Shown: one piece after another, positions 1 through 64,000 of the stretch | Numbering within the stretch: position 1 is the first letter of the stretch | Layout: every line of letters starts with the position of its first letter | Made by a program: the position numbers and the translations under genes | NCBI RefSeq assembly: GCF_003058225.1 | Contig: NZ_QBUG01000001.1 | Coordinates: 1,178,001 to 1,242,000 of the forward strand | Direction of reading: 5' to 3' | From: Promicromonospora sp. AC04 | Lineage (GTDB): Bacteria; Actinomycetota; Actinomycetes; Actinomycetales; Cellulomonadaceae | Length of the DNA stretch: 64,000 nucleotides | The notes under the pieces: generated by a model | Told to the model about the DNA's origin: nothing | What the model saw: the letters and a program-made list of their open reading frames with translations, nothing else | The model's database searches: none

Positions 1-897
1 CTGCTTCGAGAGGGTCGCGGCGACCTGGTCGGAGAAGGTCTGCCCGAGCTGGCGGTGGATCGAACGGTAGGCCTCGAGCGGGACGTTGTAGTTCTCCAGG
101 TAGCGCAGCTGGACGGCGAGCATGTTCAGTTGTTCCTGCGTCGGGCCGGCGGGCATGTCCCGGACGTACCGGCAGACCTCGTCGGCGATCGTCTCGGAGT
201 CCCAGATCTCGGCCAGGCGCGTGATCCGCTCGTAGACCGGGTACTCCCGCAGCCACTGGTCGAGCTCGTCGGCCAGGTTCGAGCCCGTCAGCCCGGCGTT
301 GAGCAGGGCCTCCTGGATGAAGGCGCGGGCGTTGTCCAGCGGGCTGGTGTCCCACTGGAGGAACACCGCGGCGTCGTGGTTGCCGTAGCCGGCGGTCAGC
401 GACACCGCTGTGACGTGCGCCGGCTCGGGCAACCCCTTCTTGAGGAAGGACAGCTCCATCCGGTACTGGATGACCAGGTCACGCGCGGGCCGGTCGCCGG
501 ACCTGTCCTCGTAGAGCACGAGCGCCTGCGGGGTCATGTCGAAGACGACGTCCCAGTCGTCGTGCCGGCTGGCCGAGGTGTCCACGGCGAAACGGTCGTC
601 GACGTGCGGGGTCGGCAGGGTGAAGGACCCACCAGCGTTCAGGGACCGGCGGGTGATCGGCGCGAGCGGGACGTGCGAGGTCGTGATGTCGTGCTGCGTC
701 GAGCTGTGCTTGACCTCGATGTCGTTCGTCATGGCGTAAGCCGTGTTGGTGGTCGTGTTGACCGGCCGGAGGCTCTCGTTGAGCAGGCCGGTCTTCTTGC
801 CGGACCCGGTCAGCTTCGAGGAGAAGAACTTCGGGTCGACTCTCTTGCTCGCCATGGCGGCCGTCGAGAGGTCGATGTCATCGAGCAGGATAGGCAT
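1..897 (-). CDS. Hypothetical protein, C-terminus beyond the window
   Basis: An open minus-strand frame runs from the ATG at 897 to the left edge without a stop, giving at least 299 codons. I do not recognise a family. The N-terminus (MPILLDDIDLSTAAM) is followed by a polar region with few hydrophobic stretches and no signal peptide, so the product is probably cytosolic. Reading toward the edge gives protein-like sequence such as LAEIWDSETIADEVCRYVRD. It is the most downstream minus-strand gene seen after the Clp-like ATPase at 1204-3180, with hairpins at 954-976 and 1056-1089 between them. The upstream region has only a weak purine-rich box, so the start is moderately certain. Confidence 0.6.
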   Translation of the reverse strand, partial: MPILLDDIDLSTAAMASKRVDPKFFSSKLTGSGKKTGLLNESLRPVNTTTNTAYAMTNDIEVKHSSTQHDITTSHVPLAPITRRSLNAGGSFTLPTPHVDDRFAVDTSASRHDDWDVVFDMTPQALVLYEDRSGDRPARDLVIQYRMELSFLKKGLPEPAHVTAVSLTAGYGNHDAAVFLQWDTSPLDNARAFIQEALLNAGLTGSNLADELDQWLREYPVYERITRLAEIWDSETIADEVCRYVRDMPAGPTQEQLNMLAVQLRYLENYNVPLEAYRSIHRQLGQTFSDQVAATLSKQ

Positions 898-1055
898 GAT
901 GTCGTCTTTCGTCGGCCGGGTAGGAGGCGGATCGCGAAGAGGGAGAGACCTTTGACCGCGCGGTCTTGACGCGGTCCGAACGGCCGGTCGACTGCCGCAG
1001 GCTGGCGCATCAGCCACGGTGGGTGGCGCCTGGTCAGACGTGCAGATTCCGGCAC

Positions 1056-1089
1056 GGACGCGGCCCGTCACAGATGCCGGACCGCGTCC
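1056..1089 (-). terminator. Hairpin downstream of the Clp-like ATPase gene
   Basis: GGACGCGG (1056-1063) and CCGCGTCC (1082-1089) form 8-bp arms around an 18-nt loop, just past the stop of the minus-strand ATPase gene at 1204. There is no clear T-tract. A second small hairpin (GACCGCG/CGCGGTC, 954-976) lies closer to the next gene. The 306 bases from 898 to 1203 hold nothing else I can support. Confidence 0.4.
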
Positions 1090-1203
1090 GTGTTTCTCTC
1101 GACCCACCCGTCAGGGGGCGTCAGACCCCTGAGCTCGGCAGTGGCGCAGCCATGCGGAGCCACCACGCGCTACCCGGGCGCGTGAGCGTCCGTCACCGTG
1201 GCT

Positions 1204-3180
1204 TCACTCCGTGGGTGAAGCGGGGGCAGGGGACGTCGACGACGACGCGGGATCGGCTGCGGGGATGCTGCTCGATAGGTCCTGCGGAGCGGGCGGGGAC
1301 ACGTTGACGTTGTGGGCCGTCATGAGCTGGTCCTCGATCCAGGCTCGGACGGCCCGACGAGCCGGACGTGCGCCCTGGGAGGCGACGTAGGTGGCCTCGG
1401 CGATGGCTCTCAGCTCGTCGTCGGGCATCTGGGCGGGCAGCCCCTGGGCAGCGCGGGGCTTCAGGGTGAGGATCCGCTCCCGCTGACGTAGGTAGTCGGC
1501 CGCCATGACGTCGCGGTAGGTGGGCTCGTCGATCGGGTTGAATCCCACGACGAGGGAGAACCGGGCCAGGAGCTCAGCGTCGAAGAAGTCGGCCAGCGCC
1601 TTGGTCAGGCTCTTGTTGGACACAGTCGTGGGCGCCGACCCGAATCCGGTGCGGTTACCGCTGAGCGACTCTCGTGCGGCGTTGGTCGTGCAGATGACCA
1701 GTGCCTTGGAGAAGTCCAGGAGCTTGCCGTGCGCGTTGCGGATGTAGCCCTCGTCGAAGGCAGACAGGAAGAGCCGTTGCACGGCCCTGTCGGCCTTCTC
1801 GAACTCGTCGAGCAGGACCACCCTGTGAGGGTTGGACTCCAGCGTGTCGAACGGGAGCTCCTGGTTGGAGTCCGAGCCGATGTAACCGGGAGGCGCGCCG
1901 ATGATCTTCGACGAGGACCACTGGGTGTGGTACTCGGCCATGTTGAGGATGATCGGCTCCATACCGGTCATCTGCTCGGCGATGATCTTCGCGGTCTCTG
2001 TCTTGCCCACGCCCGAGGCGCCGGCGAACATCCACGTCATGGGTGTCTTGGTGGGAAACAGGTCGAGCGACTCCCGGGCGAGGCGGTCGGTGAGCTTGTC
2101 GAGGATGTCGTCCTGACCGCGCAGTCTGCTGGTGAGCGTGGCGCGCAGCGTGGCGAGATTGAGCTCCTTGGGCTGCGCGTTGCCGGTCATGAGGCGGACC
2201 GCTACGTCGAGCACCCGGGTGCTGGTCAGCTGGATGGGCGAGATGGACCGCAGGGTCTGCGCCAGTGTGGTGTCGCCCTTGGTCTCCGCCTGGATGATGA
2301 GACGCTTCTGCTCCAGTACCCGGTCGGCCATCGCCCGGTCGAGCAGGGTGATGGCGTTGTCGGGACGGTGCTGCCCGGCTCGGGAGTGCGTCTCCGCGAC
2401 CCTGACCGTCTCGGCCAGGACGTCGTCGGAGATGCTGATCTGGTGGCGGTAGTGGCTCACCAGGCCCGGCCGGACAGATCGCAGCACGAGCTCCGTCTGC
2501 TCGGTCGTGAGCTCGTCGACGATCAGCCGCGTGAAGCGGCGGGAGAAGGCCGGGTCCTCGTCGAAGGCCCGGGACTCGTTGGTGGTGGTCGCTCCGATCA
2601 CCGACATGACGCCTCGCGCGAGGGCGGGCTTGAGGATCTGGGAGATCTTGCGGCCGGTCGAGTCACCGTGGCTGCCGGACCCGCCGGTGATTTGGTGGAT
2701 CTCGTCGATAAACAGGATGGCCTTGTTCCTGGGGTCGGATGCGAACTCGACGACCGCCTTGACCTTTTCCTCGAGCGCGCCGACGATGCCGGACCCGGCG
2801 ATGATGTTGGTGATCGGCAGCTCGTAGATCGTGTGGTCCCGCAGCTGATCCGGGATCAGGGTGTCGCCGAGCGCGATCCGGCGGGCGATGTCCTCGACGA
2901 TCTTTGTCTTGCCCACGCCGGCGGAACCCACCAGGAGTGCGTTGGGCTTGGTCGCGCTGATCGTGACCGAGAGGACCTGTTCGATGAGCGCATCGCGGAA
3001 CCGGGTCGGGTCGGCGTTCTTGAACTTCTCGTTGTAGTCGACGAGAAGTTCGGCGACAGCGTCATCGGCCCCCGCGGGTGGAGGTCCAGCAGGCGGGAAC
3101 CCTGGCGGGAGACCGCCGGAGCCGTTCTTGTCGTCGTCGGAACCACCCGACGTGAAGTTCGAAAGTCCCGAGAGTCCCAT
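1204..3180 (-). CDS. Double AAA+ ATPase of the ClpA/ClpB type
   Basis: A 658-residue protein with two AAA+ modules. The first has Walker A GSAGVGKTK near residue 83 and Walker B AILFIDEIH near 153. The second has Walker A GASGVGKTET near 387 and Walker B VVLLDEFEKAD near 458. It is shorter than chromosomal ClpA/ClpB, lacks the Clp N-domain (the first 40 residues are a Gly/Pro/Ser-rich linker) and shows no obvious ClpP-docking loop. It is probably an unfoldase or remodelling motor. A GAGGAGGA ribosome site precedes the ATG. It follows a VWA protein and a MoxR ATPase, which suggests a shared remodelling machine serving replication or maintenance. The specific role is unknown. Confidence 0.85.
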   Translation of the reverse strand: MGLSGLSNFTSGGSDDDKNGSGGLPPGFPPAGPPPAGADDAVAELLVDYNEKFKNADPTRFRDALIEQVLSVTISATKPNALLVGSAGVGKTKIVEDIARRIALGDTLIPDQLRDHTIYELPITNIIAGSGIVGALEEKVKAVVEFASDPRNKAILFIDEIHQITGGSGSHGDSTGRKISQILKPALARGVMSVIGATTTNESRAFDEDPAFSRRFTRLIVDELTTEQTELVLRSVRPGLVSHYRHQISISDDVLAETVRVAETHSRAGQHRPDNAITLLDRAMADRVLEQKRLIIQAETKGDTTLAQTLRSISPIQLTSTRVLDVAVRLMTGNAQPKELNLATLRATLTSRLRGQDDILDKLTDRLARESLDLFPTKTPMTWMFAGASGVGKTETAKIIAEQMTGMEPIILNMAEYHTQWSSSKIIGAPPGYIGSDSNQELPFDTLESNPHRVVLLDEFEKADRAVQRLFLSAFDEGYIRNAHGKLLDFSKALVICTTNAARESLSGNRTGFGSAPTTVSNKSLTKALADFFDAELLARFSLVVGFNPIDEPTYRDVMAADYLRQRERILTLKPRAAQGLPAQMPDDELRAIAEATYVASQGARPARRAVRAWIEDQLMTAHNVNVSPPAPQDLSSSIPAADPASSSTSPAPASPTE

Positions 3181-3286
3181 GACCGGGGTCCTCCTCTGGT
3201 GTGGGTTGCACGGTCACCGTGCGTGCCGAACAGGCACGTCCTCGGGCCGGCGAAGGTAGGTAGGAGAGCGCAGGTGCCTGGGCACG

Positions 3287-3327
3287 ACAGAAGGTGCCGT
3301 CCCGGTTCACCGGGCGGCACCTTCTGT
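3287..3327 (-). terminator. Long hairpin between the VWA gene and the Clp-like gene
   Basis: ACAGAAGGTGCCG(T)CCCGG pairs with CCGGG(C)GGCACCTTCTGT around a 4-nt loop, with one bulged base. It sits 16 bases past the VWA stop codon and about 110 bases before the next start. It probably terminates the upstream transcript, so the Clp-like gene would have its own promoter. Confidence 0.65.
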
Positions 3328-3342
3328 CGGCGCACGGCGCGG

Positions 3343-5028
3343 TCACAGGACCATGCCGAGGAGCTTCTGCTTGATGCTGGGGTCGATATGGCGCATACCG
3401 CGCGCGTACCGCTGAGCGGACTGGACCATGTCGTTCCAGTCCATGGCGGAACACGGTGCGTAGTAGAGGTTGACCGGGTGGTCGACGCGGGCCGACGGTG
3501 GGGGCCACTCGAAGTCGGTGATCATCAGCGAGAGCCGGCGACGACGTACAGGACTGGCATTGATGTAGTCCCAGACCTGACGGAACTGGGTGCCGCCGGA
3601 GACCTTGGGGACTCGGCGGAACTCCTTCCAGATCTGGCTCACCGACCTGTTCTGGACCTTCAGCATGACCTCCTGGGACAGGATGTGGCTGAAGGAGTTG
3701 AAGTACAGGTTGACGTTGAGCTTCTTGGCGACCTGGATGAGCATCATCACCGCCTCCTGGTAGTTCTTCTCGCTGATCGAGCCGGAGGTGTCGACGAAGA
3801 CGTGCAGGTCGGGCATGTAGCGCGTCGACGTGATCCGGCCCGGCTTGTTGAAGTCGTCCGGGTTGCGCCGGTTGGCTTTGGCGAAGCTGGTGCGCGAGCT
3901 GCGGAAGATGTTCTGCGAGCGGTTGACGGTGCCCATCCGCCTCAGCACCTTGGTCAGGTCCTTGACGAGGTCGACCTTGCTCGGCGGCTGCTTGCGGAAC
4001 GTCACCCGTGCCGAGCGGCCGCTGGGAATGCCGGGCCGGTTCCTGACCGCCTGCATCGCGGCCCTGGCCGCCACGCGCGGCAGCGCGGTGAGCCTGGACA
4101 GCGCCCGGTTCGAGACCACCTTGACGGGTGAGGCCAGCGACTGGTTGATGAGCCTCCACTCGGTCGTGACCTTGCCGTGCACAGCCCGGGCGTGGGCTTC
4201 GACGTTGACCAGGACCAGCGAGAGCGGGCAGAACAGCTCTCCCACGGTGAACGGCAGGACGCCGGTAGCAACGCTCGTACCGCTCTGGGAGGCGTGCTGA
4301 CGTTCCTGCTCCACGTAGAGCATGAGCATGTGGACGAGGACCCGTGCGAAAGAGCGTTCATCGTTCTGGTCGTTGTCGTCCTTGCGCAGCAGGAGGGACT
4401 CGGTGAGCCCGTTGAGCGAGAGCTTCGCGAAGTCCCCGAACAGCTTGCGCGTATCGGGTGGCAGCGACGAGCTCATGACCGAGGTCTGCTGGACGAGCCA
4501 CGCCTTGAAGTCGTTGAACGCAGCGCTGGACTGGAACCAGAATCCCAGTGTGTCGGGGTGGTAGGCGTAGGCCAGTGAGGCGAAGAACAGGCTGTCGTCG
4601 TGCGCGCCGCCGAGCAGTCCCTTGGCCGTTGGGATGACGTCGTCCTGGGCCGTGTAGAGCACGGTGGGTCCTGGCGCTGGCAGCTTGTTCCGGTGCCCCG
4701 CCTGGGCGGCGAACATCTCCCGCACCGGCAAGGAGGTGTTCTGGTCGAAGTTGACCAAGGTCTGACCGAGGAGCTCCTTGACGGCCTGCTCGCTCGCCGG
4801 CTGCACGGTCTCGCCGAGGCAGTCCAGGATGAGCGGCAGGATGTCGCCGGACAGATCGGCGCCCTGCGTGTTCGTGATGCGCACTGGTGACGCCGAGTTC
4901 AACGGGCGCAGCAGCGGATCGACCAGCGTCGCCTGCGCCGCGTTCAGGGGATCGTAGGCTCCGGTGCACGAGATCAGGTGCAGGGGGTCGAGCACAGCCG
5001 GCTTCTGATTGGTGACGGTGATCGTCAT
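3343..5028 (-). CDS. VWA (von Willebrand A) domain protein
   Basis: A 561-residue protein whose C-terminal third is a VWA fold with an intact metal-ion-dependent adhesion site: the DTSGS motif near residues 408-412, a Thr in GGTQFRQVW near 479, and an Asp in ITDFEW near 505. The N-terminal 350 residues are alpha-rich and unrecognised. VWA proteins beside a MoxR-family AAA+ ATPase (here the next gene upstream) are a known pairing, as in RavA-ViaA and CbbQ-CbbO, where the ATPase remodels a client through the VWA adaptor. The two genes are 59 bases apart on the same strand. The client cannot be read from sequence. Confidence 0.8.
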   Translation of the reverse strand: MTITVTNQKPAVLDPLHLISCTGAYDPLNAAQATLVDPLLRPLNSASPVRITNTQGADLSGDILPLILDCLGETVQPASEQAVKELLGQTLVNFDQNTSLPVREMFAAQAGHRNKLPAPGPTVLYTAQDDVIPTAKGLLGGAHDDSLFFASLAYAYHPDTLGFWFQSSAAFNDFKAWLVQQTSVMSSSLPPDTRKLFGDFAKLSLNGLTESLLLRKDDNDQNDERSFARVLVHMLMLYVEQERQHASQSGTSVATGVLPFTVGELFCPLSLVLVNVEAHARAVHGKVTTEWRLINQSLASPVKVVSNRALSRLTALPRVAARAAMQAVRNRPGIPSGRSARVTFRKQPPSKVDLVKDLTKVLRRMGTVNRSQNIFRSSRTSFAKANRRNPDDFNKPGRITSTRYMPDLHVFVDTSGSISEKNYQEAVMMLIQVAKKLNVNLYFNSFSHILSQEVMLKVQNRSVSQIWKEFRRVPKVSGGTQFRQVWDYINASPVRRRRLSLMITDFEWPPPSARVDHPVNLYYAPCSAMDWNDMVQSAQRYARGMRHIDPSIKQKLLGMVL

Positions 5029-5087
5029 GCTCTACTCCGTTTCTTCGACCGCAGCCGGGCGACGTCGCGCCGGCCGACCGGCGTCCG

Positions 5088-6320
5088 TCACAGGAACGCT
5101 GACAGGGCGGGCTTGACGCTGTTGGCGATCGCGGTGTCGCTGTCGATGAACGCCTCGAGGTTCTGGCGGTTGATCTGCTGGCCGGTCACCATCTCGAAGA
5201 GGGTTCGGGTGTGCTCTGCCTCGATCTGGTTCATGCCCTGGGCGAGCTGCTCGATCAGGCGCGCGTTGTCGTCGCTGTCCTTGAGGGCGTACAGCAGCGA
5301 ACCGGACTTCTCGTTGTCCGTGAGCAGGGCGATCTGGTCGGCGAGGTCAGTGACGGTGGTCGCTGCCTTGAGGCCGGCGTAGCAGTTCGGCTTGGGTACG
5401 TTGACTCGGAGGGGCTGGGGGCTTCCGGCACCCGAGGCGAGGTCTTCCGCGATCGCTGCGATGAGCTGGGTGGCGAAGAGGGTGTTGCCGACCTTGGCCT
5501 CGACGATCTCGTGCAGCTCGGTGCCCTCTCGTCCCTGGGTCTGGGTCGGGGTCTGGAGGTACTGCGCGAGCTGCTGCCGGTCGGCCTTGTTCAGCCACCT
5601 CGACAGGTTATCGATGGTGCGGGGCGTGGTGATCTGGTTCATCTCCTCGCCGGAGTCGAACAGCTCCGCCATGGTGACCGTGTCGTCGTCCTCGTCGTCG
5701 CTGCCGTCGGCCACGATGGCGCTCAGCGTGGACTTCTGGAAGACGAGGGCCGGGAACTGCGTCAGGACCTTCTTGACCCAGGGGTTGAGGTCGTCTCCGA
5801 GGATCTGGATCAGCGTCGGTGCGTCGGGCTCCACGTGGTAGATCGCGAAGCGCGACAGGCTGGCCTCGTCGAGCGTGGTCACGTTGCCCTTGTCGTTGCC
5901 GGCGACCATGAGGCGGACGTTCTGCGGCAGCTCGATGTGCCCCATCTTGCGCAGCGTGACCAGGGTCAGGGCACCGGAGGTGACGTCGGTGGAGGTGCGG
6001 TTGATCTCGTCGAGGAAGAGGATCGGCCACTCGCGCGGGTTGGCCAGCGCGTAGTCGATGACGTCCTGGATGACGTGGTGCGGGTAGAAGACCTGCGTGT
6101 AGGACTTGCCGTCGGCGGTGGGCACCAGACGCGCACCGGTCAGGTCCGCCTTGTCCGCGAGCTGGTTGACCGGGAGGACGAAGGCTCTGGTGCCCATGGA
6201 ATAGGCGAGGGCGTCGACGAAGGACGACTTGCCGATGCCGGGCTCGCCCATCAGGGCGGGGACGATCCCGACCTCCAGGTCCTGCTTGACGATTTCGGAG
6301 AGGGTGTCGGTGAACTTCAT
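5088..6320 (-). CDS. MoxR-family AAA+ ATPase
   Basis: I take the ATG at 6320 (MKFTDTLSEIV), preceded by AGAAGGA, rather than the upstream extension, giving 410 residues. Walker A is GEPGIGKSS near residue 24, Walker B is ILFLDEINR near 100, and sensor and arginine-finger regions follow (VRLMVAGNDKGN, SLSRFAIYHV). The early position of Walker A and the LDEINR signature are typical of MoxR proteins. It probably works with the VWA protein encoded just downstream as a chaperone-like pair. The C-terminal 150 residues are helical and specific to this protein. Confidence 0.8.
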   Translation of the reverse strand: MKFTDTLSEIVKQDLEVGIVPALMGEPGIGKSSFVDALAYSMGTRAFVLPVNQLADKADLTGARLVPTADGKSYTQVFYPHHVIQDVIDYALANPREWPILFLDEINRTSTDVTSGALTLVTLRKMGHIELPQNVRLMVAGNDKGNVTTLDEASLSRFAIYHVEPDAPTLIQILGDDLNPWVKKVLTQFPALVFQKSTLSAIVADGSDDEDDDTVTMAELFDSGEEMNQITTPRTIDNLSRWLNKADRQQLAQYLQTPTQTQGREGTELHEIVEAKVGNTLFATQLIAAIAEDLASGAGSPQPLRVNVPKPNCYAGLKAATTVTDLADQIALLTDNEKSGSLLYALKDSDDNARLIEQLAQGMNQIEAEHTRTLFEMVTGQQINRQNLEAFIDSDTAIANSVKPALSAFL

Positions 6321-6660
6321 GATCGAGGGCGTTCCTTCTGTGATGTGGCGATGGGAGGGGCTGGTTGCCCGAGCCGCCGCAGCAACCGGAACCGCGCGGG
6401 GCGCGAGGCATCCAGATGAGGTGGTGCCGATGCAGTGGGGCAGCGCCTGCGCGCGGTCTCGGACACCGGAGTCCGGGCGAGGTATCGACCGAGACGACCC
6501 GGAACACGACTGACGGACGTGGGCGGCTGCCGCCGGCCGCCACCCGATCGCGCTCCGCGCGATACAGGCTCTGGCCCGCGTCCTTGCCGCTACGAGCCAC
6601 CCGCGAACTGGTGTCGAGCGAGCGGGCACGCGACCGCTCGGAGAGCGTGCGGTGCGGGGG
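6321..6660. other. Intergenic stretch without a supported gene
   Basis: The 340 bases between the primase stop and the MoxR start hold no convincing ORF. They carry an imperfect GC-rich inverted repeat around 6519-6543 that could act as a terminator. I see no clear promoter. Confidence 0.4.
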
Positions 6661-7671
6661 TCAGGAATCCGGTGGCGCGGCGGCCTCGCGGTCGGCGACC
6701 AGGGCGGCGGCGCGGTCAAGGAGGAAGGGCCGGCCGTTGCGCCGTTGGCCGTGCTTGGGACGCGCAGGGATGATCTCCAGCGCCGCGCGGTAGAGCAGCC
6801 AGGCGATGTCGCTGGGCGAGTACTCGATACTCAGCGCGTTGTAGGCCCGTATCTGGGTCATCATCCAGGCGTGCAACGAGGCGAGGACGGAGAACTCCCA
6901 GCGGGACAGATCGTGGTCGAAGTCCTCCGGAGCCCGCAGCTGGTGGCGTGCGGTCGCCAGGGTCTGCTGGACGATCTCCTGGGCGTAGGGGATCTCCGGC
7001 ATCTCCACTGTCGTCTCGATGTCCGACGCAGAACCTGCCGCGGACTCGCGGGCCTTCGTCGCCAGCTCGGCGTAGAGGTCCTCGAACGAGGCGAATGCCG
7101 TCGGCCGGGACCGCGCGCCGGCGGACGCGACGATCTCCTCGGGTATCGGCCGGCGTGTCAGTGTCACCCAGTGGTCCAGGAGCAGCTCGTACCACCGATG
7201 CTCTTCCCGCAGCACACGCTTGGCCGCCGCGACGGGAAAGTCATGGAAGTTGCGTGGCAGGGCAGCCAGCAGGTGGAACCCCTTGCCGGACATGGACAGC
7301 TCGGAGTAGAGCGTGCCGGGCAGCCGGAGCAGGTCGGCCGCAACCTCAGGTGGGCAGCTGGGCTCGATGTCCAGGACGACCAGCCCGTCGGTCTGGGCTT
7401 GCAGGTAGAAGGCGTTGTTCGCCGCATCGGGGACGGCTCGCGTGAGCTCGTCCAGGGTGACCAGACAAGCCTCGTCCGTGGCCCAGGCGCCCCTGACCCG
7501 GCCCGTGCTAAGCAGGTGCCGGATGTCGACCGGCGCCTTGCGTGTCGGTGGCTTGTCGAGGTCGTCTCCGATCTGACCCGAGATGGTCCACCGGCGTGCG
7601 TCGGCGAGAGCTCGGATCGCTGGGTTTTCGTAGAACTGCGGGAACCAGGCATGGGGATCATCTGGGGTCAT
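6661..7671 (-). CDS. PrimPol/AEP-like primase
   Basis: A 336-residue protein resembling the catalytic half of archaeo-eukaryotic-type plasmid and phage primases. It has an acidic motif I (VVLDIEPS, D101 and E103) and a glycine-rich SGKGFH motif II with His133, the pattern seen in NrS-1-like primase-polymerases and bifunctional prim-pol domains. The region after residue 200 is probably a helical accessory domain. It lacks a fused helicase, which is encoded separately at 23908-25737. I infer that it makes primers for the family B polymerase of the same element. The third catalytic motif is not obvious, so activity is an inference. Confidence 0.6.
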   Translation of the reverse strand: MTPDDPHAWFPQFYENPAIRALADARRWTISGQIGDDLDKPPTRKAPVDIRHLLSTGRVRGAWATDEACLVTLDELTRAVPDAANNAFYLQAQTDGLVVLDIEPSCPPEVAADLLRLPGTLYSELSMSGKGFHLLAALPRNFHDFPVAAAKRVLREEHRWYELLLDHWVTLTRRPIPEEIVASAGARSRPTAFASFEDLYAELATKARESAAGSASDIETTVEMPEIPYAQEIVQQTLATARHQLRAPEDFDHDLSRWEFSVLASLHAWMMTQIRAYNALSIEYSPSDIAWLLYRAALEIIPARPKHGQRRNGRPFLLDRAAALVADREAAAPPDS

Positions 7672-7711
7672 CGCGGGTACGCCTTCGGTAGAGCCGGCCG
7701 TCGGGCGGGAA

Positions 7712-7756
7712 GACGAGACCCCGTACCGCGCGAACGCGAGTACATGGGGTCTCGTC
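7712..7756 (-). terminator. Hairpin terminator downstream of the ssDNA-binding-like gene
   Basis: GACGAGACCCC (7712-7722) pairs with GGGGTCTCGTC (7746-7756), and an inner GTAC/GTAC extends the stem. It starts 16 bases after the stop of the gene ending at 7772 and precedes the primase gene. Confidence 0.6.
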
Positions 7757-7771
7757 AGTGGTCGGCGTGGA

Positions 7772-8650
7772 TCAGCCCTCGTACGTGATCCCGGCCTGCG
7801 GAGCCTGGCCCGCGTTGCCCCACGGGCCTGCGCCGACGGCGGAGCCGGCGTCCTTCAGCCTCTCGTTCTCGGCCTGGAGACGAGCAAGCTTCTCCTCGAT
7901 CGTCTCTTCCGGGGCGGTGGGCGCAGCCGGGTCGACTACTGCCTTCTGGACCGGGACCTGCCAGGGGTCGGCCGCCGGTCCGGCCGCAGGCTGCGGAGCC
8001 GGGAAGGACAGACCGTCCTCGATCTCGCTACCGATCGACTCGTGCTGGGCGTCTGTGGCGGGCCGTGCCTCGGACGCCTGGACTGCACGCAGCGGGCTGT
8101 TGAGCACGATCCCGCGCGCGCGTAGCTCGTTGGCGTCGACACCGACGTTGTAGTAGCGGGGCTGCTCATGGACGATGACCTGGTCGAGAGCCAGCCCGCG
8201 GTTGCTGAAGTTCTTCGGCTTGTACACCCGCAGCACGAGCGTGACGTCAAGGCCCTGGGCGAGCTCCTGACCGGAGGTGTCCTGGTCGTAGGTGCCGTCG
8301 TCCTTGTCGGACGGGATCACGATCATCGGCAGGCTGCTGCCCCGCGAGTCGATCGAGTAGTTCGCACCGCTGTCAGGGTTTCGCTTCGAGGTGTAGCACC
8401 GCTCCGCGACGAACTGCTCCGCGAGGGTCGGATGGCCCGGGTCCGCGAGCTGGACCTCGGCCTCGGTGATGGTCGCGGTGGTGTGGGGCTTGCCGACGGG
8501 GTTCATGCCGTTGTTCACCCGGCGCTGGTCGCTCGCCGCGAGCTCCTTGCCCTCGATGAGACGCGCGAGCCGGGCGAACGCGAGCTTGCCGCGGACGAAG
8601 ACCGCCGTGCCTTCGGTGAGCTGGCTGGCTGAGACGGAGTAAGTGGTCAT
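7772..8650 (-). CDS. Possible OB-fold ssDNA-binding protein (gp2.5/DUF2815-like)
   Basis: A 292-residue protein, started at the ATG at 8650 behind GAAGGA. Residues about 150-180 (VTLVLRVYKPKNFSNRG then LALDQVIV) recall the end of the OB fold in phage T7 gp2.5/DUF2815-type ssDNA-binding proteins. The C-terminal third is Pro/Ala-rich with a short coiled coil (EETIEEKLARLQAENERL). The resemblance is weak and the acidic tail typical of gp2.5 is absent. The position next to the primase, and a promoter box shared with the partition and MobC operons (8724-8735), fit a replication role. If it is not an SSB, I have no other assignment. Confidence 0.35.
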   Translation of the reverse strand: MTTYSVSASQLTEGTAVFVRGKLAFARLARLIEGKELAASDQRRVNNGMNPVGKPHTTATITEAEVQLADPGHPTLAEQFVAERCYTSKRNPDSGANYSIDSRGSSLPMIVIPSDKDDGTYDQDTSGQELAQGLDVTLVLRVYKPKNFSNRGLALDQVIVHEQPRYYNVGVDANELRARGIVLNSPLRAVQASEARPATDAQHESIGSEIEDGLSFPAPQPAAGPAADPWQVPVQKAVVDPAAPTAPEETIEEKLARLQAENERLKDAGSAVGAGPWGNAGQAPQAGITYEG

Positions 8651-8723
8651 GGTGGTGCATTCCTTCGGTTGGTGGATCAGTGATCTGTCACGCTCTCGGA
8701 CCGGTTGGGACACATTGCCATTC

Positions 8724-8735
8724 GCCTATGTCATA
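8724..8735 (-). promoter_or_regulatory. TATGACATAGGC box upstream of the gene starting at 8650
   Basis: On the minus strand this reads TATGACATAGGC, identical over 12 bases to 34017-34028 and nearly matched at 46845-46856. Its proximal edge is 74 bases from the start codon, the same distance as in the partition operon. It overlaps a CTATG-T-CATAG dyad, and ATAGATCTAT follows at 8733-8742. It is probably a promoter core or operator. Confidence 0.5.
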
Positions 8736-8761
8736 GATCTATACATTAGACAGGAGCGGTG

Positions 8762-8995
8762 ATGGCCAGTAAAGGAGGACGACGGCATCACGCTCGGAGG
8801 GCGATAGCCGCGACCGGGCACGCACCAGCCGCCCAGGGCGTCACCCGGAGGCTGGACACGGGCAATGGAGCATGTCTCCGCCCGGGTCCGCGATGCACCG
8901 CTGGACCGGTCAGAGCCGGGCAGGCGCGCAGCCCCTCATCGGACACAGCGTGGGATCCGCACGTCTCGCCTCGCCGCCCGGATCAGCTCTGCTGA
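8762..8995 (+). CDS. Possible small basic protein, divergent from the gene at 8650
   Basis: A 77-codon plus-strand frame begins MASKGGRRHHARR behind AGGAG and shares the 8724-8750 dyad region with the minus-strand gene. The rest is low-complexity and the frame ends inside the palindrome at 8980-8998, so it may be spurious. If it is not a gene, the 463 bases from 8651 to 9113 hold only the promoter box, this palindrome and the hairpin at 9049-9077. Confidence 0.22.
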   Translation: MASKGGRRHHARRAIAATGHAPAAQGVTRRLDTGNGACLRPGPRCTAGPVRAGQARSPSSDTAWDPHVSPRRPDQLC

Positions 8996-8998
8996 TCC
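8980..8998 (-). repeat. CCGGATC palindrome, copy a
   Basis: GGATCAGC-TCT-GCTGATCC, preceded by CC, is one of seven copies of a 19-bp hyphenated palindrome. The minus-strand loop is AGA, the only copy without a GNA loop. It lies past the hairpin at 9049-9077. Confidence 0.7.
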
Positions 8999-9048
8999 TT
9001 CTGCGCGGCCCGGGTAGCTTTGCTTCGTAAGCCCTTTGGGAGCGAAGA

Positions 9049-9077
9049 GGCCCCGCCAGGCGCACGCCGGCGGGGCC
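9049..9077. terminator. Strong GC hairpin between 8995 and the gene ending at 9114
   Basis: GGCCCCGCC (9049-9057) and GGCGGGGCC (9069-9077) form a 9-bp stem flanked by GAAGA and TTC. It ends the minus-strand gene 9114-9632 and, if that gene is real, the convergent frame 8762-8995. Confidence 0.6.
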
Positions 9078-9113
9078 TTCCAGAAGGTGACAGCAGATCG
9101 GGACCAGCGACGC

Positions 9114-9632
9114 TCAGGCCGCGTCCGCGTCCCCGCGGCCATCCTCCCAGCCGATCAGGAAGCCACGAGCCTGGCCGGTCTTCATCATGTCCTGCAGGTG
9201 CGCCATGAACATCGCTCGCTGCGCCGCCCGACGGTCAGCCACGAGGTCGTAGTCACGCAGCACCGACATGTCGATGATCCACCCGTCCTCACGCGCGACG
9301 GCCTGGGCGAGCTGGGATCCGGCCGGCACCATCAGGCCGGTGAAGTCGTGGTCAAACTCGACGGCCACCTCGAGGCGCTGCTCCGGTTCGTCGACATAGA
9401 GCGTGTCAGTGGAGACCTGCCGGCCGTCCGCGTCGAACGCGGCGAGCACGTCCCGGTCGGCCCGGGTGAAGTTGTCGACGTAGACGGCTGCGACACCTGC
9501 GTCCAGAAGATAGGTCGTGAGCTCGAGACGCTCACGCACGCGGGCGCGAGCCTCATGGCACCACAGGATGCGCCTGGCTTCGTCGAAGCCCCGGAACTCG
9601 TCGCAGTCATGTGCCTCTGGGGGGTGAAGCAT
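9114..9632 (-). CDS. Hypothetical protein, 172 aa
   Basis: An acidic, probably cytosolic protein without a recognisable family. It starts behind a good GAAGGAG. It has alternating helical and strand segments (ELTTYLLDAGVAAVYVDNF, LEVAVEFDHDFTGLMVPAG) and a Met-rich helical C-terminus. It lies between the membrane protein of the 9.8-14.1 kb island and a terminator, so it may be monocistronic. No function is assigned. Confidence 0.6.
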   Translation of the reverse strand: MLHPPEAHDCDEFRGFDEARRILWCHEARARVRERLELTTYLLDAGVAAVYVDNFTRADRDVLAAFDADGRQVSTDTLYVDEPEQRLEVAVEFDHDFTGLMVPAGSQLAQAVAREDGWIIDMSVLRDYDLVADRRAAQRAMFMAHLQDMMKTGQARGFLIGWEDGRGDADAA

Positions 9633-9792
9633 CGGTGCACTCCTTCACATACGCGGCCAAGGAGCCCGTGATGCGGCGGTCCTGGGTGTCGGCATCACCG
9701 GGTGAATACTGCGATCATGCCTCATGGCTGGAATTATTTCCACCCGTGTACATGTGACCGGCGGTGGCCCTGCTGCGCTGGAGGCAGCGGCT

Positions 9793-10890
9793 TCACACGG
9801 TCGCCGGCTGCCACCACTGGTCGCGCGAGCCGCAGGCACGCCGGATCTCGTACAGGTCCTTGATCGAGGCCATCAGGGCCTCGTTCCTCATCCCGCTGAT
9901 CAGGTGCATCAGCAGGCGTGTCACGCGCCCGGGCGAATCCGGCACCGCGTCCTCGCCCAGCAGGTGCAGGAGAAGCCCAGCGGTGAGCTTCGGGTCATCG
10001 GTGTAGCGGTCACGGACGACATCCAAGGCGTGGTCGGAGTCGCGCCGCACGAGGCCCAGGGCGTCGTGGGTCTCCACGACGAGGCGGATCAGCCGTTCGC
10101 GCCGGCTGAACCCCTGCCTGGGGAGCACGACGTCCGGGTGCAGCGTCACCGCCGCGCGCCACAGGGGCTCGATGACGTCGGTCGCTGTGTGGATGGTCAG
10201 CGCCTGCTGTCCCTCGACCACGATCTTGCGCAGGCCGCCGATGGCGAGTCCCGTCAGCAGCAGGACCAGCGTGACGAGGTAGACCTGACCCCTGAGCACG
10301 GACGTCGGCGCGCTGCCCCCGGCCAGGGCATAGAGCCCCAGCCCGACATAGACGACGGTGCCCACCGCGGCGATGCCGATCATCACCAACGACAGTCGTG
10401 CGACAACGGGCTGCCCAGGCTTGACCAGAGCGGACCAGCATCCGACGCCGACCACGAGGGCCGTGACGATCATGGTGGCTTCGTACAGACCGTAGTACGC
10501 AATGCCGGCAGGAGAACCGGCAGCCTCGGCGTGGGTGTAAAGGGTGCCGTCGCTGTGCGTGGGTACGAACCACACGAGCACAGCCGCTGCCGCTCCGACC
10601 ACTGCGGTCGCGATCCAGATCCGGCGCGCTGCATGACGGGTGACGGACGTTCGCCGAAAGGTGAGCATCAGCAGGATGGAGGCCGTCTGCGTGACGAGGA
10701 AGGTGAGGCGCTTGAGCAGATCGATCGCCGGCAGCCCTTGGACGGGCGCGAGCTCGCGCAGGACTGCCGCGATGAGCATCGTGATGACGGCATAGCGCAA
10801 CAGCCTGGATCGGTCACCGCGTCCCTTGTGGACGAACGTGATCACGACGACGATCGCGGCGGCGACACCGACGATGAGGATCGAGAGCAT
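9793..10890 (-). CDS. Multi-pass membrane protein, MAB_1171c/DUF6545-like
   Basis: A 365-residue protein with about seven hydrophobic segments in the first 240 residues (for example ILIVGVAAAIVVVITFV, ATMIVTALVVGVGCWSAL, VYLVTLVLLLTGLAIGGL) and a soluble C-terminal domain of about 120 residues. The layout matches the actinobacterial MAB_1171c putative transporter family, usually annotated beside an XRE regulator and a peptidase. Here the EspR-like gene (11042-11440) and an HExxH protein (11708-12220) lie upstream on the same strand. I infer a membrane component of a signalling or sensing unit. AGGAGG precedes the ATG. Confidence 0.7.
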   Translation of the reverse strand: MLSILIVGVAAAIVVVITFVHKGRGDRSRLLRYAVITMLIAAVLRELAPVQGLPAIDLLKRLTFLVTQTASILLMLTFRRTSVTRHAARRIWIATAVVGAAAAVLVWFVPTHSDGTLYTHAEAAGSPAGIAYYGLYEATMIVTALVVGVGCWSALVKPGQPVVARLSLVMIGIAAVGTVVYVGLGLYALAGGSAPTSVLRGQVYLVTLVLLLTGLAIGGLRKIVVEGQQALTIHTATDVIEPLWRAAVTLHPDVVLPRQGFSRRERLIRLVVETHDALGLVRRDSDHALDVVRDRYTDDPKLTAGLLLHLLGEDAVPDSPGRVTRLLMHLISGMRNEALMASIKDLYEIRRACGSRDQWWQPATV

Positions 10891-11041
10891 GGCTGGCCTC
10901 CTGCTTCTACGCAGATGAAGTCGAGCACGGCAGAACGTTCACGACGACACACCTCGGCAGCTCTGCGCTACCCGCTGGCAGCGCACGCCGGGGAAGCACC
11001 GAGCACAGCCTTGAGTCGGCTGGAATTGATCAAGCGCACCG

Positions 11042-11440
11042 TCAGTGGCGCGGGTCGGGCTGAGGGTCATCGAGCTGCTCACTCTTGCGGGCGAACTCGA
11101 TGATGGCCTCGATGCTGGACAGAGCGTCCGGGCTCAGACCGTGGACCCGTAGCGCGATGGTGCGCTCCTGCGGCGTCAGCTCTCGTTCGACGTCTTGGCT
11201 CGGTGCGATGTCGTCGTCGAAGTAGGACATCTTGACGCCGAAGGCGTCGGCGAGGGCACGCAGGTGCTGCAGCCGGGGGTTTTGCGCCTCGCCCTTCCTC
11301 AGCTGCTGCAGATAACTGAGCGACATCGTCGAGATGCCACGCTGTTCCATCCTGTCGATGATTTCCTGCATGGTGACCGGACGGCCACGAGGCCCGGCGG
11401 TCTGGGCAAAGAGATCCTCGAGTCGCTGCGCAATGCTCAC
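11042..11440 (-). CDS. EspR-like XRE-family transcriptional regulator
   Basis: A 132-residue protein starting at GTG 11440. The N-terminal helix-turn-helix (TMQEIIDRMEQRGISTMSL, YLQQLRKGE, LRALADAFGVKMSYF) is followed by a helical C-terminal half (ALRVHGLSPDALSSIEAIIE). This order and the C-terminal motif closely follow mycobacterial EspR, a dimeric nucleoid-associated regulator. An inverted repeat TGGAA-N4-TTCCA at 11515-11528, 75 bases upstream, is a candidate autoregulatory operator. It sits between the peptidase gene and the membrane protein gene, so co-regulation is likely. Confidence 0.8.
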   Translation of the reverse strand: MSIAQRLEDLFAQTAGPRGRPVTMQEIIDRMEQRGISTMSLSYLQQLRKGEAQNPRLQHLRALADAFGVKMSYFDDDIAPSQDVERELTPQERTIALRVHGLSPDALSSIEAIIEFARKSEQLDDPQPDPRH

Positions 11441-11514
11441 AGGCCCGGCCCCTCTCGCAATCGGCGATACGGCTCGTCGACGGCTCTACGGACGCCGCGA
11501 CATGCCCACCCTAG

Positions 11515-11528
11515 TGGAAAACCTTCCA
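11515..11528. promoter_or_regulatory. TGGAA-N4-TTCCA dyad upstream of the XRE gene
   Basis: TGGAA (11515-11519) and TTCCA (11524-11528) form a perfect 5-bp dyad within AGTGGAAAACCTTCCAGT, followed by AT-richer GGTAATACTACT. It is the best operator candidate in the 267-base gap and could bind the EspR-like product. Confidence 0.4.
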
Positions 11529-11707
11529 GTGCGGTAATACTACTGTCGTCGGGTCGCGTTGGCGGGCCTCGATCCGGGGCCGCGCCGGTCGGCCGTCGCT
11601 ACGCCGACGCCTGCGCCCGGGGCGGCTGGGGGCCGGCACACACATCGGCGCACAACAACACGGGCGGGGGTGGGGCGAGCATGGCGGAAAGGCCGAACGG
11701 GCGACGA

Positions 11708-12220
11708 TCAGACGTGCTCGGCGCCACCGTCACCCGCGAAGAAGTCGAGCAGGTCGGACGCGTGATGCTTGCGGAGCATGGTGTCCATCAGGCGCATCCC
11801 GGTCGTCTCGGCACGTTGCTCGACCGGGCTGTCGAAGGTCGTTCGTGCGTGGGTCGCGTCCAAGCTCGTCCGGACGTCGCCGTGCAGGAGATGCGCGTAC
11901 TCGTGCAGGACCGTCTGCATCTGGTTGAGCGGCGAGGCGCCGCCGTCGTAGTAGATGTGCGCGGTGGTCCCGACGACGACGGTCAGGCCGCTGATCTCGG
12001 GATGGCGCATCTTCGAGGGGATGTGCTCGACCACGATCTTGAGGCCACACATAGCGCCGATGGCCACCCCGAGCGTCTCGATCGTGGGGGCCTGTGGCCA
12101 GTCGATGCTCGCGAGCGGATCCTGAGCCGGGCCATGACGGGACGCATCGGCCAAGGCCGTGTTCCTGATACGCAGACGATCTCGCAGCGGCCGGACGACA
12201 AAGGAAGTCATGGCAGGCAT
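11708..12220 (-). CDS. HExxH metallopeptidase, ImmA/IrrE-like
   Basis: A 170-residue protein from the ATG at 12220 (GAGGAC upstream; a second ATG at 12211 is possible). The signature VLHEYAHLLHGD is a zinc-binding HExxH, with a downstream glutamate candidate in the SPVEQRAE helix, as in ImmA/IrrE peptidases that cleave partner XRE repressors or antitoxins. An EspR-like XRE protein is the next gene downstream, the classic partner context. It diverges from the reductase gene at 12327 across a 106-base promoter region. The target is inferred. Confidence 0.7.
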   Translation of the reverse strand: MPAMTSFVVRPLRDRLRIRNTALADASRHGPAQDPLASIDWPQAPTIETLGVAIGAMCGLKIVVEHIPSKMRHPEISGLTVVVGTTAHIYYDGGASPLNQMQTVLHEYAHLLHGDVRTSLDATHARTTFDSPVEQRAETTGMRLMDTMLRKHHASDLLDFFAGDGGAEHV

Positions 12221-12326
12221 CTGTAGTCCTCTGGGGAGAGTTGTACGGACACCGCCTGTCGTTGGCAAACGCAGGGGTACGAGTCCTGGTATTGCGAAGG
12301 GCAATCAGGTTAGTCGATAGGACGGG

Positions 12327-13034
12327 GTGGCACAAGTGGTTGAGGTTGCGAAGAAGGCGCTCGTGATTGGTGCGACGCGAGGGATCGGGGCCGCGACAGC
12401 CCGGGGTCTGCTCACGGCCGGATACCGGACTGCGGGTACGCACCGGTCTGGGGGATCAGTTCCCGCGGGAGTGGTCGGGATCGAGATGGATGTGCGTGAC
12501 GCCGGGTCGATCTCCTCAGGAGTGAAGCAGGCTGTGGCGTCCTTGGGCGGCCTCGACATGCTTGTCGTCGCCGCGGGCATCACCCGCGACAAGCTGCTGC
12601 TTCGAATGAGCGAGGAGGACCTGAGCGAGGTGATGCAGGTCAACGCGATCGGACCCATGCTGGCCTGCAAGGCGGCCCTGGGGACCATGGTGCGTCAGCG
12701 CAGCGGATCGATCGTGCTGGTCTCGTCGATGTCCGTGAAGTACGGCGTCATCGGGCAGTGCAACTACACCGCTTCGAAGGGTGCGCTGGAGGCTTTTGCC
12801 CGTTCTATGGCGAGGGAATACGCGGATCGAAACATTCGAGTGAATGTCGTCGCGCCCGGCGCGACGGACACTGACATGATGGCGAATGTCTCGACGGAGG
12901 CCCGCACCGCGATGCTGGCGGGAATCCCGTTGAAGCGCCTGGGAACCGCTGAGGAGATGGCATCGGCGATCATCCACACTGCTGAGAACACGTACATGTC
13001 CGGAGCCACGATTCCGGTCGCAGGAGGAATCTGA
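12327..13034 (+). CDS. Short-chain dehydrogenase/reductase (FabG-like)
   Basis: A 235-residue SDR with the GATRGIGAA nucleotide-binding loop near residue 16, catalytic Ser in VLVSSMS and the YTASK Tyr/Lys pair, and a PGATDTDM loop. It is FabG-like by sequence and so probably an NAD(P)H-dependent ketoreductase, but the substrate is unknown. The start is GTG 12327, with a second GTG at 12336 possible. It is followed after three bases by the PAS/GAF-like gene, which means one operon, and it diverges from the peptidase gene. Being set in a regulatory island, it may make or modify a small signal rather than serve fatty-acid synthesis. Confidence 0.85.
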   Translation: MAQVVEVAKKALVIGATRGIGAATARGLLTAGYRTAGTHRSGGSVPAGVVGIEMDVRDAGSISSGVKQAVASLGGLDMLVVAAGITRDKLLLRMSEEDLSEVMQVNAIGPMLACKAALGTMVRQRSGSIVLVSSMSVKYGVIGQCNYTASKGALEAFARSMAREYADRNIRVNVVAPGATDTDMMANVSTEARTAMLAGIPLKRLGTAEEMASAIIHTAENTYMSGATIPVAGGI

Positions 13035-13037
13035 AAG

Positions 13038-14129
13038 ATGCCGGTCCAGCTGGATGTCGGGTCGTGGGGGTTGTTTTGTGGTCAAGGTGGAAGGCAACTC
13101 GTCCTGGTCGACGACGAGCCCTGTGGACCGGTCTCGGCACGGAAGATCACACGTCCGATCCCGCGCAGACTGCTGCTGGACCAGAACCGGGTCACTCAGG
13201 CCTACCAGCAGGGCAGCACTAGGACGGAGACAGTCACCCACGCGGATGCGGAGTGGACCGTCGCCCTGCTGCCCGTGGTCTCCCCACGGTCCGCGACGGT
13301 CATCGGTGTGCTGGCTGCCGTCACGGAGGCGGACCGGGCGCTGCCCGAGCCACCACTGATCGGGTGCTGGGAGTGGGAGATCGAGCGCCACAGCAACGGT
13401 CAACCGACATCGCACCGACGCACCTACTGGGACCGCAACCTCTTCCGCATCTACGACGTCGACCCTGGTATCGCTCAGCAGCGCCAGGACCAGGGGTACT
13501 GGGAAGCCGGCGAGTGGGCGAACGGCCTCATCGACCAGGCCGACCAGATGCGGTTGAGTGCATCGATCCGCGACAGCGTCCAGGACGGCCTGAACGGCAT
13601 CACGGGCACACTGCGTTGCCTGACCTACAGCGTCGTCACCGGCTACGGCTCGACGTCACAAGGCCGGCGTCACCTGCGCCTGGTCGGCCAGGTCGTGCCG
13701 GTCGGACCCGACGACGACAAGATCGTCTTGCAGGGCCTCAGCTACGACGCGCCGCCGACGTTCCAGGACCTGGCCCTGGAGCAGGACGCGGCTCGTGTCG
13801 ACGACGTCCTTCGCGGGGTGATGCAGCTTGCCGGAGACCCGATCGCGGTGGTCGATGCCTCGACGCTCGACGTGCTGATGACCTCCCAGTCGTGGCGCCG
13901 TGCCGGGTTCGGCCACGTTGGTGGGCTCGGTGACTTCGCCGACAGTTCCCCGGGCGAGCTGCGCGCCTTCATCGCAGCGGCTGCCGCGGCGAGCGAGACC
14001 GAGCAGCCCCGGACGATGGCAGCAAACCTTCGCCGGGTCGATGGTTCCGTTCAGCGTGTACGTATGACGGTCACGGGTGTACGGTCCGGCGTCCAGGGCC
14101 GTGACGTGGTGATCAAGCTCGACCTGTAG
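13038..14129 (+). CDS. PAS/GAF-like sensor protein
   Basis: A 363-residue soluble protein in an operon with the SDR gene; its AGGAGGA ribosome site lies inside the end of the SDR frame. Residues about 105-230 (LIGCWEWEIER, HRRTYWDRNLFRIYDVDP, LRLVGQVVPVG) look like a PAS fold. The C-terminal 120 residues (DPIAVVDASTLDVLMTSQSW) look like a second PAS. The first 100 residues resemble the GAF-like start of mycobacterial DUF5593 proteins. There is no HTH, kinase or cyclase domain, so its output must be protein-protein. It is a plausible receptor for whatever the SDR acts on. Confidence 0.55.
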   Translation: MPVQLDVGSWGLFCGQGGRQLVLVDDEPCGPVSARKITRPIPRRLLLDQNRVTQAYQQGSTRTETVTHADAEWTVALLPVVSPRSATVIGVLAAVTEADRALPEPPLIGCWEWEIERHSNGQPTSHRRTYWDRNLFRIYDVDPGIAQQRQDQGYWEAGEWANGLIDQADQMRLSASIRDSVQDGLNGITGTLRCLTYSVVTGYGSTSQGRRHLRLVGQVVPVGPDDDKIVLQGLSYDAPPTFQDLALEQDAARVDDVLRGVMQLAGDPIAVVDASTLDVLMTSQSWRRAGFGHVGGLGDFADSSPGELRAFIAAAAAASETEQPRTMAANLRRVDGSVQRVRMTVTGVRSGVQGRDVVIKLDL

Positions 14130-14140
14130 CGGTACGCCAA

Positions 14141-14155
14141 CCGCCCGAGGGGCGG
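14141..14155 (+). terminator. Short GC hairpin after the PAS/GAF-like gene
   Basis: CCGCCC and GGGCGG around a 3-nt loop lie 12 bases after the stop at 14129. There is no T-tract, but the position between convergent genes fits termination. Confidence 0.4.
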
Positions 14156-14238
14156 CAGCGCCCGCGGACCGCATGCCCGAGTCGGCACGCAGGGTCTGTC
14201 GGGTCGGGCAGGACGCGATCGTCACGCTCACGGGCATG

Positions 14239-14577
14239 TCAGGGCAGGAAGATCTCGCGACCGGTCAGCTCTGTGTGGACGATGCTGGTGGGGACGTGGG
14301 CGTCCAAGCAGTCCTCCTGCGCGAGGTTTTCGACGAGCGGATGATCCTCAAGGGCGGCGCGGGCCGCGTCGACCGTGGAGAACACGACCGCGGCGTCGGG
14401 ATGGTGCTGCCGGTCGATCAGCACGTAACCGAGGTCGGCGGCCTCACCGCGGCGCATGCGTATCAGGTCCAGCCGGAAGCGGACGTGGAGTTCGAGCGTC
14501 GCGACGTCGAGCCCGAGCTCCTCGGAGAGCCGCTCGGCGGCGGCGTCGGGCGCGTCTGCGGTGCTGTCGTCAGCCAT
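14239..14577 (-). CDS. Hypothetical protein, 112 aa
   Basis: It starts at ATG 14577 behind GGAAAGG and GGAG. The Asp/Ala-rich N-terminus is followed by a compact alpha/beta segment (LELHVRFRLDLIRMRRGEA, YVLIDRQHHPDAAVVFSTVD). I recognise no family. It is separated by 256 bases from the small Cys-rich gene upstream. That gap carries a possible minus-strand minus-10 (TATGAC within CCTATGACGTTG, about 14626-14636). Confidence 0.5.
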   Translation of the reverse strand: MADDSTADAPDAAAERLSEELGLDVATLELHVRFRLDLIRMRRGEAADLGYVLIDRQHHPDAAVVFSTVDAARAALEDHPLVENLAQEDCLDAHVPTSIVHTELTGREIFLP

Positions 14578-14818
14578 GGGTCTCCGCACCTTTCCGGGTC
14601 GATGGGCGTGGCGTAGTTGCAGAACAACGTCATAGGTCTGGTGTGGATCGCTTGTCCGTGGCCTGTCCGGAACGGGGTCCACGCGGTAGCGACGGCACGC
14701 GGGCCGGCGTCCTCTCCGCCGGTGCGAGTGTGGGCATTGCCCGGCCACGCGCCTGCCCGCGGAGGGAATGGGCCGGTGGCCGTTGCGATCAACCTCGGAC
14801 GTGGCGGTGCAGTACTGG

Positions 14819-14841
14819 CCACGTGGCACGTGTTCACGTGG
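14819..14841. repeat. CCACGTG inverted repeat
   Basis: CCACGTG (14819-14825) and CACGTGG (14835-14841) flank GCACGTGTT, with a third CACGTG-like core inside the spacer. It overlaps the stop of the small gene ending at 14834 and could be a terminator or a binding site. Confidence 0.4.
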
Positions 14842-15001
14842 CTTGTCCGCCCGAGGTAGGTGTCATGCCATGCAGGTACGTGTGATAGTCCGCGCAGTCC
14901 CACCCGTGCGCCAGGCACCAGCCGTCCTCGTCGCGGCGGCACGCCGGGTCCCCACAGGCACAGCAGGCCGTGGTCTCCGCGTGATCCTCGTCGGTCGCCA
15001 T
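14834..15001 (-). CDS. Small Cys-rich protein, 55 aa
   Basis: It encodes MATDEDHAETTACCACGDP followed by ACRRDEDGWCLAHGWDC and a short tail. The five or six cysteines and two or three histidines suggest a zinc-binding knuckle. The ATG overlaps the TGA of the upstream gene (TGATG at 15003-14999), which argues for translational coupling and supports this as a real gene despite its size. The function is unknown. Confidence 0.55.
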   Translation of the reverse strand: MATDEDHAETTACCACGDPACRRDEDGWCLAHGWDCADYHTYLHGMTPTSGGQAT

Positions 15002-15702
15002 CAGTGGTGCTCCTCGTGACTCGGATCCGCAAGGGGCCGCCGGCTCGTTCGCCGGGGGTTCAGAGCCAGGTGGCGTCTGAGGCTCTGCCCCGCGCCGGCA
15101 AGAGCATCGGTGATCTTCTCGGGGAACGTCACGTAGACGTAGTCGAGGGACGCGACCTTGTCGAACAGCAGCATGACGGCCTCGCGGTGCGGGATGCCGC
15201 GGCTCATGAGGTAGAACAGCTCGTCCTGCTCGAGGACCGGCTGCCCGCCGAGAGCGACGAGGCACGCGTCGGGATCCGACGCGAGCTGCATGGGCCGCTC
15301 GGCCACGACATATTCGTGCGGCCACAGATGCAGGTCTCCCGCCGGGGTAGCGATGATGGCCTGCTTCGGGTAGATCCTCACGCCGTTGGCCGTCAGCGCC
15401 CCGGAGTTGAGTTCGTGCGGGCGGGCTCGCCACATGCTCAGGTGTGGGACCCGGAACCGTGACCGCAGCTCGGTGAAGGGCTCCTCGACCACGAGGATCC
15501 AGGCCCCGCCGTCCGGGATCGACTTGCCCTCCTGTTCGGGGAAGTACATCGAGGGGTCGAATCCTGCGGCTGCGGCTTCGAACCAGCCGTCGTCAGATGC
15601 CTTGGCTCGACGGGTCTCGTCCCAGGCGAGCCACTCGGGGGTGACCTGCGTACGCCGGGCATCTGCGTACTTTTTCGGGGCATGCGTGCGCTGGTTCGCC
15701 AT
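15001..15702 (-). CDS. SufB/SufD C-terminal-like hypothetical protein
   Basis: A 233-residue protein behind a GGAGGG site. Near residues 175-195 it carries DELFYLMSRGIPHREAVMLL, which closely matches the conserved C-terminal motif of SufB/SufD iron-sulphur assembly proteins (FYLMSRGI..EEA..LL). The rest is much shorter than SufB or SufD, and I see no convincing beta-helix core or cysteine ligands, so a role in cluster assembly is doubtful. It may be a domesticated fragment. It is coupled to the small Cys-rich gene downstream, which is at least compatible with metal or cluster binding. Confidence 0.5.
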   Translation of the reverse strand: MANQRTHAPKKYADARRTQVTPEWLAWDETRRAKASDDGWFEAAAAGFDPSMYFPEQEGKSIPDGGAWILVVEEPFTELRSRFRVPHLSMWRARPHELNSGALTANGVRIYPKQAIIATPAGDLHLWPHEYVVAERPMQLASDPDACLVALGGQPVLEQDELFYLMSRGIPHREAVMLLFDKVASLDYVYVTFPEKITDALAGAGQSLRRHLALNPRRTSRRPLADPSHEEHH

Positions 15703-15899
15703 CGCTCATCCCTCCTGCCTCTGCTCGTAGGCCTCAGGCGCACCTGACGCCGACGCGTTTCTTGGGATCATGGGGGCTCTCGGGCCAGCCCGTGTAGGGA
15801 TGCTGGTCAGGCCGTCGTCACGGCGCGGACACCGCTCCGCTGGCGCAGACAGTGCCCGACCAGCAGCGACGAGAACGGCAGAGTCTGTCGCTGTGACCG

Positions 15900-16250
15900 T
15901 CACGGAGTGGTCGCCGACCCTGTCGCATCGCCGATCCCGAGCATGCTGACCACCTCACGTGCGGCCTCGACGGCCTCGGCACCAGTGCTGGTGTGGCGCA
16001 GTGCGAGGACGGCGACGGTAAGGCGTGCGTCTGCTGCCTGGGACGCGGCGATGAGAGGCAGCGGCTCGGAGTCGACGTCGCCGTTGGTGACGAGGTGGCT
16101 CCGGCGGAGCTGGAATCTGCCGAAGGAGCCCGCGCGTTCCCGGGCAGGGATCTTCGCGAAGCACGCCTTGCAGTGGACGGCGCGAGTCGTGCGCCCGCAT
16201 CCGCCCGCGCACGGCTTGAGCCGCTGGTCGCGACCGCTGACGCTGGTCAT
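15900..16250 (-). CDS. Small zinc-ribbon-like protein, 116 aa
   Basis: The N-terminus holds a cysteine cluster (PCAGGCGRTTRAVHCKACF, residues about 13-31) typical of a treble-clef or ribbon zinc site. An Ala-rich helical C-terminus follows. Its ATG overlaps the stop of the upstream gene by 4 bases (ATGA), so the two are co-translated. No specific function is assigned. Confidence 0.55.
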   Translation of the reverse strand: MTSVSGRDQRLKPCAGGCGRTTRAVHCKACFAKIPARERAGSFGRFQLRRSHLVTNGDVDSEPLPLIAASQAADARLTVAVLALRHTSTGAEAVEAAREVVSMLGIGDATGSATTP

Positions 16251-16510
16251 GACCTGCCCTGCGCGACGACGGCGTACAGGTGGACGGTGACGGGGTGGGC
16301 ACCCTCAGGTAGGTAGCCCACGTTCGGTCTGCGGTCGAGGTCACGGTGGCGCGAGTCGATGCAGAAGCAGGCCCAAGGGCCGGAGCGGACGTGCTCGGCG
16401 TCCAGCACGTCGCCGTCCTCCACGACGTGGACGTCCAGGGCCGGAACAGGGACGGTGGGTGTTTCGACGTCGCGGTCGTTCAGCAGGAGATCCTGCAACA
16501 GCTCGTTCAT
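16247..16510 (-). CDS. Hypothetical protein, 87 aa
   Basis: It starts MNELLQDLLLNDRDVETP at 16510 behind AGGAG. The product is acidic at first, then rich in aromatic residues and Cys/His (ACFCIDSRHRDLDRRP, VTVHLYAVVAQ). No family is recognised. It forms a two-gene unit with the zinc-ribbon gene downstream through a 4-base overlap. Confidence 0.5.
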   Translation of the reverse strand: MNELLQDLLLNDRDVETPTVPVPALDVHVVEDGDVLDAEHVRSGPWACFCIDSRHRDLDRRPNVGYLPEGAHPVTVHLYAVVAQGRS

Positions 16511-16651
16511 GGGTGCTCCTTGGGCGGGCCGGGGGGACAGCACGCCCCGGGGCGGGTTGAGGGTCGGTCGTGGGTACGGCCTGCCGGCCGGGGACGCGCT
16601 CGCAGGTGCCGTGCGTGGAACGCTCCGGGCGTCGTCGGCCGCGGGGCGGGA

Positions 16652-17224
16652 TCAGCCGAACTCGAAGCACCGGCCCAGCAGAGCCGCCTCTGACGATCCG
16701 GTGACGGTCACGTCGTAGCTGGAGTCGCCGGTGGTGCGGCCGGTGCCGGTGAACGCGAAGAGCTCGTCGGCCGCCCAGTCCTGGAGGTCGTCCTCGGCGA
16801 GGCTCTGCGGCGGTGCCGCGACCACAGCGGACAGCACGAACGTCTGGATCGTCTCGTCGGGGTAGAAGTTGTCGATCGTGAGGTCGACGGTGATGGTCCG
16901 CTCCGTGCTGATCGGATCGTCCTCAGGAGAGGCATCTCGGCCTGCATCAGTGCGGCGGTAGAGCGCATAGACGCCCTCGTGATGGTCGATCTGCAACCAG
17001 TACGTGTCGCCGTCGTACTCGACGTCGTGCAGCTGACGGTGTGAGCGCTCCAGCTCTGCAACGGTCGTGTGCATGCCGGCTGGGCGCTGGTCCTGGCCCA
17101 GGTTGAGCAGATGCTCGGCGACTGCCCGGGTAGATCCGCCGCGGGTGTTGGCCGTGTCGACCGCACGTTCGTAGTCCCCGCCCGTGACCGTCGTGACGAG
17201 CTCGACGGCGGTGCTGGAGGTCAT
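16652..17224 (-). CDS. Hypothetical protein, 190 aa
   Basis: It starts MTSSTAVELVTTVTGG at 17224, overlapping the upstream stop by 4 bases (ATGA). The N-terminal 65 residues are helical. The remainder is beta-rich (YDGDTYWLQIDHHEGVYALY, RTITVDLTIDNFY, SYDVTVTGSSE), giving a domain like those of ligand- or DNA-binding accessory proteins. I recognise no family. Confidence 0.5.
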   Translation of the reverse strand: MTSSTAVELVTTVTGGDYERAVDTANTRGGSTRAVAEHLLNLGQDQRPAGMHTTVAELERSHRQLHDVEYDGDTYWLQIDHHEGVYALYRRTDAGRDASPEDDPISTERTITVDLTIDNFYPDETIQTFVLSAVVAAPPQSLAEDDLQDWAADELFAFTGTGRTTGDSSYDVTVTGSSEAALLGRCFEFG

Positions 17225-17508
17225 GGCTCCAGCTGCTTCCAGAGCGGCTCGACGGTGACTGCGACGAGCTCCGTGCCAGGGAAGTCGTCGTGCGCGGCTG
17301 CGAACCGGCGGCGGGCTCTGGCGGCCTCGGTGCGTGCGGCCTGTCTGCTCGCTATCGGGCCGGTGGTGCGTGCGAACGTGCGGGTCTTGTCCGTCTTGGG
17401 GCTCACCGTGCGCATGATGACCACGACGGCGAAGCCGTTCGCCTCGCTCGCCAGCAGGTCGTCCCACGAGGGGTAGTGCCGGTCGGTTCTGCTGCTGTAG
17501 GCCTGCAT
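17221..17508 (-). CDS. Hypothetical protein, 95 aa
   Basis: It starts MQAYSSRTDRHYPSWDDLLA at 17508 behind GAGG. It is a basic, Arg/Thr-rich small protein with one beta segment (GFAVVVIMRTVS) and an Ala/Arg-rich helix (RQAARTEAARARRRFAAAH). It is coupled by ATGA to the gene downstream. It may be a small nucleic-acid-binding protein, but no family is recognised. Confidence 0.5.
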   Translation of the reverse strand: MQAYSSRTDRHYPSWDDLLASEANGFAVVVIMRTVSPKTDKTRTFARTTGPIASRQAARTEAARARRRFAAAHDDFPGTELVAVTVEPLWKQLEP

Positions 17509-17972
17509 GAGGTCCTCCCTGGTCGTGGTCGGTGGCTGTGCTGAGGTGGACGGGACCAAGGCATGGGTGTGTGCCCGCGTCGTGGAGCGCTCCGTCGTGA
17601 CGGGGCAGGCGCTCCGGGACGTCGCGGTGGGGGCCCGGTGCGCCGCGTCGGCGACACAGGCACGCCCCGGGCCCCTGGGGTGTCCCGCAGCACGCCCCAC
17701 GGGACGTGCCGGTGCTCTGGTGAGCCACCGGTCTGGTTCGGGAACGGGTCGGGTGGACCCAGACGCCCGGCCCGTTCCCTCGGGCCGTCTCCCGGGTCGG
17801 CGCCGCCGACCCCGCTCCCCTGGCCCCCTCAGGGCGGGGACGTCGAGGGACGTCCTTACGCCCGCGGGTACGTGCGGGTGGTCGTCTCGATGCTTCGTGT
17901 TCCGCGCCGTCACGCGTGGCGGTGCCGATGCCTCACGTATTGGCCGGCGGCGCGGACGTCGGCTCGTGGGCC
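17509..17972. other. Intergenic stretch with GC-rich inverted repeats
   Basis: The 464 bases between the small gene at 17508 and the SNF2 stop hold no supported gene. GGGAACGGG (17740-17748) and CCCGTTCCC (17771-17779) form a stem, and the surrounding sequence is very GC-rich. The stem probably terminates the SNF2 transcript. The promoter of the small-gene operon should lie near 17520-17560, but I see no clear hexamers. Confidence 0.4.
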
Positions 17973-19970
17973 TCAGGCGCGCTGTGTTGCCCAGAGGTCG
18001 TTGAGGTCCTCGTGGATCTCTTCTTCCAGCACAGCCAGCAGGGCATGCTCGAGGGCGTGGTCGCCGGAGACCGCATGGATGAGGTCGTCCTGGACCTGCT
18101 GCTTGCCGGCCAGCACCTGGGGCATCCGTTCGTCCTGCGTGCCCTTGGCGATGAGCCGGTGGATGGTCACGGGCCGGGTCTGGCCCATGCGGTGCAGCCG
18201 GCCGTTGGTCTGCAGGTAGTGCTCGAGCGAGAACGGCAGCGTGTACCAGATCATCGTCGCGCCCCCGTCCTGCAGGTTCAGGCCGTGACCGGCGCTGGCG
18301 GGGTGCAGGAGCATCACAGGGATCTGCTGGGCGTTCCAGCGGCGGACCATGTTCCGCGAGCCGTCGAATGCTCGTGCCTCGATTCCGGCCTTCTCCAGAC
18401 GCGCGAGCAACTGCTCGAGGTCCGAACGGAAGTGGTAGGCGATGAGCACGGGCTCGCCGCCGTTGTTCCGTACGAGGTACTCGACCATCTCGAGCTTCTT
18501 GTCGTGGATGACCTCGTACCGCCCCGCGGTGGAGGGTGCTTCCGGATCTGCCGTGTAGAGGGTGCCCGAGGCGAACTGCATGAGCTTGCTGGTGAGGACG
18601 GCCTGGTTCTCGGCGACGACGGTGCGGACGAGCTCCTGGTCCGGCTCGGTGACGAAGTCCTCGATCTTGCTCTGCCGGAAGTCGTCGTGGGCGGCCTGCC
18701 GCTGGCCGCCGGCGAGTGTGCTCAGGTGCGCCCGGATGGCGGCGGCCTCGGGCTCGGGTGAGCTGTTCAACCAGTGGTCGTAGGCGGCATTGGCCTTGCG
18801 CAGGGCCGCCTCGTTGACGACGTCCAGGACGAGGTTGTGCCGGAAGTCCTTGTAGGCCTGCAGCAGGTCGGGCGGGAGGGTGACGTTGACGTCGTGGATC
18901 GTGAGCGCCGGGAGTTGCAGGTTGGTGTTCTGCGCGCTCATCACTAGATGGGAGATCGCCTGGTAGATCTCCGGCTCGGCGTCCTCGGTTGCGACCCATC
19001 TCGCCGGCGTCCTGGTCCCACGAATCATCTTCGGCACGAACCAGCGGTCGCGGAACGTGTCGATGTCCCGCCCCAAGGCCCGCCCCTGGTCGAGCAGGAA
19101 GACCTGGCTCCACAGGTCGTGCAGACCGTTGGGGCTCGGTGTGCCGGTCAGCTCGACGAGCCGGGTGACTGCAGGGCGGACCTGCGCGAGAGCCTTGAAC
19201 CGGTCGCTCGAGTGCGACTTGAAGCCCTGGGACTCGTCGATGATCACCGTCGGGAACGGCCAGATGATGGTGTCCTGGCCGTCGATCGTCTGGATGGGCA
19301 TCTGGTCGACGAGTCCGAACCGGCACGCGGCGCAGCCGTCTCCGCCGCAGGACCGGCACACGTGGGTGCGACGCGCAATCAGCTTCGCCTTGACAAGCTC
19401 CTGAATCCAGGACTGGACCGTGGACTTCGCGGGCACGTTGCCGCCGGAACCGGTGGCCTCGGCACGGTAGGCGGCGATTAGCTCGTCCTGGCTGAGCGGC
19501 TCTCGTGAGCGGAGCAGGTCGAGCAGACAGATGACGTCCGTGGACACATCTGGGCCCGGCGTCGCGCCGCTGACCGTGCTGAGCAGCCGGGTCGGGTGGG
19601 ACGGTTGGGTGAGCAGCTCCTGGTTGACGAAGTACATGGTCGGCGGGTCGGTGAAGACCTCGCGGAATCTCTCCAGGCGCTTGGCCCGGGACAGCTTCTT
19701 GTCGTTGTCGTCGACGATGAGCGACTTCGTTCTGATCGGGAAGTTCCACTTCTCGATCTCGTCGATCCACGTCGAGCGGGCGATCCCGACCGGCGCGACG
19801 ACCAGGATGTGGCCCAGCGGGCGCAGCGTCTGCAGCACCGCCAGGGTCGTCAGGGTCTTGCCGGCCCCGACACCGAGCCAGGCTCCGGCAAACGGGCGGC
19901 TGATGAGGAAGTCATGGATCTGGCGTTGGTGCGGCTTCAAGCTCACTGCCGGGGCCGGGTTCGTGGTCAT
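17973..19970 (-). CDS. SNF2-type superfamily 2 ATPase with a zinc-cluster insert
   Basis: A 665-residue SF2 protein. Motif I is GVGAGKTLT near residue 35, motif II is VIIDESQGF near 245 (DESQ in place of DEAH). The C-terminal RecA fold shows YHFRSDLEQLL near 510, a GHGLNLQDG motif V near 560 and motif VI in HRMGQTRPVTIHRLIAKGT, the hallmark of SNF2 proteins. A CRSCGGDGCAACRF cluster near residues 203-216 sits in an insert between motifs I and II and should bind zinc. AGGAGG precedes the ATG. It probably remodels protein-DNA complexes during replication or repair of the element, just downstream of the polymerase gene. Confidence 0.85.
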   Translation of the reverse strand: MTTNPAPAVSLKPHQRQIHDFLISRPFAGAWLGVGAGKTLTTLAVLQTLRPLGHILVVAPVGIARSTWIDEIEKWNFPIRTKSLIVDDNDKKLSRAKRLERFREVFTDPPTMYFVNQELLTQPSHPTRLLSTVSGATPGPDVSTDVICLLDLLRSREPLSQDELIAAYRAEATGSGGNVPAKSTVQSWIQELVKAKLIARRTHVCRSCGGDGCAACRFGLVDQMPIQTIDGQDTIIWPFPTVIIDESQGFKSHSSDRFKALAQVRPAVTRLVELTGTPSPNGLHDLWSQVFLLDQGRALGRDIDTFRDRWFVPKMIRGTRTPARWVATEDAEPEIYQAISHLVMSAQNTNLQLPALTIHDVNVTLPPDLLQAYKDFRHNLVLDVVNEAALRKANAAYDHWLNSSPEPEAAAIRAHLSTLAGGQRQAAHDDFRQSKIEDFVTEPDQELVRTVVAENQAVLTSKLMQFASGTLYTADPEAPSTAGRYEVIHDKKLEMVEYLVRNNGGEPVLIAYHFRSDLEQLLARLEKAGIEARAFDGSRNMVRRWNAQQIPVMLLHPASAGHGLNLQDGGATMIWYTLPFSLEHYLQTNGRLHRMGQTRPVTIHRLIAKGTQDERMPQVLAGKQQVQDDLIHAVSGDHALEHALLAVLEEEIHEDLNDLWATQRA

Positions 19971-20001
19971 CTTGGGGTTCCTCCTGCAGGTTCGGCACCG
20001 T

Positions 20002-20304
20002 TCATGGCATGGGCGTCGGGCCGTGAAGCTCGTCGCCCTTTCCGGCGCAGGCCGGGTCTGCCCTGGTCTCGGTTCCTCGCGCCGCCTGGGCGACAGGAGG
20101 CGCGGCAGTCGAGGATTCGAGCTTCCTGGTCCACGAGCTGAGCGGGTCCTGGAACGCGTTCTGCACGGCGTCGCTCTGGCTCCTCCCGAAGCCGGCCGCG
20201 AGCAGGGCGCCGTCGTGGCTACGGATCGTCGCCGTCCACGGCCTGGCTCGCTCGAGCTCTCGGGCGTTGTCGTCCACGACGACGAGGAAGGTCGTGGTGA
20301 CCAT
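20002..20304 (-). CDS. Hypothetical protein, 100 aa
   Basis: The start at ATG 20304 is preferred because AGGAG lies 9 bases upstream; ATG 20313 abuts that site. The protein (MVTTTFLVVVDDNARELE...) has a beta-alpha-beta N-terminal half and a disordered Pro/Ala-rich tail. It lies between the SNF2 and polymerase genes in the same direction. No family is recognised. Confidence 0.5.
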   Translation of the reverse strand: MVTTTFLVVVDDNARELERARPWTATIRSHDGALLAAGFGRSQSDAVQNAFQDPLSSWTRKLESSTAAPPVAQAARGTETRADPACAGKGDELHGPTPMP

Positions 20305-20411
20305 GCTGCTCATCTCCTGTGTCTGTTCCGGCCGGGCGTGCCATCGCCGCGGCGCCGTGTCGGTCAGGGCCCGTTCGTCAGCGGGCCGCTCCGTCCACCT
20401 GAGCCGGGGTG

Positions 20412-23400
20412 TCAGGTGGCGTTCATCCAGTTCTTGGTGAAGGTCTCGCCGAGCATCCGGGTGTAGACGTCCAGGTCGAGGCTGGTGACGAGCCGGTCGA
20501 CCTGGTCGGGACGAAGCGCTCGCAGGTCGTCGTTGACGACCACGACCGGCCACGCCGGGTCGATGCCGTTGATGCGCCGGACCGCGACGTCCTGGTCGTC
20601 GGGCAGCACCCGTAACCCATCGGTGGCGATGGCCTCGCTGCGGTTCCTCGCCCACCCGTGGTGGCGCAGGATGTCCAGCGCGACCGGGTCGCGGCGCACG
20701 CCGGCGCTGCCGTTCGCGCGGCGCTTGTCCCGGCTGGCCGGGCTCACCTTCCATGCCCCGGCGTTGTGCAGGCTCACGGCCGCGGCGGTCCCGTTGTGGA
20801 CGATGAAGATCCTGTTGACCATCTGCAATGTTCGCGGGTTCGTGAGCTGGGCGTCGCCGTCCGGCTCGGCATCCTGCACGTCATCGGACCCGATGTTGAT
20901 GGGGTCGGCGGCGAACGGGTAGGTGATCGACCCGCGGGACGCGGCGATGACGTTCTGGAACAGCAGGAGCGTCGCCACGGGGCGTGCCAGGTCGATCGCT
21001 TCCTCGATCGTCTTCCGGCCCAGTACCGGGTCGAAGGTCTCGGCCAGGGTCTGTTCGCCTCTGCTGGCGACGGTCTGCAGGTAGCGGGCCAGCGCGAAGT
21101 CGATGACGGCGGGGTGGGCCAGCGACTTCGTCGGGGTAGGACCCGCGTGACAGGCCAGGGTTCCGCCGCCGGCCGCCAGGATCGCGCTGTCGGCGACGCT
21201 CCGTCCCGCGGGCGCGGGCTCCAGCTCGAGGCGGTTGTTGGAGTCCTTGCTGATCAGGAACATCAGCTCGGGTTCGATGTCGATGCCGATCGCGGCCTGA
21301 TGCTCGGCGAGCACCTGGTTGTTGGTCGCCTCGTCGAATCCGTTGCCGCCGTCGACGACGGAGTAGAGGCCATCGGTGTTCGTGGAGATGATCCGTGCGC
21401 CGGCAAGGGTCTGGGCCTGTCCGATGCGCCAGCTGAAGAGCTGGCCGAGGATGCGCATGGAGATGATCTGGTTGTTCATCCTGATCGGGGTCCGGTGCGA
21501 CGCGTCGCCGGCCCCGGAAGCCGCGTTGAGGATGAGCTTCGTGCCCTCACGCAGGGTCTTCAGCCGGGCTCTGTCCTGCGCGGAGGTCCCTGGGGTCTTG
21601 AGCGCCGCGCCCAGACGCTCCTTCTCGAAGAAGATCGTCGCGTAGCGGTCCTCCCCCAGCTCGGGGTTGTAGAAGGCCCGCATGTTGCGCAGCAGGTTCG
21701 GGTAGTAGCTGGTGAAGTCCTCGTGGATGACCAGCCCCGCGGAGGTGCGGGCGTATCTCGGGTGAAGCTTCGTGGACCTGTCGTTCGGGTCCCCCGTCTT
21801 GGTGACGAACAGGTCAGGGGCCTTGCGGACCGGCTCGTCGCGGTACGCGGCCCTGGTCGCCGAGGTGGCGGCCAGGACGACCTTCCCGTCGAGCAGGGTC
21901 TCGTCGGCCAGGCGCACGTGCAAGGCCTCGTTCTCCGGACGCTGGGTGGCGAGCAGCTCGGCGGGATCGGGTACCTGCTCCTGTGCGCGCGCGAGCTGGG
22001 CACCCTGTTCGGGGTCGCTCTTCTTGGGCTTGCGGTACTTGACCTTCTGCGGGTCGGACCCCACGAGCACGAGCCGCTTGTCGACATGGGTGCCGTCGGG
22101 CAGGGTCAGCAGGTTGTGCTGGCGTCGGGCCTCGGCGAGCAGGTCCTTCGGGTCCGGGTAGGCGACCTTGGCCCGTTGGAGCATCGTGTCGGCCTCGAAG
22201 TACGCGATCCGGTCCAGGGTAAAGGCAGACAGGTCGGCCTCGGCGCCATGGATGCCGCCGGTGGAGAAGGTCACGAAGCACGAGGACGGTGTGGCGTCGG
22301 GCCGGAAGTACGGCACGTTGTTCGGTGGCTTCGGCACGTCGCGCAGCGAGTTCGCCGGCAGTGTGAAGAGGTCCTGGTACTCGTCGGAGTCGTTGAAGTT
22401 CTTCCCCTCGATGGAGCGGTAGTAGCGCACCACCTCCATGAACTGGCGGTGCGCGCTGGCCTGCGCTCGGGTCGTTCCTGGGTTCGTGGCGGGGTCGGGT
22501 GCCACGTGTTCCTCGAAGAAGCGCACGCACTCGTCCAGGACGTTGACCTGGGCGATGCCTTGCTGTGCGGCGACCTCCTTGGCCGGGTAGAGGAACGAGA
22601 CGGCCTCGATGTCGTTCAGCGGGGTGTACGGGGCGAGGATGCGGCCGACGAACTTCGCCGAGGACGCGTCGATCGTCAGCCGGTCCCGGCGGATCGTGCC
22701 GTCCTGGGCGTACACCGTCTCGCCGTACTGGGCGATCAGTCCGGCCTTGAGGTCGAAGCTGCTGGCGTAGACGGGGTGGTGGGACAGCTGCGCCAGGCCG
22801 AGGCAGTCGGAGACGTTGTACGCCAACAGCTCGTAGAGCTCCTCGAGGCTTCGGATCGAGGTGTCATGGCTTAGCTTGTCGGACTCCTTGATCTGGCCGC
22901 CGAGCATCCCGAGCAGGCGCTTGAGGCTCACCTTGAACTGTTGCTCGTTGAGGCGGGCGACGTCGAGATGACGGCCCGAGTGCAGCATTGCGCGGCGGAT
23001 CCTTGCGGCGGGGCCGTCCCAGCCGAGGTAGCCCGGCATGTAGTCGTTGTGCTCGGCAAACAGCCGGTCGTTGTGCTCGCGCATCCCGCGCGCCGTGGCC
23101 GGCTGGAACAACCGGTCGCTGTGCGGGGCCGGGAACGCCTCGTGAAGGTAGAGCGCGAGCATGACCGTGTCGTAGTTCATCGAGTTGTACCCGGCCAGGA
23201 ACGGGTGCTTGATCGGGTCGTAGCCGGGGTCCGTGTCGCACACGGGCCGCAGGTACGCGGGGTAGGCGGAGGGGCTGCTGGTGTCGGTGACCTGCTCCGC
23301 GTCGGACAGCCCCACGAGCTCGGCCAGGCGGAGGTTGCCGCGCTCACCGCGCAGGTTCCACAGCTGCACGCTCACCGGGGGCAAGCCGGGGTTGGAACGC

Positions 23401-23603
23401 ACCACCACCTCGTAGAGCGCCTGCGGGTCGACCGCATCGGCGAGCTGTGCGTCGTCAGCGAGGAAGAAGATCTCCAGGCCGTCGACGGCGCTGTCAGGTT
23501 CAGGTGTGTAGGCGCACAGCGTGAAGACGTCGCTCAGCGACTCGATGTCGTAGAAGGTGAAGCGCGCGCTGTCGACCGTGACGGGTGTGTGCTGGCTGGT
23601 CAT
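20412..23603 (-). CDS. Family B DNA polymerase
   Basis: A 1063-residue polymerase, started at ATG 23603 behind AGAAGG. Exonuclease motifs are present: FYDIES (Asp19, Glu21), YNSMNYD near 141 and YNVSD near 261. The polymerase motifs are DFTSYYP (motif A) near 629, KLILNAASG (motif B) near 688 and TNTDGLY (motif C) near 738, where Thr-Asp-Gly replaces the usual DTDS but keeps the second catalytic Asp. It is thus a proofreading replicative or repair enzyme. I see no terminal-protein domain. Together with the PrimPol and the SF3 helicase it gives the element a largely self-contained replisome. Family B polymerases are uncommon on actinobacterial plasmids. Confidence 0.88.
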   Translation of the reverse strand: MTSQHTPVTVDSARFTFYDIESLSDVFTLCAYTPEPDSAVDGLEIFFLADDAQLADAVDPQALYEVVVRSNPGLPPVSVQLWNLRGERGNLRLAELVGLSDAEQVTDTSSPSAYPAYLRPVCDTDPGYDPIKHPFLAGYNSMNYDTVMLALYLHEAFPAPHSDRLFQPATARGMREHNDRLFAEHNDYMPGYLGWDGPAARIRRAMLHSGRHLDVARLNEQQFKVSLKRLLGMLGGQIKESDKLSHDTSIRSLEELYELLAYNVSDCLGLAQLSHHPVYASSFDLKAGLIAQYGETVYAQDGTIRRDRLTIDASSAKFVGRILAPYTPLNDIEAVSFLYPAKEVAAQQGIAQVNVLDECVRFFEEHVAPDPATNPGTTRAQASAHRQFMEVVRYYRSIEGKNFNDSDEYQDLFTLPANSLRDVPKPPNNVPYFRPDATPSSCFVTFSTGGIHGAEADLSAFTLDRIAYFEADTMLQRAKVAYPDPKDLLAEARRQHNLLTLPDGTHVDKRLVLVGSDPQKVKYRKPKKSDPEQGAQLARAQEQVPDPAELLATQRPENEALHVRLADETLLDGKVVLAATSATRAAYRDEPVRKAPDLFVTKTGDPNDRSTKLHPRYARTSAGLVIHEDFTSYYPNLLRNMRAFYNPELGEDRYATIFFEKERLGAALKTPGTSAQDRARLKTLREGTKLILNAASGAGDASHRTPIRMNNQIISMRILGQLFSWRIGQAQTLAGARIISTNTDGLYSVVDGGNGFDEATNNQVLAEHQAAIGIDIEPELMFLISKDSNNRLELEPAPAGRSVADSAILAAGGGTLACHAGPTPTKSLAHPAVIDFALARYLQTVASRGEQTLAETFDPVLGRKTIEEAIDLARPVATLLLFQNVIAASRGSITYPFAADPINIGSDDVQDAEPDGDAQLTNPRTLQMVNRIFIVHNGTAAAVSLHNAGAWKVSPASRDKRRANGSAGVRRDPVALDILRHHGWARNRSEAIATDGLRVLPDDQDVAVRRINGIDPAWPVVVVNDDLRALRPDQVDRLVTSLDLDVYTRMLGETFTKNWMNAT

Positions 23604-23692
23604 CAGGATGCCTTCTCTCGTCGTGCGGTCGTCAACCTCGTCCGCGTTGTCCGGTGTCAAGATCTGGCTCGGAGCGGGTCACGGGGACGAGG

Positions 23693-23902
23693 TCACCGCG
23701 GTCCGTCCATGCGCCGGGCGACCTCGGCCAGGAGCCGGGCCTTCGTGGTCGGGTCGGTCGCGATCTGCGCACGCAGGAGGAGGTTGGTGGTCCTCTGCTC
23801 GCGCGCGAGATCGGCCAGCGCCATGCTGAGACGGCGAGGTTGCGCGGCGTGATCGCACAGCACATGGGTGACCTGCGCGATGGTGTGAGCGATTGCGCGC
23901 AT
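23693..23902 (-). CDS. Hypothetical protein, 69 aa
   Basis: It starts MRAIAHTIAQVTHVLCDHAA at 23902, five bases after the helicase stop at 23908, and ends 90 bases before the polymerase start. It is predicted to be almost entirely helical and is rich in Ala, Arg and Leu (LLLRAQIATDPTTKARLLAEVARRM). It may be a small replisome partner, given its place between the helicase and polymerase genes. That is inference only. Confidence 0.55.
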   Translation of the reverse strand: MRAIAHTIAQVTHVLCDHAAQPRRLSMALADLAREQRTTNLLLRAQIATDPTTKARLLAEVARRMDGPR

Positions 23903-23907
23903 GGGTC

Positions 23908-25737
23908 TCACTCCTCGTCCGTGGTGTCGGCCGCCCGCGCGGGCGCGCCGGGGCGGCGCAGCAGTCCGCGGTAGCTGGCCCGCCGGACCGGCTGCGAGAT
24001 CTTGCTCGGGTCCTTGCCCGTGTAGCTCGGGTTCGTCCACTTCTTCAGGTCGTACTCGGCGATCAGCGGCTCAGGGCCGTTCATCATCTGGCCCGGACGG
24101 ATCTTGCGGTTCTTGTCCGGGCAATGCCACAGATCGTCTTTGCGGACGATGGCCACGAGGTCGGCGATGAACTGCTTGTTGCTCACCAAGGTGCCCGACG
24201 GAGAGACGTCGACGAACCAGGACTTGTACAGGTCGTACAGAAAGGTGAACGGCGCCAGATCCCACTCCAGCAGCTCCCGGAACTCCGCCCAGAAGGCGCG
24301 CACCGGGTCGTTGACTTCCTTGTACTCGGCCAGGACGATCTTCGTTGCCGCCGGCTCGGACAGCTCGTAGTAGTTGCCTGGGTCGGCGGCGCCGGCCCGG
24401 TTGAGGACGTACCACAGGACGAACTCGAGGACCTCGCGGCGCTGCAAGTAGTCGTCCTTGATGTACTTGCGCTCGCTGCCGGTGAAGCTCTTGGTGAACG
24501 GCACGAACAGCTGTCGGCGGTAGAAGGTCTCGGACTTGTCCTTCACGCGCGGGAACTCGTTGAGGCACTGCACCATGAAGCCGAAGAACTGGCAGGCAAT
24601 GTGCGTCCGGTGCTTGCGGTTGATCAGGATGACGTCGTTGGTCACGATCGCCTTCAGGTTCGCGGCCTTGTCGATGTAGGTGCCCACGTCGTTCTCGTCG
24701 ACGATGATGGCGTTGGCACGCACCAGCGGTTCCAGGGCGAACTCCTTGCCGAAGTCGCTCAGCGGGATGGAGGTGTGCGACCGGGGTCCGCACAGGTTGC
24801 GCATGAGTGCGCACAGGGTGCCCTTGCCGTTGTTGCCCTCCTCGGAGTAGAACCAGGCTGTCTTGCCCCAGGAGACGTGCGGGCGAATGATCGCGCCGAT
24901 GATCTCCCAGAGCAGTTCGGGCACGCCTTGGTCGTCGGAGAGCTCCTGCATCCAGGACTCGACGTCCCATGCCGTGCCGTCATCCGAGTGGGTGATGACC
25001 GGGCTGGTGGGCGCGTCGCCATAGTCGACGTAGCACTTGGTCAGGAAAACCAGCGCAGGGTCGAACGGGTGCAGAGACTTGGCCTCGAAGTGGAACTCCT
25101 TGCCGGCGATCGTCAGGTCGCGTGCCTGGCGTCCGTAGTAGAAGACCCCGTTGTTCACCGCGATGAGGTCGCGGTGCGCGCACTGGTGGGTGCGCAGACT
25201 GTCCTCACGCAGGACAGCGAGGACTTCGTCGAACTCCTTGAGGGTCAGCTGGGTGTTGTACATCCGTGCCTGGGTCCGGATGTCGTCCTCGCTGGTCGTG
25301 TACGTGCCCCGGGCTGGGCCTGTGTTCTGGTACATCGCGAGCAGGTCGTACTCGCGGTCGGTGTCCTGGCCTCTCGGGGCGATGCGGATGATGTCGTGGA
25401 GACGCAGCAGAACCTGCGCGATCTGCCAGTTGGTCAGGCACCTGACCGGCTTGAGCTTCTCGGGGGCGGTGGTCGCCTTGGCGTTCTCGACCTTGGCCAC
25501 GCCGTTGAGCATCCCCAGCAGCTCTCTCTCCAGGACACGCGGAGGCGGCGGGTCCCTCGGGTCCAGGGCCGCAAGGTAGGCCGTCGTCACCGTGGTGACG
25601 ATCTCGTTCTGCGGCGCCATGTCGCCGTGCGTCGAGAAGTACCCCAGGACCCGTGCGAAGACGTCTGCGGCGGGGCTGGCGTCGCGCGCGACAGGAGAGT
25701 CGGCGAGGGCGGGCGTGCGGGCATCAAGTGTCGTCAT
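23908..25737 (-). CDS. D5/P4-type superfamily 3 helicase
   Basis: A 609-residue protein from ATG 25737 (MTTLDARTPALADSP). It carries the SF3 Walker A SEEGNNGKGT near residue 302 and Walker B NAIIVDEND near 345. VTNDVILINRKHRTHI, containing the sensor/motif C Asn region, comes next, and the later region matches the C-terminus of phage/plasmid primase-helicases of the P4/D5 type. The N-terminal 250 residues lack primase motifs, so priming is presumably done by the separate PrimPol-like protein. It is likely a hexameric 3'-5' DNA helicase acting at the origin. The candidate origin array lies about 1.2 kb upstream, and ATTGNCAATG operators at 25843-25891 sit just before the gene. Confidence 0.8.
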   Translation of the reverse strand: MTTLDARTPALADSPVARDASPAADVFARVLGYFSTHGDMAPQNEIVTTVTTAYLAALDPRDPPPPRVLERELLGMLNGVAKVENAKATTAPEKLKPVRCLTNWQIAQVLLRLHDIIRIAPRGQDTDREYDLLAMYQNTGPARGTYTTSEDDIRTQARMYNTQLTLKEFDEVLAVLREDSLRTHQCAHRDLIAVNNGVFYYGRQARDLTIAGKEFHFEAKSLHPFDPALVFLTKCYVDYGDAPTSPVITHSDDGTAWDVESWMQELSDDQGVPELLWEIIGAIIRPHVSWGKTAWFYSEEGNNGKGTLCALMRNLCGPRSHTSIPLSDFGKEFALEPLVRANAIIVDENDVGTYIDKAANLKAIVTNDVILINRKHRTHIACQFFGFMVQCLNEFPRVKDKSETFYRRQLFVPFTKSFTGSERKYIKDDYLQRREVLEFVLWYVLNRAGAADPGNYYELSEPAATKIVLAEYKEVNDPVRAFWAEFRELLEWDLAPFTFLYDLYKSWFVDVSPSGTLVSNKQFIADLVAIVRKDDLWHCPDKNRKIRPGQMMNGPEPLIAEYDLKKWTNPSYTGKDPSKISQPVRRASYRGLLRRPGAPARAADTTDEE

Positions 25738-25842
25738 GCTGCCGTCTTTCTCGATCGTGTCGAGCACCGCCGGCGAGGTGTGGGAAGCCGACCGAGCCCC
25801 GAATCGAAGGGAACGTGCACGCGACCCTACGCCATTCGAATG

Positions 25843-25891
25843 ATCATTGCCAATGGTGTCGCGGTCGTATGACGCGATCATTGTCAATGAT
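25843..25891 (-). promoter_or_regulatory. Two ATCATT-N3-AATGAT operators upstream of the helicase
   Basis: ATCATT-GCC-AATGGT (25843-25857) and the perfect dyad ATCATT-GTC-AATGAT (25877-25891) lie 34 bases apart, about 106 bases before the helicase start. Related cores occur at 27510-27519, 31230-31239 and 34051-34060. The spacing of about three helical turns puts both on one face of the DNA, as expected for cooperative repressor binding. The 307 bases from 25738 to 26044 hold nothing else I can support. Confidence 0.6.
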
Positions 25892-26044
25892 CGTCAGCGC
25901 GATGTCGAGGAGGTCGGAGGCTGCTCGCGGACAGCGTCGGGGGGCGCAGGAACATGTAGCCGCACCCGGTGGCGAGGGTGACGAGAAGAGGCGGCGTCCT
26001 GGTAGCAGACCCTGAACTGGTCGGTGGCCGTCGCGGCGGTGAGG

Positions 26045-26584
26045 TCAGGCCGGTGTCGTCACGGTTCCGGCAGCGTTCTCAGCGGCGACCTCTGCACCGT
26101 AGATGGCCTCCGGCTCGCCGTCCTGGACGGCTTTCTCGTAGGCGTCCTTGGTGGGGTACGAGTAGATACTGCCGGCGTACTCGACCAGCACAGGCTTGTC
26201 GTGCTCCTCGTCGTAGAACGACTTGAGCTCGGCGAGCGTGACCATGCGGCCGCTGGCGAGGATGGTGTAGGAGCTCTCGTCGGTCCAGCGGTCACAGACC
26301 GGCCCGGGCAGGTCGAACGCAAGGTATGCGTCATGACCGACCAGTTGGACGAGCTCGTTGTCGATGCTCGCGAGCTTGTCGTGGTTCTTGGACAGCATGG
26401 CCATGGTCGCTACCCGGCGAGCGAGTGCGGCCTGAGCCTTGACGGCACGACGCTCGGACTCCTTGGCTTCGGCCACCTCGAGTGCTCGACGTGCACGCTC
26501 GACGCGTGAGATGCGCGGTTTCCGTCTGGCCGGCGCCTCGACGGCTCCTTCAGGTGCAGTGGTGACGATCGTCTTGCTGGTCAC
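26045..26584 (-). CDS. Hypothetical coiled-coil protein, 179 aa
   Basis: It starts at GTG 26584 (VTSKTIVTTAPEGAVEAPAR) behind GGAAGGA. A basic Ala/Arg-rich helical stretch of residues about 20-60 (RVERARRALEVAEAKESERR) should form a coiled coil. A compact C-terminal domain follows (YTILASGRMVTLAELKSFY, YAGSIYSYPTKDAYEKAV). No family is recognised. It is the first gene of the left-hand minus-strand block, directly beside the GTACCACG repeat region, so it may be an origin- or centromere-binding protein. That is inference only. Confidence 0.55.
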   Translation of the reverse strand: MTSKTIVTTAPEGAVEAPARRKPRISRVERARRALEVAEAKESERRAVKAQAALARRVATMAMLSKNHDKLASIDNELVQLVGHDAYLAFDLPGPVCDRWTDESSYTILASGRMVTLAELKSFYDEEHDKPVLVEYAGSIYSYPTKDAYEKAVQDGEPEAIYGAEVAAENAAGTVTTPA

Positions 26585-26891
26585 TGGAGCGGGTCCTTCC
26601 GTCACTCGTGGTGGTGTGGCAGGTCGTACTGACAAAAATGGCGCACCTGATTGCCGGCGCGACGAACGGATCCTCGGGTCGACGATGCTTGCAGGCTGCG
26701 CAGGCGGGTGTGGCCTGCTTCCGACTGCCGATGTTCCTGGTCGTCAACGAGGCTCAGACCACGCGGGCGGCGGCAGCCGGCCGGGTCCTGGTCGATGTTC
26801 GCGGGATTCTTCGGCCCTGCAGGCACATCGGCATTCGCGGCGAAGCGTCGCCGGCCCCGGAGTACGCCTGCGGATCCAGGGTCGTTCGAAG

Positions 26892-27301
26892 GGTGTACCA
26901 CGTGGCGTGGTACGAGCCTTACCCCAGGTCGGAGCAGCGATTGCGACCGGCGGCGGACGCGATGTGCCACGCGGGATTTAGCACGTGGTACACCCGTCTG
27001 CGCTGGTCAGCCAGGGGTTATAGACCCCTGTACCACTTGTACCAGGAATTAGGACCAAAATATGGAGGCAGGAAGCGACAGAGCATCTCTCAGATGCGGC
27101 CAACCCCTGCGGGCGTCCTAGGCAATCTTTCGAGTATTCGTGGTACTCGTGCCACATCGAGGAAATGCCGTGGCCAGCCAGGCACGATGCCGTACCACGG
27201 CTGTGTGTCCACGTGGTACCCGGCTATGGAGAAGCCTGCCGGGACCGGCTGTTTTCACAGGTCAGAGGCCAGTCCGCGACATGTACCACGCTGCGTGGTA
27301 C
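26892..27301. repeat. GTACCACG/CGTGGTAC inverted-repeat array: candidate oriV or centromere
   Basis: Four dyads built from GTACCACG and CGTGGTAC lie in a non-coding kilobase. Those at 26895-26913 and 27283-27301 have 3-base spacers. Those at 26964-26991 (one mismatch) and 27192-27219 have 12-base spacers, so the order is N3, N12, N12, N3. Half-sites sit at 27030-27043 (TGTACCA twice) and 27139-27155, and a CAGGGGT/ACCCCTG hairpin at 27012-27030. GGGTGTACCACGTG (26892-26905) is repeated inverted at 26982-26995. The middle (about 27015-27070) is less GC-rich. Replication genes start just to the left. The rest of 26585-27659 holds an ATTGCCCATG site (27510-27519) and a terminator, but no gene. 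Confidence 0.6.
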
Positions 27302-27506
27302 GCCTTGCCGAGGGAACTCGCTGACTGCAAGGGGACAGCGGGCTGATCGGTCACCGTTTGCCCTCAGGGCCGGCCTGCCCTGTTGGCGGTGGGCTCTGAC
27401 GAGCCCTTCGGGTGCACGCCCCGAGAGAACAGCTCCGGGCGCCGGAAGAGTGGATACACGAGGCGCGAGTCAGCGCCGGATTTTGATGAGTATCGAGGGC
27501 TGGCTG

Positions 27507-27521
27507 ATCATTGCCCATGGT
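27507..27521. promoter_or_regulatory. ATCATTGCCCATGGT operator-like site
   Basis: It differs by one base from the site at 25843-25857. It lies in non-coding DNA between the candidate origin and the terminator at 27599-27637, with no gene start nearby. It may be an auxiliary repressor or nucleoid-protein site. Confidence 0.4.
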
Positions 27522-27598
27522 GGTTGGCGATTGATATTCTCGAGGTTGGGTAATGCGGCTGTCGTCGCCGTTGTTGCACTGGAACGTGAAGACAGAAG

Positions 27599-27637
27599 GG
27601 CCGGAGGGCAACCCTGTGGGAAGGGAGCCCTCCGGCC
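27599..27637 (-). terminator. Terminator of the gene at 27660-28073
   Basis: GGCCGGAGGGC (27599-27609) pairs with GCCCTCCGGCC (27627-27637) in an 11-bp stem, with TTT on the plus side and CCCTTCTGTC on the minus side. It lies 22 bases past the minus-strand stop at 27660. Confidence 0.75.
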
Positions 27638-27659
27638 TTTCTGCACGCGCCGAGCAGTG

Positions 27660-28073
27660 TCACACGTAAACTGCAGCGTCCCGATCTCGCTGATAGTGCC
27701 CGTGAGGTGCTGCGGGACGTGGGCCGCGAGACCATTCCGGCCCCTCGACCGCATACAGGATCTCGTAGTTGATCGTGGTGTTGCGGTTGAGCGGGTTCTC
27801 ACCGGCAGTCCTGCATGTCCCGATTTTGCGGAAGCCATGGACGGCACCGGCGCGCTCGAAGAAGCGGTGCAGCTTCTCTCGGACGCGCTCTCGCGCGTGG
27901 TCCGGCGTGACGCCGCTGGCGGACACGACGAAGACGTGGGTGTAGCCGCTGTCGAAGGTGGGCAGCCCGCCAAGGTCGAGATCGAGGCCAATCTTCGCGC
28001 GGCCAATATCGAGCGGGTCGGGAGGGATGAGCCGGCCTCGCGCGTCGTACGCGCAGGCGCTGACGGCTGCCAT
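27660..28073 (-). CDS. Hypothetical protein, 137 aa
   Basis: It starts MAAVSACAYDARGRLIPPDP at 28073 behind GAGAGGAG. Internal beta segments (TFDSGYTHVFVVSASG, TTINYEILYAVEGP) and a basic central helix (HARERVREKLHRFFERAGAV) suggest a small alpha/beta fold. No family is recognised. It stands between two terminators, so it is probably monocistronic. Confidence 0.55.
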   Translation of the reverse strand: MAAVSACAYDARGRLIPPDPLDIGRAKIGLDLDLGGLPTFDSGYTHVFVVSASGVTPDHARERVREKLHRFFERAGAVHGFRKIGTCRTAGENPLNRNTTINYEILYAVEGPEWSRGPRPAAPHGHYQRDRDAAVYV

Positions 28074-28137
28074 GATGGGCTCCTCTCCCTTGTCGAGCAT
28101 GGCACCTGAGTGGATGACTCCAATCAGCCACAACCCC

Positions 28138-28160
28138 GGTGACCGGGTCGCCCGGTCACC
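28138..28160 (-). terminator. Terminator downstream of the CPBP gene
   Basis: GGTGACCGGG and CCCGGTCACC form a 10-bp stem with a TCG loop. It lies between the CPBP stop at 28374 and the next minus-strand start at 28073. The 300-base gap holds nothing else I can support. Confidence 0.6.
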
Positions 28161-28373
28161 CGTGCAGCAGGTCTGCCAGGAGGAGCCGTTCTGCAGAAGC
28201 GGTGCGACGGTCGACGGTGATGCTATGGAAAGGTGCCGCCTCAGCACGGTGGCATCCTCCTGACGCACCACGTGCCGTTCCCTGCGAAAGACCGAGCCCT
28301 GCGCGTGGTTCGCCACGGTCCCCGGCGGACAGCGGAACGTGAGGACGGTCGCCGTGGGCCACGGCGCCCGCCG

Positions 28374-29189
28374 TCATGCGTGTCGGCTCGTGGGTGGTCC
28401 GATCCGTCGCCCCTCGGCGGTGTGGGCCGATCGGCCGGCCTCGACGACATGTCGGTAGAGCATCCAGGTGGATCCGGCAAAGGCCAGGCTCAGGGCCGTC
28501 GTGGCGAGCGGGTTGGCAAGGGGCACGAGCATCTGTGCTGGGACGACCGTCGCCGCGAGGTTGAAGATCGCGTGCGAGAGCATGCAGGGCCACAAGACGC
28601 GGGTGTGCTCGTAGACGAGCCCCAGCACCACCGCCAGAGGCAGAACCAGAGCGAGCTGGACAACGTTGCCGTGCAGGAAGCCGAACGCCACGGTGGTGAC
28701 GACGACCGAGGCGAGGACGCCGACCCGCTTTCGCAGCAGCGGGTAGATCAGTCCGCGGAACAGGGCTTCCTCACCCAACGGTGCGGCGAGCAGGGTGAGC
28801 AGGAGGGCCGCTTCGAGGTCAGCCATCTGCCGGGCCTGGATCGACCGGTCGAAGCCGGCCGATCCCGCTGTGGCATAGATCCACAGGGCCAGCGACTGGC
28901 CGGCGAGGAAGGCCAGGGCGGTGCACGCGACCACGGACCATCCGAATCGGGGCGTCGCGCCCTTCGCTCGCCGGCCCGGTTCGTGGGCGAGCCACCGGGG
29001 TCGAACAAGTCGCGTCGTGCAGATCAGGGTAGCGATGAGACCTCCGAGTGCGGCGGTGCCGATGATCGGATCGCCGACGACCAGCACGACGGCCGCACCG
29101 GCACCGAGATAGACCGCGACGACCGCCGAGGGCACCAGGACGGACCATCCGACGTCGTGGAGGCGAGAGATGGTCGGTGGCGCCGTCAT
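28374..29189 (-). CDS. CPBP-family intramembrane metalloprotease
   Basis: A 271-residue protein with six to eight hydrophobic segments and the CPBP (Abi/CAAX) signatures: EEALFRG, FGFLHG and SHAIFN, which supply the catalytic glutamates and zinc-binding histidines. AGGAGGAG precedes the ATG. Family members process prenylated or bacteriocin-type substrates, or confer immunity to such peptides. The substrate here is unknown. It follows the RecJ-like gene by 19 bases, so the two may be co-transcribed although functionally unrelated. Confidence 0.85.
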   Translation of the reverse strand: MTAPPTISRLHDVGWSVLVPSAVVAVYLGAGAAVVLVVGDPIIGTAALGGLIATLICTTRLVRPRWLAHEPGRRAKGATPRFGWSVVACTALAFLAGQSLALWIYATAGSAGFDRSIQARQMADLEAALLLTLLAAPLGEEALFRGLIYPLLRKRVGVLASVVVTTVAFGFLHGNVVQLALVLPLAVVLGLVYEHTRVLWPCMLSHAIFNLAATVVPAQMLVPLANPLATTALSLAFAGSTWMLYRHVVEAGRSAHTAEGRRIGPPTSRHA

Positions 29190-29208
29190 GGGCTCCTCCT
29201 CCAGGGGC

Positions 29209-31053
29209 TTATGCGGGTGCGCTGAGCTGGTCGATGATCACGGCCTGGACGCGGGTGTCGCCTCGGAACGTGTTCAGCTGCAGCGTTGCCGTGAACCGCA
29301 TCGTGCCGAGCTCGGTGCGGCTCGCACGCCGCACGAGGTCCTGGAGCGCGCCGTGCTTGTCCTGGGCGGCGTTCCACCACAAGCAGGACAGGCCAGACCG
29401 GGTGACCAGCCGAAGATGCTGCGCTTCGGATCCGATCCGGTCGATGCGCAGACCGAGGGGCTCGATCGCGAGCTGCACGACCGGAGCGGTGAAACTGTGG
29501 CCGAAGGGCTTGAGGGTCTCGGTCCGGCGCACGAGCTCGAACAGGGGCGTGAGGTCGTCGATGCCTGCGTCGCAGTCTGCGTCCGGGCCGAGCACGAGGT
29601 CGCCCTGTGGGGCATCGGGGTCGACGGCGAGCAGAGCGACCCGGGTTGCCTCGGCCAGGATCTCGGCCAGGTCGCCGAGCTTGTCGGCGCTGGACACGCG
29701 CACGCCGCACGCTTGCTGGTGGCCGATCCCGCTGAGCCCGTCGTGGGGCTCGAGGCTGGCGATGATATCGAACCAGCCGGGTGCGCGACCCGAACCACTG
29801 ACGAAGTCCTTGGCCGCGTTCGGGCGGTCGACGACGATGACCGGGTGTCCGGCGTCCTGCATCAGTTGGTTGGCCAGCAGCCCGTACATGCCTTTCGGGG
29901 CATCCGAGAAGTAGACCCATGGCGCCAGCGGTTGGTCGCCGTGCGTGAGCGCTTCGAGGTGCTTGGCCGTCAGCTGCTTGCGGCGCTCGTTGCCACGGAT
30001 CACCCGGTGCGCCGCGGCGAGCTTCTCGTCGGGCGCGGCGGCGGTGAACACCGCGAAACAGTCCTCGAGCGGGTCACCGGTGCGCCGAGGGCTGTTCATC
30101 GCCGGTGCCAGGTAGAAGCCGTAGAAGCCCTCGTCGATGCTGTCGAGGTCGCGGATCTTGCCGGTCTGCGTGAAGGCCTTGAGCATGAGCGCAAAACCCT
30201 CGAACGCATCCAGGAAGGCCGGGTGGTGGGACTCGGTGCGCAGCAGCTGCATCATCGTCGAGTTCTCGATGTCGATCAGGTGCGGCTCGGCGTCCCCGTA
30301 CGCGCCGTTCGGCCTCGGCGGTGAGACCCACAGGAGCCGGGCGATCGAGAGCGAGTCGCGGACCAGCTGACGGTTCTCGTAGAGGATCGGCATGACGTCG
30401 GAGACGGTACCCAGGCCGGCGAACAGACGCAGCAGGTGGATCGCCCACAGCTTCTCAGGTCGATACTTGCGGGCGTAGGCCTCGAGGACTTGGTACAGCA
30501 CGTACGCTCCGCAGATGCCCGGGTGAGCGTAGCTCTCGTCCATCCGGCAGGGGTCGACGGTGACGTCCGCGGCGGACCCCGGCGCGAGCTCCTCGTGGTG
30601 ATCGGTCACCAGCGTGGTCCAGCCCAGTGCCCGCGCTGCGGCGATCCCGCGGTGGGAGTTCACTCCCCCGTCACAGGTCAGCAGGACCCGGGTCTCGGGC
30701 CACGCCTGATGGATCTCGTCAATGTCCTCGGGCGTGAGGTCGTGCCCGCGGCGGTAGTCAGGCACGTGCAGTTCGACATCGAGGCCGAGCTCGGACAGGC
30801 CCGCGAGACCGAGAACCCCAGAAGCGATGCCATCCATGTCGAAGTCGGGCGCGATGGTGACCTTCTCGCCCGACGTCCGAGCAGCGTGCAACGCTTCGAC
30901 CATCTCGGACAGACCCAGGAGCACGTCATGCTCGGTGGACTCGATCGCGGTGAGATGGGCCTCCGTCCAGCCCCGACGCTGGCACAGCAGAGCAAAGAGA
31001 TCGGCCTGACCGACGCTGAGGTGAGAGTCGTCAACGGTCTGGAGCGTGGACAT
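29209..31053 (-). CDS. DHH-family phosphoesterase, RecJ-like
   Basis: A 614-residue protein from ATG 31053 (MSTLQTVDDSHLSVGQADLF), behind GAGAGG. The DHH motifs are clear: DFDMDGIAS near residue 72, CDGG near 126 and VTDHHEE near 150. The C-terminal half has the DHHA1-type region with SGSGRAPGWFD and GIGHQQACGVRV. The organisation matches RecJ single-strand 5'-3' exonucleases. It presumably serves recombination, repair or lagging-strand processing on the element. The gene diverges from lsr2 across a 202-base AT-richer promoter region. Confidence 0.85.
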   Translation of the reverse strand: MSTLQTVDDSHLSVGQADLFALLCQRRGWTEAHLTAIESTEHDVLLGLSEMVEALHAARTSGEKVTIAPDFDMDGIASGVLGLAGLSELGLDVELHVPDYRRGHDLTPEDIDEIHQAWPETRVLLTCDGGVNSHRGIAAARALGWTTLVTDHHEELAPGSAADVTVDPCRMDESYAHPGICGAYVLYQVLEAYARKYRPEKLWAIHLLRLFAGLGTVSDVMPILYENRQLVRDSLSIARLLWVSPPRPNGAYGDAEPHLIDIENSTMMQLLRTESHHPAFLDAFEGFALMLKAFTQTGKIRDLDSIDEGFYGFYLAPAMNSPRRTGDPLEDCFAVFTAAAPDEKLAAAHRVIRGNERRKQLTAKHLEALTHGDQPLAPWVYFSDAPKGMYGLLANQLMQDAGHPVIVVDRPNAAKDFVSGSGRAPGWFDIIASLEPHDGLSGIGHQQACGVRVSSADKLGDLAEILAEATRVALLAVDPDAPQGDLVLGPDADCDAGIDDLTPLFELVRRTETLKPFGHSFTAPVVQLAIEPLGLRIDRIGSEAQHLRLVTRSGLSCLWWNAAQDKHGALQDLVRRASRTELGTMRFTATLQLNTFRGDTRVQAVIIDQLSAPA

Positions 31054-31188
31054 GGCGATGGCCTCTCGATCGGGTCGACGGATGCGGGGCGCGGAACGAC
31101 ACCACACCGGATGGTGCGATTCTAGCAACCACGATCGCTAGAACTGTGAATTCCACAACATCTAGGGATGTGATTCCCACCCCTTTGT

Positions 31189-31200
31189 GATAGATCTATC
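31189..31200. promoter_or_regulatory. GATAGATCTATC perfect palindrome in the lsr2/recJ divergent region
   Basis: A 12-bp perfect palindrome within CTTTGTGATAGATCTATCGC, 56 bases upstream of the lsr2 start. Its ATAGATCTAT core recurs at 8733-8742, beside the TATGACATAGGC box. It is a likely operator for the divergent promoters. Confidence 0.45.
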
Positions 31201-31229
31201 GCAACGGTGGGAAATGGCCTTCTCTCACG

Positions 31230-31248
31230 GTTGCCAATGGTCTAGCAT
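31230..31248 (+). promoter_or_regulatory. Leaderless lsr2 promoter with an overlapping ATTGNCAATG-type operator
   Basis: TAGCAT at 31243-31248 is a good minus-10, ending only 7 bases before the ATG at 31256. There is no ribosome site, so the mRNA is probably leaderless. GTTGCCAATG (31230-31239) matches the operator core seen at 25843-25891 and lies between minus-35 and minus-10, where a bound protein would block RNA polymerase. Confidence 0.5.
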
Positions 31249-31255
31249 CGTCAAC

Positions 31256-31717
31256 ATGGCACGTAAGGCAGTGATCTCGTCGGACATCAGCGGAGACCCG
31301 GACGCCGCGACGGTCGGCTTCGGCCTGGGTGACAGTTGGTTCGAGGTTGATCTCACCGCCGCCGAGAAGAAGGAGCTCCAGGCAGCTCTCGCCCGCTATG
31401 TGAAGGTTGCGCGGCCCGCAGGCAAGAGGGTTCCGAGGAAGTACGCTCCCGAGACCACCCCGGAAGAGCGCGAGCTGATCCGCGTCTGGGCACGAGGGCA
31501 GGGCTACGAGGTCAAGGATTGGGGCCAGATCTCGAACGTCATCCTCCTGGCGTACCAAGAGGCGACTGGGCACAAGAAGATGGAGCGAGCCTTTACGGCG
31601 AAGGTGCGCAAGCAGGTCCTCAATTGGGCCGAGGGGCGCGGCTACCACGTCGACGAGAAGGCCCGGATCCCTAGTGAGACCATCAAGGAATATCTCGCCG
31701 CACACCGACGTGGCTAA
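31256..31717 (+). CDS. lsr2: Lsr2-like nucleoid protein with a duplicated DNA-binding domain
   Basis: The 153-residue protein begins MARKAVISSDISGDPDAATV and carries the Lsr2 N-terminal dimerisation domain (FGLGDSWFEVDL, ending near residue 55). Two Lsr2-type C-terminal modules follow instead of one: residues 71-103 (LIRVWARGQGYEV) and 114-151 (VLNWAEGRGYHV, ARIPSETIKEYL). Canonical Lsr2 (about 112 residues) has one such module, with an RGR minor-groove hook. Here the hook is degenerate in the first copy (DWGQ) and KAR in the second. Lsr2 silences AT-rich or foreign DNA, and plasmid copies can lower the host cost of carriage. The start is read as leaderless. Confidence 0.85.
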   Translation: MARKAVISSDISGDPDAATVGFGLGDSWFEVDLTAAEKKELQAALARYVKVARPAGKRVPRKYAPETTPEERELIRVWARGQGYEVKDWGQISNVILLAYQEATGHKKMERAFTAKVRKQVLNWAEGRGYHVDEKARIPSETIKEYLAAHRRG

Positions 31718-31752
31718 GCAGATCCTCAGCGTGTAGGTCAGGGTTCAGAGCC

Positions 31753-32280
31753 CTACACTTTCCGCGTTCCCGGACGAAGGACTCGGCCGACTGGCATCGC
31801 GTCGATGACCTGGAGACCGGCCGCTTGCGCGCAGGATCGGCAGTGCACGGTGCCGTGCGAGAAGTGCCCGCGGCGCCCGCAGGCCAGAAGCTGCTCATTG
31901 GTCCGCTGCGGGCAACTCGGACGTCGGCACAGGTCGAGGAACGCCGTACAGCGAACCTCGGCCCCTGTGTCCGAGAAGGCCTGTGCGGCGTGAACCATGC
32001 GCTGGTTGCGGTGGAACCCTGCCCCGTTGCCGCCTCCGTTCCAGTCGGCGGGGAACGTCAGGATGCCGAAGCCCGCGTCACGCCACAGGCGCTCCGCCAT
32101 GGCATCGGCGCCCTTGTCACAGTGACCGGACAAGAGCAGCGGCTTCACGATGTTCTCGGCTCCCCAGGTGCGCCAGACGTCGCGGAAGACCGAACGCATG
32201 GTCGGCTCGTCGTCCCAGGTGCGCGCACCGGTGACGAGAACGATGTGGGAGAACGTCGCCGGAGTCCTTGCGGGAATCAT
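31753..32280 (-). CDS. SLOG/DUF2493-like nucleotide-binding protein with a C-terminal Cys cluster
   Basis: It starts MIPARTPATFSHIVLVTGAR at 32280 behind GAGAGGAGC and encodes 175 residues. The first 110 show the DUF2493/YspA Rossmann-like pattern VLVTGARTWDD, LLSGHCDKGADAMAERLWRD and ILTFPADW, a SLOG fold thought to bind nucleotides or ADP-ribose derivatives. The last 65 residues carry CRRPSC and VHCRSC with several His, probably a zinc ribbon. SLOG proteins occur in phages, plasmids and some defence loci. The exact role here is unknown. Confidence 0.7.
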   Translation of the reverse strand: MIPARTPATFSHIVLVTGARTWDDEPTMRSVFRDVWRTWGAENIVKPLLLSGHCDKGADAMAERLWRDAGFGILTFPADWNGGGNGAGFHRNQRMVHAAQAFSDTGAEVRCTAFLDLCRRPSCPQRTNEQLLACGRRGHFSHGTVHCRSCAQAAGLQVIDAMPVGRVLRPGTRKV

Positions 32281-33141
32281 TCGGAGCTCCTCTCGGTGGA
32301 CGTCACGCTCGAAAGCGGACCGGGCACAAGTGCGTACGGCCGTGCACCCGGGCCAGCTCCGCTGGCCGACCATCCCGGGGTGGGCGGTCAGCACTTCAGC
32401 GTGGGCCTGGGCAGGCTCCAGCGTTGGCGTCCTGGTGTGAGCGGCGCGGCTTCCACCGTTGCGAAGCAAGGCGCCTTCTGCGCTGGATCGCCACTTGGGG
32501 CATCGGCACGCGCCCACTCCTGAGCCCGGCGCGCAGCGCCGCGCGATCCACCGCGCCCGCCTTCCTTGTCGCGGCCGGCCAGGCCTATGCAGGCTGCGGC
32601 GCACAGCGGGGGGGTGTTCGACTCGAGCGAAGCGCTGGGCATGGCCGAGGGAGCGCCAGCGAGCGAGGAACCGGCGAGCGAAGCGAGCGGTGGAACCTGT
32701 CGGCTATGCCGACTAACACGTCCTCGCAGCGCAGCGGAGAGGCCGAGCGGAGCGAGGGTCCGCAGGACGCGTGTTATCAGGTTCCCTTATGCCCTTTGCT
32801 TCCTCTCTCCACTGCATCGCGTCCGGAGCCTTGGCGGAGGACCGATGCGGCCTTCATCAGGGGAAACGGTCCGTACCTCCTTGACCCGTACCTCTGCCAT
32901 ATTTCCGCGCAGCGGGGTACGGGTCCGGACGTTTCGCCTGGTCATCGCACCTTCTGGGTGTACCGCACTCTTGACGACCGTGATACGCCCGTACAGGTCT
33001 CGCGGATGCCGGGCGCAGCCCGGTTCATGACCGCGTGGTCACGACAAGCTGCCGCAGGCGCCCCGGCGACCGAACTTTGCCGCTCGGAGCCATCGCAACG
33101 AGGACGACGCGGGGCAGCGGCGGCCGTCCCTCCCTCCGCGG
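32281..33141. other. Non-coding region rich in inverted repeats: candidate res, oriT or ssi site
   Basis: These 861 bases hold no supported gene. Four structures stand out. GGATCGC (32485-32491) and GCGATCC (32543-32549) form one pair. About 32604-32760 holds direct repeats of GAGCG/AAGCGAGC type. TAACACG-TCCT (from 32714) pairs with AGGAC-GCGTGTTA (to 32776). GACCCGTACC (32883-32892) is the exact complement of GGTACGGGTC (32916-32925), and CCGTACCTC is duplicated at 32871 and 32886. The serine recombinase fragment starts just to the right, so a recombination site is one reading; a single-strand initiation site or oriT are others. Confidence 0.45.
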
Positions 33142-33546
33142 TCAGTCCGTTGGCCGCTCGGCCCCGTCGTCGTTGAACATGGTGCGAAGTCGGAGGATCT
33201 GCGCACCTTCGGACGACGTGCGGACTCCTGCCTCGGCCGTCGCGAATCCGACACCGTGATCTCTGGCGAGCTTGTCGAGCATGGGGCGCACGTCGGAAGA
33301 GCGGGAGATCCGGTCGGTTGATCGCGCGACGATGACGTCGATCTCTTCCGCTTCGGCCATGCGCAGGACGCGGTTCCAGCCGGGCCTGTCGGCGTCGTTG
33401 CCAGACGTGAAGTCGTTCTCGACCGCTACGACCCGCCACTGTTGCTCATCGCAGAGCTGCCGACACTCCCGCTCCTGGAGCGGATGCACCATGGGGCTGG
33501 GATTCGCTCGAGCCGAGCGGGTGTAGATGGCTGCGCGCTTGTCCAT
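33142..33546 (-). CDS. Serine recombinase, catalytic domain only
   Basis: The 134-residue product (MDKRAAIYTRSARANPSPMV) matches the N-terminal resolvase/invertase domain: AAIYTR, a RPGWNRVLRMAEAEEIDVIV strand-helix and STDRISRS. It ends before the long dimer helix and lacks the C-terminal DNA-binding helix-turn-helix, so it is truncated against the usual 180 or more residues. The residue two positions after the Arg, normally the nucleophilic Ser (R-V-S), is Ala here (R-S-A), with Ser one position early. Activity is doubtful unless register or partner compensates. It adjoins the repeat-rich region 32281-33141. Confidence 0.7.
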   Translation of the reverse strand: MDKRAAIYTRSARANPSPMVHPLQERECRQLCDEQQWRVVAVENDFTSGNDADRPGWNRVLRMAEAEEIDVIVARSTDRISRSSDVRPMLDKLARDHGVGFATAEAGVRTSSEGAQILRLRTMFNDDGAERPTD

Positions 33547-34101
33547 GAAGATGAGTATGGACGAGCACCTCACGTCCCGAGAGAGCAAGCCCGTGTCCCG
33601 AACCGATGCGGCGCCACCATCGCACCAGGATCCCTCGCGCGTGCCCGGAGTGGCCCTGCGCATCTCCTTGACGTCTCGCGCGAGTCTCCACGATGTGCCG
33701 TCCGGGCCGCAGCCAAGGCGTGTCAACGTCGAGCGCGAGCCTCTACCCGGTCCTGCCGGCGCACTGATGCGTGCAGCGACTTCGGAAGGGACGCGGCAAG
33801 GACACCTTGGGGCGTCGCGGACGGCTGGCGATGTGACCCTGCTCGGCCATGTCGCAACTTCGGTTGGCCCCTCGGCGTCCCGTTGATGGCTCTGGTGCGA
33901 CACCCCAGTGGTACCTCAGCGCTCCCCCGCGCGGATGGGGCACCGAGGCGTCTTCCCGACGTCCTGCCTGCCACCCGGCACGTATGTCAATGAGCCTCGT
34001 TGGTGTACTGTGCACGTATGACATAGGCACGGACCGTCTATACGCTCTCGATTGGCAATGGCCCGTGTTGCAAGGTGCACATGAAGGAGAGGTGACTCCG
34101 T
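33547..34101. other. Region upstream of the partition operon: possible parC and promoter
   Basis: No gene is supported in these 555 bases. Near the right end GCACGTATG occurs twice, at 33978-33986 and 34012-34020, 34 bases apart. The second copy overlaps the TATGACATAGGC box, and ATTGGCAATG follows at 34051-34060. Centromeres of actin-type partition systems are usually repeat clusters just upstream of the operon, so this is the natural parC candidate. Confidence 0.45.
34017..34028 (+). promoter_or_regulatory. TATGACATAGGC box of the partition operon
   Basis: Identical over 12 bases to the minus-strand box at 8724-8735, and placed the same 74 bases before the first start codon (34102). ATTGGCAATG at 34051-34060, a member of the operator family, lies between box and start. 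Confidence 0.5.
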
Positions 34102-34170
34102 ATGGCAGCACACATCGTGTTGATGGCACGGCCGGACGGGCGTCGACGGCACGCTCGGGGGCCCTGGTGA
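34102..34170 (+). CDS. 22-residue leader ORF coupled to the ParR-like gene
   Basis: ATG at 34102 follows AAGGAGAGG, the only strong ribosome site in the area, and encodes MAAHIVLMARPDGRRRHARG plus PW before TGA. The TGA overlaps the GTG start of the ParR-like gene (GTGA at 34167-34170). It is arginine-rich and probably acts as a translational coupler or attenuator. A 22-residue leader ending in the same TGG-TGA occurs at 43246-43314. Confidence 0.45.
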   Translation: MAAHIVLMARPDGRRRHARGPW

Positions 34171-34535
34171 GCACGGCCGCGAAGCAGCAGGGTGGGCCCC
34201 GCAAGGTCCGCTGGACCGTGCCCGCCGTCGACACCTCCGTGATCGCCTGGCTCGACGCCCAGGAGAACATCTCGCAGTCGGTACGACTGCTCATCCGGGA
34301 GGCCATCCAGCGCGACGGGTACATCGACGTCGTCTACAAGCCGGTCGAACAGCTACCCCGCCGCGACCGGTCGCAGGACGCGGGGCCGGTCGACGCGCGG
34401 CCCGTGGGCGACCCGGTTCCAGACCGGCCGGAGCAGCACGAGGAGCCGGCATCCGCGCCGGCCGGCGTATCCAAGGAGCCTGCACCTCCGGTGCAGGTGT
34501 CCGTCGACGAGATCATGGCCAGTACCCGGCGGTAG
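34167..34535 (+). CDS. ParR-like DNA-binding partition adaptor
   Basis: From GTG 34167 the product has 122 residues. Residues about 14-55 (KVRWTVPAVDTSVIAWLDAQ, SQSVRLLIREAIQRDGYID) fit a ribbon-helix-helix of the kind found in ParR/StbB adaptors of actin-like partition systems. The rest is an acidic, Pro-rich linker ending in VQVSVDEIMAS, a plausible filament-contacting tail. It lies 69 bases before the ParM-like gene. The start is set by coupling to the leader ORF; another in-frame GTG at 34092 is too close to the ribosome site. Confidence 0.65.
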   Translation: MSTAAKQQGGPRKVRWTVPAVDTSVIAWLDAQENISQSVRLLIREAIQRDGYIDVVYKPVEQLPRRDRSQDAGPVDARPVGDPVPDRPEQHEEPASAPAGVSKEPAPPVQVSVDEIMASTRR

Positions 34536-34604
34536 CCGGGCGGCCCTCGCTCACCAGCCAGACAGTGCGACACCATCCGTGAACGACATCAAGGGGTCGA
34601 AAGA

Positions 34605-35906
34605 ATGAGCAGCAGCGGCAACGACATCATCACGCTCACCGGCGGCATCGACGTCGGCAACGGCTACGTCAAGGGCGTCATCCAGAACACGAAGACCGCC
34701 GTGTTCGACGAGATCGACCTGCCCAGCGCAGTGGTCTCGACGTCACGCACCTCACCGAAGGTGCCCCTTGCCGACAGCGAAGCGTTCGCCGTGGTCACTG
34801 GCGACTTCTACAACCAGCTCGACTGCTCGCTCAGCACCCCGCTCGTGGCGGCTGCGGACCGACGCATCTTCGGCCGAGCTGCGCTGTCGGTCCGCGGCTC
34901 GAAGTTCACCGAGTTCGAGGTGATCGGCAAGCACTCCAAGGCCGACCAGGAGCTGTCAAAGGTGCTCGTGCTCGGCGTGTTCGCCGGCAAGGCGCTGCGT
35001 GATCACGTCACCACGCACGGCGCGCTGCCGGACCACGAGCTGCGCGTGCAGGTGCGCGCGGGACTCGCCCTGCCGATCTCCGAGTACGTCGCGCGGCGCC
35101 ATGCCTACGCCGCGGAGTTCACCGGCGCTCAGGGTGGCACGGACCGCACGGTGCACCTGGTGACGATCAAGAACTTCAGCACCCCGGTCTCGGTGCGCCT
35201 GGAGTTCATCGACGTGCAGGTGATGGCCGAGGGCGCCTCGGCGCAGTTCGCCATCACGGACAAGGGTGAGCTCCTGGCCCAGGCGCTCCTGCAGGACCTG
35301 CGAACTCGCGACGCCTCGCTCGTCGAGGGCGTCACGGCGGCCGACCTGGTCGCGGTCAAGAACACCATCGGCGTGGACGTGGGCGAAGGCACGGTGAACT
35401 TCCCCGTCTTCACCGGCGGGCGGTTCAACCCGGAAGCCGCAGCCACGCTCGAGGAGGGGTACGGAACAGCGCTGATGAACGCCATGGAGCGCATGAACGA
35501 GTCGGACTCCACCCTGCAGTTCTCCTCACGCAAGCAGCTGGCGGACTTCCTGCACGCGAGCCCGTCGGTGCTCCAGAGGTCGCGCCACGACCGCGCAGCA
35601 GGCTTCGTCGAGATCGAGGCCGGCTACCTGGTCGACGAGATCGTCTCCGCACTCGGCGACGTCCTCTCGCAGGCCGGTGCGACGACCGAGGTCGTCTACG
35701 TCTACGGCGGCGGCTCGGGCCCGATCAAGGACCTGCTGCACCCCGCTCTGCTCAAGGCATCCGGTGACGTGCCCGTGCTGTATCTGGACTCGAGCTACTC
35801 ACGCCACCTGAACCGTGAGGGCCTCTACATCGCGGCTCGCCACGTCGAGCAGAGCGCGCAGACGGCGCGCGCCGAGCAGACGAGGGAGCAGGCCACGGTG
35901 TGGTGA
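34605..35906 (+). CDS. parM: ParM/StbA-like actin-family ATPase
   Basis: A 433-residue actin-fold protein. Phosphate-1 is GGIDVGNGYVKG (residues 13-24), phosphate-2 is IGVDVGEGTVNFPVF near 255, and the adenosine loop is VYVYGGGSGPIKDL near 367. These are the ParM/StbA/Alp signatures. It should polymerise into filaments that push plasmid copies apart, using the adjacent ParR-like adaptor. AGGGG lies a few bases upstream of the ATG. Actinobacterial plasmids more often use ParA Walker ATPases, so an actin-type system is noteworthy here. Confidence 0.8.
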   Translation: MSSSGNDIITLTGGIDVGNGYVKGVIQNTKTAVFDEIDLPSAVVSTSRTSPKVPLADSEAFAVVTGDFYNQLDCSLSTPLVAAADRRIFGRAALSVRGSKFTEFEVIGKHSKADQELSKVLVLGVFAGKALRDHVTTHGALPDHELRVQVRAGLALPISEYVARRHAYAAEFTGAQGGTDRTVHLVTIKNFSTPVSVRLEFIDVQVMAEGASAQFAITDKGELLAQALLQDLRTRDASLVEGVTAADLVAVKNTIGVDVGEGTVNFPVFTGGRFNPEAAATLEEGYGTALMNAMERMNESDSTLQFSSRKQLADFLHASPSVLQRSRHDRAAGFVEIEAGYLVDEIVSALGDVLSQAGATTEVVYVYGGGSGPIKDLLHPALLKASGDVPVLYLDSSYSRHLNREGLYIAARHVEQSAQTARAEQTREQATVW

Positions 35907-36002
35907 GCGAGGACACGGACGGCGAGCAGACGAACGTGCCCCATGGCGGAGTACGAACGCATCGCGCTCGCCGGCGTCCGGACAAGCCGGGAGGACTGAA
36001 CG

Positions 36003-36263
36003 ATGACGATGATCGAGATGGGCAGCGACGAGCTGGTGACTCGCCAGTCGTCGTGGCGTGAGCGCTCAAGCTGTCTGGACGAGGATCCGGAGATCTTCTT
36101 CGCCGGTGGCGGGGTCAGCCGCACCGCGAAGAAGATCTGCGCGTCCTGCCCGGTGCGCGAGCAGTGTCTTGAGCTGAGTGTGCGCAACGACGAACGTTTC
36201 GGTATCTGGGGCGGTCTGACCTGGGCCGAGCGGAAAGCGCTGACGAAGCACCGCCCTACGTGA
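36003..36263 (+). CDS. WhiB-family iron-sulphur regulator
   Basis: The 86-residue protein has the WhiB cysteine set SSC..., ICASCPVREQCLE and the GIWGGLT turn, so it should bind a 4Fe-4S cluster and act with a sigma factor. Exactly four cysteines are visible (one at about 24, then C-x2-C-x5-C). GGAGG precedes ATG 36003. It lies 96 bases after the ParM stop and may be expressed with the partition operon. Plasmid- and phage-encoded WhiB proteins are known to alter host transcription. Confidence 0.88.
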   Translation: MTMIEMGSDELVTRQSSWRERSSCLDEDPEIFFAGGGVSRTAKKICASCPVREQCLELSVRNDERFGIWGGLTWAERKALTKHRPT

Positions 36264-36336
36264 GAGGAACAGCCCCGGTCCACGCGCTGACTGCCCGCTC
36301 GGACGAGAGGTCGAGCCCGAAGGAGCAGGAGAAAAG

Positions 36337-36380
36337 AAGACCCCACCGTACGGAGCATGTGCTCCGTACGGTGGGGTCTT
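36337..36380. terminator. Bidirectional terminator with 21-bp arms
   Basis: The arms at 36337-36357 and 36360-36380 are perfectly complementary over 21 bases (AAGACCCCACCGTACGGAGCA on the left is mirrored on the right) with a TG loop. AAAAGAAG on the left and TCTT on the right give T-tracts in both directions. It separates the convergent WhiB gene (ends 36263) and the minus-strand gene ending at 36386. Confidence 0.9.
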
Positions 36381-36385
36381 CGATG

Positions 36386-36691
36386 TCAGCTCGCACTCCT
36401 GCGCTTGAGGTGTGGGTCGCTCTCGACCAGGTGCTCCGGCGGGTCCAGCTGGACCCGTTTGCCGTCGAGGACGACCTCCGTGACCCAGCTGTAGCCGAGG
36501 ATGGCCGGGTCGGTGCGACGTTCTGCTGGGGTTTCTGCGATCTCGACGATTCGCTTCCAGTGCCAGTCGGGCATGCCCGCCCTGACCCACTCCTTGCTCG
36601 TGACCTCGCCGAAGGCGTGAAGAGACAGGGTCAGGGCCTGGAGACCGGGCTCGTCCTTGACGTCTACCCAGGTCGTTCGTGGCTCAGTCAC
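36386..36691 (-). CDS. Hypothetical protein, 101 aa
   Basis: The product (MTEPRTTWVDVKDEPGLQAL...) is mixed alpha/beta and rich in Trp (DWHWKRIVEIAE, YSWVTEVVLDG). Its ATG overlaps the end of the NADAR gene by 8 bases, so the two are probably coupled. No family is recognised, but a partner role for the NADAR enzyme is possible. Confidence 0.55.
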   Translation of the reverse strand: MTEPRTTWVDVKDEPGLQALTLSLHAFGEVTSKEWVRAGMPDWHWKRIVEIAETPAERRTDPAILGYSWVTEVVLDGKRVQLDPPEHLVESDPHLKRRSAS

Positions 36692-37163
36692 GGGAGACTC
36701 CCTCGACCGTCGAGAGGTGCGCCCGGACGGCCATCGTCAGTTCGCCCAGCATGTTCGCCCCAGGCACGGGCTCGTGCCTGGGGCAGAAGCACGAGCCCCA
36801 GAACTGGTCGTGCCAGTGGTTGGTCTCGACGAGCTCGAGATCGCCGGTGTCGACGAGGCGCTGGGCGAGGCCGGGCAGCGCGTACTTCGCGGTGAGCACG
36901 CGTTGCATGGCCCAGACCCGGACGCCGGTGTCCCAGCCTGGCCGGAGCGCCACCCGACGACCCTGCCGCTTCGCCAGGGACGGCGTAGGTGCCGCGAGAA
37001 CGTCTCTCTGCTCGGCGGGATCGAGGGTCTTGAGGGCGTTGAACGCGTGCTCGCCGGAGGCAGCCTCGCCCCCGAGCTGGGGAACGAAGAAGGGCGTCTC
37101 GTCGAAGTTCGAGAGGAACCCAAGTGGGCCCGAGAACATCGGTGTGGAGTCGTGCTGCGTCAA
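36684..37163 (-). CDS. NADAR-domain protein (YbiA/RibX-like)
   Basis: The start is set at TTG 37163 because a perfect GAGGTGA site ends 5 bases upstream; ATG 37244 lies inside a terminator hairpin. The 159-residue product shows the NADAR signatures GPLGFLSNF, GEHAFNALK, GRRVALRPGWD and NHWHDQFWG. Members act on riboflavin-pathway intermediates as N-glycosidases, or remove ADP-ribose from nucleobases. Some counteract DarT-like ADP-ribosylation and occur in phages and defence loci. No DarT gene is visible here. It is followed by the coupled gene at 36386. Confidence 0.75.
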   Translation of the reverse strand: MTQHDSTPMFSGPLGFLSNFDETPFFVPQLGGEAASGEHAFNALKTLDPAEQRDVLAAPTPSLAKRQGRRVALRPGWDTGVRVWAMQRVLTAKYALPGLAQRLVDTGDLELVETNHWHDQFWGSCFCPRHEPVPGANMLGELTMAVRAHLSTVEGVSRD

Positions 37164-37206
37164 AGCAATCACCTCAGGAGTCGTTGGTGGGTTCGTCCCA
37201 AGACCC

Positions 37207-37225
37207 GGATCAGCTGCGCTGATCA
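37207..37225 (-). repeat. CCGGATC palindrome, copy b
   Basis: GGATCAGC-TGC-GCTGATCA lies between the terminator 37235-37276 and the NADAR start, about 45 bases upstream of it. The minus-strand loop is GCA, closed by C-G. Confidence 0.7.
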
Positions 37226-37234
37226 CAACGAAAA

Positions 37235-37276
37235 CAGACCCCACCGGGAGAGCGCAGGCTCTGCCGGTGGGGTCTG
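37235..37276 (-). terminator. Terminator of the gene at 37295-37618
   Basis: CAGACCCCACCGG (37235-37247) pairs with CCGGTGGGGTCTG (37264-37276), and an inner AGAGC/GCTCT extends the fold. On the minus strand it is followed by TTTTCGTTG. It begins 19 bases past the stop at 37295. Confidence 0.85.
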
Positions 37277-37294
37277 CGGTGCGAGCGCGTTAAC

Positions 37295-37618
37295 TCAGCT
37301 CCTGCGCTCGATGCGTGTGGCCCCGCTACCTTCCTGGAGCCCGGTGGCCAGGTCGTACCAGAGGCCGCTGCGGAGTCTGACGAGGGTCCTGGCCGGGCGA
37401 GCCAGCCACCGCCCGGTGACCGATGGATGGTGACGACGCTCGACGATCGTGCTGACGGCGACGGACTCGTCGATGTTCTCGTCCCGGACCCACTTCGTGC
37501 CGCCGTCGCGGGGGTCGGCCGGCACCTGCTTCATGTGCGCAGGGTGGTCGAGGTTGCGCTTGACGACGACGCGATCGCCGATCTGCAGGTCACCAAGGGG
37601 GGTGCTCACGCTCGACAT
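37295..37618 (-). CDS. Hypothetical protein, 107 aa
   Basis: The N-terminus (LGDLQIGDRVVVKRNLDHPA) has an SH3-like or KOW-like beta opening, and the rest is basic with WLARPARTLVRL. It starts at ATG 37618, 23 bases after the stop of the upstream gene at 37642, so the two are likely co-transcribed. No family is recognised. Confidence 0.5.
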   Translation of the reverse strand: MSSVSTPLGDLQIGDRVVVKRNLDHPAHMKQVPADPRDGGTKWVRDENIDESVAVSTIVERRHHPSVTGRWLARPARTLVRLRSGLWYDLATGLQEGSGATRIERRS

Positions 37619-37641
37619 GGTGGAGTCCTTCCTCGTGTGCT

Positions 37642-37938
37642 TCAGACGACTGCCGCTTCGGGCGTCGCTGTTGGGCCGGTCTCGCCGCGGACAAGATCGG
37701 CGAGTGCCCGCGAGTAGCGTTGTGAGGCGAGCTCGACGGCTGCTTGCTCGCCCAGGTCGTGCCTGCCCGGGACGCTCCCGGCCTCGTCCATCGCCTGGAT
37801 GGCGGCGGCGAGACGCAGGCGTGCTCGGGCTTCTGCTCGACGCAAGGCGGGATGGCGCTCGGCCATCACGGCGAGCCTGAAGGTCGTGGCGACATCTTCG
37901 ACGGACGCGGCATCGGCGTCCTGCTGGTCCGCGGTCAT
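37642..37938 (-). CDS. Hypothetical protein, 98 aa
   Basis: A highly helical, Ala/Glu/Arg-rich small protein (RRAEARARLRLAAAIQAMDE) with an acidic N-terminus. AGGAG lies just upstream of ATG 37938. No family is recognised. It belongs to the minus-strand accessory block of small genes. Confidence 0.5.
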   Translation of the reverse strand: MTADQQDADAASVEDVATTFRLAVMAERHPALRRAEARARLRLAAAIQAMDEAGSVPGRHDLGEQAAVELASQRYSRALADLVRGETGPTATPEAAVV

Positions 37939-38099
37939 GTCTGTGCTCCTTGGTATTGGTCGAGCCGCGACGGCCCCTGTATCCCAGAGGTCTGCTCGAG
38001 CCGGGTCAGCTCACGGGTGAGCACCCCTCCAGAGAGCGAGATCCTCATGACTGGATCGCGTCGGTTCGATCACCTGGGGGTTCATACTCCGTCCGGAGG

Positions 38100-38618
38100 T
38101 CACCACCAGTGCCGGAAGATGTACCTGCCCCGGGGCAGCTCGCCCCGGCGGATGAGGTCGGCCAGGATGCCCTCCAGCGACGGTGTGAAGGCGAGGTCGG
38201 CGTCGAACCGGTCCGGGAAGACGGCGCCCGCCAGGTCGGTGGTCTCCGGCGCGTCTGCCTGGACGGTGACCTTCGTGGGGTCGGTGCTGACGGAGATGCT
38301 CAGCCAGTAGTCGAGCTGTGTCATCCCGGTCCTCGTGACACTCTCCTGTCGAAGACGGTCGTATCCGAGGTAGACCTCGGTCCGGTCGAAGTCGTGCAGC
38401 GCCTGTTCGTAGTGGTCGTCGGACTCCAGCTCGTAGAGCTTCACGCTGTCGTTGGGCAACGACTCCTGATCTCGCTGGCAGCCTCGCAGCGAGCTGTAGG
38501 GCTTGCCGTAGACACGTTCGGCGATCGTCTCGATCGGGATGGAGCCGTTGTCCTGAGTGGCACAGTGCGCGTGTGGCTCGAGGACGTAATACCTGTGGGC
38601 GATGTAGGTGGTGTCCAT
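38100..38618 (-). CDS. Hypothetical protein, 172 aa
   Basis: It starts MDTTYIAHRYYVLEPHAHCA at 38618, 7 bases after the stop of the upstream gene. The sequence is acidic with several Tyr and Asp residues (SVKLYELESDDHYEQALHDF, RTEVYLGYDRL) and a basic C-terminus ending in YIFRHWW. It resembles plasmid-specific small proteins of unknown role. Confidence 0.5.
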   Translation of the reverse strand: MDTTYIAHRYYVLEPHAHCATQDNGSIPIETIAERVYGKPYSSLRGCQRDQESLPNDSVKLYELESDDHYEQALHDFDRTEVYLGYDRLRQESVTRTGMTQLDYWLSISVSTDPTKVTVQADAPETTDLAGAVFPDRFDADLAFTPSLEGILADLIRRGELPRGRYIFRHWW

Positions 38619-38625
38619 CGGGGGC

Positions 38626-39012
38626 TCAGCGCAGTTCGATCCGCTTGCCGCGCGCGAGCTCCGCGCCGGAGACGACGATCCGTTGGCCGCCGACCGGGTA
38701 GCTCGGGTGGTCGGACGACACGACAGCACAGGTCCAGGAACCAGGGTGGCGCCGCCGTGGCAGGGGCTCCTGGTCGACGCCGTCGGGCAGCGCGTCACGC
38801 CGGTACTCGATGGGTACGACCACAACCCGGTACCGGCGATCGGTGCGCGGCTCGATCCAGGGCAGCTCGATGAGCAGGTCCTGGGGCCAGCCCGAGATCG
38901 TGACCGGCAGCGTGGACAGGCAGTAGTTGATCGAGCCGGCCGGGGCCGCGGCGAGCCGCGCCTGCTCCTGGTCGACGGTCTCGACGAAGCCGATGCGTTC
39001 GAGGAAAGCCAT
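38626..39012 (-). CDS. Hypothetical protein, 128 aa
   Basis: It starts MAFLERIGFVETVDQEQARL at 39012 behind AAGGAG. Beta-rich segments (TLPVTISGWPQDLLIELPW, RYRVVVVPIEY) suggest a compact domain. It lies between two co-directional genes with gaps of 25 and 7 bases, so it is part of an operon from 39501 to 38100. No family is recognised. Confidence 0.5.
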   Translation of the reverse strand: MAFLERIGFVETVDQEQARLAAAPAGSINYCLSTLPVTISGWPQDLLIELPWIEPRTDRRYRVVVVPIEYRRDALPDGVDQEPLPRRRHPGSWTCAVVSSDHPSYPVGGQRIVVSGAELARGKRIELR

Positions 39013-39037
39013 GGTGGTCAGAGCTCCTTGTTGTAGG

Positions 39038-39370
39038 TCAGGCGACCGCGCGGTGCACCAGCACCAGGCGCGAGCCGGGGGTCGGGAACAGCCCGTGCTC
39101 CGCGGTCGAGACGAACGCGATGCCCACTGGCGAGATGTGTGTTCCGATGACCGCAGCCATCCCCGGACGTTCATCCCGGTCCGGATGCAGGTCACGCACG
39201 GCCACCAGGTCGCCGGCGCGCAGCAGGCGGGCGCTCTTGCCGCCCAGGAGCCTGTGCCGCCCGGTCGAGCGGTAGACGAGGTCGAGGAAACCCGGGGCGG
39301 GGTCCTGGAACCACTCACGGAAGGCGGGGGTGAGGGTGTCCACCTCGTCCCCGCTGGTCGTGGTGCGCAT
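39038..39370 (-). CDS. Hypothetical protein, 110 aa
   Basis: It starts MRTTTSGDEVDTLTPAFREW at 39370. A basic region (RSTGRHRLLGGKSARLLRAG) precedes a beta-rich C-terminal half (MAAVIGTHISPVGIAFVS, SRLVLVHRAVA). It lies 11 bases after the stop of the small zinc-ribbon gene. No family is recognised. Confidence 0.5.
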   Translation of the reverse strand: MRTTTSGDEVDTLTPAFREWFQDPAPGFLDLVYRSTGRHRLLGGKSARLLRAGDLVAVRDLHPDRDERPGMAAVIGTHISPVGIAFVSTAEHGLFPTPGSRLVLVHRAVA

Positions 39371-39381
39371 CCCGCCGCGTC

Positions 39382-39501
39382 TCAGCGGGTCTCGCTGTAA
39401 CCGCATTCGGGGCACGTGTGGGAGACGTCCTTGCGAGAGCGGACGCCCGAGGCGCTCGACTCCATCGGGACGCCGTCGTTCGGGCAGGTGAAGCTGGGCA
39501 T
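39382..39501 (-). CDS. 39-residue zinc-ribbon protein
   Basis: It encodes MPSFTCPNDGVPMESSASG followed by VRSRKDVSHTCPECGYSETR. One Cys (CPND) and the CPEC pair give three cysteines plus Asp/His candidates, a small zinc ribbon like those of rubredoxin-type or transcription-factor ribbons. AGGAGG lies 6 bases upstream of ATG 39501. It heads the operon 39501-38100 and sits directly below palindrome copy c. Confidence 0.6.
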   Translation of the reverse strand: MPSFTCPNDGVPMESSASGVRSRKDVSHTCPECGYSETR

Positions 39502-39546
39502 GATGGCCTCCTGGAGAGCGTGAAGATGTCCTTCAGCTCCAGGTCC

Positions 39547-39565
39547 GGATCAGCTCCGCTGATCC
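39547..39565 (-). repeat. CCGGATC palindrome, copy c
   Basis: GGATCAGC-TCC-GCTGATCC, preceded by CC, has perfect 8-bp arms. It lies 46 bases upstream of the zinc-ribbon start at 39501 and below the hairpin at 39608-39653. The minus-strand loop is GGA. Confidence 0.75.
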
Positions 39566-39607
39566 ACGCCTCTCGCCCCTGAGAAGATCCGGGTGCCGGA
39601 GAAAGAC

Positions 39608-39653
39608 GCACCCCGTCGCGACTGCCGCCGTGGGCAGGGGCGCAACGGGGTGC
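39608..39653 (-). terminator. Nested hairpin upstream of the 39501 operon
   Basis: GCACCCCGT (39608-39616) pairs with ACGGGGTGC (39645-39653), and an inner CTGCC/GGCAG extends it. It lies between the gene ending at 39860 and the operon starting at 39501 and probably terminates the former. Confidence 0.65.
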
Positions 39654-39859
39654 TGTTGGAAACCGGTGCCACGGAGATCTCCAGGAGCGCGCCACGGTGA
39701 TCGTCCGTGACGCTCAGGAATCGAACCTGTTCCGTGGTCGGTCCGCACGGTTGGCCACTGGCGCGCACCGAGGATCGGTCGGTGCGCTGCGGGATCGAAC
39801 CGCTCCGTGCGGAAGTCTTGGTCAGGGCCGGCCGACCGGTGACGACTCCCGGTGGACGA

Positions 39860-40294
39860 TCACCACGTGTGCTTGCGCTGGTAGCCGATCGACACCAGGC
39901 ACCCGAGCAGGATGTCGAGCGCTTCGCCTGGAAGAGCCTTGCGCGAGAACCGCATGTCACGGCCGAGGTGCTTGTACCAGGTCCCCCGGATGCCAGACGC
40001 GAAGTGCTCGAAGTTCATCGGACAGCCGGAGGAGGTGCCACCAGACGGCGGCATCTGCGTGCTGGGGTCGTTGTCCCGCCAGTCCACGGTCTCAGCGTGG
40101 ATCCCGCCGTCGCACCAGCAGTAGTCCCTGATGGCGAAGATCTCGTTCTGGAACCACCCTGCAGCGTTACCACCGATACCCCACTGGCCGATCGGCTCGC
40201 CGGAGCGCGCGTCGGGCAGCCCGGCAACCGCCCCGCCGAGGAACGCGACAGCCGCCTCGAGCTCGCGGTCCTGGACCCACTCACGCTCGGCCAC
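39860..40294 (-). CDS. Hypothetical protein, 144 aa
   Basis: The product (MAEREWVQDRELEAAVAFLG...) is rich in Gly and Trp, with two cysteines close together (DYCWCDGGIHAET) and a third downstream (SGCPMNFEH). It is probably a soluble metal-binding or enzyme-like domain. The start follows the upstream stop at 40301 by 6 bases. I recognise no family, although the FEHFASGIRGTWYKHLGRD segment looks well folded. Confidence 0.5.
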   Translation of the reverse strand: MAEREWVQDRELEAAVAFLGGAVAGLPDARSGEPIGQWGIGGNAAGWFQNEIFAIRDYCWCDGGIHAETVDWRDNDPSTQMPPSGGTSSGCPMNFEHFASGIRGTWYKHLGRDMRFSRKALPGEALDILLGCLVSIGYQRKHTW

Positions 40295-40300
40295 GGCTAC

Positions 40301-40522
40301 TCACCACCATCCGATCACCATGGCCCGGTGGTGCCCGGCGGGCTGATCGCCCGGTTGCTCCGCGTCCTCCGGGGAGAGTTCTGCCGCCCTCAGCCCGAAG
40401 TGCTGGATGAGCGACCGAGCGATGTCGTCAGCCATGGGCTCGGTCGTGGGATCGAGGGTGGTTTCGATCGCCTCGGCGATGGTGGCTGCCATGTGTTCCT
40501 GCAGCTCAGACTGCTTGCTCAT
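40301..40522 (-). CDS. Hypothetical protein, 73 aa
   Basis: It starts MSKQSELQEHMAATIAEAIE at 40522 behind GAGAGGA. The first 45 residues are helical and acidic and the tail is short and His/Gly-rich. It is the first gene of a pair with 39860-40294. No family is recognised. Confidence 0.5.
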   Translation of the reverse strand: MSKQSELQEHMAATIAEAIETTLDPTTEPMADDIARSLIQHFGLRAAELSPEDAEQPGDQPAGHHRAMVIGWW

Positions 40523-40613
40523 GAAGGGTCCTCTCGGGAAATCGCCTCGCGGCCGGGCTGGGTCTGCGCGCACGAGGCTTCGTGGCCGTTGGTACGGACT
40601 TGGGGAGAAGAGA

Positions 40614-40654
40614 GATCCCCGTCCGAGGAGCGCAAGGCTTCTCGGACGGGGATC
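40614..40654 (-). terminator. Terminator between SSB and the gene pair at 40522
   Basis: GATCCCCGTCCGAG (40614-40627) pairs perfectly with CTCGGACGGGGATC (40641-40654), a 14-bp stem with a 13-nt loop. It lies about 120 bases past the ssb stop at 40774. On the minus strand CTCTCTTCTC follows. Confidence 0.85.
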
Positions 40655-40773
40655 GGTTTCGACGCGGTATTCAGTTGTCGGTAATCAGTTGTGCAACGCG
40701 GCCTGGACCGGGCCCGGGAGGTGCTTCCATCCAGGCGACGGTCGTCGCTCGTGGCGGGCTGTCTCGCGGGCTT

Positions 40774-41259
40774 CTATGCCCCGAAGGGGAGCTGCTCGTC
40801 CTGGACGGCGCTGGCGGCCGCCGGCTGGGCGGCCGGCGCTACGGCGAGGGCGGGCTCGCGCCGGATGGCCTGGTTCTCCGCCTCCGCGGTGACGACGCGC
40901 TCGGCCAGGCGCGCCTGGGTGACCGAGCGCGGCTCGAGGAAGGTGATGTCCTCTGCGGTCACCTTGAGGTCGAAGATCTGCTCGCCGTTCTTCGAGTAGC
41001 GGTCCATCCGCAGTGTGTAGCCGACGGCGACCAGGTCTCCCTTGTGGATGTTCGAGTAGGGGCCCAGGCCCTGGGTCTGCGAGCGGACGAAAGCCTCGAC
41101 GGGGATGCCGTCGGACTGGCGCTCGTTCTGCGCGTTCGTGTAGTTGCGGTCGGCGAAGACCGTGAAGAGGACCTTCTTGGAGCCGTCCTTGTTCTCGAAG
41201 ACCTTCGGGTCATTCGCGAGGCGTCCGACGACGGTTCCGTTGTTGCGGGGGTTCGACAT
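40774..41259 (-). CDS. ssb: Single-stranded DNA-binding protein
   Basis: A 161-residue SSB. The OB fold covers residues 1-110 (NNGTVVGRLANDPKVFENKD, VLFTVFADRNY, IPVEAFVRSQ, GDLVAVGYTLRMD). An Ala/Pro-rich linker and the acidic tip DEQLPFGA follow, a variant of the DDxIPF protein-docking tail that recruits replication and repair proteins. AGGAGC precedes ATG 41259. It should coat ssDNA during replication and conjugative transfer of the element. It lies between two terminators, in a region with four CCGGATC-type palindromes or relatives upstream. Confidence 0.88.
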   Translation of the reverse strand: MSNPRNNGTVVGRLANDPKVFENKDGSKKVLFTVFADRNYTNAQNERQSDGIPVEAFVRSQTQGLGPYSNIHKGDLVAVGYTLRMDRYSKNGEQIFDLKVTAEDITFLEPRSVTQARLAERVVTAEAENQAIRREPALAVAPAAQPAAASAVQDEQLPFGA

Positions 41260-41362
41260 GTTGATGCTCCTCGGGTACGCGAGAGCGCGCGGTCGATGTC
41301 GTCGATCCGCGCGCGATGGGTTGGTTGAGCTGTTCGGGTTGCCTGTCGAACCACCGTCCGGT

Positions 41363-41375
41363 CAGCTCCGCTGAG
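41363..41375 (-). repeat. CCGGATC palindrome, copy d (degenerate)
   Basis: TCAGC-TCC-GCTGA with flanking CCGG and GCAG retains the core and the GGA minus-strand loop but has lost the outer GGATC arm. It lies 104 bases upstream of ssb. A further relative, ATCAGC-GTCT-GCTGAT, occurs at 41403-41418. Confidence 0.5.
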
Positions 41376-41447
41376 CAGACGACGATCGTCGTGACGAGCC
41401 GCATCAGCGTCTGCTGATCTAGCGTTCCTGCATGCAATCGCCCTTCC

Positions 41448-41466
41448 GGATCGACTTCGTCGATCC
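41448..41466 (-). repeat. CCGGATC palindrome, copy f
   Basis: GGATCGAC-TTC-GTCGATCC, preceded by CC, has perfect 8-bp arms. Positions 6-7 of the arm differ from copy c (GA for AG) with compensating changes on the other side. The minus-strand loop is GAA. It lies upstream of ssb and downstream of the gene ending at 41548. Confidence 0.75.
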
Positions 41467-41547
41467 CAGAACCGCTCACTGCACAAGCCGAGCACCAGCG
41501 CAGTGGTTGCATCCGACGGTCCCTGTCCGCACGCCGGTCGACACCGG

Positions 41548-42225
41548 TCAGACCGCCGTGCTCGGTTCGATGGCGTCGAGCCACTCGCGTGCCTGACGCT
41601 GGCCGGCGAACAGGTACGTGTTGGACTGCCCGTAGTCGTTCTGCTCGCGGCCGTACCACTGACCATCCAGCGCCGTGATGCCGGCCTGGATGAGAGCGCC
41701 GGCGCCCGTGGCGACCGTGGCCTCACCGTCTCCGGCGAGGAACGCGTCGTTCACGGCGGCGAGCACCTCGTCATCTGTGACGGTCTGCGTCGGCCGGGGG
41801 AAGTGCTCGCTGATGAAGGCGAGCACGGCGGGCCAGGTGCGCAGGTTGGTGCGTGTGTGCTGGTAGCCGAGCGTCGGGACGTAGTCGCTGACGGTGACCA
41901 GCCAGCCCTTGCCGGACGGGACGTGCTGCCACGTCGCGGCGCCCTTGTCCGGGCGGACGAACCAGACGCGCGAGCTCGCTGCCTCCACGGGGTTGAAGAA
42001 AAGACCACGGGACATATCGATCGCCACCCCGGTGACGTCGGCGAGAGACATGGCACGCCTCTGGATCGCCGCGCCGGGCAGTCCCGTGGACCTGCCACCG
42101 CGGAACGTCTCACCGGTGTGCAGGGTGTGCACCATGAGGCCGTCCTCACGGTGGGTACGGACCGGCCCGGTGTACTCGCCAGGCACAGCCCAGATGGCCG
42201 TACCGATCTTCTGCATGTGGCTCAT
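41548..42225 (-). CDS. Hypothetical protein, 225 aa
   Basis: From ATG 42225 (MSHMQKIGTAIWAVPGEYTG). The first 130 residues are beta-rich (THREDGLMVHTLHTGETFRG, GWLVTVSDYVPTLGYQHTRT). The C-terminal half has a helical start and a compact end (AFLAGDGEATVATGAGALIQ). An in-frame GTG at 42534 overlaps the upstream stop (GTGA) and would add about 103 residues. That extension reads as low-complexity linker and includes the 305-base gap 42226-42530, so I favour the shorter form. No family is recognised. Confidence 0.5.
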   Translation of the reverse strand: MSHMQKIGTAIWAVPGEYTGPVRTHREDGLMVHTLHTGETFRGGRSTGLPGAAIQRRAMSLADVTGVAIDMSRGLFFNPVEAASSRVWFVRPDKGAATWQHVPSGKGWLVTVSDYVPTLGYQHTRTNLRTWPAVLAFISEHFPRPTQTVTDDEVLAAVNDAFLAGDGEATVATGAGALIQAGITALDGQWYGREQNDYGQSNTYLFAGQRQAREWLDAIEPSTAV

Positions 42226-42530
42226 TGGTTCTGTCCTGTCTGGGTAGCGGCATTTCGGGTCCCGACCCGGGCGCCATGTCGGCCCGCCGGTCAGGAGGTT
42301 GCTCGGCTGGCAGCCCTTGGACCAGATGGCCCGCCGCGCGCGGGTAGCGCCATCAGTCAGCTGGTCGTCGCCGGCCGGGTCCGTGCCGGCCAAGGGGCGT
42401 TCGCCGGTCAAACGCGGGTACGCGATCGGTTTCTTTGTGCGTGCTGCCCGCCGGCACGTCAACCGGGTACTCGGCTGTCCAGGCTGCTGGATCTCCTCGA
42501 GGCACTCGATCAAGAGCGCGCTCGGGTCTG

Positions 42531-42839
42531 TCACAGGGTCACCTCGACCTCGTAGGCGGTCGAGAGGAACAGCCCGACGACCACCGAGCGCACGCGCTTG
42601 ACGAACCCAGCAGCTTCGAGCCGAGCGGTCAGGCCCTGGTGCTCGGACCAGTCCTTGATGAACACGTTTCCGGGCGCAGGAATGAAGCCGTAGCTCAGGA
42701 GATCCACCGAGAGCCGCTCGGGGCCCTCGTCGGTCATGAGCACCAGCGTCTGGTACTCCCTGTCGTGCCGGAGTGAGCCGGACAGCTCGATGTTGCCGAA
42801 GTCGACGGTCACGCCGTCCTTCTCGGTGATCGCAGTCAT
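42531..42839 (-). CDS. Hypothetical protein, 102 aa
   Basis: The product (MTAITEKDGVTVDFGNIELSG...) is beta-rich with GPERLSVDLLSYGFIP and a helix containing HQGLTARLEAAGFVKRV. GAGAGAGG lies just upstream of ATG 42839. No family is recognised. It lies about 170 bases below palindrome copy e. Confidence 0.5.
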   Translation of the reverse strand: MTAITEKDGVTVDFGNIELSGSLRHDREYQTLVLMTDEGPERLSVDLLSYGFIPAPGNVFIKDWSEHQGLTARLEAAGFVKRVRSVVVGLFLSTAYEVEVTL

Positions 42840-43010
42840 GGATCTTCGCCTCTCTCGGACCTGTCGTGGTGGATGTGGTGGGCCCGCCCCGGGCCACCCC
42901 CGCTTCGCTGGACGCGAGAGCGTGTGGCAGGTGCGGCGAGGTGCTTCCGGTTGCTGGTCGCACGGGCCGTCCCGGCGGCCGAGGCCGCGTTGTCCTGCAA
43001 GAGCTCATCC

Positions 43011-43029
43011 GGATCGACTTCGTCGATCA
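43011..43029 (-). repeat. CCGGATC palindrome, copy e
   Basis: GGATCGAC-TTC-GTCGATCA, preceded by CC, has seven of eight arm bases paired and a minus-strand GAA loop. It sits between the gene ending at 43064 and the gene starting at 42839. Confidence 0.7.
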
Positions 43030-43063
43030 GACCCACAGGAACAGCCGAGAGATAGAGCTCCGT

Positions 43064-43252
43064 CTACGCGAACCGAATGCGGGCGACCAGGTCTCTTGCC
43101 AGTCGCTCGGCGACATCCAGGCCCAGGACGACGTCCTCGTCGGTGGTGTCTGTCGCGACGATGATCGAGCCGTCGGTGTGCTCCGTGGCGACGTACACGT
43201 GCTGCGTGTGGTCGTTGTTCCAGAACCGGGCGGGGTCGCGGGTGGTCACCAT
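43064..43252 (-). CDS. Hypothetical protein, 62 aa
   Basis: It starts MVTTRDPARFWNNDHTQHVY at 43252. A beta-hairpin-rich core (YVATEHTDGSIIVATDTTDE) and a terminal helix (VAERLARDLVARIRF) follow. AGGAGG abuts the ATG too closely to serve it. The 22-residue frame upstream (43246-43314) ends in an overlapping TGGTGA, so coupling is likely. No family is recognised. Confidence 0.5.
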   Translation of the reverse strand: MVTTRDPARFWNNDHTQHVYVATEHTDGSIIVATDTTDEDVVLGLDVAERLARDLVARIRFA

Positions 43253-43314
43253 GCCTCCTGCAGCGTCGTGGAGCTGCTGTGCTCGCCGCGGTTCCGAGTG
43301 CAGGTCGTGCCCAT
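43246..43314 (-). CDS. 22-residue leader ORF coupled to the 62-aa gene
   Basis: ATG 43314 follows GAAGGAG and encodes MGTTCTRNRGEHSSSTTLQE plus AW before TGA. Its stop overlaps the ATG of the next gene (ATGGTGA). Length and ending match the leader at 34102-34170, although the residues do not. Confidence 0.4.
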   Translation of the reverse strand: MGTTCTRNRGEHSSSTTLQEAW

Positions 43315-43362
43315 GGATTGCTCCTTCGGTCGGTGTGGGTGGCCTGTCGCTGTAGTCCGGCA

Positions 43363-43397
43363 CCCCGCGTGCGCCGTGTTTGGCAAGGCACGCGGGG
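43363..43397 (-). promoter_or_regulatory. Hairpin upstream of the 43314 operon
   Basis: CCCCGCGTGC (43363-43372) and GCACGCGGGG (43388-43397) form a 10-bp stem with a 15-nt loop, about 50 bases before the leader ORF. It could be an attenuator. The rest of the 389-base gap 43315-43703 holds no supported gene. A CCGCCC/GGGCGG hairpin sits at 43682-43697, beside the next plus-strand gene. Confidence 0.4.
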
Positions 43398-43703
43398 CGG
43401 GTTCGGGGATGGCAGGTCTCGCCAGACGTGCTCGCTGCCACGCAGGTAGCGGATCGGGGACTTCAGCGGGTGCTGCGATGGTCGGCATGCGTGCCGGGGA
43501 TGTTCGTCATGAGCGGCCCCGGACGCAGCCGTGCTGCGTCAGATGTCCCGCTCCCGGCCGTGTGCCGAGACGAGCTGGGAGCAGCCGCAGGTCTGCGACC
43601 TCTCGGGCGTGATGCGTCAGCGGGCAGGACACCGTGGGGCACGGTCGCCGGCCCAGAACCGTTTCTCTGCTAACGGGGTGCCGCCCTTGGGGGCGGTGAG
43701 AAG

Positions 43704-44288
43704 ATGCGGGGTATGACCCAGGACGACGGCCGCGACGGACTGATCAGCCGCCTGCACCATGTCGGCTACTACCCAGAGCTCGTCGCGGGTGTGCTTGACG
43801 TGACGCTGGCAGGCGAGTCCGTCGTGGCACACCTGGTGCAGGCTGAGACGGAGCTCGACGAGGAGGCCGAGGTCTTCCGTCACCTCACGGCATTGGTGAT
43901 GACACCAACCCGTCTCGTCTTCGCGCATGTCGACGAGCACGCCGGTGAGCTCGACGAGCACGGTAACTCGGCGACGGCGAGCACCGAAGCGGTGCTGTTG
44001 CGCCGCATCCGGTCGGTGGGGGTGTCACACGTGGTCGTCTCCCCCGAGAAGTACACGGGTCCCACGCCTGCGGACGAGGTCACCGTGGCGGTCGGGTGGA
44101 GCGCGGGCGCCGCCGTCGAGCTTGAGCCCGCGACCTGCATCAACCCTGAATGCACCGCTGACCATGGGCTGACCGGGAGGGTCACGCCTGACCGGGCCAT
44201 GATCCGGGTCTCGGCGGAGGGCAAGGACGCCGTTCGCGCCGCCGTCGACTTCGCCCGGACGTTGTCCCGCGCCACGTCGACGGCCTAG
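43704..44288 (+). CDS. DUF5998-like protein
   Basis: A 194-residue protein matching the actinobacterial DUF5998 pattern: GYYPELVAGVLDVTLAGE near the N-terminus, then RHLTALVMTPTRLVFAHVDE, STEAVLLRRIRSVGVSHVV, and PATCINPECTADHGLTG with two cysteines. The function of the family is unknown. It is usually a chromosomal core gene, so a copy here suggests capture from a host or a paralogue adapted to the element. ATG 43704 and ATG 43713 are both possible. It is the only plus-strand gene in a minus-strand block. Confidence 0.65.
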   Translation: MRGMTQDDGRDGLISRLHHVGYYPELVAGVLDVTLAGESVVAHLVQAETELDEEAEVFRHLTALVMTPTRLVFAHVDEHAGELDEHGNSATASTEAVLLRRIRSVGVSHVVVSPEKYTGPTPADEVTVAVGWSAGAAVELEPATCINPECTADHGLTGRVTPDRAMIRVSAEGKDAVRAAVDFARTLSRATSTA

Positions 44289-44375
44289 GCCGAGCCACGA
44301 CACCGTCCGGGGCGAGACGTCGCAGTACATGAGGGGCTGCGTCGCCCGCAACCGTTGGCATCCGGTGTAGTGGGC

Positions 44376-44756
44376 TCAGCACAGAATGGCGACGGTGTGG
44401 CCACAGGTAAGATGCCAGATCTCGTACTGCGGGCCCCTGCCCCAGGCATCGTCCCAGGCGGGGTCGTTCTCGAACGAGTGGTCGACGATCTCTCGAGGCA
44501 CACCCGGCTCGGACGTCTCGTCGTAGGAGCACAGGTCGCACCACTCCTGCCGAGGGTCGACCAGGCCCACCGGTGCGGCGCCCGGTCGAGTCGGGACGCT
44601 CGCCCGCGCAACTGGGGCGAGCGCCGGCGAGAGCCACCTGGAGGCCGAGGTGACGGAAGGGACGGGTTCGTGTCTGGTGAGCGCATCTTCGGGTCGGATC
44701 GGTGCGCTGACGGCGTGCTGTGCGTCAGTCGTGCTGATGGTCTGCGTGCTGGTCAT
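44376..44756 (-). CDS. Hypothetical protein with a C-terminal zinc-site candidate, 126 aa
   Basis: The first 70 residues are Ser/Ala/Pro-rich and probably disordered. The last 55 carry WCDLCSYDE, IVDHSFEND and WHLTCGHTVAILC, giving C-x2-C and C-x-H groups suited to one zinc ion. The transcript direction and the short gap from the next upstream minus-strand gene leave it probably monocistronic. No family is recognised. Confidence 0.5.
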   Translation of the reverse strand: MTSTQTISTTDAQHAVSAPIRPEDALTRHEPVPSVTSASRWLSPALAPVARASVPTRPGAAPVGLVDPRQEWCDLCSYDETSEPGVPREIVDHSFENDPAWDDAWGRGPQYEIWHLTCGHTVAILC

Positions 44757-44937
44757 GACTACTCCTGGGGGGGGTGGCAGGGCTTGGGGTGACGCCGTCG
44801 CCTGAGGCGGCCTGTCAAGGTCAGGCCGGTGCCTGGCTTGCGCTCCCGGTCGTGGGCTGTCGTTGTGGGACGCGCTCGGCTGCGATCTGGCGGCTTATGG
44901 GCGCGAACGCTCGGCCGGCGCCACGGCCGCGTCGCAG

Positions 44938-44984
44938 AGGAACCCCGGTGATGCCGTGCGCATCACCGGGGTTCCTTCTTTTTT
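44938..44984 (+). terminator. Perfect plus-strand terminator without an upstream plus-strand gene
   Basis: AGGAACCCCGGTGAT (44938-44952) pairs perfectly with ATCACCGGGGTTCCT (44962-44976) and is followed by TCTTTTTTCG, the most textbook intrinsic terminator in the window. The T-tract is on the plus strand, yet no plus-strand gene lies between 44288 and here. It may end a small RNA from 44760-44937, terminate readthrough of the DUF5998-like gene, or also serve the minus-strand gene that ends at 45026. Confidence 0.85.
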
Positions 44985-45025
44985 CGTAGGGCGGGCCTCT
45001 GCGTCAGGGCCGCGAGCGTGCGCAG

Positions 45026-45262
45026 CTAGCCGTTGCGCGCCTCTTGGACCGCGTTCACAGCAGCTCGCAGCGCCTCGTCACCCAGGCCGCGGTCCACGTT
45101 GTCCTCCGCAACGTCGTACAGGTCGGCGAGGGCCGAGTTGATGGTCTCGACGCGGCGCATCGCAGCCCGCGTCGTCTCGCGCATCGCTTCGTACTGGGCC
45201 TGCTCTTCCGGGGTCGGGACACGCGACGGCCGGTAGGTGCCCTGGCTCTTCCGGGCGCTCAT
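45026..45262 (-). CDS. Hypothetical helical protein, 78 aa
   Basis: The product (MSARKSQGTYRPSRVPTPEE...) is helical after residue 18 (AQYEAMRETTRAAMRRVETI) with an acidic C-terminal helix. Its ATG overlaps the stop of the gene upstream by ATGA. It is the last of a four-gene coupled operon from 46411 to 45026. No family is recognised. Confidence 0.5.
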   Translation of the reverse strand: MSARKSQGTYRPSRVPTPEEQAQYEAMRETTRAAMRRVETINSALADLYDVAEDNVDRGLGDEALRAAVNAVQEARNG

Positions 45263-45549
45263 GAAGCCACCTCGTAACCGGCGCCGAGCAGCGCCGTGCG
45301 GTGGTCGAGCGTGCCGGCCGTGGAGCCCGGCAGCTCGGTCGCGGCGGTCACCGACCCGTCAGCATCGGAGCCGAAGACGTAGGTCTCGGCGTGCATGGTG
45401 GTCCCGCCCGACACACGGTCGTGCTGAGGTGCCTGCAGGGCGGAGACCACGACGTGCGCGTGCCCCTGCAGCGGAGGGTCGAGCTGGTACAGCGCCGCCA
45501 TCCCGTGGAACTGGGGCAGGCGTGTCCTGAGCAAGGTTGCTCTCTTCAC
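45259..45549 (-). CDS. Hypothetical protein, 96 aa
   Basis: It starts at GTG 45549 (VKRATLLRTRLPQFHGMAAL), where GTGA overlaps the upstream stop, and it ends in an ATGA overlap with the next gene. Both overlaps support these boundaries. The sequence is beta-rich (LQGHAHVVVSALQAP, HAETYVFGSDADGSVTAATE) and probably cytosolic. No family is recognised. Confidence 0.5.
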   Translation of the reverse strand: MKRATLLRTRLPQFHGMAALYQLDPPLQGHAHVVVSALQAPQHDRVSGGTTMHAETYVFGSDADGSVTAATELPGSTAGTLDHRTALLGAGYEVAS

Positions 45550-46001
45550 GATGCGAACTCCTCTGCATGGCGTCGGAGGGCGTGGTTCCACACGCTGGCG
45601 GTCTCGGCCAGGGCGGCGGCGAGATGCGGTGACCGCTCGAGCGAGGCGGACAGTGCGTACTCGATGGCGGTGCTGTCCATGGCGATCCGAGCCCGGCCGA
45701 CGGCGAGGCCGTATCCGGCACCGGACCAGTAGCGGTCCGCCGCGAGGTGCAGTGCCGGGTGCAGCGCGGGGGCGCCCGCACCCGGCCCGAGCGGTATGGG
45801 TCGTGACTCCAACGGTGCGAACCAGGTCAAACCGGCCACATGGGGACGGTCCGGGTCGGGGATGCTCGCGGGGTCGAGGACGGCCGGCGGGAGGTAGGCC
45901 GCGGCGACCTCACCAGGCTTCGGGCAGGTGTGCTCGTCGCCGGTCCAGAACCAGTTGCCGCAGTTCTTGCACTGCCTGCGGTCGATGTGCTCGGCGATCA
46001 T
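45546..46001 (-). CDS. Hypothetical protein with an N-terminal zinc-site candidate, 151 aa
   Basis: It starts MIAEHIDRRQCKNCGNWFW at 46001, overlapping the upstream stop by ATGA. CKNCGNWFWTGDEHTCPKP (residues 11-29) is a zinc-ribbon-like C-x2-C plus His/Cys cluster. The helical C-terminal half (YALSASLERSPHLAAALAET) is unrelated to anything I recognise. It belongs to the coupled operon 46411-45026. Confidence 0.55.
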   Translation of the reverse strand: MIAEHIDRRQCKNCGNWFWTGDEHTCPKPGEVAAAYLPPAVLDPASIPDPDRPHVAGLTWFAPLESRPIPLGPGAGAPALHPALHLAADRYWSGAGYGLAVGRARIAMDSTAIEYALSASLERSPHLAAALAETASVWNHALRRHAEEFAS

Positions 46002-46411
46002 CGGTCCGCCTCGCACTGCTCTGCTGCCGTCTCGAAGGCGGCAACCGCTTCGGCGGTGTCGAGCTCGGCCTGCTGGACGAGCTCCAGCTCGGCGTCGAGG
46101 CGACGTGCCGCCTCAGCGATCGTGTCTTCGTCGCGGGTCCGCTCGGCGTCGTACCGCTCGGATGCCCGCTCGCCGGCCAGCGCGTCATGCTGGTCGGCCG
46201 TATCACGGTGGGCTCGCTCGTCGCGTCCGGACTCGATGAGGTCGGCCACGCACGGCGGCGTGTTCGTCGCGATGAAGTGGGTGATCGGTTCGGGCTCGGG
46301 CGTGAGGGTCACTGTCAGGACGTGCCCGGCGGCCGCGGCACCCAGCAGCGCGATCGCCATGGCGGCGTACTGGACCAGCACGGGGGACCATCGTTCCTTC
46401 TTGCGTAGCAC
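45998..46411 (-). CDS. Small membrane-anchored coiled-coil protein, 137 aa
   Basis: It starts at GTG 46411 (VLRKKERWSPVLVQYAAMAI) behind GAAGGAG. One hydrophobic segment (residues about 11-35, LVQYAAMAIALLGAAAAGHV) anchors it. The remaining 100 residues are charged and helical (ASERYDAERTRDEDTIAEAA), suggesting a coiled coil facing outward or along the membrane. Its position beside the candidate oriT and the MobC-like gene allows a role in entry exclusion or transfer, but that is inference. Confidence 0.5.
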   Translation of the reverse strand: MLRKKERWSPVLVQYAAMAIALLGAAAAGHVLTVTLTPEPEPITHFIATNTPPCVADLIESGRDERAHRDTADQHDALAGERASERYDAERTRDEDTIAEAARRLDAELELVQQAELDTAEAVAAFETAAEQCEADR

Positions 46412-46706
46412 TAGAATCTCCTTCGGTGGTGCCGTCACGTCCGGGTCTGCAAACTGGGGCGTGGCGGCATTGCTTGCCTGAGGCGTCAGGCGGCGAAGGC
46501 TCGCTCGTTCGTTCCCGCTCGGCCCCGGAACGCAGGCCATCGGCGAGGTCGAGCGGCAGTTGACCTGGCCGCCGTCGATCGTTTTGACCGAGTGCGGCAG
46601 GTCGGAGCACCGGAGATCTGCAGGTCGCCGACTATCTGAGCCGGCATCTGTTCGAGCTCCCACGTCGCATGTCGAGATGTCGACATGACGTGTCAGGGAC
46701 CTCTCC

Positions 46707-46725
46707 GGATCAACTCCGTTGATCC
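46707..46725 (-). repeat. CCGGATC palindrome, copy g
   Basis: GGATCAAC-TCC-GTTGATCC, preceded by CC, has perfect arms, with AA/TT replacing AG/CT of copy c. The minus-strand loop is GGA. It lies in the candidate oriT region. Confidence 0.75.
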
Positions 46726-46844
46726 CACACCGACCCGAACGGATCCCGAGTCTGCTCACGTGGACGAGCCCCGCTCGGCGTGCACTCACGTAGATCGCCG
46801 TCCACGCTGGCCTCTCCACCCAGCCGCCTTCTATGTGATACACC

Positions 46845-46856
46845 TTTGTCATAGGC
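46845..46856 (+). promoter_or_regulatory. TTTGTCATAGGC box of the MobC-like operon
   Basis: It matches 10 of 12 bases of the TATGACATAGGC box at 34017-34028 and 8724-8735. It lies 71 bases before the ATG at 46927, close to the 74 seen in the other two. Confidence 0.45.
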
Positions 46857-46926
46857 TGGAGCAGTGGCCGCCGCGCAACGGCCCAGCGCCCGTCTCGAGG
46901 CCGCCCAGGATGAGGAGAGACCGGTC

Positions 46927-47289
46927 ATGACAACCACGCAGAAGCCGGATCACGCAGGGCAGCCGGTCGACAAGCGCGCTGGCATGTTCATCCGGGTGTC
47001 GAGCGATGACAAGCAGCGGGCAAAGTACTGGGCCGACAAGCGCGGCTTCGCATCAGTGAACGAGTACGCCGCTGAGGCGCTGGCCGAGCAGGTCCGGCGG
47101 GAGAACCTGGACTACGACCTGCCGACGTTGGAGATCGCACGGCTCAACGAGCTCGTCGACCAGGTCAAGGCGCTCTCGACGAACCAGGCGAACCTCGAGC
47201 GTGTCGTCACCCAGGGGCTCGACTCGCTGATCGGACTCACCCGCGGCGACAACTACCTGCTCGACGACGAGGACGGCGAGCTGTCATGA
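46927..47289 (+). CDS. MobC-like relaxosome accessory protein
   Basis: It starts MTTTQKPDHAGQPVDKRAG at 46927 behind GAGGAGAG and encodes 120 residues. A ribbon-helix-helix opening (GMFIRVSSDDKQRAKYWADK, RGFASVNEYAAEALAEQV) is followed by LNELVDQVKALSTNQANLER, which resembles the coiled end of MobC/TraY-type proteins that nick-activate oriT. The acidic tail is DDEDGELS. Its stop overlaps the next gene by ATGA. A relaxase, the expected partner, is not visible here. Confidence 0.6.
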   Translation: MTTTQKPDHAGQPVDKRAGMFIRVSSDDKQRAKYWADKRGFASVNEYAAEALAEQVRRENLDYDLPTLEIARLNELVDQVKALSTNQANLERVVTQGLDSLIGLTRGDNYLLDDEDGELS

Positions 47290-48398
47290 GCAAGGACTTC
47301 GCGGAGATGCTGGAGACGACGGCATCCACCGACGAGGCACTGGATGTCGACATGCCGTTCCTCGAGGCCTACCGGCGCGGCGGGAGCACTGAGCTGCACC
47401 GGGTCCAGGCCCAGGCGTCACGGGCCACGCCCGACACCCGGCTCGACGAGCCCGGGGACCACGCCGGCGCGGACCACGCCGATCCACTCAGGCCGGACCA
47501 GGGACCCAGCCCGCGGGAGCCTGAGCGCCCCGCCGGGTCCAACCGGAGGGAGCGCTCTGATGGGACCGGTGGCGCGGCGGCAGGCGCACCCAGCGAGAGG
47601 GTCCCTGTCGAACCGACCGGGGGCTCCACAGTCGTCGCGGGTCCCGCGCGCGAGGAGCCGGTAGACACGCGCGCCGATGTTGCCGGCAGCGCCTTGCCAC
47701 AGGAGAAGCGTGAGCCTGCGGCCGGTGCCGAGACACCGGCCTCGCTCCGGCTGACCGACCACCAGGAAGCGGTGCAGAGTGCGGTGTCGGCGAAGGGCGG
47801 CTCAGGTGGCGCAGAGGGCACCGCGGCGCTCCCCCAGTCGGGGTTCCGGATCTCGGGGGTCAAGAGTCAACCGCACATCAGGTCACTGCCCGACGCCATC
47901 GTCGCCGTGCTGCGCGAACATCTGCGCTCGGCCGCCGTCCGTGAGCTGGGTGTGAGCGACACAGCAGCTCGCGACTTCAGCCAGAGGCTGAGTCAGGGCA
48001 CGCTGGTGACCGCGTTCTTAATGGCGCAGCTCGACGTACGCATCGACGCGGACGCAGCCACAGCGCGCGCGGCCGAGCTGTTCCGCTCCGGGGACCCGCT
48101 GCTGGGTAGCGTCGCAGCACGGCTCGAGGAGCTCGAGGCCGCCGAGCACGAACGTGACAGGCTGCTGCACAGGTTGCTCGACGAGCTCGGGAGAGTTCGT
48201 GAGACCAACGACGTGATCGAGCAGGCTGTGGCGTACTCCATCGCCGATCGGACCGAGAACTTTCTGCGGGGCTCGCACGACATCCGGGACGCACCGATCA
48301 CGCACAAGGACGCGCTGTTCGTCCGCGACAAGGTGCGCGATGCGACCAGGAAGCAGGCGCAGCTCGAGCGCGAAAGGGCTGGACGGCCCATGAGGTGA
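47286..48398 (+). CDS. Hypothetical protein with a long disordered N-terminus, 370 aa
   Basis: It is coupled to the MobC-like gene by ATGA. Residues about 30-195 are rich in Pro, Glu, Gly and Ala and probably disordered. Residues about 200-365 form a helical domain (SLPDAIVAVLREHLRSAAVR, LEELEAAEHERDRLLHRLLD, IADRTENFLRGSHDI) with a coiled coil. No relaxase His triad or ATPase motif is present. It may be a relaxosome or partition accessory protein, judged from context only. Confidence 0.55.
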   Translation: MSKDFAEMLETTASTDEALDVDMPFLEAYRRGGSTELHRVQAQASRATPDTRLDEPGDHAGADHADPLRPDQGPSPREPERPAGSNRRERSDGTGGAAAGAPSERVPVEPTGGSTVVAGPAREEPVDTRADVAGSALPQEKREPAAGAETPASLRLTDHQEAVQSAVSAKGGSGGAEGTAALPQSGFRISGVKSQPHIRSLPDAIVAVLREHLRSAAVRELGVSDTAARDFSQRLSQGTLVTAFLMAQLDVRIDADAATARAAELFRSGDPLLGSVAARLEELEAAEHERDRLLHRLLDELGRVRETNDVIEQAVAYSIADRTENFLRGSHDIRDAPITHKDALFVRDKVRDATRKQAQLERERAGRPMR

Positions 48399-48423
48399 TC
48401 TCGCCGAAGAAGAAGTCGCTGAT

Positions 48424-49280
48424 CTAGCGGTCCCCGATGTCTCCCCGATCAGACTTCCTCCGCTGCCTGGCACGCTCTCGGCGCGCCCGATCAGCCTTGC
48501 TCGAGGCAAGAAACCCCTCGTTCGTCATCTCCGGCCGTCGCGGGCTGATCCCCAGCTCTCGGGCATACCCCTTGAGCAACACGCTATGGAGGCGTTCACG
48601 GTCCACTCTCTCCCATGCAAGACAGCCGCTCACTAGGAACGACGTGGCCATGCCAAGCCATGCGTCCGCGGAGGACAACCTCGCGTTCGTGACGAACTCG
48701 ATGCCGCTCGCGCTGTCCGCCTCTGCAAGATAAAGATCCGCCTGATAAAGGCTCGGATGCACATAGTTCGACGCAATGCGGTAGTGGAGATACGTTGTCT
48801 CACCTCCGACGAGACTCTCGCAGACGCGCTGGAAGTGTTTTACGTCGAAATCCGCATGGAGCCGATCCAGAAACTTCGCCGAATCCTTGACCGTTTCGTT
48901 TTCACCTGACATCGCGCCGACACTCACCGCCTGGTTCAGCGCATTGAAGCGCTGCCTTGCACCTTCTCGGACGAATGACTCGACGTCGTCGCGGAACAGT
49001 TCGAGCCACATCGCCTGCATCCCGACTCGAGCATCTGACGAATAATCGGCATGGCGGCGATGCGGCGCGTTTCGTCGTCGGTGGACGACCGCCAGAGCAC
49101 TAGAAGCCCGTCCGCGAGTGTGACCAAATGAGCCACCGTCGAGAACAGAACGGGTGCGAAATAGCCGCTCGCACTGGCGACGGTTGACGCGGAGCGGTCC
49201 GCCCGCCACTGCGCAACGATCGACTCAATGATCTCGAGACATCGGGCGCTGTCAGGTGGCTGTGATGCCGGCGGATTCAT
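48424..49280 (-). pseudogene. DUF5677-like gene interrupted by a frameshift
   Basis: Two overlapping minus-strand frames together give one plausible protein. From ATG 49280 (MNPPASQPPDSARCLEIIES) the frame reads to ...MPIIRQMLESG near 49024. There the coherent sequence continues one frame over as MQAMWLELFRDDVESFVREG and runs to 48424. The joined product (about 285 residues, helical) resembles DUF5677-type proteins. A single-base deletion, or a sequencing error, at about 49022-49027 would explain it; a short start at the internal ATG is the alternative. The last 25 residues are basic and charged. Confidence 0.6.
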
Positions 49281-49431
49281 CTGTTGAGTCTGCCAAACCG
49301 CGCTGGGGGCGATCAACTATTTTGTGGGGTGAACCGTAACGGCGTGGAGTATCCGCCTGGCGCCGTCATACAGTCGTCGAGAGGTGCCGATTACGCCAGC
49401 GGTGCCCAGTTCGGAGCCTTACGATCTATCT

Positions 49432-49575
49432 ATGACCACGTCCGCTGAGAAGCTCGCCGATGCGTTGTTCTTCCAGGTCGCTGGCTACTGGCCGGAACGT
49501 CCGAGCTTGGATCGGGTGCTCGTAGCCAAATCCCGCGAACTCGCTGAGGTGCTTCTCGAGAGCGATAACCTCTGA
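49432..49575 (+). CDS. Small hypothetical protein, 47 aa
   Basis: ATG 49432 opens MTTSAEKLADALFFQVAGYW followed by PERPSLDRVLVAKSRELAEV and a short end. TACGAT about 6 bases before the ATG would make the transcript leaderless, and no ribosome site is present. The helical composition is protein-like. No family is recognised, and it may be a remnant. Confidence 0.35.
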   Translation: MTTSAEKLADALFFQVAGYWPERPSLDRVLVAKSRELAEVLLESDNL

Positions 49576-49902
49576 GCCCAGCACTCGGTTTAGGCGGTGT
49601 TGGACCTACCAGCACCGCATCGTCGGCCGGGCAGGCTACATCCAGCTTGAGGACGTCGTCACCCTGACGAACACGATGTGGGCTCGGCTTGGGGTCAGAG
49701 GGGTGCTACTCCGTCTCCGCGCGATCCTTCGGTGCGCACGATCGGCCCGCGGGCGCTAAGCAGGCTTTCACGGTGCGGGGCTCGTCGGCACAGTAGAGCT
49801 CATCGGCCTCTTCCTGCTAGTCTCGCGCTTACTACATCCCCCTCGCCTCTCCACGATGCGCACTTGGGGGATTTTCTCTGCCACGGGTCAGGAGGCGCAT
49901 CG
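49576..49902. other. Intergenic stretch before the Abi_2 gene
   Basis: The 327 bases hold no supported gene. The promoter of the Abi_2 gene should lie here (TAGTCTCGCTTACTACAT around 49818-49837 is AT-richer), but hexamers are not clear. The ribosome site AGGAGG at 49890-49895 belongs to the next gene. Confidence 0.35.
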
Positions 49903-50943
49903 ATGCCCCGCCCGCCGCGGCCTCGCGGCACTCTTCGCTACGACAAGCCGGCGCTGTCACTCGACGAACTCGTGGGCCGGCTTGCCGAACGTGGCCTGCA
50001 GATCCCCGACGACGCCAGAGCCGCCAGGTACCTGCGCAACATCGGCTACTACCGACTCTCGCCGTACACGATCCCGTTCCAGCAGAGGCGCTCCAGCCAC
50101 ACCTTCCGCAACGGCACGTCCTTCGACGATGTGCTGGACCTTTACGTGTTCGACCGCACGCTGCGCCTACTGGTGATGGACGCGCTGGAGCGCGTCGAGG
50201 TGGCCACACGTGCTGCGATCACCGACCACATGTCCACGACGCACGACGACCCGCATTGGTACATCACGGCCGACCACTTCCGTGACCGAAGCAAACACGC
50301 GGGTCTCCTGAAGATCGTGAGAGACACCTCAGCGAATCGACTCAGCGCGGCACCAGAAGCAGTGGGCCAACCGGCCGACCCGGGCGGGGAGCTGCCCACG
50401 TCGACGGACGAAGCGCTGGTCCACCGCTCGGCTCTTGAGCACTATCTGACGACGTACGGCTCGCCGGAGCTGCCACCGTCCTGGCTCATGGTCGAAACCC
50501 TGACCATCGGGCAGCTCACCAGCATGTACCGCAATCTGAAGCAGCGATCGGACAGGACTGCGATCGCCTCCAGCCTCGGCCTGACGGCACCCGTGCTGGA
50601 GTCGTGGTTGGGCACCTACGTCCGCGTGCGAAACATCTGCGCGCACCATGGACGACTGTGGAACGTCGGCCTGGGTGTCTACCCGGCGATACCCAGCTCC
50701 TCTACCGTCTCGTGGCTGTCGGGCAAGGACGCCCTACCCGAACGGTCGAGGAAGCGCCTGTATCCGGTGCTGGTGTCTCTGCAGTCCGTCCTGGACTCCA
50801 TCTCGCCCCACAGCGGCTGGGCGCAGCGGCTCAGCGATCTGGTCAGCGCACGCCCGCGCATGAATCTCGCCGGGATGGGCGTTCCCGAGAGATGGGCTGA
50901 CGACGACTTCTGGACGCGACACATCACCCAACCGCGGACGTAG
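49903..50943 (+). CDS. Abi family (Abi_2, HEPN) abortive-infection protein
   Basis: The 346-residue protein from ATG 49903 matches AbiD/AbiF-type Abi_2 proteins: SLDELVGRLAERGL and YLRNIGYYRLSPYT near the N-terminus, VLDLYVFDRTLRLLVMDALE and RVEVATRAAI in the middle, and VRNICAHHGRLWN near residue 255. The last is the R-x4-6-H HEPN signature of RNase-type toxins. Such proteins act in anti-phage abortive infection, single or with an antitoxin. No obvious antitoxin adjoins it. The gene lies between a degraded region and a frameshifted gene, typical of a turnover-prone cargo slot. Confidence 0.8.
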   Translation: MPRPPRPRGTLRYDKPALSLDELVGRLAERGLQIPDDARAARYLRNIGYYRLSPYTIPFQQRRSSHTFRNGTSFDDVLDLYVFDRTLRLLVMDALERVEVATRAAITDHMSTTHDDPHWYITADHFRDRSKHAGLLKIVRDTSANRLSAAPEAVGQPADPGGELPTSTDEALVHRSALEHYLTTYGSPELPPSWLMVETLTIGQLTSMYRNLKQRSDRTAIASSLGLTAPVLESWLGTYVRVRNICAHHGRLWNVGLGVYPAIPSSSTVSWLSGKDALPERSRKRLYPVLVSLQSVLDSISPHSGWAQRLSDLVSARPRMNLAGMGVPERWADDDFWTRHITQPRT

Positions 50944-51636
50944 CCGCGAAGAACAGGCGCCGGTCAAGATAGGGCGAGCCAATCCTCTCGCAGGTCGTCG
51001 TGCAGCTGGGAGAGCATGTACCACCGCGCTCTCTTCTCCGGCGGCACCACGTACCGCTCGTGCCACGCCCCACCGTGCTCTCAGTCCAGCACACGCTCGT
51101 GTCGACCGAGCGCACCGTTGTGTCACCTTGACGAATGCGCGAAGCTCCACACGCACGTGCCGCTCACCTGAGGGCGCCAGCAGCGCCGCGACGTCGCCCT
51201 CCGAGCTGACGCTCACCGCACAGCCAGGTTCCGGCGCACCTGCGCGGTGCTGACGTCGCCCCGGACGGCGTCGACGACGCCCTGCCCACCGGTCGCACCG
51301 TCCCACCTGTCGATGTCCGCTCGATGTCCGCAATCAACGACGCGCAGGCGCTGGCCAGGTCCCGCAGACCGTCATCACCAGGCGGCCAGCGGGCGACCTG
51401 CAGGTCTGCGAGCACGCCACCGTAGTCCTGCGGCGAGCGGAAGAAGTCGTGATCCACGGTCAACGGGCGCCGCTCGTGGACAAGACGATCAGGTGCGGTA
51501 CCGACATCACCCCAGCAGACAGGCAACGGATGGTCGAAGCAGCCCTGGCGCCCCTGCCTCCTATCCATAGGCCATTGTCATATGCGTATCTCATAGGGTA
51601 GTAGTGGTGTATGCGTCGTCGACGAGAGGCAAGCGG
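50944..51636. other. Degraded region before the topoisomerase gene
   Basis: These 693 bases contain broken minus-strand reading frames. About 51247-51520 reads PLTVDHDFFRSPQDYGGVLA then LRDLASACASLIADIE. It ends in ...QVRRNLAVR near 51217 after a frame change. Another opens there with GTGA overlap as VSVSSEGDVAALLAPSGERH. Together they look like a decayed two-gene cassette, possibly nucleotidyltransferase/AbiE-like, but I cannot name it. The promoter of the topoisomerase gene lies at the right end. Confidence 0.3.
51561..51598 (+). promoter_or_regulatory. Triple CATA(G/T) box upstream of the topoisomerase gene
   Basis: CTATCCATAGGC (51561-51572), ATTGTCATATGC (51574-51585) and TATCTCATAGGG (51587-51598) follow one another at 13-base spacing. 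They resemble the TATGACATAGGC box, and the middle one also resembles the ATTGNCAATG core. They end 39 bases before ATG 51637. Confidence 0.4.
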
Positions 51637-54015
51637 ATGACGATCGGGATCCTGACCGAGAAGCCGAGTGCGGCACGACACTTCGCCCAGGCTCTGGGTG
51701 GCACGAGCGGCACGTACAAGGGCCAGCAGTTCGTCATCGCGCACGCCCGCGGTCACCTCTACGAGTTCACCAGTCCGCACCGGATGGTGGGCACACCCGC
51801 GCTCGCCGAGAGGTACGAGAAGTGGGATCTGGTGAACCTGCCGTGGGATCCGGACGACCTCGACTGGCGGCTCGAGATCATCAAGGGCACGAAGCAGGTC
51901 GCTCAGGAGGTGAAGCGGACCCTGGCCGGATGCGACGAGATCGTGGTGGCCACGGATGTCGACCCGACCGGTGAGGGCGGGATGATCGCGGTCAACACGT
52001 TCCTCGAGCTGGGCCTAAGGCCCAGAGCCTGGTCACGGATGTATTTCACCGACGAGACACCGGCATCTGTGCAGAAGGCGTTCGTCGCACGCAAGCCGAT
52101 CGCGTCGCTGCTCGACTTCGACGAGTACCGGAAGGCTCGCTACCGAGCTCAGTTCGACCTGTTGTCCATGCAGTTCACCCGGGTCGCGACGAACATGGCG
52201 CGCATGTCCGGGCAGGATCTCGTGCTGCGCCAGGGCCGGCTCAAGTCGGCGATGGTCAAGCTCGTCGGCGACCAGCTCGCGGCGTACAACGACTACGTGC
52301 GCAAGCCGTTCTTCCAGAATCGGTTCCGCGACGAGAACGGCGTGGTGTACACCGACCCGGAAGAGCCGCGGTGCGACCGGTCAGATCAGGTCCAGGCCCG
52401 GTACATGACCTCGCCGGTCGTGCTGGACGGGACGGCCGACAAGAGGACCGCTCCCCCGAGACTGCTCGACCTGGCGTCCCTGTCCTCGGTGCTGGTCGGC
52501 CAGGGCGTGAAGGCGAAGCTCACGCTGTCGACGTACCAGAAGATGTACGAGGACCAGGTCGTCTCCTACCCGCGCACGGAGGACAAGACGATCACGCCCG
52601 AGCAGTTCGACCAGCTCGCACCCCTGGTCGACACGATCGCCGCCGTCGTGAACGTGGACCCGGCGCTGCTGACGCATCGCCGGCCGCGGTCGACGCACGT
52701 GAAGCCGAAGGGTGCGCACGGCGCCAACCGGCCGGGGCCGAAGGTGCCGGGCTCGCTGGACGAGGTCGAGCACCGCTACGGCGCGGCGGGGCGGCTCATC
52801 TACGAGACGCTCGCGAAGAACTATCTGGCCATGCTCGCCGAGGACTACCTCTACGAACAGCAAAAGGGCCACGTGCGGGACTACCCGGCTTTCGTCGGGA
52901 TCTCCAACGTCCCCAAGAGCTTGGGCTGGAAGGCTGTGTTCGACCCGGACACAGGCGACCGCACTGTCGACGGCGAGGACGACGAGGCCGACATGGGGCT
53001 GGGCCGCGTCGCAGACCCGTTCGTCTTCGAGGGTGCGAACAAGCGGCCGGAGCACCCCAGCATGAAGTGGCTGATGAAGCAGCTCGAGAAGCGCGACGTC
53101 GGCACGGGCGCGACGCGGACGTCGACCTACTCGGAAGTCACCAACGACCTCGCGAAGTACCCGCTACTCACCGAGAAGGGCAAGAGGGTGACACTCGCGC
53201 GTGCTGGCGAGCTGAGCTGGCAGCTGCTGCCCGGCACCCGGATCGGAGACCTCGGCCTCACCGAGAAGGTCTACCAGGACATGCGCGAGATCGCCGAAGG
53301 AAAGACCACGGCCGAGGATTGCCTCCGGGACGTTGCCGACTGGGTACGCGAGGACATCGCCACGATGCGCCGCAACGCCGCGGCCATGCGCACCCGCCTC
53401 GGGCTCAAGGAGACGCCACTCTCCGCACATGCGGTGGGTGTCTGGCAGAAGGCACCGGACGGGCCGGCAAGGACCACGTTCAAGACGACCTGGTCCGGTC
53501 ACGAGTTCAGCGACGACGAGGTCACCCGGCTCCTGCGGGGCGAGACGATCTCGTTTGTCGCGCAGACCAGGGCGGGCAGGACCTACACCGCGACCGGTGC
53601 ACTGGCACGGCAGACGTACAAGGGTCGCGACTTCGTCGGGTTCCAGCTCGAGGTCCCCGACGCACCGACAACGTGGTCTGGCCGGGCCTTCACGCCGGGC
53701 GAGGTCACGGCGCTGCTCGCAGGGAAGGCGCTCGCGATCGACGACTTCGTCAGTTCGAAGACCGGCAACACCTTCGGCTGCACGGTCCGCTGGGACGAGG
53801 GCACGAAGAAGATCGTTCCCGACTTCGGCTCCGGCGACGCGCCACCACGCTCGTGGTGCCGACACACGTTCACCGACAGCGAGAAGAAGAAGCTCGCCGA
53901 CGGCGAGCGGATCTTCGTCAAGGGCTTCATCTCCAGAGCCGGCAAGACCTTCGACGCCGAGATCTCGTGGCAGGAGGAAAGCGGCAAGAAGAAGATCGTG
54001 CCCAGCTTCGGGTGA
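51637..54015 (+). CDS. Type IA DNA topoisomerase (TopB-like) with three C-terminal repeats
   Basis: The 792-residue protein opens ILTEKPSAARHFAQAL, the Toprim start typical of topoisomerase III. The second Toprim motif is VVATDVDPTGEGG near 103. The active-site Tyr is in VVSYPRTED near 311, where TopB-type enzymes have YPRT. C-terminally, three repeats of about 60 residues start WSGHEFSDDEVTRLL (near 617), WSGRAFTPGEVTALL (near 678) and WCRHTFTDSEKKKLA (near 736) and replace the usual zinc fingers. GAGAGG lies upstream. Similar topoisomerases accompany transfer genes on conjugative elements and may resolve or relax transfer intermediates. It precedes the VirB-like genes. Confidence 0.85.
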   Translation: MTIGILTEKPSAARHFAQALGGTSGTYKGQQFVIAHARGHLYEFTSPHRMVGTPALAERYEKWDLVNLPWDPDDLDWRLEIIKGTKQVAQEVKRTLAGCDEIVVATDVDPTGEGGMIAVNTFLELGLRPRAWSRMYFTDETPASVQKAFVARKPIASLLDFDEYRKARYRAQFDLLSMQFTRVATNMARMSGQDLVLRQGRLKSAMVKLVGDQLAAYNDYVRKPFFQNRFRDENGVVYTDPEEPRCDRSDQVQARYMTSPVVLDGTADKRTAPPRLLDLASLSSVLVGQGVKAKLTLSTYQKMYEDQVVSYPRTEDKTITPEQFDQLAPLVDTIAAVVNVDPALLTHRRPRSTHVKPKGAHGANRPGPKVPGSLDEVEHRYGAAGRLIYETLAKNYLAMLAEDYLYEQQKGHVRDYPAFVGISNVPKSLGWKAVFDPDTGDRTVDGEDDEADMGLGRVADPFVFEGANKRPEHPSMKWLMKQLEKRDVGTGATRTSTYSEVTNDLAKYPLLTEKGKRVTLARAGELSWQLLPGTRIGDLGLTEKVYQDMREIAEGKTTAEDCLRDVADWVREDIATMRRNAAAMRTRLGLKETPLSAHAVGVWQKAPDGPARTTFKTTWSGHEFSDDEVTRLLRGETISFVAQTRAGRTYTATGALARQTYKGRDFVGFQLEVPDAPTTWSGRAFTPGEVTALLAGKALAIDDFVSSKTGNTFGCTVRWDEGTKKIVPDFGSGDAPPRSWCRHTFTDSEKKKLADGERIFVKGFISRAGKTFDAEISWQEESGKKKIVPSFG

Positions 54016-54137
54016 GAACACGGACGGCGCCGATCCGCGGCGCCGACGATCCCCAGCCGGGCGGCGAGCACACCGATCGAGGCCAGCCCAGAACGCCGCA
54101 CTATCGGTCAGAGCACTGAAGGACGAAGGAGAGTCGC

Positions 54138-55034
54138 ATGGCGAAGACGTCGTACAAGGTGCCCAGCAGCCTCAACCGGAGCTTCCTCGACCACGAGATC
54201 ACCCTGAGCAAGGGCGGCTGGGCGGCCCGACCGTCACCGATCAAGCAGCTGTTCTTCTTCGGCGGCGGCGCGCTCGTGCTGCTGTGGGTGACGACCTCGA
54301 CGTTCGTCGCGAGCTCGGGGCCGGTCTTCATCACGCTGTTCGTCATCTGGGGACTGCTGACGATCGTCTACTTCGGGGCGCTGACGAAGACCAACGAGCT
54401 GCGGGTGACGACGGTCCCGGCTCTTCTGTCCTACCTGCCGGCCAGGGCCCGTCACGTCTTGACGCGTCGAGGCTCGGACCCTTCGGGTTTCTACTCGATC
54501 GTCGGCATCCACGGGATCGACCAGGACGGCCGGATCCACTTCGTGGACGGCAGCGAGGGACAGGTCTACCTGGTCGTCGGTTCGGCCAGCTACCTCCTGT
54601 TCGACGAGGACCGAGTCAGGATCCTCGACCGGGTCGATGCCTTCTGGCGCAAGGTCGACACGTCCTGCGAGTGGTCGTTCATCACGACCAAGGAGCCCCA
54701 GCGGATCTACCACCAGGTGGCGAACCTCGAGCGGCGCAACCATGCGCTCCAGGTTCGCCATCCCGATCTGGTCGAGCTGCAGGACGAGCAGTACGACATC
54801 CTCACGCAGCACGTCGGCGGGAAGTTCACCTCGATCCACCAGTACCTGCTGCTCAAGGGCAAGAGCGCGGACGCGCTGCGCCGGGGTCACACGGTCCTGC
54901 AGGCCGAGATCGAGGGGTCGGCTCTGATGATCAAGGAGGCCATGCTCCTCAACCGCGAAGAGACCGAGCCGATGCTGCGGCTCTTCTACCAGGGCGTCGA
55001 CATCGCACCGACGACATCCCGAGGCCTGGGCTGA
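54138..55034 (+). CDS. PrgI/VirB3-like type IV secretion protein with a cytoplasmic domain
   Basis: A 298-residue protein. Residues about 36-80 hold two transmembrane segments (LFFFGGGALVLLWVTTSTFV, FITLFVIWGLLTIVYFGAL), as in VirB3/PrgI. The N-terminus is short and basic. The next 200 residues form a large cytoplasmic domain (DGSEGQVYLVVGSASYLLFD, WSFITTKEPQRIYHQV, a charged coil ending MLRLFYQGVDI), much longer than in VirB3. It is followed after 46 bases by the VirB4-like gene, the classic VirB3-VirB4 order. It is probably an inner-membrane component of the mating channel. Confidence 0.7.
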   Translation: MAKTSYKVPSSLNRSFLDHEITLSKGGWAARPSPIKQLFFFGGGALVLLWVTTSTFVASSGPVFITLFVIWGLLTIVYFGALTKTNELRVTTVPALLSYLPARARHVLTRRGSDPSGFYSIVGIHGIDQDGRIHFVDGSEGQVYLVVGSASYLLFDEDRVRILDRVDAFWRKVDTSCEWSFITTKEPQRIYHQVANLERRNHALQVRHPDLVELQDEQYDILTQHVGGKFTSIHQYLLLKGKSADALRRGHTVLQAEIEGSALMIKEAMLLNREETEPMLRLFYQGVDIAPTTSRGLG

Positions 55035-55080
55035 CGGATCCGGGACGAGAGCACACCACCGACGACGGACGAAGGACACC

Positions 55081-57351
55081 ATGGCGCTGATGACCAGGCT
55101 CCGGCGGCAGCTGGGTATCCCGGGCAAGGGACAGGGCACGGCGAGCACACCCGCGGCCGCCGACGTTGCCTCCCAGAACCTGCCCGCGGGCGAGTCCGCG
55201 CCGCGACGGGCAGAAGCAGCCGAGCGCGACGGGGCGTCCGAACCGACGAAGAGCTGGTGGCAGCGCCGCCAAGAGACGCGCAGCCTGCAGGGATCGTTCG
55301 ATGCCTACCCGCACCTGCTCGCGCTCAAGCCGAAGGAGAAGTACCTCTTCCGGTCCGACTACTTCGAGGTCGATGGATCGGTCGCCTGCGTGCTGGCCTA
55401 CTTCCACGACGACGCGGCGCACGACCGCTTCGCGGCCTTCTGGGGGATCGATCGGATCCCGGACGGTCTCGACGACCGGGTGACGGCCATCGTGCTCGAG
55501 CAGGTGGCACGGATGAGCGACAAGTGGGTCGACTCGTTCACGAAGCAGTCCGAGAAGCTCGACCTGCTGGACGCGAACGAACAGGCCGAGACCGGCAGCA
55601 CCTCCTCGCGCCGCAAGGCGGAGAAGATCTCCTCCGATCTCGAGGTCACGATCAGCGAGATCCAGGACGGGGCGAGCTACCTCTCCGTGCACAGCCGGCT
55701 CCTGCTCAAGGCACCCGATCTGGAGACGCTGGACGACTCGATCGACCGGGTGACGCGGCTGTACATCGACCGGTTCGGGACACTCAAGGCCGCACCGTAT
55801 GCGGGCGAGCAGCGGCAGGAGCTCTCAGGCCTGTTCCGGACCAACGAGAAGAAGCGTGGCCGTGGCTTCCACTTCACCTCGACCGAGCTGGCCGGCTCGT
55901 ACTCGCTGGTGACCAACGGGCTCAACGACAAGGACGGCGAGTACGTCGGCTACATGGTCGGTGACGTGAACAACTCGGCGGTGCTCATGGACGTCAACGC
56001 TTACGACCACCACGTGGTCGTCGCCGACGCGACGCTCAGCGACTTCCTCGACCGGCAGCGGATCTCCAACCTGTGGTGCTCGAAGATCAGCCAGTCGGCG
56101 CTGCTGAACAACGCTCATGTCGTCCACCTCGTCCTGGACGGGACGGACCTGGACACGCTCGGCCCGCGGTTCGAAGAGCTGACCTCCCGCGTCGACCTGA
56201 ACCAGGGCGACGTGAACATGTTCGAGATGTTCGGAGACCAGGACGACGAGCTGACGATCTTCTCCGCGCAGATGGAGAAGCTCAAGCTGATGTTCGAGCA
56301 GCTGTACGAAACCTCCGATGGTGCGATCGGTTCCATCATCCGCAGCGTCCTGGAGGACACCGCCACCGCGTTCTACGTCGAGCAGGGCATGTGGAAGCAC
56401 AACGCCCAGGAACAGCGGCACCGCCTGCGCGTGGTGAATCTTCCACACACGCAGGTGCCGCGCCTGCAGATGTTCGTCGCCTACCTGGACACCGCGCACA
56501 AGACGCTGCTGAACTCCGCGAAGACGGACCCGGACCAGCTGCGCGCCTACAACGTCCTCAAGGGCCTCGCTGCCGCGATGCTCAGCACGAACGGCGACCT
56601 GTTCAACAACCACACCGCCGCCACGGTCGACGGTGTGCGCGACTCCCGACGCGTCGTCTACGACTTCTCACGGCTCATGCGCCGCGGCAAGGGAGTAGCT
56701 ATGGCACAGCTGGTCAACATCGTCGGCTTCGCCGTCGGCACCCTGGGCCTGGGCGACACGGTGATCGTCCACGGCACCGAACACATCGACGATCGGGTGA
56801 AGAAGTACCTCAAGGACCAGCTCGAGCATCTGCACGAGAGGGGCGGCCGGGTGGTCTACAGCTACAACGACGTGGACAAGATGCTCGCCGACTCGGACTT
56901 CAGTGCCTTCGATGCTGCGGACTACACGCTCTTCGGTCCGATGCGCGAGCGGACCGTGGCCACCTACCAGAACCAGCTGCACCAGCAGATCCCACCGGAC
57001 CTCGCCCGCCTCATCACGACGAAGGGGGAGAACCTCACCTACCTGCGCCGGGACGTGTCCAACGTCGTCTTCCACCTCGACCTCGCGCTGGGGATCAACC
57101 CCTACCGAGAAGCCCAGCGCCGGCGCGGCCGTCTCGAAGCACAGAAGGCCACACAGGCAGCACGGATCGAAGCGGTCATGACGAACCGGCCGGTCGCCGG
57201 CGCGAACCTCACCAGCGTCCGGCAGCCCGACGCGGGCAGAACGCACGAACGCAAAACCCTTCCCGGTGACCGCACGGACAAGACCCTGACCCGAGCTGCA
57301 GACGGTACGCAGAAGCCCGATCGGAAGCCACGAAAGCTGGTCGGCCCATGA
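55081..57351 (+). CDS. VirB4/TraE-like protein without a Walker A motif
   Basis: A 756-residue protein with VirB4 layout: a long N-terminal region (to about 280), then the segment YMVGDVNNSAVLMDVNAYDH, where VirB4 has the ATPase core. Its continuation HHVVVADATLSDFLDRQRIS replaces GxxGSGKS, so the P-loop is absent. The later DGVRDSRRVVYDFS and TVIVHGTEHIDDR stand where Walker B and DEAH-type residues lie, but the acidic catalytic pair is missing. It is therefore probably ATPase-dead and structural or regulatory. The C-terminal 50 residues are basic and disordered. The ATG of the next gene overlaps its stop (ATGA). Confidence 0.72.
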   Translation: MALMTRLRRQLGIPGKGQGTASTPAAADVASQNLPAGESAPRRAEAAERDGASEPTKSWWQRRQETRSLQGSFDAYPHLLALKPKEKYLFRSDYFEVDGSVACVLAYFHDDAAHDRFAAFWGIDRIPDGLDDRVTAIVLEQVARMSDKWVDSFTKQSEKLDLLDANEQAETGSTSSRRKAEKISSDLEVTISEIQDGASYLSVHSRLLLKAPDLETLDDSIDRVTRLYIDRFGTLKAAPYAGEQRQELSGLFRTNEKKRGRGFHFTSTELAGSYSLVTNGLNDKDGEYVGYMVGDVNNSAVLMDVNAYDHHVVVADATLSDFLDRQRISNLWCSKISQSALLNNAHVVHLVLDGTDLDTLGPRFEELTSRVDLNQGDVNMFEMFGDQDDELTIFSAQMEKLKLMFEQLYETSDGAIGSIIRSVLEDTATAFYVEQGMWKHNAQEQRHRLRVVNLPHTQVPRLQMFVAYLDTAHKTLLNSAKTDPDQLRAYNVLKGLAAAMLSTNGDLFNNHTAATVDGVRDSRRVVYDFSRLMRRGKGVAMAQLVNIVGFAVGTLGLGDTVIVHGTEHIDDRVKKYLKDQLEHLHERGGRVVYSYNDVDKMLADSDFSAFDAADYTLFGPMRERTVATYQNQLHQQIPPDLARLITTKGENLTYLRRDVSNVVFHLDLALGINPYREAQRRRGRLEAQKATQAARIEAVMTNRPVAGANLTSVRQPDAGRTHERKTLPGDRTDKTLTRAADGTQKPDRKPRKLVGP

Positions 57352-60300
57352 GCACCACGAACGTGGAAGACAGCCGGCCCCGGTGGAGCCGTGCCATCGC
57401 GCGGACGGCACGAGTGCTCGGCGGCGGGCTTGTAGCGCTGCTGCTCGCGCCGCTGCTCCTGGTCACGTTCTCCGGGTCGGCGTACGCGGCCGAGGACGAG
57501 GAGCGCGACAACTACAGCCTCTACCAGCTGGCCTCGAACGCGGCCACCTACTTCAGCGAGCAGAACTCGCCCGAGACGAGCGGGGTGATGGGCCCACAGT
57601 GGCACCAGGTCACGAGCAACCCGGCCACGGGTGGCTCCATGCTCGGCTACGCCGACCCGGACTTCAGCGTCGGCAACATCGTCGGCTGGTTCTTCGCCGA
57701 GGTATCGGGATCCTCGCAGACCGTCAGGTACGACACCCTCAAGGCTGCCGACGCAGGAACCGCGGGCACGGACACGTACGCGGGCATGCTCGACTACGCC
57801 CACTTCGGTGCGGCGAACGCTGACCTCGGCCTGGACACCATGTCCTCGGGCATCGGCGGCCAGATCATGAGCGCGATCGGCGGGTCGACCATCTGGATCC
57901 TCTACGCCCTGGCGTTAGCCGTCGGCACGGTGTTCTACGTCGTCATCCAGGTCCTCAAGCTCATCAACCCGTTCCTGTGGTTCTACCAGGCAGTCGCCGG
58001 CGCCACCGGCGACGGAGGCGGCAGTAGCGGAGCACACCAGCAGGACCTGGCGGACGGGATGACCGGAGGCGAGAGCGGAGGCGACGCCCTGGGCGGCCTG
58101 CAGCACTGGATCGCAAGCTGGTACGGCTTGCTCCAGGACATTGCCTGGCAGGCCCTGGTGCCGTTGTTCGTCGGATTCCTGATCATCGGACTGGTCCTGT
58201 TCAAGAAGATGGACCGGGGTGCGGCGATCAAGAAGCTCCTGGTCCGTGTCATCTTCATCGGCGTGGGGCTGCCGCTGATCGGTTCGATGTACACCTCGGT
58301 GCTGGAACGGTTCGACGACTCGATGCTCGGCCAGCACGCCGGCCCCACCCGGGTGGTGCTGAGCACCTATGTCGACTTCGACGCGTGGATGATGAACGAC
58401 CGCCTCGGTATCCCCCGCCAGGCATCGATCTCCTGGGACGGGGAGCAGGCACGGCCGGAGTCGATGATGTCGGTGCGCACCAGCTCGCTGGCGATCAACG
58501 CGCAGTCGCACGGGTCGACGTTCGACGGCATCGACATCGGGACGAAGACCGACGACGCCGAGACGGCGTGGCGCGAAGGTACGGTCACGGTCGACGACTC
58601 CGCATCGGACGACTTCCGCGCGGTGTTCGCGACCTTCGGGATGATCAACAGGTACATCACGAGCACCGAGGTCACCGCGTCCGACTTCGAGTCGGGGATC
58701 AAGAGCTCGATCACCCAGCTGGACCTGGACGCCGACGTCAAGAAGGACTGGTTCGTCACGGACGCCTACGGTGACCCGGACGACTTCGGCGAGGACGAGG
58801 ACCCCACGCAGCACCCGGTGATCGCCACCGGCGGCATGAAAGGACTGTCCTCGGACAACCCCGGAGGCACCACGAAGACCTTCACCACGACGACCACCAC
58901 GCGCGGCTGCGGCTTCACCGTGGTCCAGCAGGAGGCACCCGCCCCGTGCAACCTGTCCCCCTTGTCGGCGTACAACTACCTCAACACCGGCTTCGGCACC
59001 GACTCCCTGACGATGTACTCCTCGAACAACGCCACCAGCGGGTTCACCCGGGAGAACCACATGGCCGTCAGTCAGGTCGGGACCGGGCCGGCGAAGTTCA
59101 TGTACTGGAGCAACGCGGCCGCAGTCCTTGGCTGCATCGTCCTGCTGGGCTTCTGGTACGCGATCGGCATGCTGACCAGCGCGATCAAGCGGACCTTCAG
59201 CCTCGTCGCGGCGGTCCCCTTCGCGACGCTCGGCGCACTCCAGGCGATCAGCAAGGTGATCGTCTACTCCGCAGCGCTGATCCTTGAGGTCGTCGTCACC
59301 CTGTTCCTCTACCAGTTCGTCTCCGAGTTCCTCATCTCGGTCCCGGACATCATGGCCGGCCCGGTGTCGAGCTTCATGGACCCCCAGGGGCTGCTGGGCA
59401 GCCCGGCCCTCGGCGGGATCGTCGTCGTGATCCTCACGCTCGTCTCGACGCTGGTGATCGTGGGCGTCACCTTCGCCCTGCTGCGGGTACGCAAGTCGGT
59501 GCTCCAGGCAGTGGACGAGGTCGTCACCAAGCTCGTCGACAAGTTCCTGGACACGAACACGGCGCCGAAGCCGGACCGGGCCGGAATGTTGCCGGCGCTG
59601 GCCAGCGGCATCGGTGCGGGCGCAGGTATGGCCGCAGGCCACAAGCTTGCCTCCGGGTTCGGTACCGGGACAAGCAAGCCGACACCACCAGCCGGCGCAG
59701 GACCGGGCAAGGGCCCGGGCGCCACCCCCACCGGCCGGACCCCCGCTGCTGCGGGAGCCCTTCCCGAAGGGCAGCGGACGCTGGCCCTACAACGTGGTCC
59801 GGAAGCCTTGGATGGGCCGGGTGGGCCGACCGATCCCCCGCCCGAAGACGGCGCCTGGTCTGGTCCCGGCGGTGATGGTGGCGTGCCGCCCGGTGGCAGC
59901 GGGCCAGCAGATGCCCCGGCAGCATCCGGTCGGGACGATGGTGCAGACCGCCATTCCGGTCGCCTGCAGCTGGCCAACGGCCCGGCAGGCAGCTCCCGTG
60001 CGGCCAAGGAGACCGCGCAAGGCGTGAGCGACCAAGGTGGGCTCTCCAACCTCGGATATAGCTCGACAGGGCGCGTCGCGGGTGATCACAGTGATGGCGC
60101 CGCGGCCAAACGTTCAGGTCAACGCGAGGCTCCGGCCCGCCGCGCAGGCAGCAGCACCGGAGCCACGTCCTCCACTGGCCAGGACCGGAGCCGGAACAAC
60201 TCCAACGCCACGGCCCCGACGAGGGCCAGCCGCAAGGGAACCACGGAGCCGACGCCGTCGACGCAGTTCGGCATCGGCGGAGCGAGGCACGCCCCACGCG

Positions 60301-60701
60301 CAGCGAGCCGACCACCTACCCCAGGTACACAAGGGCTCCCGAGGAGACGCACGCAGGACTCGCCTTCCGGCGAGCAGGGGCCGAACCCGGGGGCCACCAG
60401 CAAGACGCGCGCGCCCGGGCCGACTTCGGGTAGCCCGCGACCAGTAGGTGCCCTACGTCCACCGGCGTCCGCCCAGCCGAGCACGCCTCGGCCGACGTCC
60501 CCGCCACGCGTCACCGGCGCTCGCACAGCCCGTGATGGGAGCACCGTGAACACGGTTCGACCGAGAGCTGCAGCACCGCGCTCGCAACCAGACTCCCCGA
60601 CACCGGCGACGCCAGAGACTCGAGTTTCGCCGAGATCACCCTCAGCAGGGCACCAGCCAACCAAGCCCAAGACCTCACGCACGCAACGACCGAGGGGCTG
60701 A
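57348..60701 (+). CDS. VirB6/TrbL-like polytopic membrane protein, 1117 aa
   Basis: Residues about 24-47 (VLGGGLVALLLAPLLLVTFS ending GSAYA) form a cleavable signal or first TM. Later hydrophobic segments near 180-203, 268-283, 300-313, 584-606, 635-660 and 687-712 give roughly six transmembrane helices. A large extracytoplasmic loop (about 320-580) contains a pair of cysteines in TTRGCGFTVVQQEAPAPCNL. The last 380 residues are Pro/Gly/Ser/Thr/Arg-rich and disordered. Size and position after VirB3 and VirB4 genes fit VirB6/TrbL. It probably forms the inner-membrane part of the channel. It is coupled to the VirB4-like gene. Confidence 0.7.
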   Translation: MSTTNVEDSRPRWSRAIARTARVLGGGLVALLLAPLLLVTFSGSAYAAEDEERDNYSLYQLASNAATYFSEQNSPETSGVMGPQWHQVTSNPATGGSMLGYADPDFSVGNIVGWFFAEVSGSSQTVRYDTLKAADAGTAGTDTYAGMLDYAHFGAANADLGLDTMSSGIGGQIMSAIGGSTIWILYALALAVGTVFYVVIQVLKLINPFLWFYQAVAGATGDGGGSSGAHQQDLADGMTGGESGGDALGGLQHWIASWYGLLQDIAWQALVPLFVGFLIIGLVLFKKMDRGAAIKKLLVRVIFIGVGLPLIGSMYTSVLERFDDSMLGQHAGPTRVVLSTYVDFDAWMMNDRLGIPRQASISWDGEQARPESMMSVRTSSLAINAQSHGSTFDGIDIGTKTDDAETAWREGTVTVDDSASDDFRAVFATFGMINRYITSTEVTASDFESGIKSSITQLDLDADVKKDWFVTDAYGDPDDFGEDEDPTQHPVIATGGMKGLSSDNPGGTTKTFTTTTTTRGCGFTVVQQEAPAPCNLSPLSAYNYLNTGFGTDSLTMYSSNNATSGFTRENHMAVSQVGTGPAKFMYWSNAAAVLGCIVLLGFWYAIGMLTSAIKRTFSLVAAVPFATLGALQAISKVIVYSAALILEVVVTLFLYQFVSEFLISVPDIMAGPVSSFMDPQGLLGSPALGGIVVVILTLVSTLVIVGVTFALLRVRKSVLQAVDEVVTKLVDKFLDTNTAPKPDRAGMLPALASGIGAGAGMAAGHKLASGFGTGTSKPTPPAGAGPGKGPGATPTGRTPAAAGALPEGQRTLALQRGPEALDGPGGPTDPPPEDGAWSGPGGDGGVPPGGSGPADAPAASGRDDGADRHSGRLQLANGPAGSSRAAKETAQGVSDQGGLSNLGYSSTGRVAGDHSDGAAAKRSGQREAPARRAGSSTGATSSTGQDRSRNNSNATAPTRASRKGTTEPTPSTQFGIGGARHAPRAASRPPTPGTQGLPRRRTQDSPSGEQGPNPGATSKTRAPGPTSGSPRPVGALRPPASAQPSTPRPTSPPRVTGARTARDGSTVNTVRPRAAAPRSQPDSPTPATPETRVSPRSPSAGHQPTKPKTSRTQRPRG

Positions 60702-60970
60702 GAGAGCAACCATGGAGGATCGCCAGGGCACTCGACGCTGACGCCCACCTTCGGGCCGGCCGTACCGCGTACCAGCTTGCGCATGTGGATGGCCCGAGCG
60801 GCTGGCCGCGGGAATGTGACTCTCACGGCCGTCAGTTCACTGGGGCCAGGCCCGCGGATCGCTGCGAGCTTCCCGAAGCAGGAATTGCATCGACGCTACG
60901 CTTGGCATGGCGAACCACCACCGTGCGTCCAGGATGTCGCGCCAACAGGTCGATCTCACGAGGAGTTGTG

Positions 60971-61234
60971 ATGGCAGCCAGGTCCGACGACGAAACGCGC
61001 CGTAACCAGTGGACGGCGCAGTACACCTCGATCGTGCTCGATCTGCCCGACCGGCTCGCTGATTTCCTCGAGGCGCTGCAGAGCAGTGATCCCGACGCAG
61101 CGCTCATGGCTCTGTTCGACTGTGATGCCGCGATGGCCCTGCAGCTTCGCCGCACCCAGTTCGACTTCCTCACGACGCAACGGCGAGCTCAGATGCACCG
61201 CGATCTGGAACTGCTTCGAGAAGCCAACGCCTGA
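60971..61234 (+). CDS. Hypothetical helical protein, 87 aa
   Basis: ATG 60971 follows GAGGAG and encodes MAARSDDETRRNQWTAQYTS..., which is helical throughout (RLADFLEALQSSDPDAALMA, LRRTQFDFLTTQRRAQMHRD). It may be a small cytosolic partner of the transfer apparatus. The 269-base gap before it (60702-60970) holds no other gene. A strong terminator follows. Confidence 0.55.
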   Translation: MAARSDDETRRNQWTAQYTSIVLDLPDRLADFLEALQSSDPDAALMALFDCDAAMALQLRRTQFDFLTTQRRAQMHRDLELLREANA

Positions 61235-61325
61235 ACTGGGTTTAGCGCGTTCGGCTGCTCCAGGAAGCTCTCCACGACACCGCTGAGCCTCCTAGCCGGC
61301 AAGAGCAGGGAGACGGACTCGGAGC

Positions 61326-61383
61326 GCCCAGGCTTCGGGTGGCATACACGTACAGCAGAGCACGCTCCACCCGAAGCCTGGGC
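61326..61383. terminator. Convergent terminator with 17-bp arms
   Basis: GCCCAGGCTTCGGGTGG (61326-61342) pairs perfectly with CCACCCGAAGCCTGGGC (61367-61383) around a 24-nt loop. It lies between the plus-strand gene ending at 61234 and the minus-strand gene ending at 61420. Confidence 0.8.
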
Positions 61384-61419
61384 AATATGGCTCATTCTGC
61401 CGATCAAGCAGCAGTGCTC

Positions 61420-62310
61420 TCAGCTGGCGCGATCAAGGCGCGCCGGGCTGTGTGCTGCGTCGTCAGGCAAAATCCAGGTGGGCCGGACCCCTGGAGGGTT
61501 CTCGATCCGATAGGAGTGCGCCTGCAAGATCAGCCCGAACAACGGAGCCCCGGCAATGTCGGGTCGCCAGTTGATCTCGTACTCCGGGTGGTACGTCTCC
61601 CCCGGCGTGCCGCCACTCCAGTTCTCGGTCGGGACGCTCGCTGGAAAGGTCGTGTAGTAGTTCCTTTGTGCGTAGTTGCGACAGTTGGGCCAATCCCAGA
61701 CAGTGACCTCTGGGAAGGGCCAGATCTCCTCGTGAATGGTGCGACACTCGAACACCGGGAAAGCAACGCCAGGACCGCTGTTGATGCTGATGTCGCCTTG
61801 GATGGAGTACTCCAGGGCACCTTCCAGGTTGTAGTAGAGCAGGACCTGAAGCTGCCCGACAGTGACCAGCTCGCCGTTGCTGTAGTACCCGTAGGTGGCC
61901 GGCTCGTTGATGATGTGCAGGAAGCCCGACACCTGGCCGACTGGCGGATCCCACGGGCCGGCCGCGAGCGACTGGGACGGGACCTCGGACTCGTCGGAGC
62001 TGAGTATCGACTCCAGCTCCTCTTGCTTGGCGTCGCTGACGACACTTGCTCGCTTCTCGACGAAGGCATGGGCGGCCTCGGCCTGTCCAAGCTCAAGAGC
62101 CTGCGTCACGACTGCTACATCAGCCTCCTGTGGCGTCGGCGCGACCCACAGCAGGCAGTCGCCCGCTTCGATGTCGACCGTTGTGCAGTCGGTGAAATCG
62201 GTGACGGCCGAGGCAGTTGTGTCGGGCGCTGCGACGGCTACCGTGCTCGGCAGTCCCAGCGCCAGAACGAGCGTGGCGAGGACCGCGCTCAGATATCGAT
62301 CTCTTCGCAT
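61420..62310 (-). CDS. Secreted hypothetical protein, 296 aa
   Basis: From ATG 62310 it opens with a clear Sec signal: MRRDRYLSAVLATLVLALGL followed by PSTVAVAAPD, cleaved after AVA or nearby. Cysteines in TDFTDCTTVD, EAGDCLLW, VFECRTI and WPNCRNY could form two disulphides. The mature part has many aromatic residues (HIINEPATYGYYSNGELVTV, LLYYNLEGALEYSIQG), suggesting an extracellular beta-rich domain. No catalytic motif is recognised. GGAG lies just upstream. GTGAT-N7-ATCAC at 62330-62346 is a candidate operator. Otherwise the 301-base gap 62311-62611 is empty. Confidence 0.65.
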   Translation of the reverse strand: MRRDRYLSAVLATLVLALGLPSTVAVAAPDTTASAVTDFTDCTTVDIEAGDCLLWVAPTPQEADVAVVTQALELGQAEAAHAFVEKRASVVSDAKQEELESILSSDESEVPSQSLAAGPWDPPVGQVSGFLHIINEPATYGYYSNGELVTVGQLQVLLYYNLEGALEYSIQGDISINSGPGVAFPVFECRTIHEEIWPFPEVTVWDWPNCRNYAQRNYYTTFPASVPTENWSGGTPGETYHPEYEINWRPDIAGAPLFGLILQAHSYRIENPPGVRPTWILPDDAAHSPARLDRAS

Positions 62311-62611
62311 CGAAACTCCAGATAGTCGCGTGATAACCGGAATCACACGCTATCCACCGAAGTCAGGCTAAAGCCCGGAATATCTGACCACTTCACCCGC
62401 CGAATCTTGCCTCATGGAGAAATGAATGCACTCGCATACACCATGGATCTTTTTGGAATAGCCCTCCGGCACCGAAGCAGTGCGCCACCAGCCCCAGCAC
62501 GATCTCGCCTCTGAACCGAAGACACTGGCAAACGACCTCGCTGATCCGCTCGTGGTCCGGCCACCAGAGTCGTGGTGTTGGCGGCGGTCTGCTGATCGCA
62601 GGAGGACAGCC

Positions 62612-63037
62612 TCAGCCGGCGCAACGCTCATCGTGGTCGGCACGCACCGCCTTGCCCGCGTCGGATCCTTCACGGGAGAACGCCTCCCACCCGCCGATGT
62701 CCACACTGTTCTCGGTGAACGTGATCTCGTTGCTGTTCTCGAACCGGCCGGCCTGTGTCCACGCGATTGCCGTCTGACTCTCGTTGAGCTCACCGACGCT
62801 CGTCTCGGCGTCGTCGAGGTCGCCGTCGCAGTGGATCTCCGTGTACGTCACCGAGCTGCCATCGACGACAAGGCGGATCAGGTCATCGCTCTTGGTGCTG
62901 AGGTACTCCCCATCGGCGGTGGAGCTTGTGCCGCCACAGGCAGAGAGCAGTGCCACACCCGCCAGCGCAACAGCGATCACAGCGGCCTTGTGGCGCGTCG
63001 CAGAACTGCCCGCACGGCACTCGAACACGTCTCGCAT
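62612..63037 (-). CDS. Lipoprotein, 141 aa
   Basis: From ATG 63037 (MRDVFECRAGSSATRHKAAV) a hydrophobic stretch IAVALAGVALLSAC ends in a lipobox (LLSAC-G), so Cys is the acylated residue. The mature part is Thr/Asp/Ser-rich (DDLIRLVVDGSSVTYTEIHC, GRFENSNEITFTENSV) and acidic. It may be an entry-exclusion or phage-immunity lipoprotein, as on other conjugative elements, but nothing specific is shown. Confidence 0.7.
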   Translation of the reverse strand: MRDVFECRAGSSATRHKAAVIAVALAGVALLSACGGTSSTADGEYLSTKSDDLIRLVVDGSSVTYTEIHCDGDLDDAETSVGELNESQTAIAWTQAGRFENSNEITFTENSVDIGGWEAFSREGSDAGKAVRADHDERCAG

Positions 63038-63187
63038 TTCCACTCCTGTACCTGGTTTATCAACCAGGATGGCAGATCGGCCGCTCAGATGCACCAACCA
63101 CGGGCCCGTTCCTGTCAGCCCGACCAGTCGAGCTGTCACGGCATGACGGCTGCTGGTCGCCCTGACGATCCCGAGAAGCGAGCCGGT

Positions 63188-63790
63188 TCAGAAGACGGGT
63201 CGCGGGCCGTCACCGCGGCGAGCGATGTGACCCCAGTCGTCTCCCAGGACCGTCTCAGCGGCGTCTTCGCCCCACTCGTCCGCCCAGACCCTCTCGGCGA
63301 TCGCCTGGCTGGCAGATGAGTCGATAAGGGTTGGGCGTGCGGTCAGGTCGAGACCGGCGGCGATCGCGCTGACCCTCGAACGAGGTAGCCCCAGAGTGTC
63401 CTGCGCGTTGCGCAGTGCAATCGCGTAGTCCGCGACATGGAGAGCGAGCGCGTGCACGCCCCGTTCCCTCTTGATCCAGTGCGCGACGTCGCCGGCCAGG
63501 TTGGCGGGCATGTGCCTGCGTGCCTCGCTCGGCTGCTCACCCTTGCTGGGGTAGTGCTTCTCGTGCCACTGCGCGAGTGCTATCACTAGTGCTTCCGCCG
63601 CCGCGGTCGCGCCGAGGACGTAGTCCTGGGGGAAGGATCCAGGGCCACCGGGCCCCGGGTCGGCCAGAGCCACGCGAAGGTCATTCTCGCCGCCGTCGCG
63701 GATGGTCTGCGGAAGCCCGGCCCGGGCCTCAGCGAGCAATGCAGGGAGATTGGCCTGGGCGGTGTGGGCGTCCCAGATGTCGTCGTTCAC
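63188..63790 (-). CDS. Hypothetical protein, 200 aa
   Basis: It starts at GTG 63790 (VNDDIWDAHTAQANLPALLA) behind GGAG, 35 bases after the stop of the partial gene upstream. It is alpha-rich (AAAEALVIALAQWHEKHYPS, DVAHWIKRERGVHALALHVA) with a DSSASQAIAERVWADEWGED acidic helix. No transmembrane segment or family is recognised. Confidence 0.55.
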   Translation of the reverse strand: MNDDIWDAHTAQANLPALLAEARAGLPQTIRDGGENDLRVALADPGPGGPGSFPQDYVLGATAAAEALVIALAQWHEKHYPSKGEQPSEARRHMPANLAGDVAHWIKRERGVHALALHVADYAIALRNAQDTLGLPRSRVSAIAAGLDLTARPTLIDSSASQAIAERVWADEWGEDAAETVLGDDWGHIARRGDGPRPVF

Positions 63791-63825
63791 GGGCTGCTCC
63801 GTTCGGTTGTGGGAGAGAGCCTGGG

Positions 63826-64000
63826 CTAGGTGAGGTCCTGGATCAGCACCGGGCGCGCGACCAGGATCCGGCCGGCCTCGGCGAGCGGCTCCGGCTCGAC
63901 GTCGGCCGCGAGTGCGACGATGCGCGCCGATCGCAGACGCTGTCGCACCCACGTGGCTGGCGCGCCATCGACGTGCCGGCTCTGCGCGGCGCGGTGCGTC
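63826..64000 (-). CDS. Hypothetical protein, N-terminus beyond the window
   Basis: An open minus-strand frame enters from the right edge and ends at TAG 63828-63826. The visible C-terminal part reads ...APATWVRQRLRSARIVALAA, DVEPEPLAEAGRILVARPVL and IQDLT. It lies 35 bases upstream of the next minus-strand start, so the two are probably co-transcribed. Too little is visible to name a family. Confidence 0.45.
   Translation of the reverse strand, partial: THRAAQSRHVDGAPATWVRQRLRSARIVALAADVEPEPLAEAGRILVARPVLIQDLT

What the first reader, a model, noticed from the sequence alone, without database searches (positions are those of the whole stretch)
26892..27301. Symmetric GTACCACG inverted-repeat array in a gene-free kilobase next to the replication genes
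Four dyads of GTACCACG and CGTGGTAC occur in the order 3-base, 12-base, 12-base, 3-base spacer, with half-sites and a 7-bp hairpin in the middle. Such symmetry is not expected by chance and looks like an origin (iterons for an initiator or an SF3 helicase) or a centromere. No recognisable Rep initiator is encoded nearby, so the binding protein may be new; the coiled-coil protein at 26045-26584 is a candidate.
Basis: partly seen in the sequence, partly recalled or inferred. Interest (0 to 1): 0.75.

Follow-up and report, generated by a model that had tools for sequence, protein, structure and literature searches.

The report
Symmetric origin-like array beside replication helicase
A 407-base, mirror-symmetric set of protein-binding-type repeats sits next to the helicase gene of a large mobile DNA element and recurs, with much the same geometry, in relatives of that element; it is most likely where the element starts copying itself, and a small plasmid living beside one such element carries a copy too.

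Summary
The array is real and non-random: 8 exact GTACCACG sites, all within 407 bp. Its plan is 12 half-sites in two inverted six-site blocks (dyad N3, dyad N12, tandem pair) about a centre of variable length. Eight of 16 copies keep all twelve GTACCA cores.

It lies ~450 bp upstream of the same D5/SF3 helicase gene in 14 of 14 Streptomyces elements compared. One is a circular 639-kb plasmid; another lies on the sequence published as PAISt. In 392 Streptomyces genomes, the 9 with a true array are the 9 with this D5. A distant relative, L057, keeps the half-site core and the 22-bp dyad offset. L059 keeps a similar plan with another half-site.

Best reading: an iteron-type origin recognised by D5. 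The proposed coiled-coil binder has no match in the 14 relatives. A centromere is unlikely: 11-bp repeats lie upstream of parR.

Against: GC skew of the 639-kb plasmid does not turn at the array, and two of four distant D5 loci lack a recognisable array.

Most unusual: a 45.6-kb plasmid without D5 carries the array plus a second conserved noncoding element, in a strain whose chromosome holds the D5 element.

The parts
26895..27301 (.). Array A: mirror-symmetric array on a 12-half-site plan (10 GTACCA cores intact in this copy), proposed origin of replication
26895..26913 (.). outer left dyad, GTACCACG-N3-CGTGGTAC
26924..26932 (+). motif 2 copy (CCAGGTCGG; consensus CCWGGTCAG)
26964..26991 (.). 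inner left dyad, GTGCCACG-N12-CGTGGTAC (one mismatch)
27002..27010 (+). motif 2 copy (GCTGGTCAG)
27030..27046 (+). left tandem half-site pair, 9-bp step (GTACCACTTGTACCAGG)
27047..27138 (.). centre between the two blocks; more AT near the inner edges, GC-rich middle; length varies among copies
27139..27155 (-). right tandem half-site pair (CGTGGTAC T CGTGCCAC, second half degenerate here)
27174..27182 (-). motif 2, inverted and degenerate here (CCAGCCAGG; CTGACCAGG or close to it in relatives)
27192..27219 (.). inner right dyad, N12, exact
27258..27265 (+). motif 2 copy (CAGGTCAG)
27283..27301 (.). outer right dyad, N3, exact
23908..25887 (-). D5/P4-type SF3 helicase-primase gene, proposed initiator; homology to relatives begins near residue 42, so the true start is probably downstream of the listed one
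20412..23660 (-). DNA polymerase (phrog_1252), conserved with the array
17973..19970 (-). SNF2-type helicase, conserved with the array
27660..28316 (-). small conserved protein on the other side of the array (14 of 14 relatives)
29209..31128 (-). RecJ-like DHH exonuclease of the conserved module
32640..33010 (+). Region B: second conserved noncoding element with a strong predicted fold (strand not decided)
33849..34535 (+). ParR-like gene (real start probably near 34165)
34605..35906 (+). ParM-like actin ATPase, 83.6-85.3% identical in 13 relatives
33560..34165 (+). probable parC: weak 11-bp periodicity, stronger in Streptomyces relatives

Best explanation
Array A is the origin of replication of a large integrative element (the kind to which PAISt of Streptomyces turgidiscabies belongs), recognised by the D5-family helicase encoded next to it. 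Shown: the array, its geometry, its conservation and its linkage to D5. Inferred: D5 (its C-terminal Pox_D5-type domain is the natural DNA-binding part) binds the dyads and tandem half-sites of each block. The two blocks are inverted relative to each other, so two helicase rings would be placed head to head over the centre. They open DNA near the inner edges and start replication with the element's own polymerase, RecJ and SNF2 helicase, after excision or in a plasmid state. The second motif (CCWGGTCAG) probably binds another factor whose specificity changes more slowly, since it is kept where the half-site has changed. Partition is done separately by ParM/ParR and a site upstream of parR.
For: D5 starts ~450 bp from the array in 14 of 14 other elements (NBC_01454). 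Spacing is nearly fixed in 16 copies while the centre varies; 8 of 16 keep all twelve GTACCA cores, 6 keep eleven, 2 keep ten. Half-site columns are 97.9% conserved against 85.7% for the rest inside the array (the sites were picked on the consensus, so this is partly circular). In 392 Streptomyces genomes the 9 with a true array are the 9 with this D5 at E<=1e-60 (4 of the 9 were known). L057 (D5 51-54%, GC 0.43) has 13 GTACCA sites at 7082-7810, upstream of D5, with three dyads at the same 22-bp offset; 1 of 2000 random placements gave three dyads at any one offset. L059 (D5 57-59%) has a similar plan with half-site TGTCGCG, inner tandem pairs with a 9-bp step, and motif 2 three times forward then three times reverse, one of them with a mismatch. 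The module encodes a replisome: D5 related to a solved DNA primase, a polymerase, RecJ, SNF2 helicase; the window also has a topoisomerase. The same kind of element is recorded as a circular 639-kb plasmid.
Against: Cumulative GC skew of the 639-kb plasmid has its detrended minimum near 194 kb and maximum near 537 kb; the array at 5.5-5.9 kb is mid-slope, and p3's extremes are not at its array either. Two of four distant D5 loci, pGKT2 of Gordonia (49%) and the L058 paralogue, show no recognisable array. L059 does not show every dyad of the plan: on its left side two sites point the same way. p3 carries the array without D5. The centre is not uniformly AT-rich. Linkage on one element explains co-occurrence without proving binding. 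There are no binding or replication data, and the D5 structure model was poor.
Confidence: 0.7

Rival explanations
1. The array is an operator: a regulator binds it to control the D5 promoter (and perhaps the opposite gene), with no direct role in initiation.
For: It lies in the intergenic region upstream of D5 in 14 of 14 relatives, and many initiators also repress their own gene (general knowledge).
Against: A 10-12 half-site mirror-symmetric array over ~400-430 bp with a variable-length centre is more than operators usually need. p3 has the array without D5, followed by region B instead of a D5-type operon.
Confidence: 0.13
2. The array is the centromere of the element's actin-type (ParM/ParR) partition system.
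For: ParM is highly conserved (83.6-85.3%) and the array is made of binding-site-like repeats.
Against: A different repeat set (11-bp period) lies directly upstream of parR in 7 of 7 elements examined; the array shows no such peak in the two copies tested (the motif counted there was chosen after looking). The array is about 7-12 kb from parR but near D5. L057 and L059 have arrays of this kind, while no ParM/ParR match was found in their fetched 17.6 kb (only those stretches were examined).
Confidence: 0.06
3. The array is a transfer, recombination or decoy site: p3 picked it up to be mobilised by, to recombine with, or to titrate the co-resident element, and its role in the element is not replication.
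For: p3 carries array and region B side by side on a backbone shared with MobF plasmids that did not appear in the searches for either. Region B alone is on another MobF-type contig.
Against: The fixed position near D5, and a similar plan with a switched half-site near D5 in L059, fit an initiator site better. In NBC_01454 the annotated relaxase MobL is ~76 kb from the array.
Confidence: 0.08

Closest known systems
Origins of phage-inducible chromosomal islands (SaPI/PICI, pri-rep-ori)
   Same: Initiator is a primase/helicase-type Rep next to the origin; two sets of iterons flank a central melting region (PMC6092414, passages seen). The window D5 matches a solved 'DNA primase', 7ola, at 2.4e-39 (that 7ola is the SaPI5 Rep is recalled).
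   Different: Array lies 5' of the gene, not 3'; half-sites are arranged as two dyads plus a tandem pair per side; the centre is not uniformly AT-rich; the host element is a large integrative element with its own polymerase and ParM/ParR.
P4 alpha protein with ori1/crr
   Same: D5-type helicase recognising short repeats in both orientations, with a second cis region kilobases away (recalled; P4 alpha and its cognate ori site are named in PMC6092414).
   Different: Region B, about 5.3 kb away in the window, holds no exact GTACCACG there (two one-mismatch sites). In one search, 15 of 17 B excerpts had no GTACCAC core, G824 had one, and the two in p3's excerpt lie in the adjoining array. So B is not a crr in the P4 sense.
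PAISt and related bacA-site ICEs of Streptomyces
   Same: The Car8 array (G541) lies on NZ_AEJB01000361.1, the accession given for PAISt.
   Different: By find in the held main texts, PMC4057263 and PMC10711302 have no occurrence of primase, partition or ParM, and the former introduces ICEs as lacking self-replication. Whether the array lies inside the published island borders was not mapped here.
SXT/R391 ICEs with srpMRC
   Same: An ICE family with replication of its circular form and an actin-type partition system (PMC4489591, abstract and outline).
   Different: There replication is attributed to oriT/TraI; here a dedicated D5-linked origin is proposed.
SGI1 with its helper IncC plasmids
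   Same: Iteron origin on a mobile island, with replication tied to a co-resident element (PMC7433901, abstract and passages).
   Different: SGI1 encodes its own Rep; p3 encodes no D5.

Membership tests
Iteron-type origin of replication | repeated sites next to the gene of a candidate initiator | tested here: met
   repeats conserved and ~450 bp from D5 in 14 of 14 relatives
Iteron-type origin of replication | the repeats are bound by that initiator | not testable with these tools
   needs gel shift or footprint
Iteron-type origin of replication | supports autonomous replication in cis | not testable with these tools
   needs a minireplicon assay
Iteron-type origin of replication | GC-skew turning point at the site in a complete replicon | tested here: not met
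   extremes at ~194 and ~537 kb, array at 5.5 kb of 639 kb; the plasmid has many annotated transposases, so weight is limited
Iteron-type origin of replication | AT-rich unwinding region | tested here: inconclusive
   30-bp windows reach 50-57% AT near the inner edges (as high elsewhere in G824), the middle falls to 23-30% (three copies)
PICI/SaPI-type ori | two iteron sets flanking an AT-rich core | tested here: inconclusive
   two mirrored sets yes; uniformly AT-rich core no
PICI/SaPI-type ori | element is a phage-inducible satellite | not tested
   induction and packaging genes were not examined; size, ParM/ParR and, in NBC_01454, an annotated T4SS-type gene and relaxase speak for another kind
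D5/P4-type SF3 helicase (protein 23908-25887) | profile match over the helicase domain | tested here: met
   DUF5906 58.5 bits over cut-off 27.6, Pox_D5 24.1 over 21.4; phrog_864 2.6e-64
ParMRC centromere | direct repeats upstream of parR | tested here: not met
   array A is not there; another 11-bp repeat set is
PAISt-type ICE | shared module on the published PAISt sequence | tested here: met
   same array and 13 window genes with matches in 60 kb of NZ_AEJB01000361.1 (accession)
PAISt-type ICE | integration at TTCATGAA in bacA | tested here: inconclusive
   TTCATGAA occurs 3 times in the stretches of contig C1 examined; boundaries were not mapped

The most novel reading that the evidence does not exclude
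The array is a modular origin code. Its geometry (two inverted blocks of dyad-dyad-tandem pair, plus motif 2) is kept, while the half-site 'password' is swapped between lineages together with the D5 initiator. Plasmid p3 has taken the password and the second cis element, and is replicated by, controlled by, or interferes with, the D5 element in the chromosome of the same cell: a plasmid hitchhiker or decoy of an integrated element.
Probability: 0.3. Interest if true: 0.82.

Novelty: new variant of a known kind. Interest (0 to 1): 0.62.

Why it matters
[quoted passage not shown] A conserved origin-initiator-polymerase-partition module would mean that such elements can also live as plasmids, as the 639-kb circular record in NBC_01454 suggests, which changes how their stability and incompatibility should be thought of. 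The conserved geometry, with a changed half-site in a relative, offers a natural system for asking how SF3/D5 helicases recognise and open an origin. The p3 plasmid makes origin piracy between elements in one cell directly testable.

Tried and rejected
Centromere reading: disfavoured by the parR-upstream repeats. Coiled-coil protein 26045-26635 as binder: rejected, no match in the fetched stretches of 14 relatives. A phage origin: no similar DNA in the phage collection for the array or for region B. An Rfam RNA: none over its gathering score in 25800-34700. GC skew as locator of the origin: negative. A structure of D5: the AlphaFold model from 4 sequences had mean pLDDT 47.6 and was not used. 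More distant D5 relatives: a profile scan of viral contigs returned the same three places; a phylum draw of 396 genomes at E<=1e-60 returned only the window's own. A 17-mer from the central tandem pair gave 30 viral stretches, judged too unspecific and not followed. A p3-specific match to its co-resident element: p3's array is 83.7% identical to that of the same strain but 86.2% to two others, so special descent is not shown, although both copies of region B share a deletion. A Rep gene of p3: none recognised in its gene table or among the p3 proteins scanned against profile libraries (ten per call, of 52 annotated), and none by name in the relatives' tables, so p3's own replicon remains unknown. 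In one search, 15 of the 24 genomes were dropped from the count of true arrays because they have no second dyad in the same locus; the backward control pattern also matched singly in dozens of genomes, so single dyads carry no weight.

Full report
1. Observation. The eight exact GTACCACG/CGTGGTAC sites of the 64-kb window all fall in 26895-27301; dinucleotide shuffles average 1.68 for the whole window (largest 7) and none of 100 reaches 8. In 100 Markov sequences of the same length no 410-bp span held more than 2. With one mismatch allowed three more half-sites join (26964, 27030, 27039), and a degenerate twelfth lies at 27148-27155. The order is dyad N3, dyad N12, tandem pair (9-bp step), centre of 92 bp, tandem pair, dyad N12, dyad N3. 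The hairpin in the centre has 6-bp arms and is absent from the 15 other copies, so it is probably incidental.

2. Where the window lies. It is 1178001-1242000 of contig C1 (1,282,267 bp) of a 6.85-Mb draft genome. C1 carries tRNA genes at 513-867 kb and a tmRNA near 902 kb, while dnaA is on C3. In the stretches sampled, GC content is lower from about 1.105-1.115 Mb to the contig end. The element is therefore joined to chromosomal sequence in this assembly; its borders were not mapped.

3. Relatives. A distant blastn of the region in plasmids gave two Streptomyces records. The array itself was found in NBC_01304 plasmid unnamed3 (p3, 45,582 bp, NZ_CP109058.1) and NBC_01454 plasmid unnamed1 (639,479 bp, NZ_CP109461.1), aligned. 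A second conserved noncoding stretch, region B (window ~32640-33010), is shared by the same two records. A 19-mer of region B gave 9 loci in genome contigs, all Streptomyces, and 8 of those 9 genomes have array dyads. A scan of 392 Streptomyces genomes with the dyad pattern gave 24 with at least one match. Nine have two or more dyads in one locus: G538-G541, G567, G633, G671, G824, G830. The other 15 were dropped as single dyads (one has two matches, on different contigs); the backward control pattern matched singly in dozens of genomes. In 149 genomes drawn as relatives of the host, only the host itself had the pattern.

4. Gene context. Flanks of 13 chromosomal or contig copies were fetched and compared with the window; NBC_01454 makes 14. 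SNF2 helicase, polymerase, D5, the small protein 27660-28316, CAAX protease, RecJ, Lsr2 and SLOG have counterparts in 14 of 14. ParR and ParM have them in 13 of 14; NBC_01454 has an annotated ParM outside the stretch then searched. The array lies between D5 and the 27660-type gene; in Car8 and NBC_01454 extra DNA separates it from the latter. The product of 26045-26635 has no counterpart in the fetched stretches of the 14. Of 16 copies (14 relatives, p3 and the window), 8 keep all twelve GTACCA cores, 6 keep eleven and 2, the window among them, keep ten. Spacing within blocks is nearly fixed and the centre varies. In the commonest form half-sites at 1, 14, 70, 92, 137, 146 mirror those at 425, 412, 341, 319, 277, 268 about axes that agree within about 8 bp.

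5. Proteins. 23908-25887 matches DUF5906 (1.2e-15) and Pox_D5 (5e-5), phrog_864 DNA primase (2.6e-64) and PDB 7ola (2.4e-39). 20412-23660 matches a PHROG DNA polymerase (1e-23) and no PDB sequence convincingly. The window also has a topoisomerase gene (51604-54015) and an actin-like ParM (below the Pfam cut-offs; phrog_691 3.4e-18).

6. Co-occurrence. The D5 protein searched in the same 392 Streptomyces genomes hit 9 at E<=1e-60, exactly the 9 with true arrays; 383 have neither. Four of the nine were known beforehand through region B, and array and D5 are linked on one element, so this is consistency rather than independent proof.

7. Distant relatives. Three D5 places were found in viral contigs (the same three), and one more in plasmid pGKT2. 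L057 has thirteen GTACCA sites at 7082-7810, upstream of D5. Three of its dyads have the 22-bp offset of the window's N12 dyads; 1 in 2000 random placements gave three dyads at any single offset. L059 lacks GTACCA upstream of D5 but shows a similar plan with TGTCGCG half-sites. Nine of its ten exact sites fall in 520 bp (Markov maximum 5 in 100). The inner tandem pairs have a 9-bp step (7369/7378 forward, 7451/7460 reverse), with dyads on both sides; but the second left pair (7293, 7325) points one way, so the plan is not complete. Motif 2 appears three times forward and then three times reverse, one with a mismatch; thirteen further copies with at most one mismatch are scattered over the locus, while of six exact CTGGTCAG five fall in 520 bp (Markov maximum 2). 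L058, a paralogue on the L057 contig, and pGKT2 have no recognisable array. So 2 of the 4 distant D5 loci support the link and 2 do not.

8. Centromere test. Upstream of parR, 7 of 7 elements examined (of 13 available) have repeats: 8-17 motif hits against Markov means near 2 and maxima 6-7; the motif was chosen after seeing the sequences. The autocorrelation peak is at 11 bp in six; in the seventh, G824, 22 bp is first and 11 bp second. The window peaks at 11 and 22 bp, weakly. The two array copies tested show no such peak. This points to a separate parC.

9. Origin test by skew. The 639-kb plasmid has skew extremes at ~194 and ~537 kb; the array at 5.5 kb is mid-slope. This counts against a simple fixed bidirectional origin there. 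The plasmid has many annotated transposases and may be a recent mosaic, so I lower confidence but do not drop the reading.

10. p3. G824 contig 4, bases 25001-27000, is identical to p3, so G824 is NBC_01304. Its 10.66-Mb chromosome carries an element with D5 at 9.2567-9.2586 Mb beside an array; the only other D5 match in the genome is weak (8.8e-5) and also chromosomal. p3 has array and region B side by side. The D5 search of the whole p3 record found nothing. 47 p3 proteins (those complete in bases 5962-45582) had no match in the window's element as fetched or in 80 kb of the co-resident element, and two weak ones in other elements (an HTH protein in G544, 30%; a DUF6884 protein in G567, 40% over 100 residues). 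The p3 backbone (MobF relaxase, TraM-type protein, several small genes) is shared with five MobF plasmids, none of which appeared in the searches for array or B. Array+B thus look like an acquired cassette. A draft contig of ISL-66 has a p3-type backbone and region B (up to 95% identical to elements) but no array, and no D5 match was found in its genome. Whether p3 uses, competes with, or merely carries the site is open.

11. Region B. Sixteen of 17 copies (p3 left out of the fold) give a consensus fold of -149 on one strand and -135 on the other. Column-shuffled alignments average -106 and -97 (10 shuffles each); 20 of 129 and 15 of 119 pairs have changes on both sides, but the covariation term is small (-1.3, -2.3) and the copies are related. 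It is a conserved, probably structured element; strand and function are undecided, and no Rfam family matches.

12. Known work. The Car8 array lies on NZ_AEJB01000361.1, named as PAISt in PMC4057263 (passages seen). PMC10711302 (passages) describes related ICEs; by find its main text has no primase, partition or ParM. PICI origins have two iteron sets flanking an AT-rich region (PMC6092414, passages). ICEs with actin-type partition are known (PMC4489591, abstract and outline). In the listings of my searches I saw no paper describing this array; only the top 8-10 papers of each were listed, and most subscription papers are missing from the library. PMC9513070 (one passage) mentions ParM next to short TraB genes in Streptomyces, apparently a different system.

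13. Verdict. A conserved, origin-like, D5-linked array: a new variant of the known kind 'iteron origin with a self-encoded helicase initiator', with two features worth a specialist's time, the switched half-site on a similar plan and the copy on a co-resident plasmid.

Noticed in passing
window 32640-33010: Region B, a ~370-450 bp conserved noncoding, probably structured element, also on p3 and on an ISL-66 plasmid-like contig that lacks the array; possibly an RNA, single-strand origin or transfer site.
   Followed up: partly
L129 25106-26582 (p3): Array and region B sit together upstream of an HTH gene and a zeta-toxin-family gene on p3; five related MobF plasmids did not appear in the searches for either element.
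   Followed up: partly
window 33560-34165 and relatives: 11-bp-periodic repeats upstream of parR, likely the centromere of the ParM/ParR system.
   Followed up: partly
window 33142-33903: A serine resolvase gene lies between region B and parR in the window; no counterpart was found in the fetched stretches of the 14 Streptomyces relatives.
   Followed up: no
window 49678-50943: Abi_2 family gene (7.5e-52), a likely abortive-infection defence gene.
   Followed up: no
L057 and L058 (contig IMGVR_UViG_3300021431_004083): One 251-kb contig carries two D5 genes of this family; only one has the GTACCA array upstream.
   Followed up: no
L006 193-3952 and L166 1-4030: In the 639-kb plasmid Tn7-like gene sets (TnsA-type, transposase/integrase, ATPase) sit next to the array-D5 locus and near region B.
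   Followed up: no
G541 235921-241484: In Car8 the array is separated from the 27660-type gene by about 5.5 kb, against about 0.4-0.55 kb in 12 of the other 13 elements; NBC_01454 also has extra DNA there.
   Followed up: no
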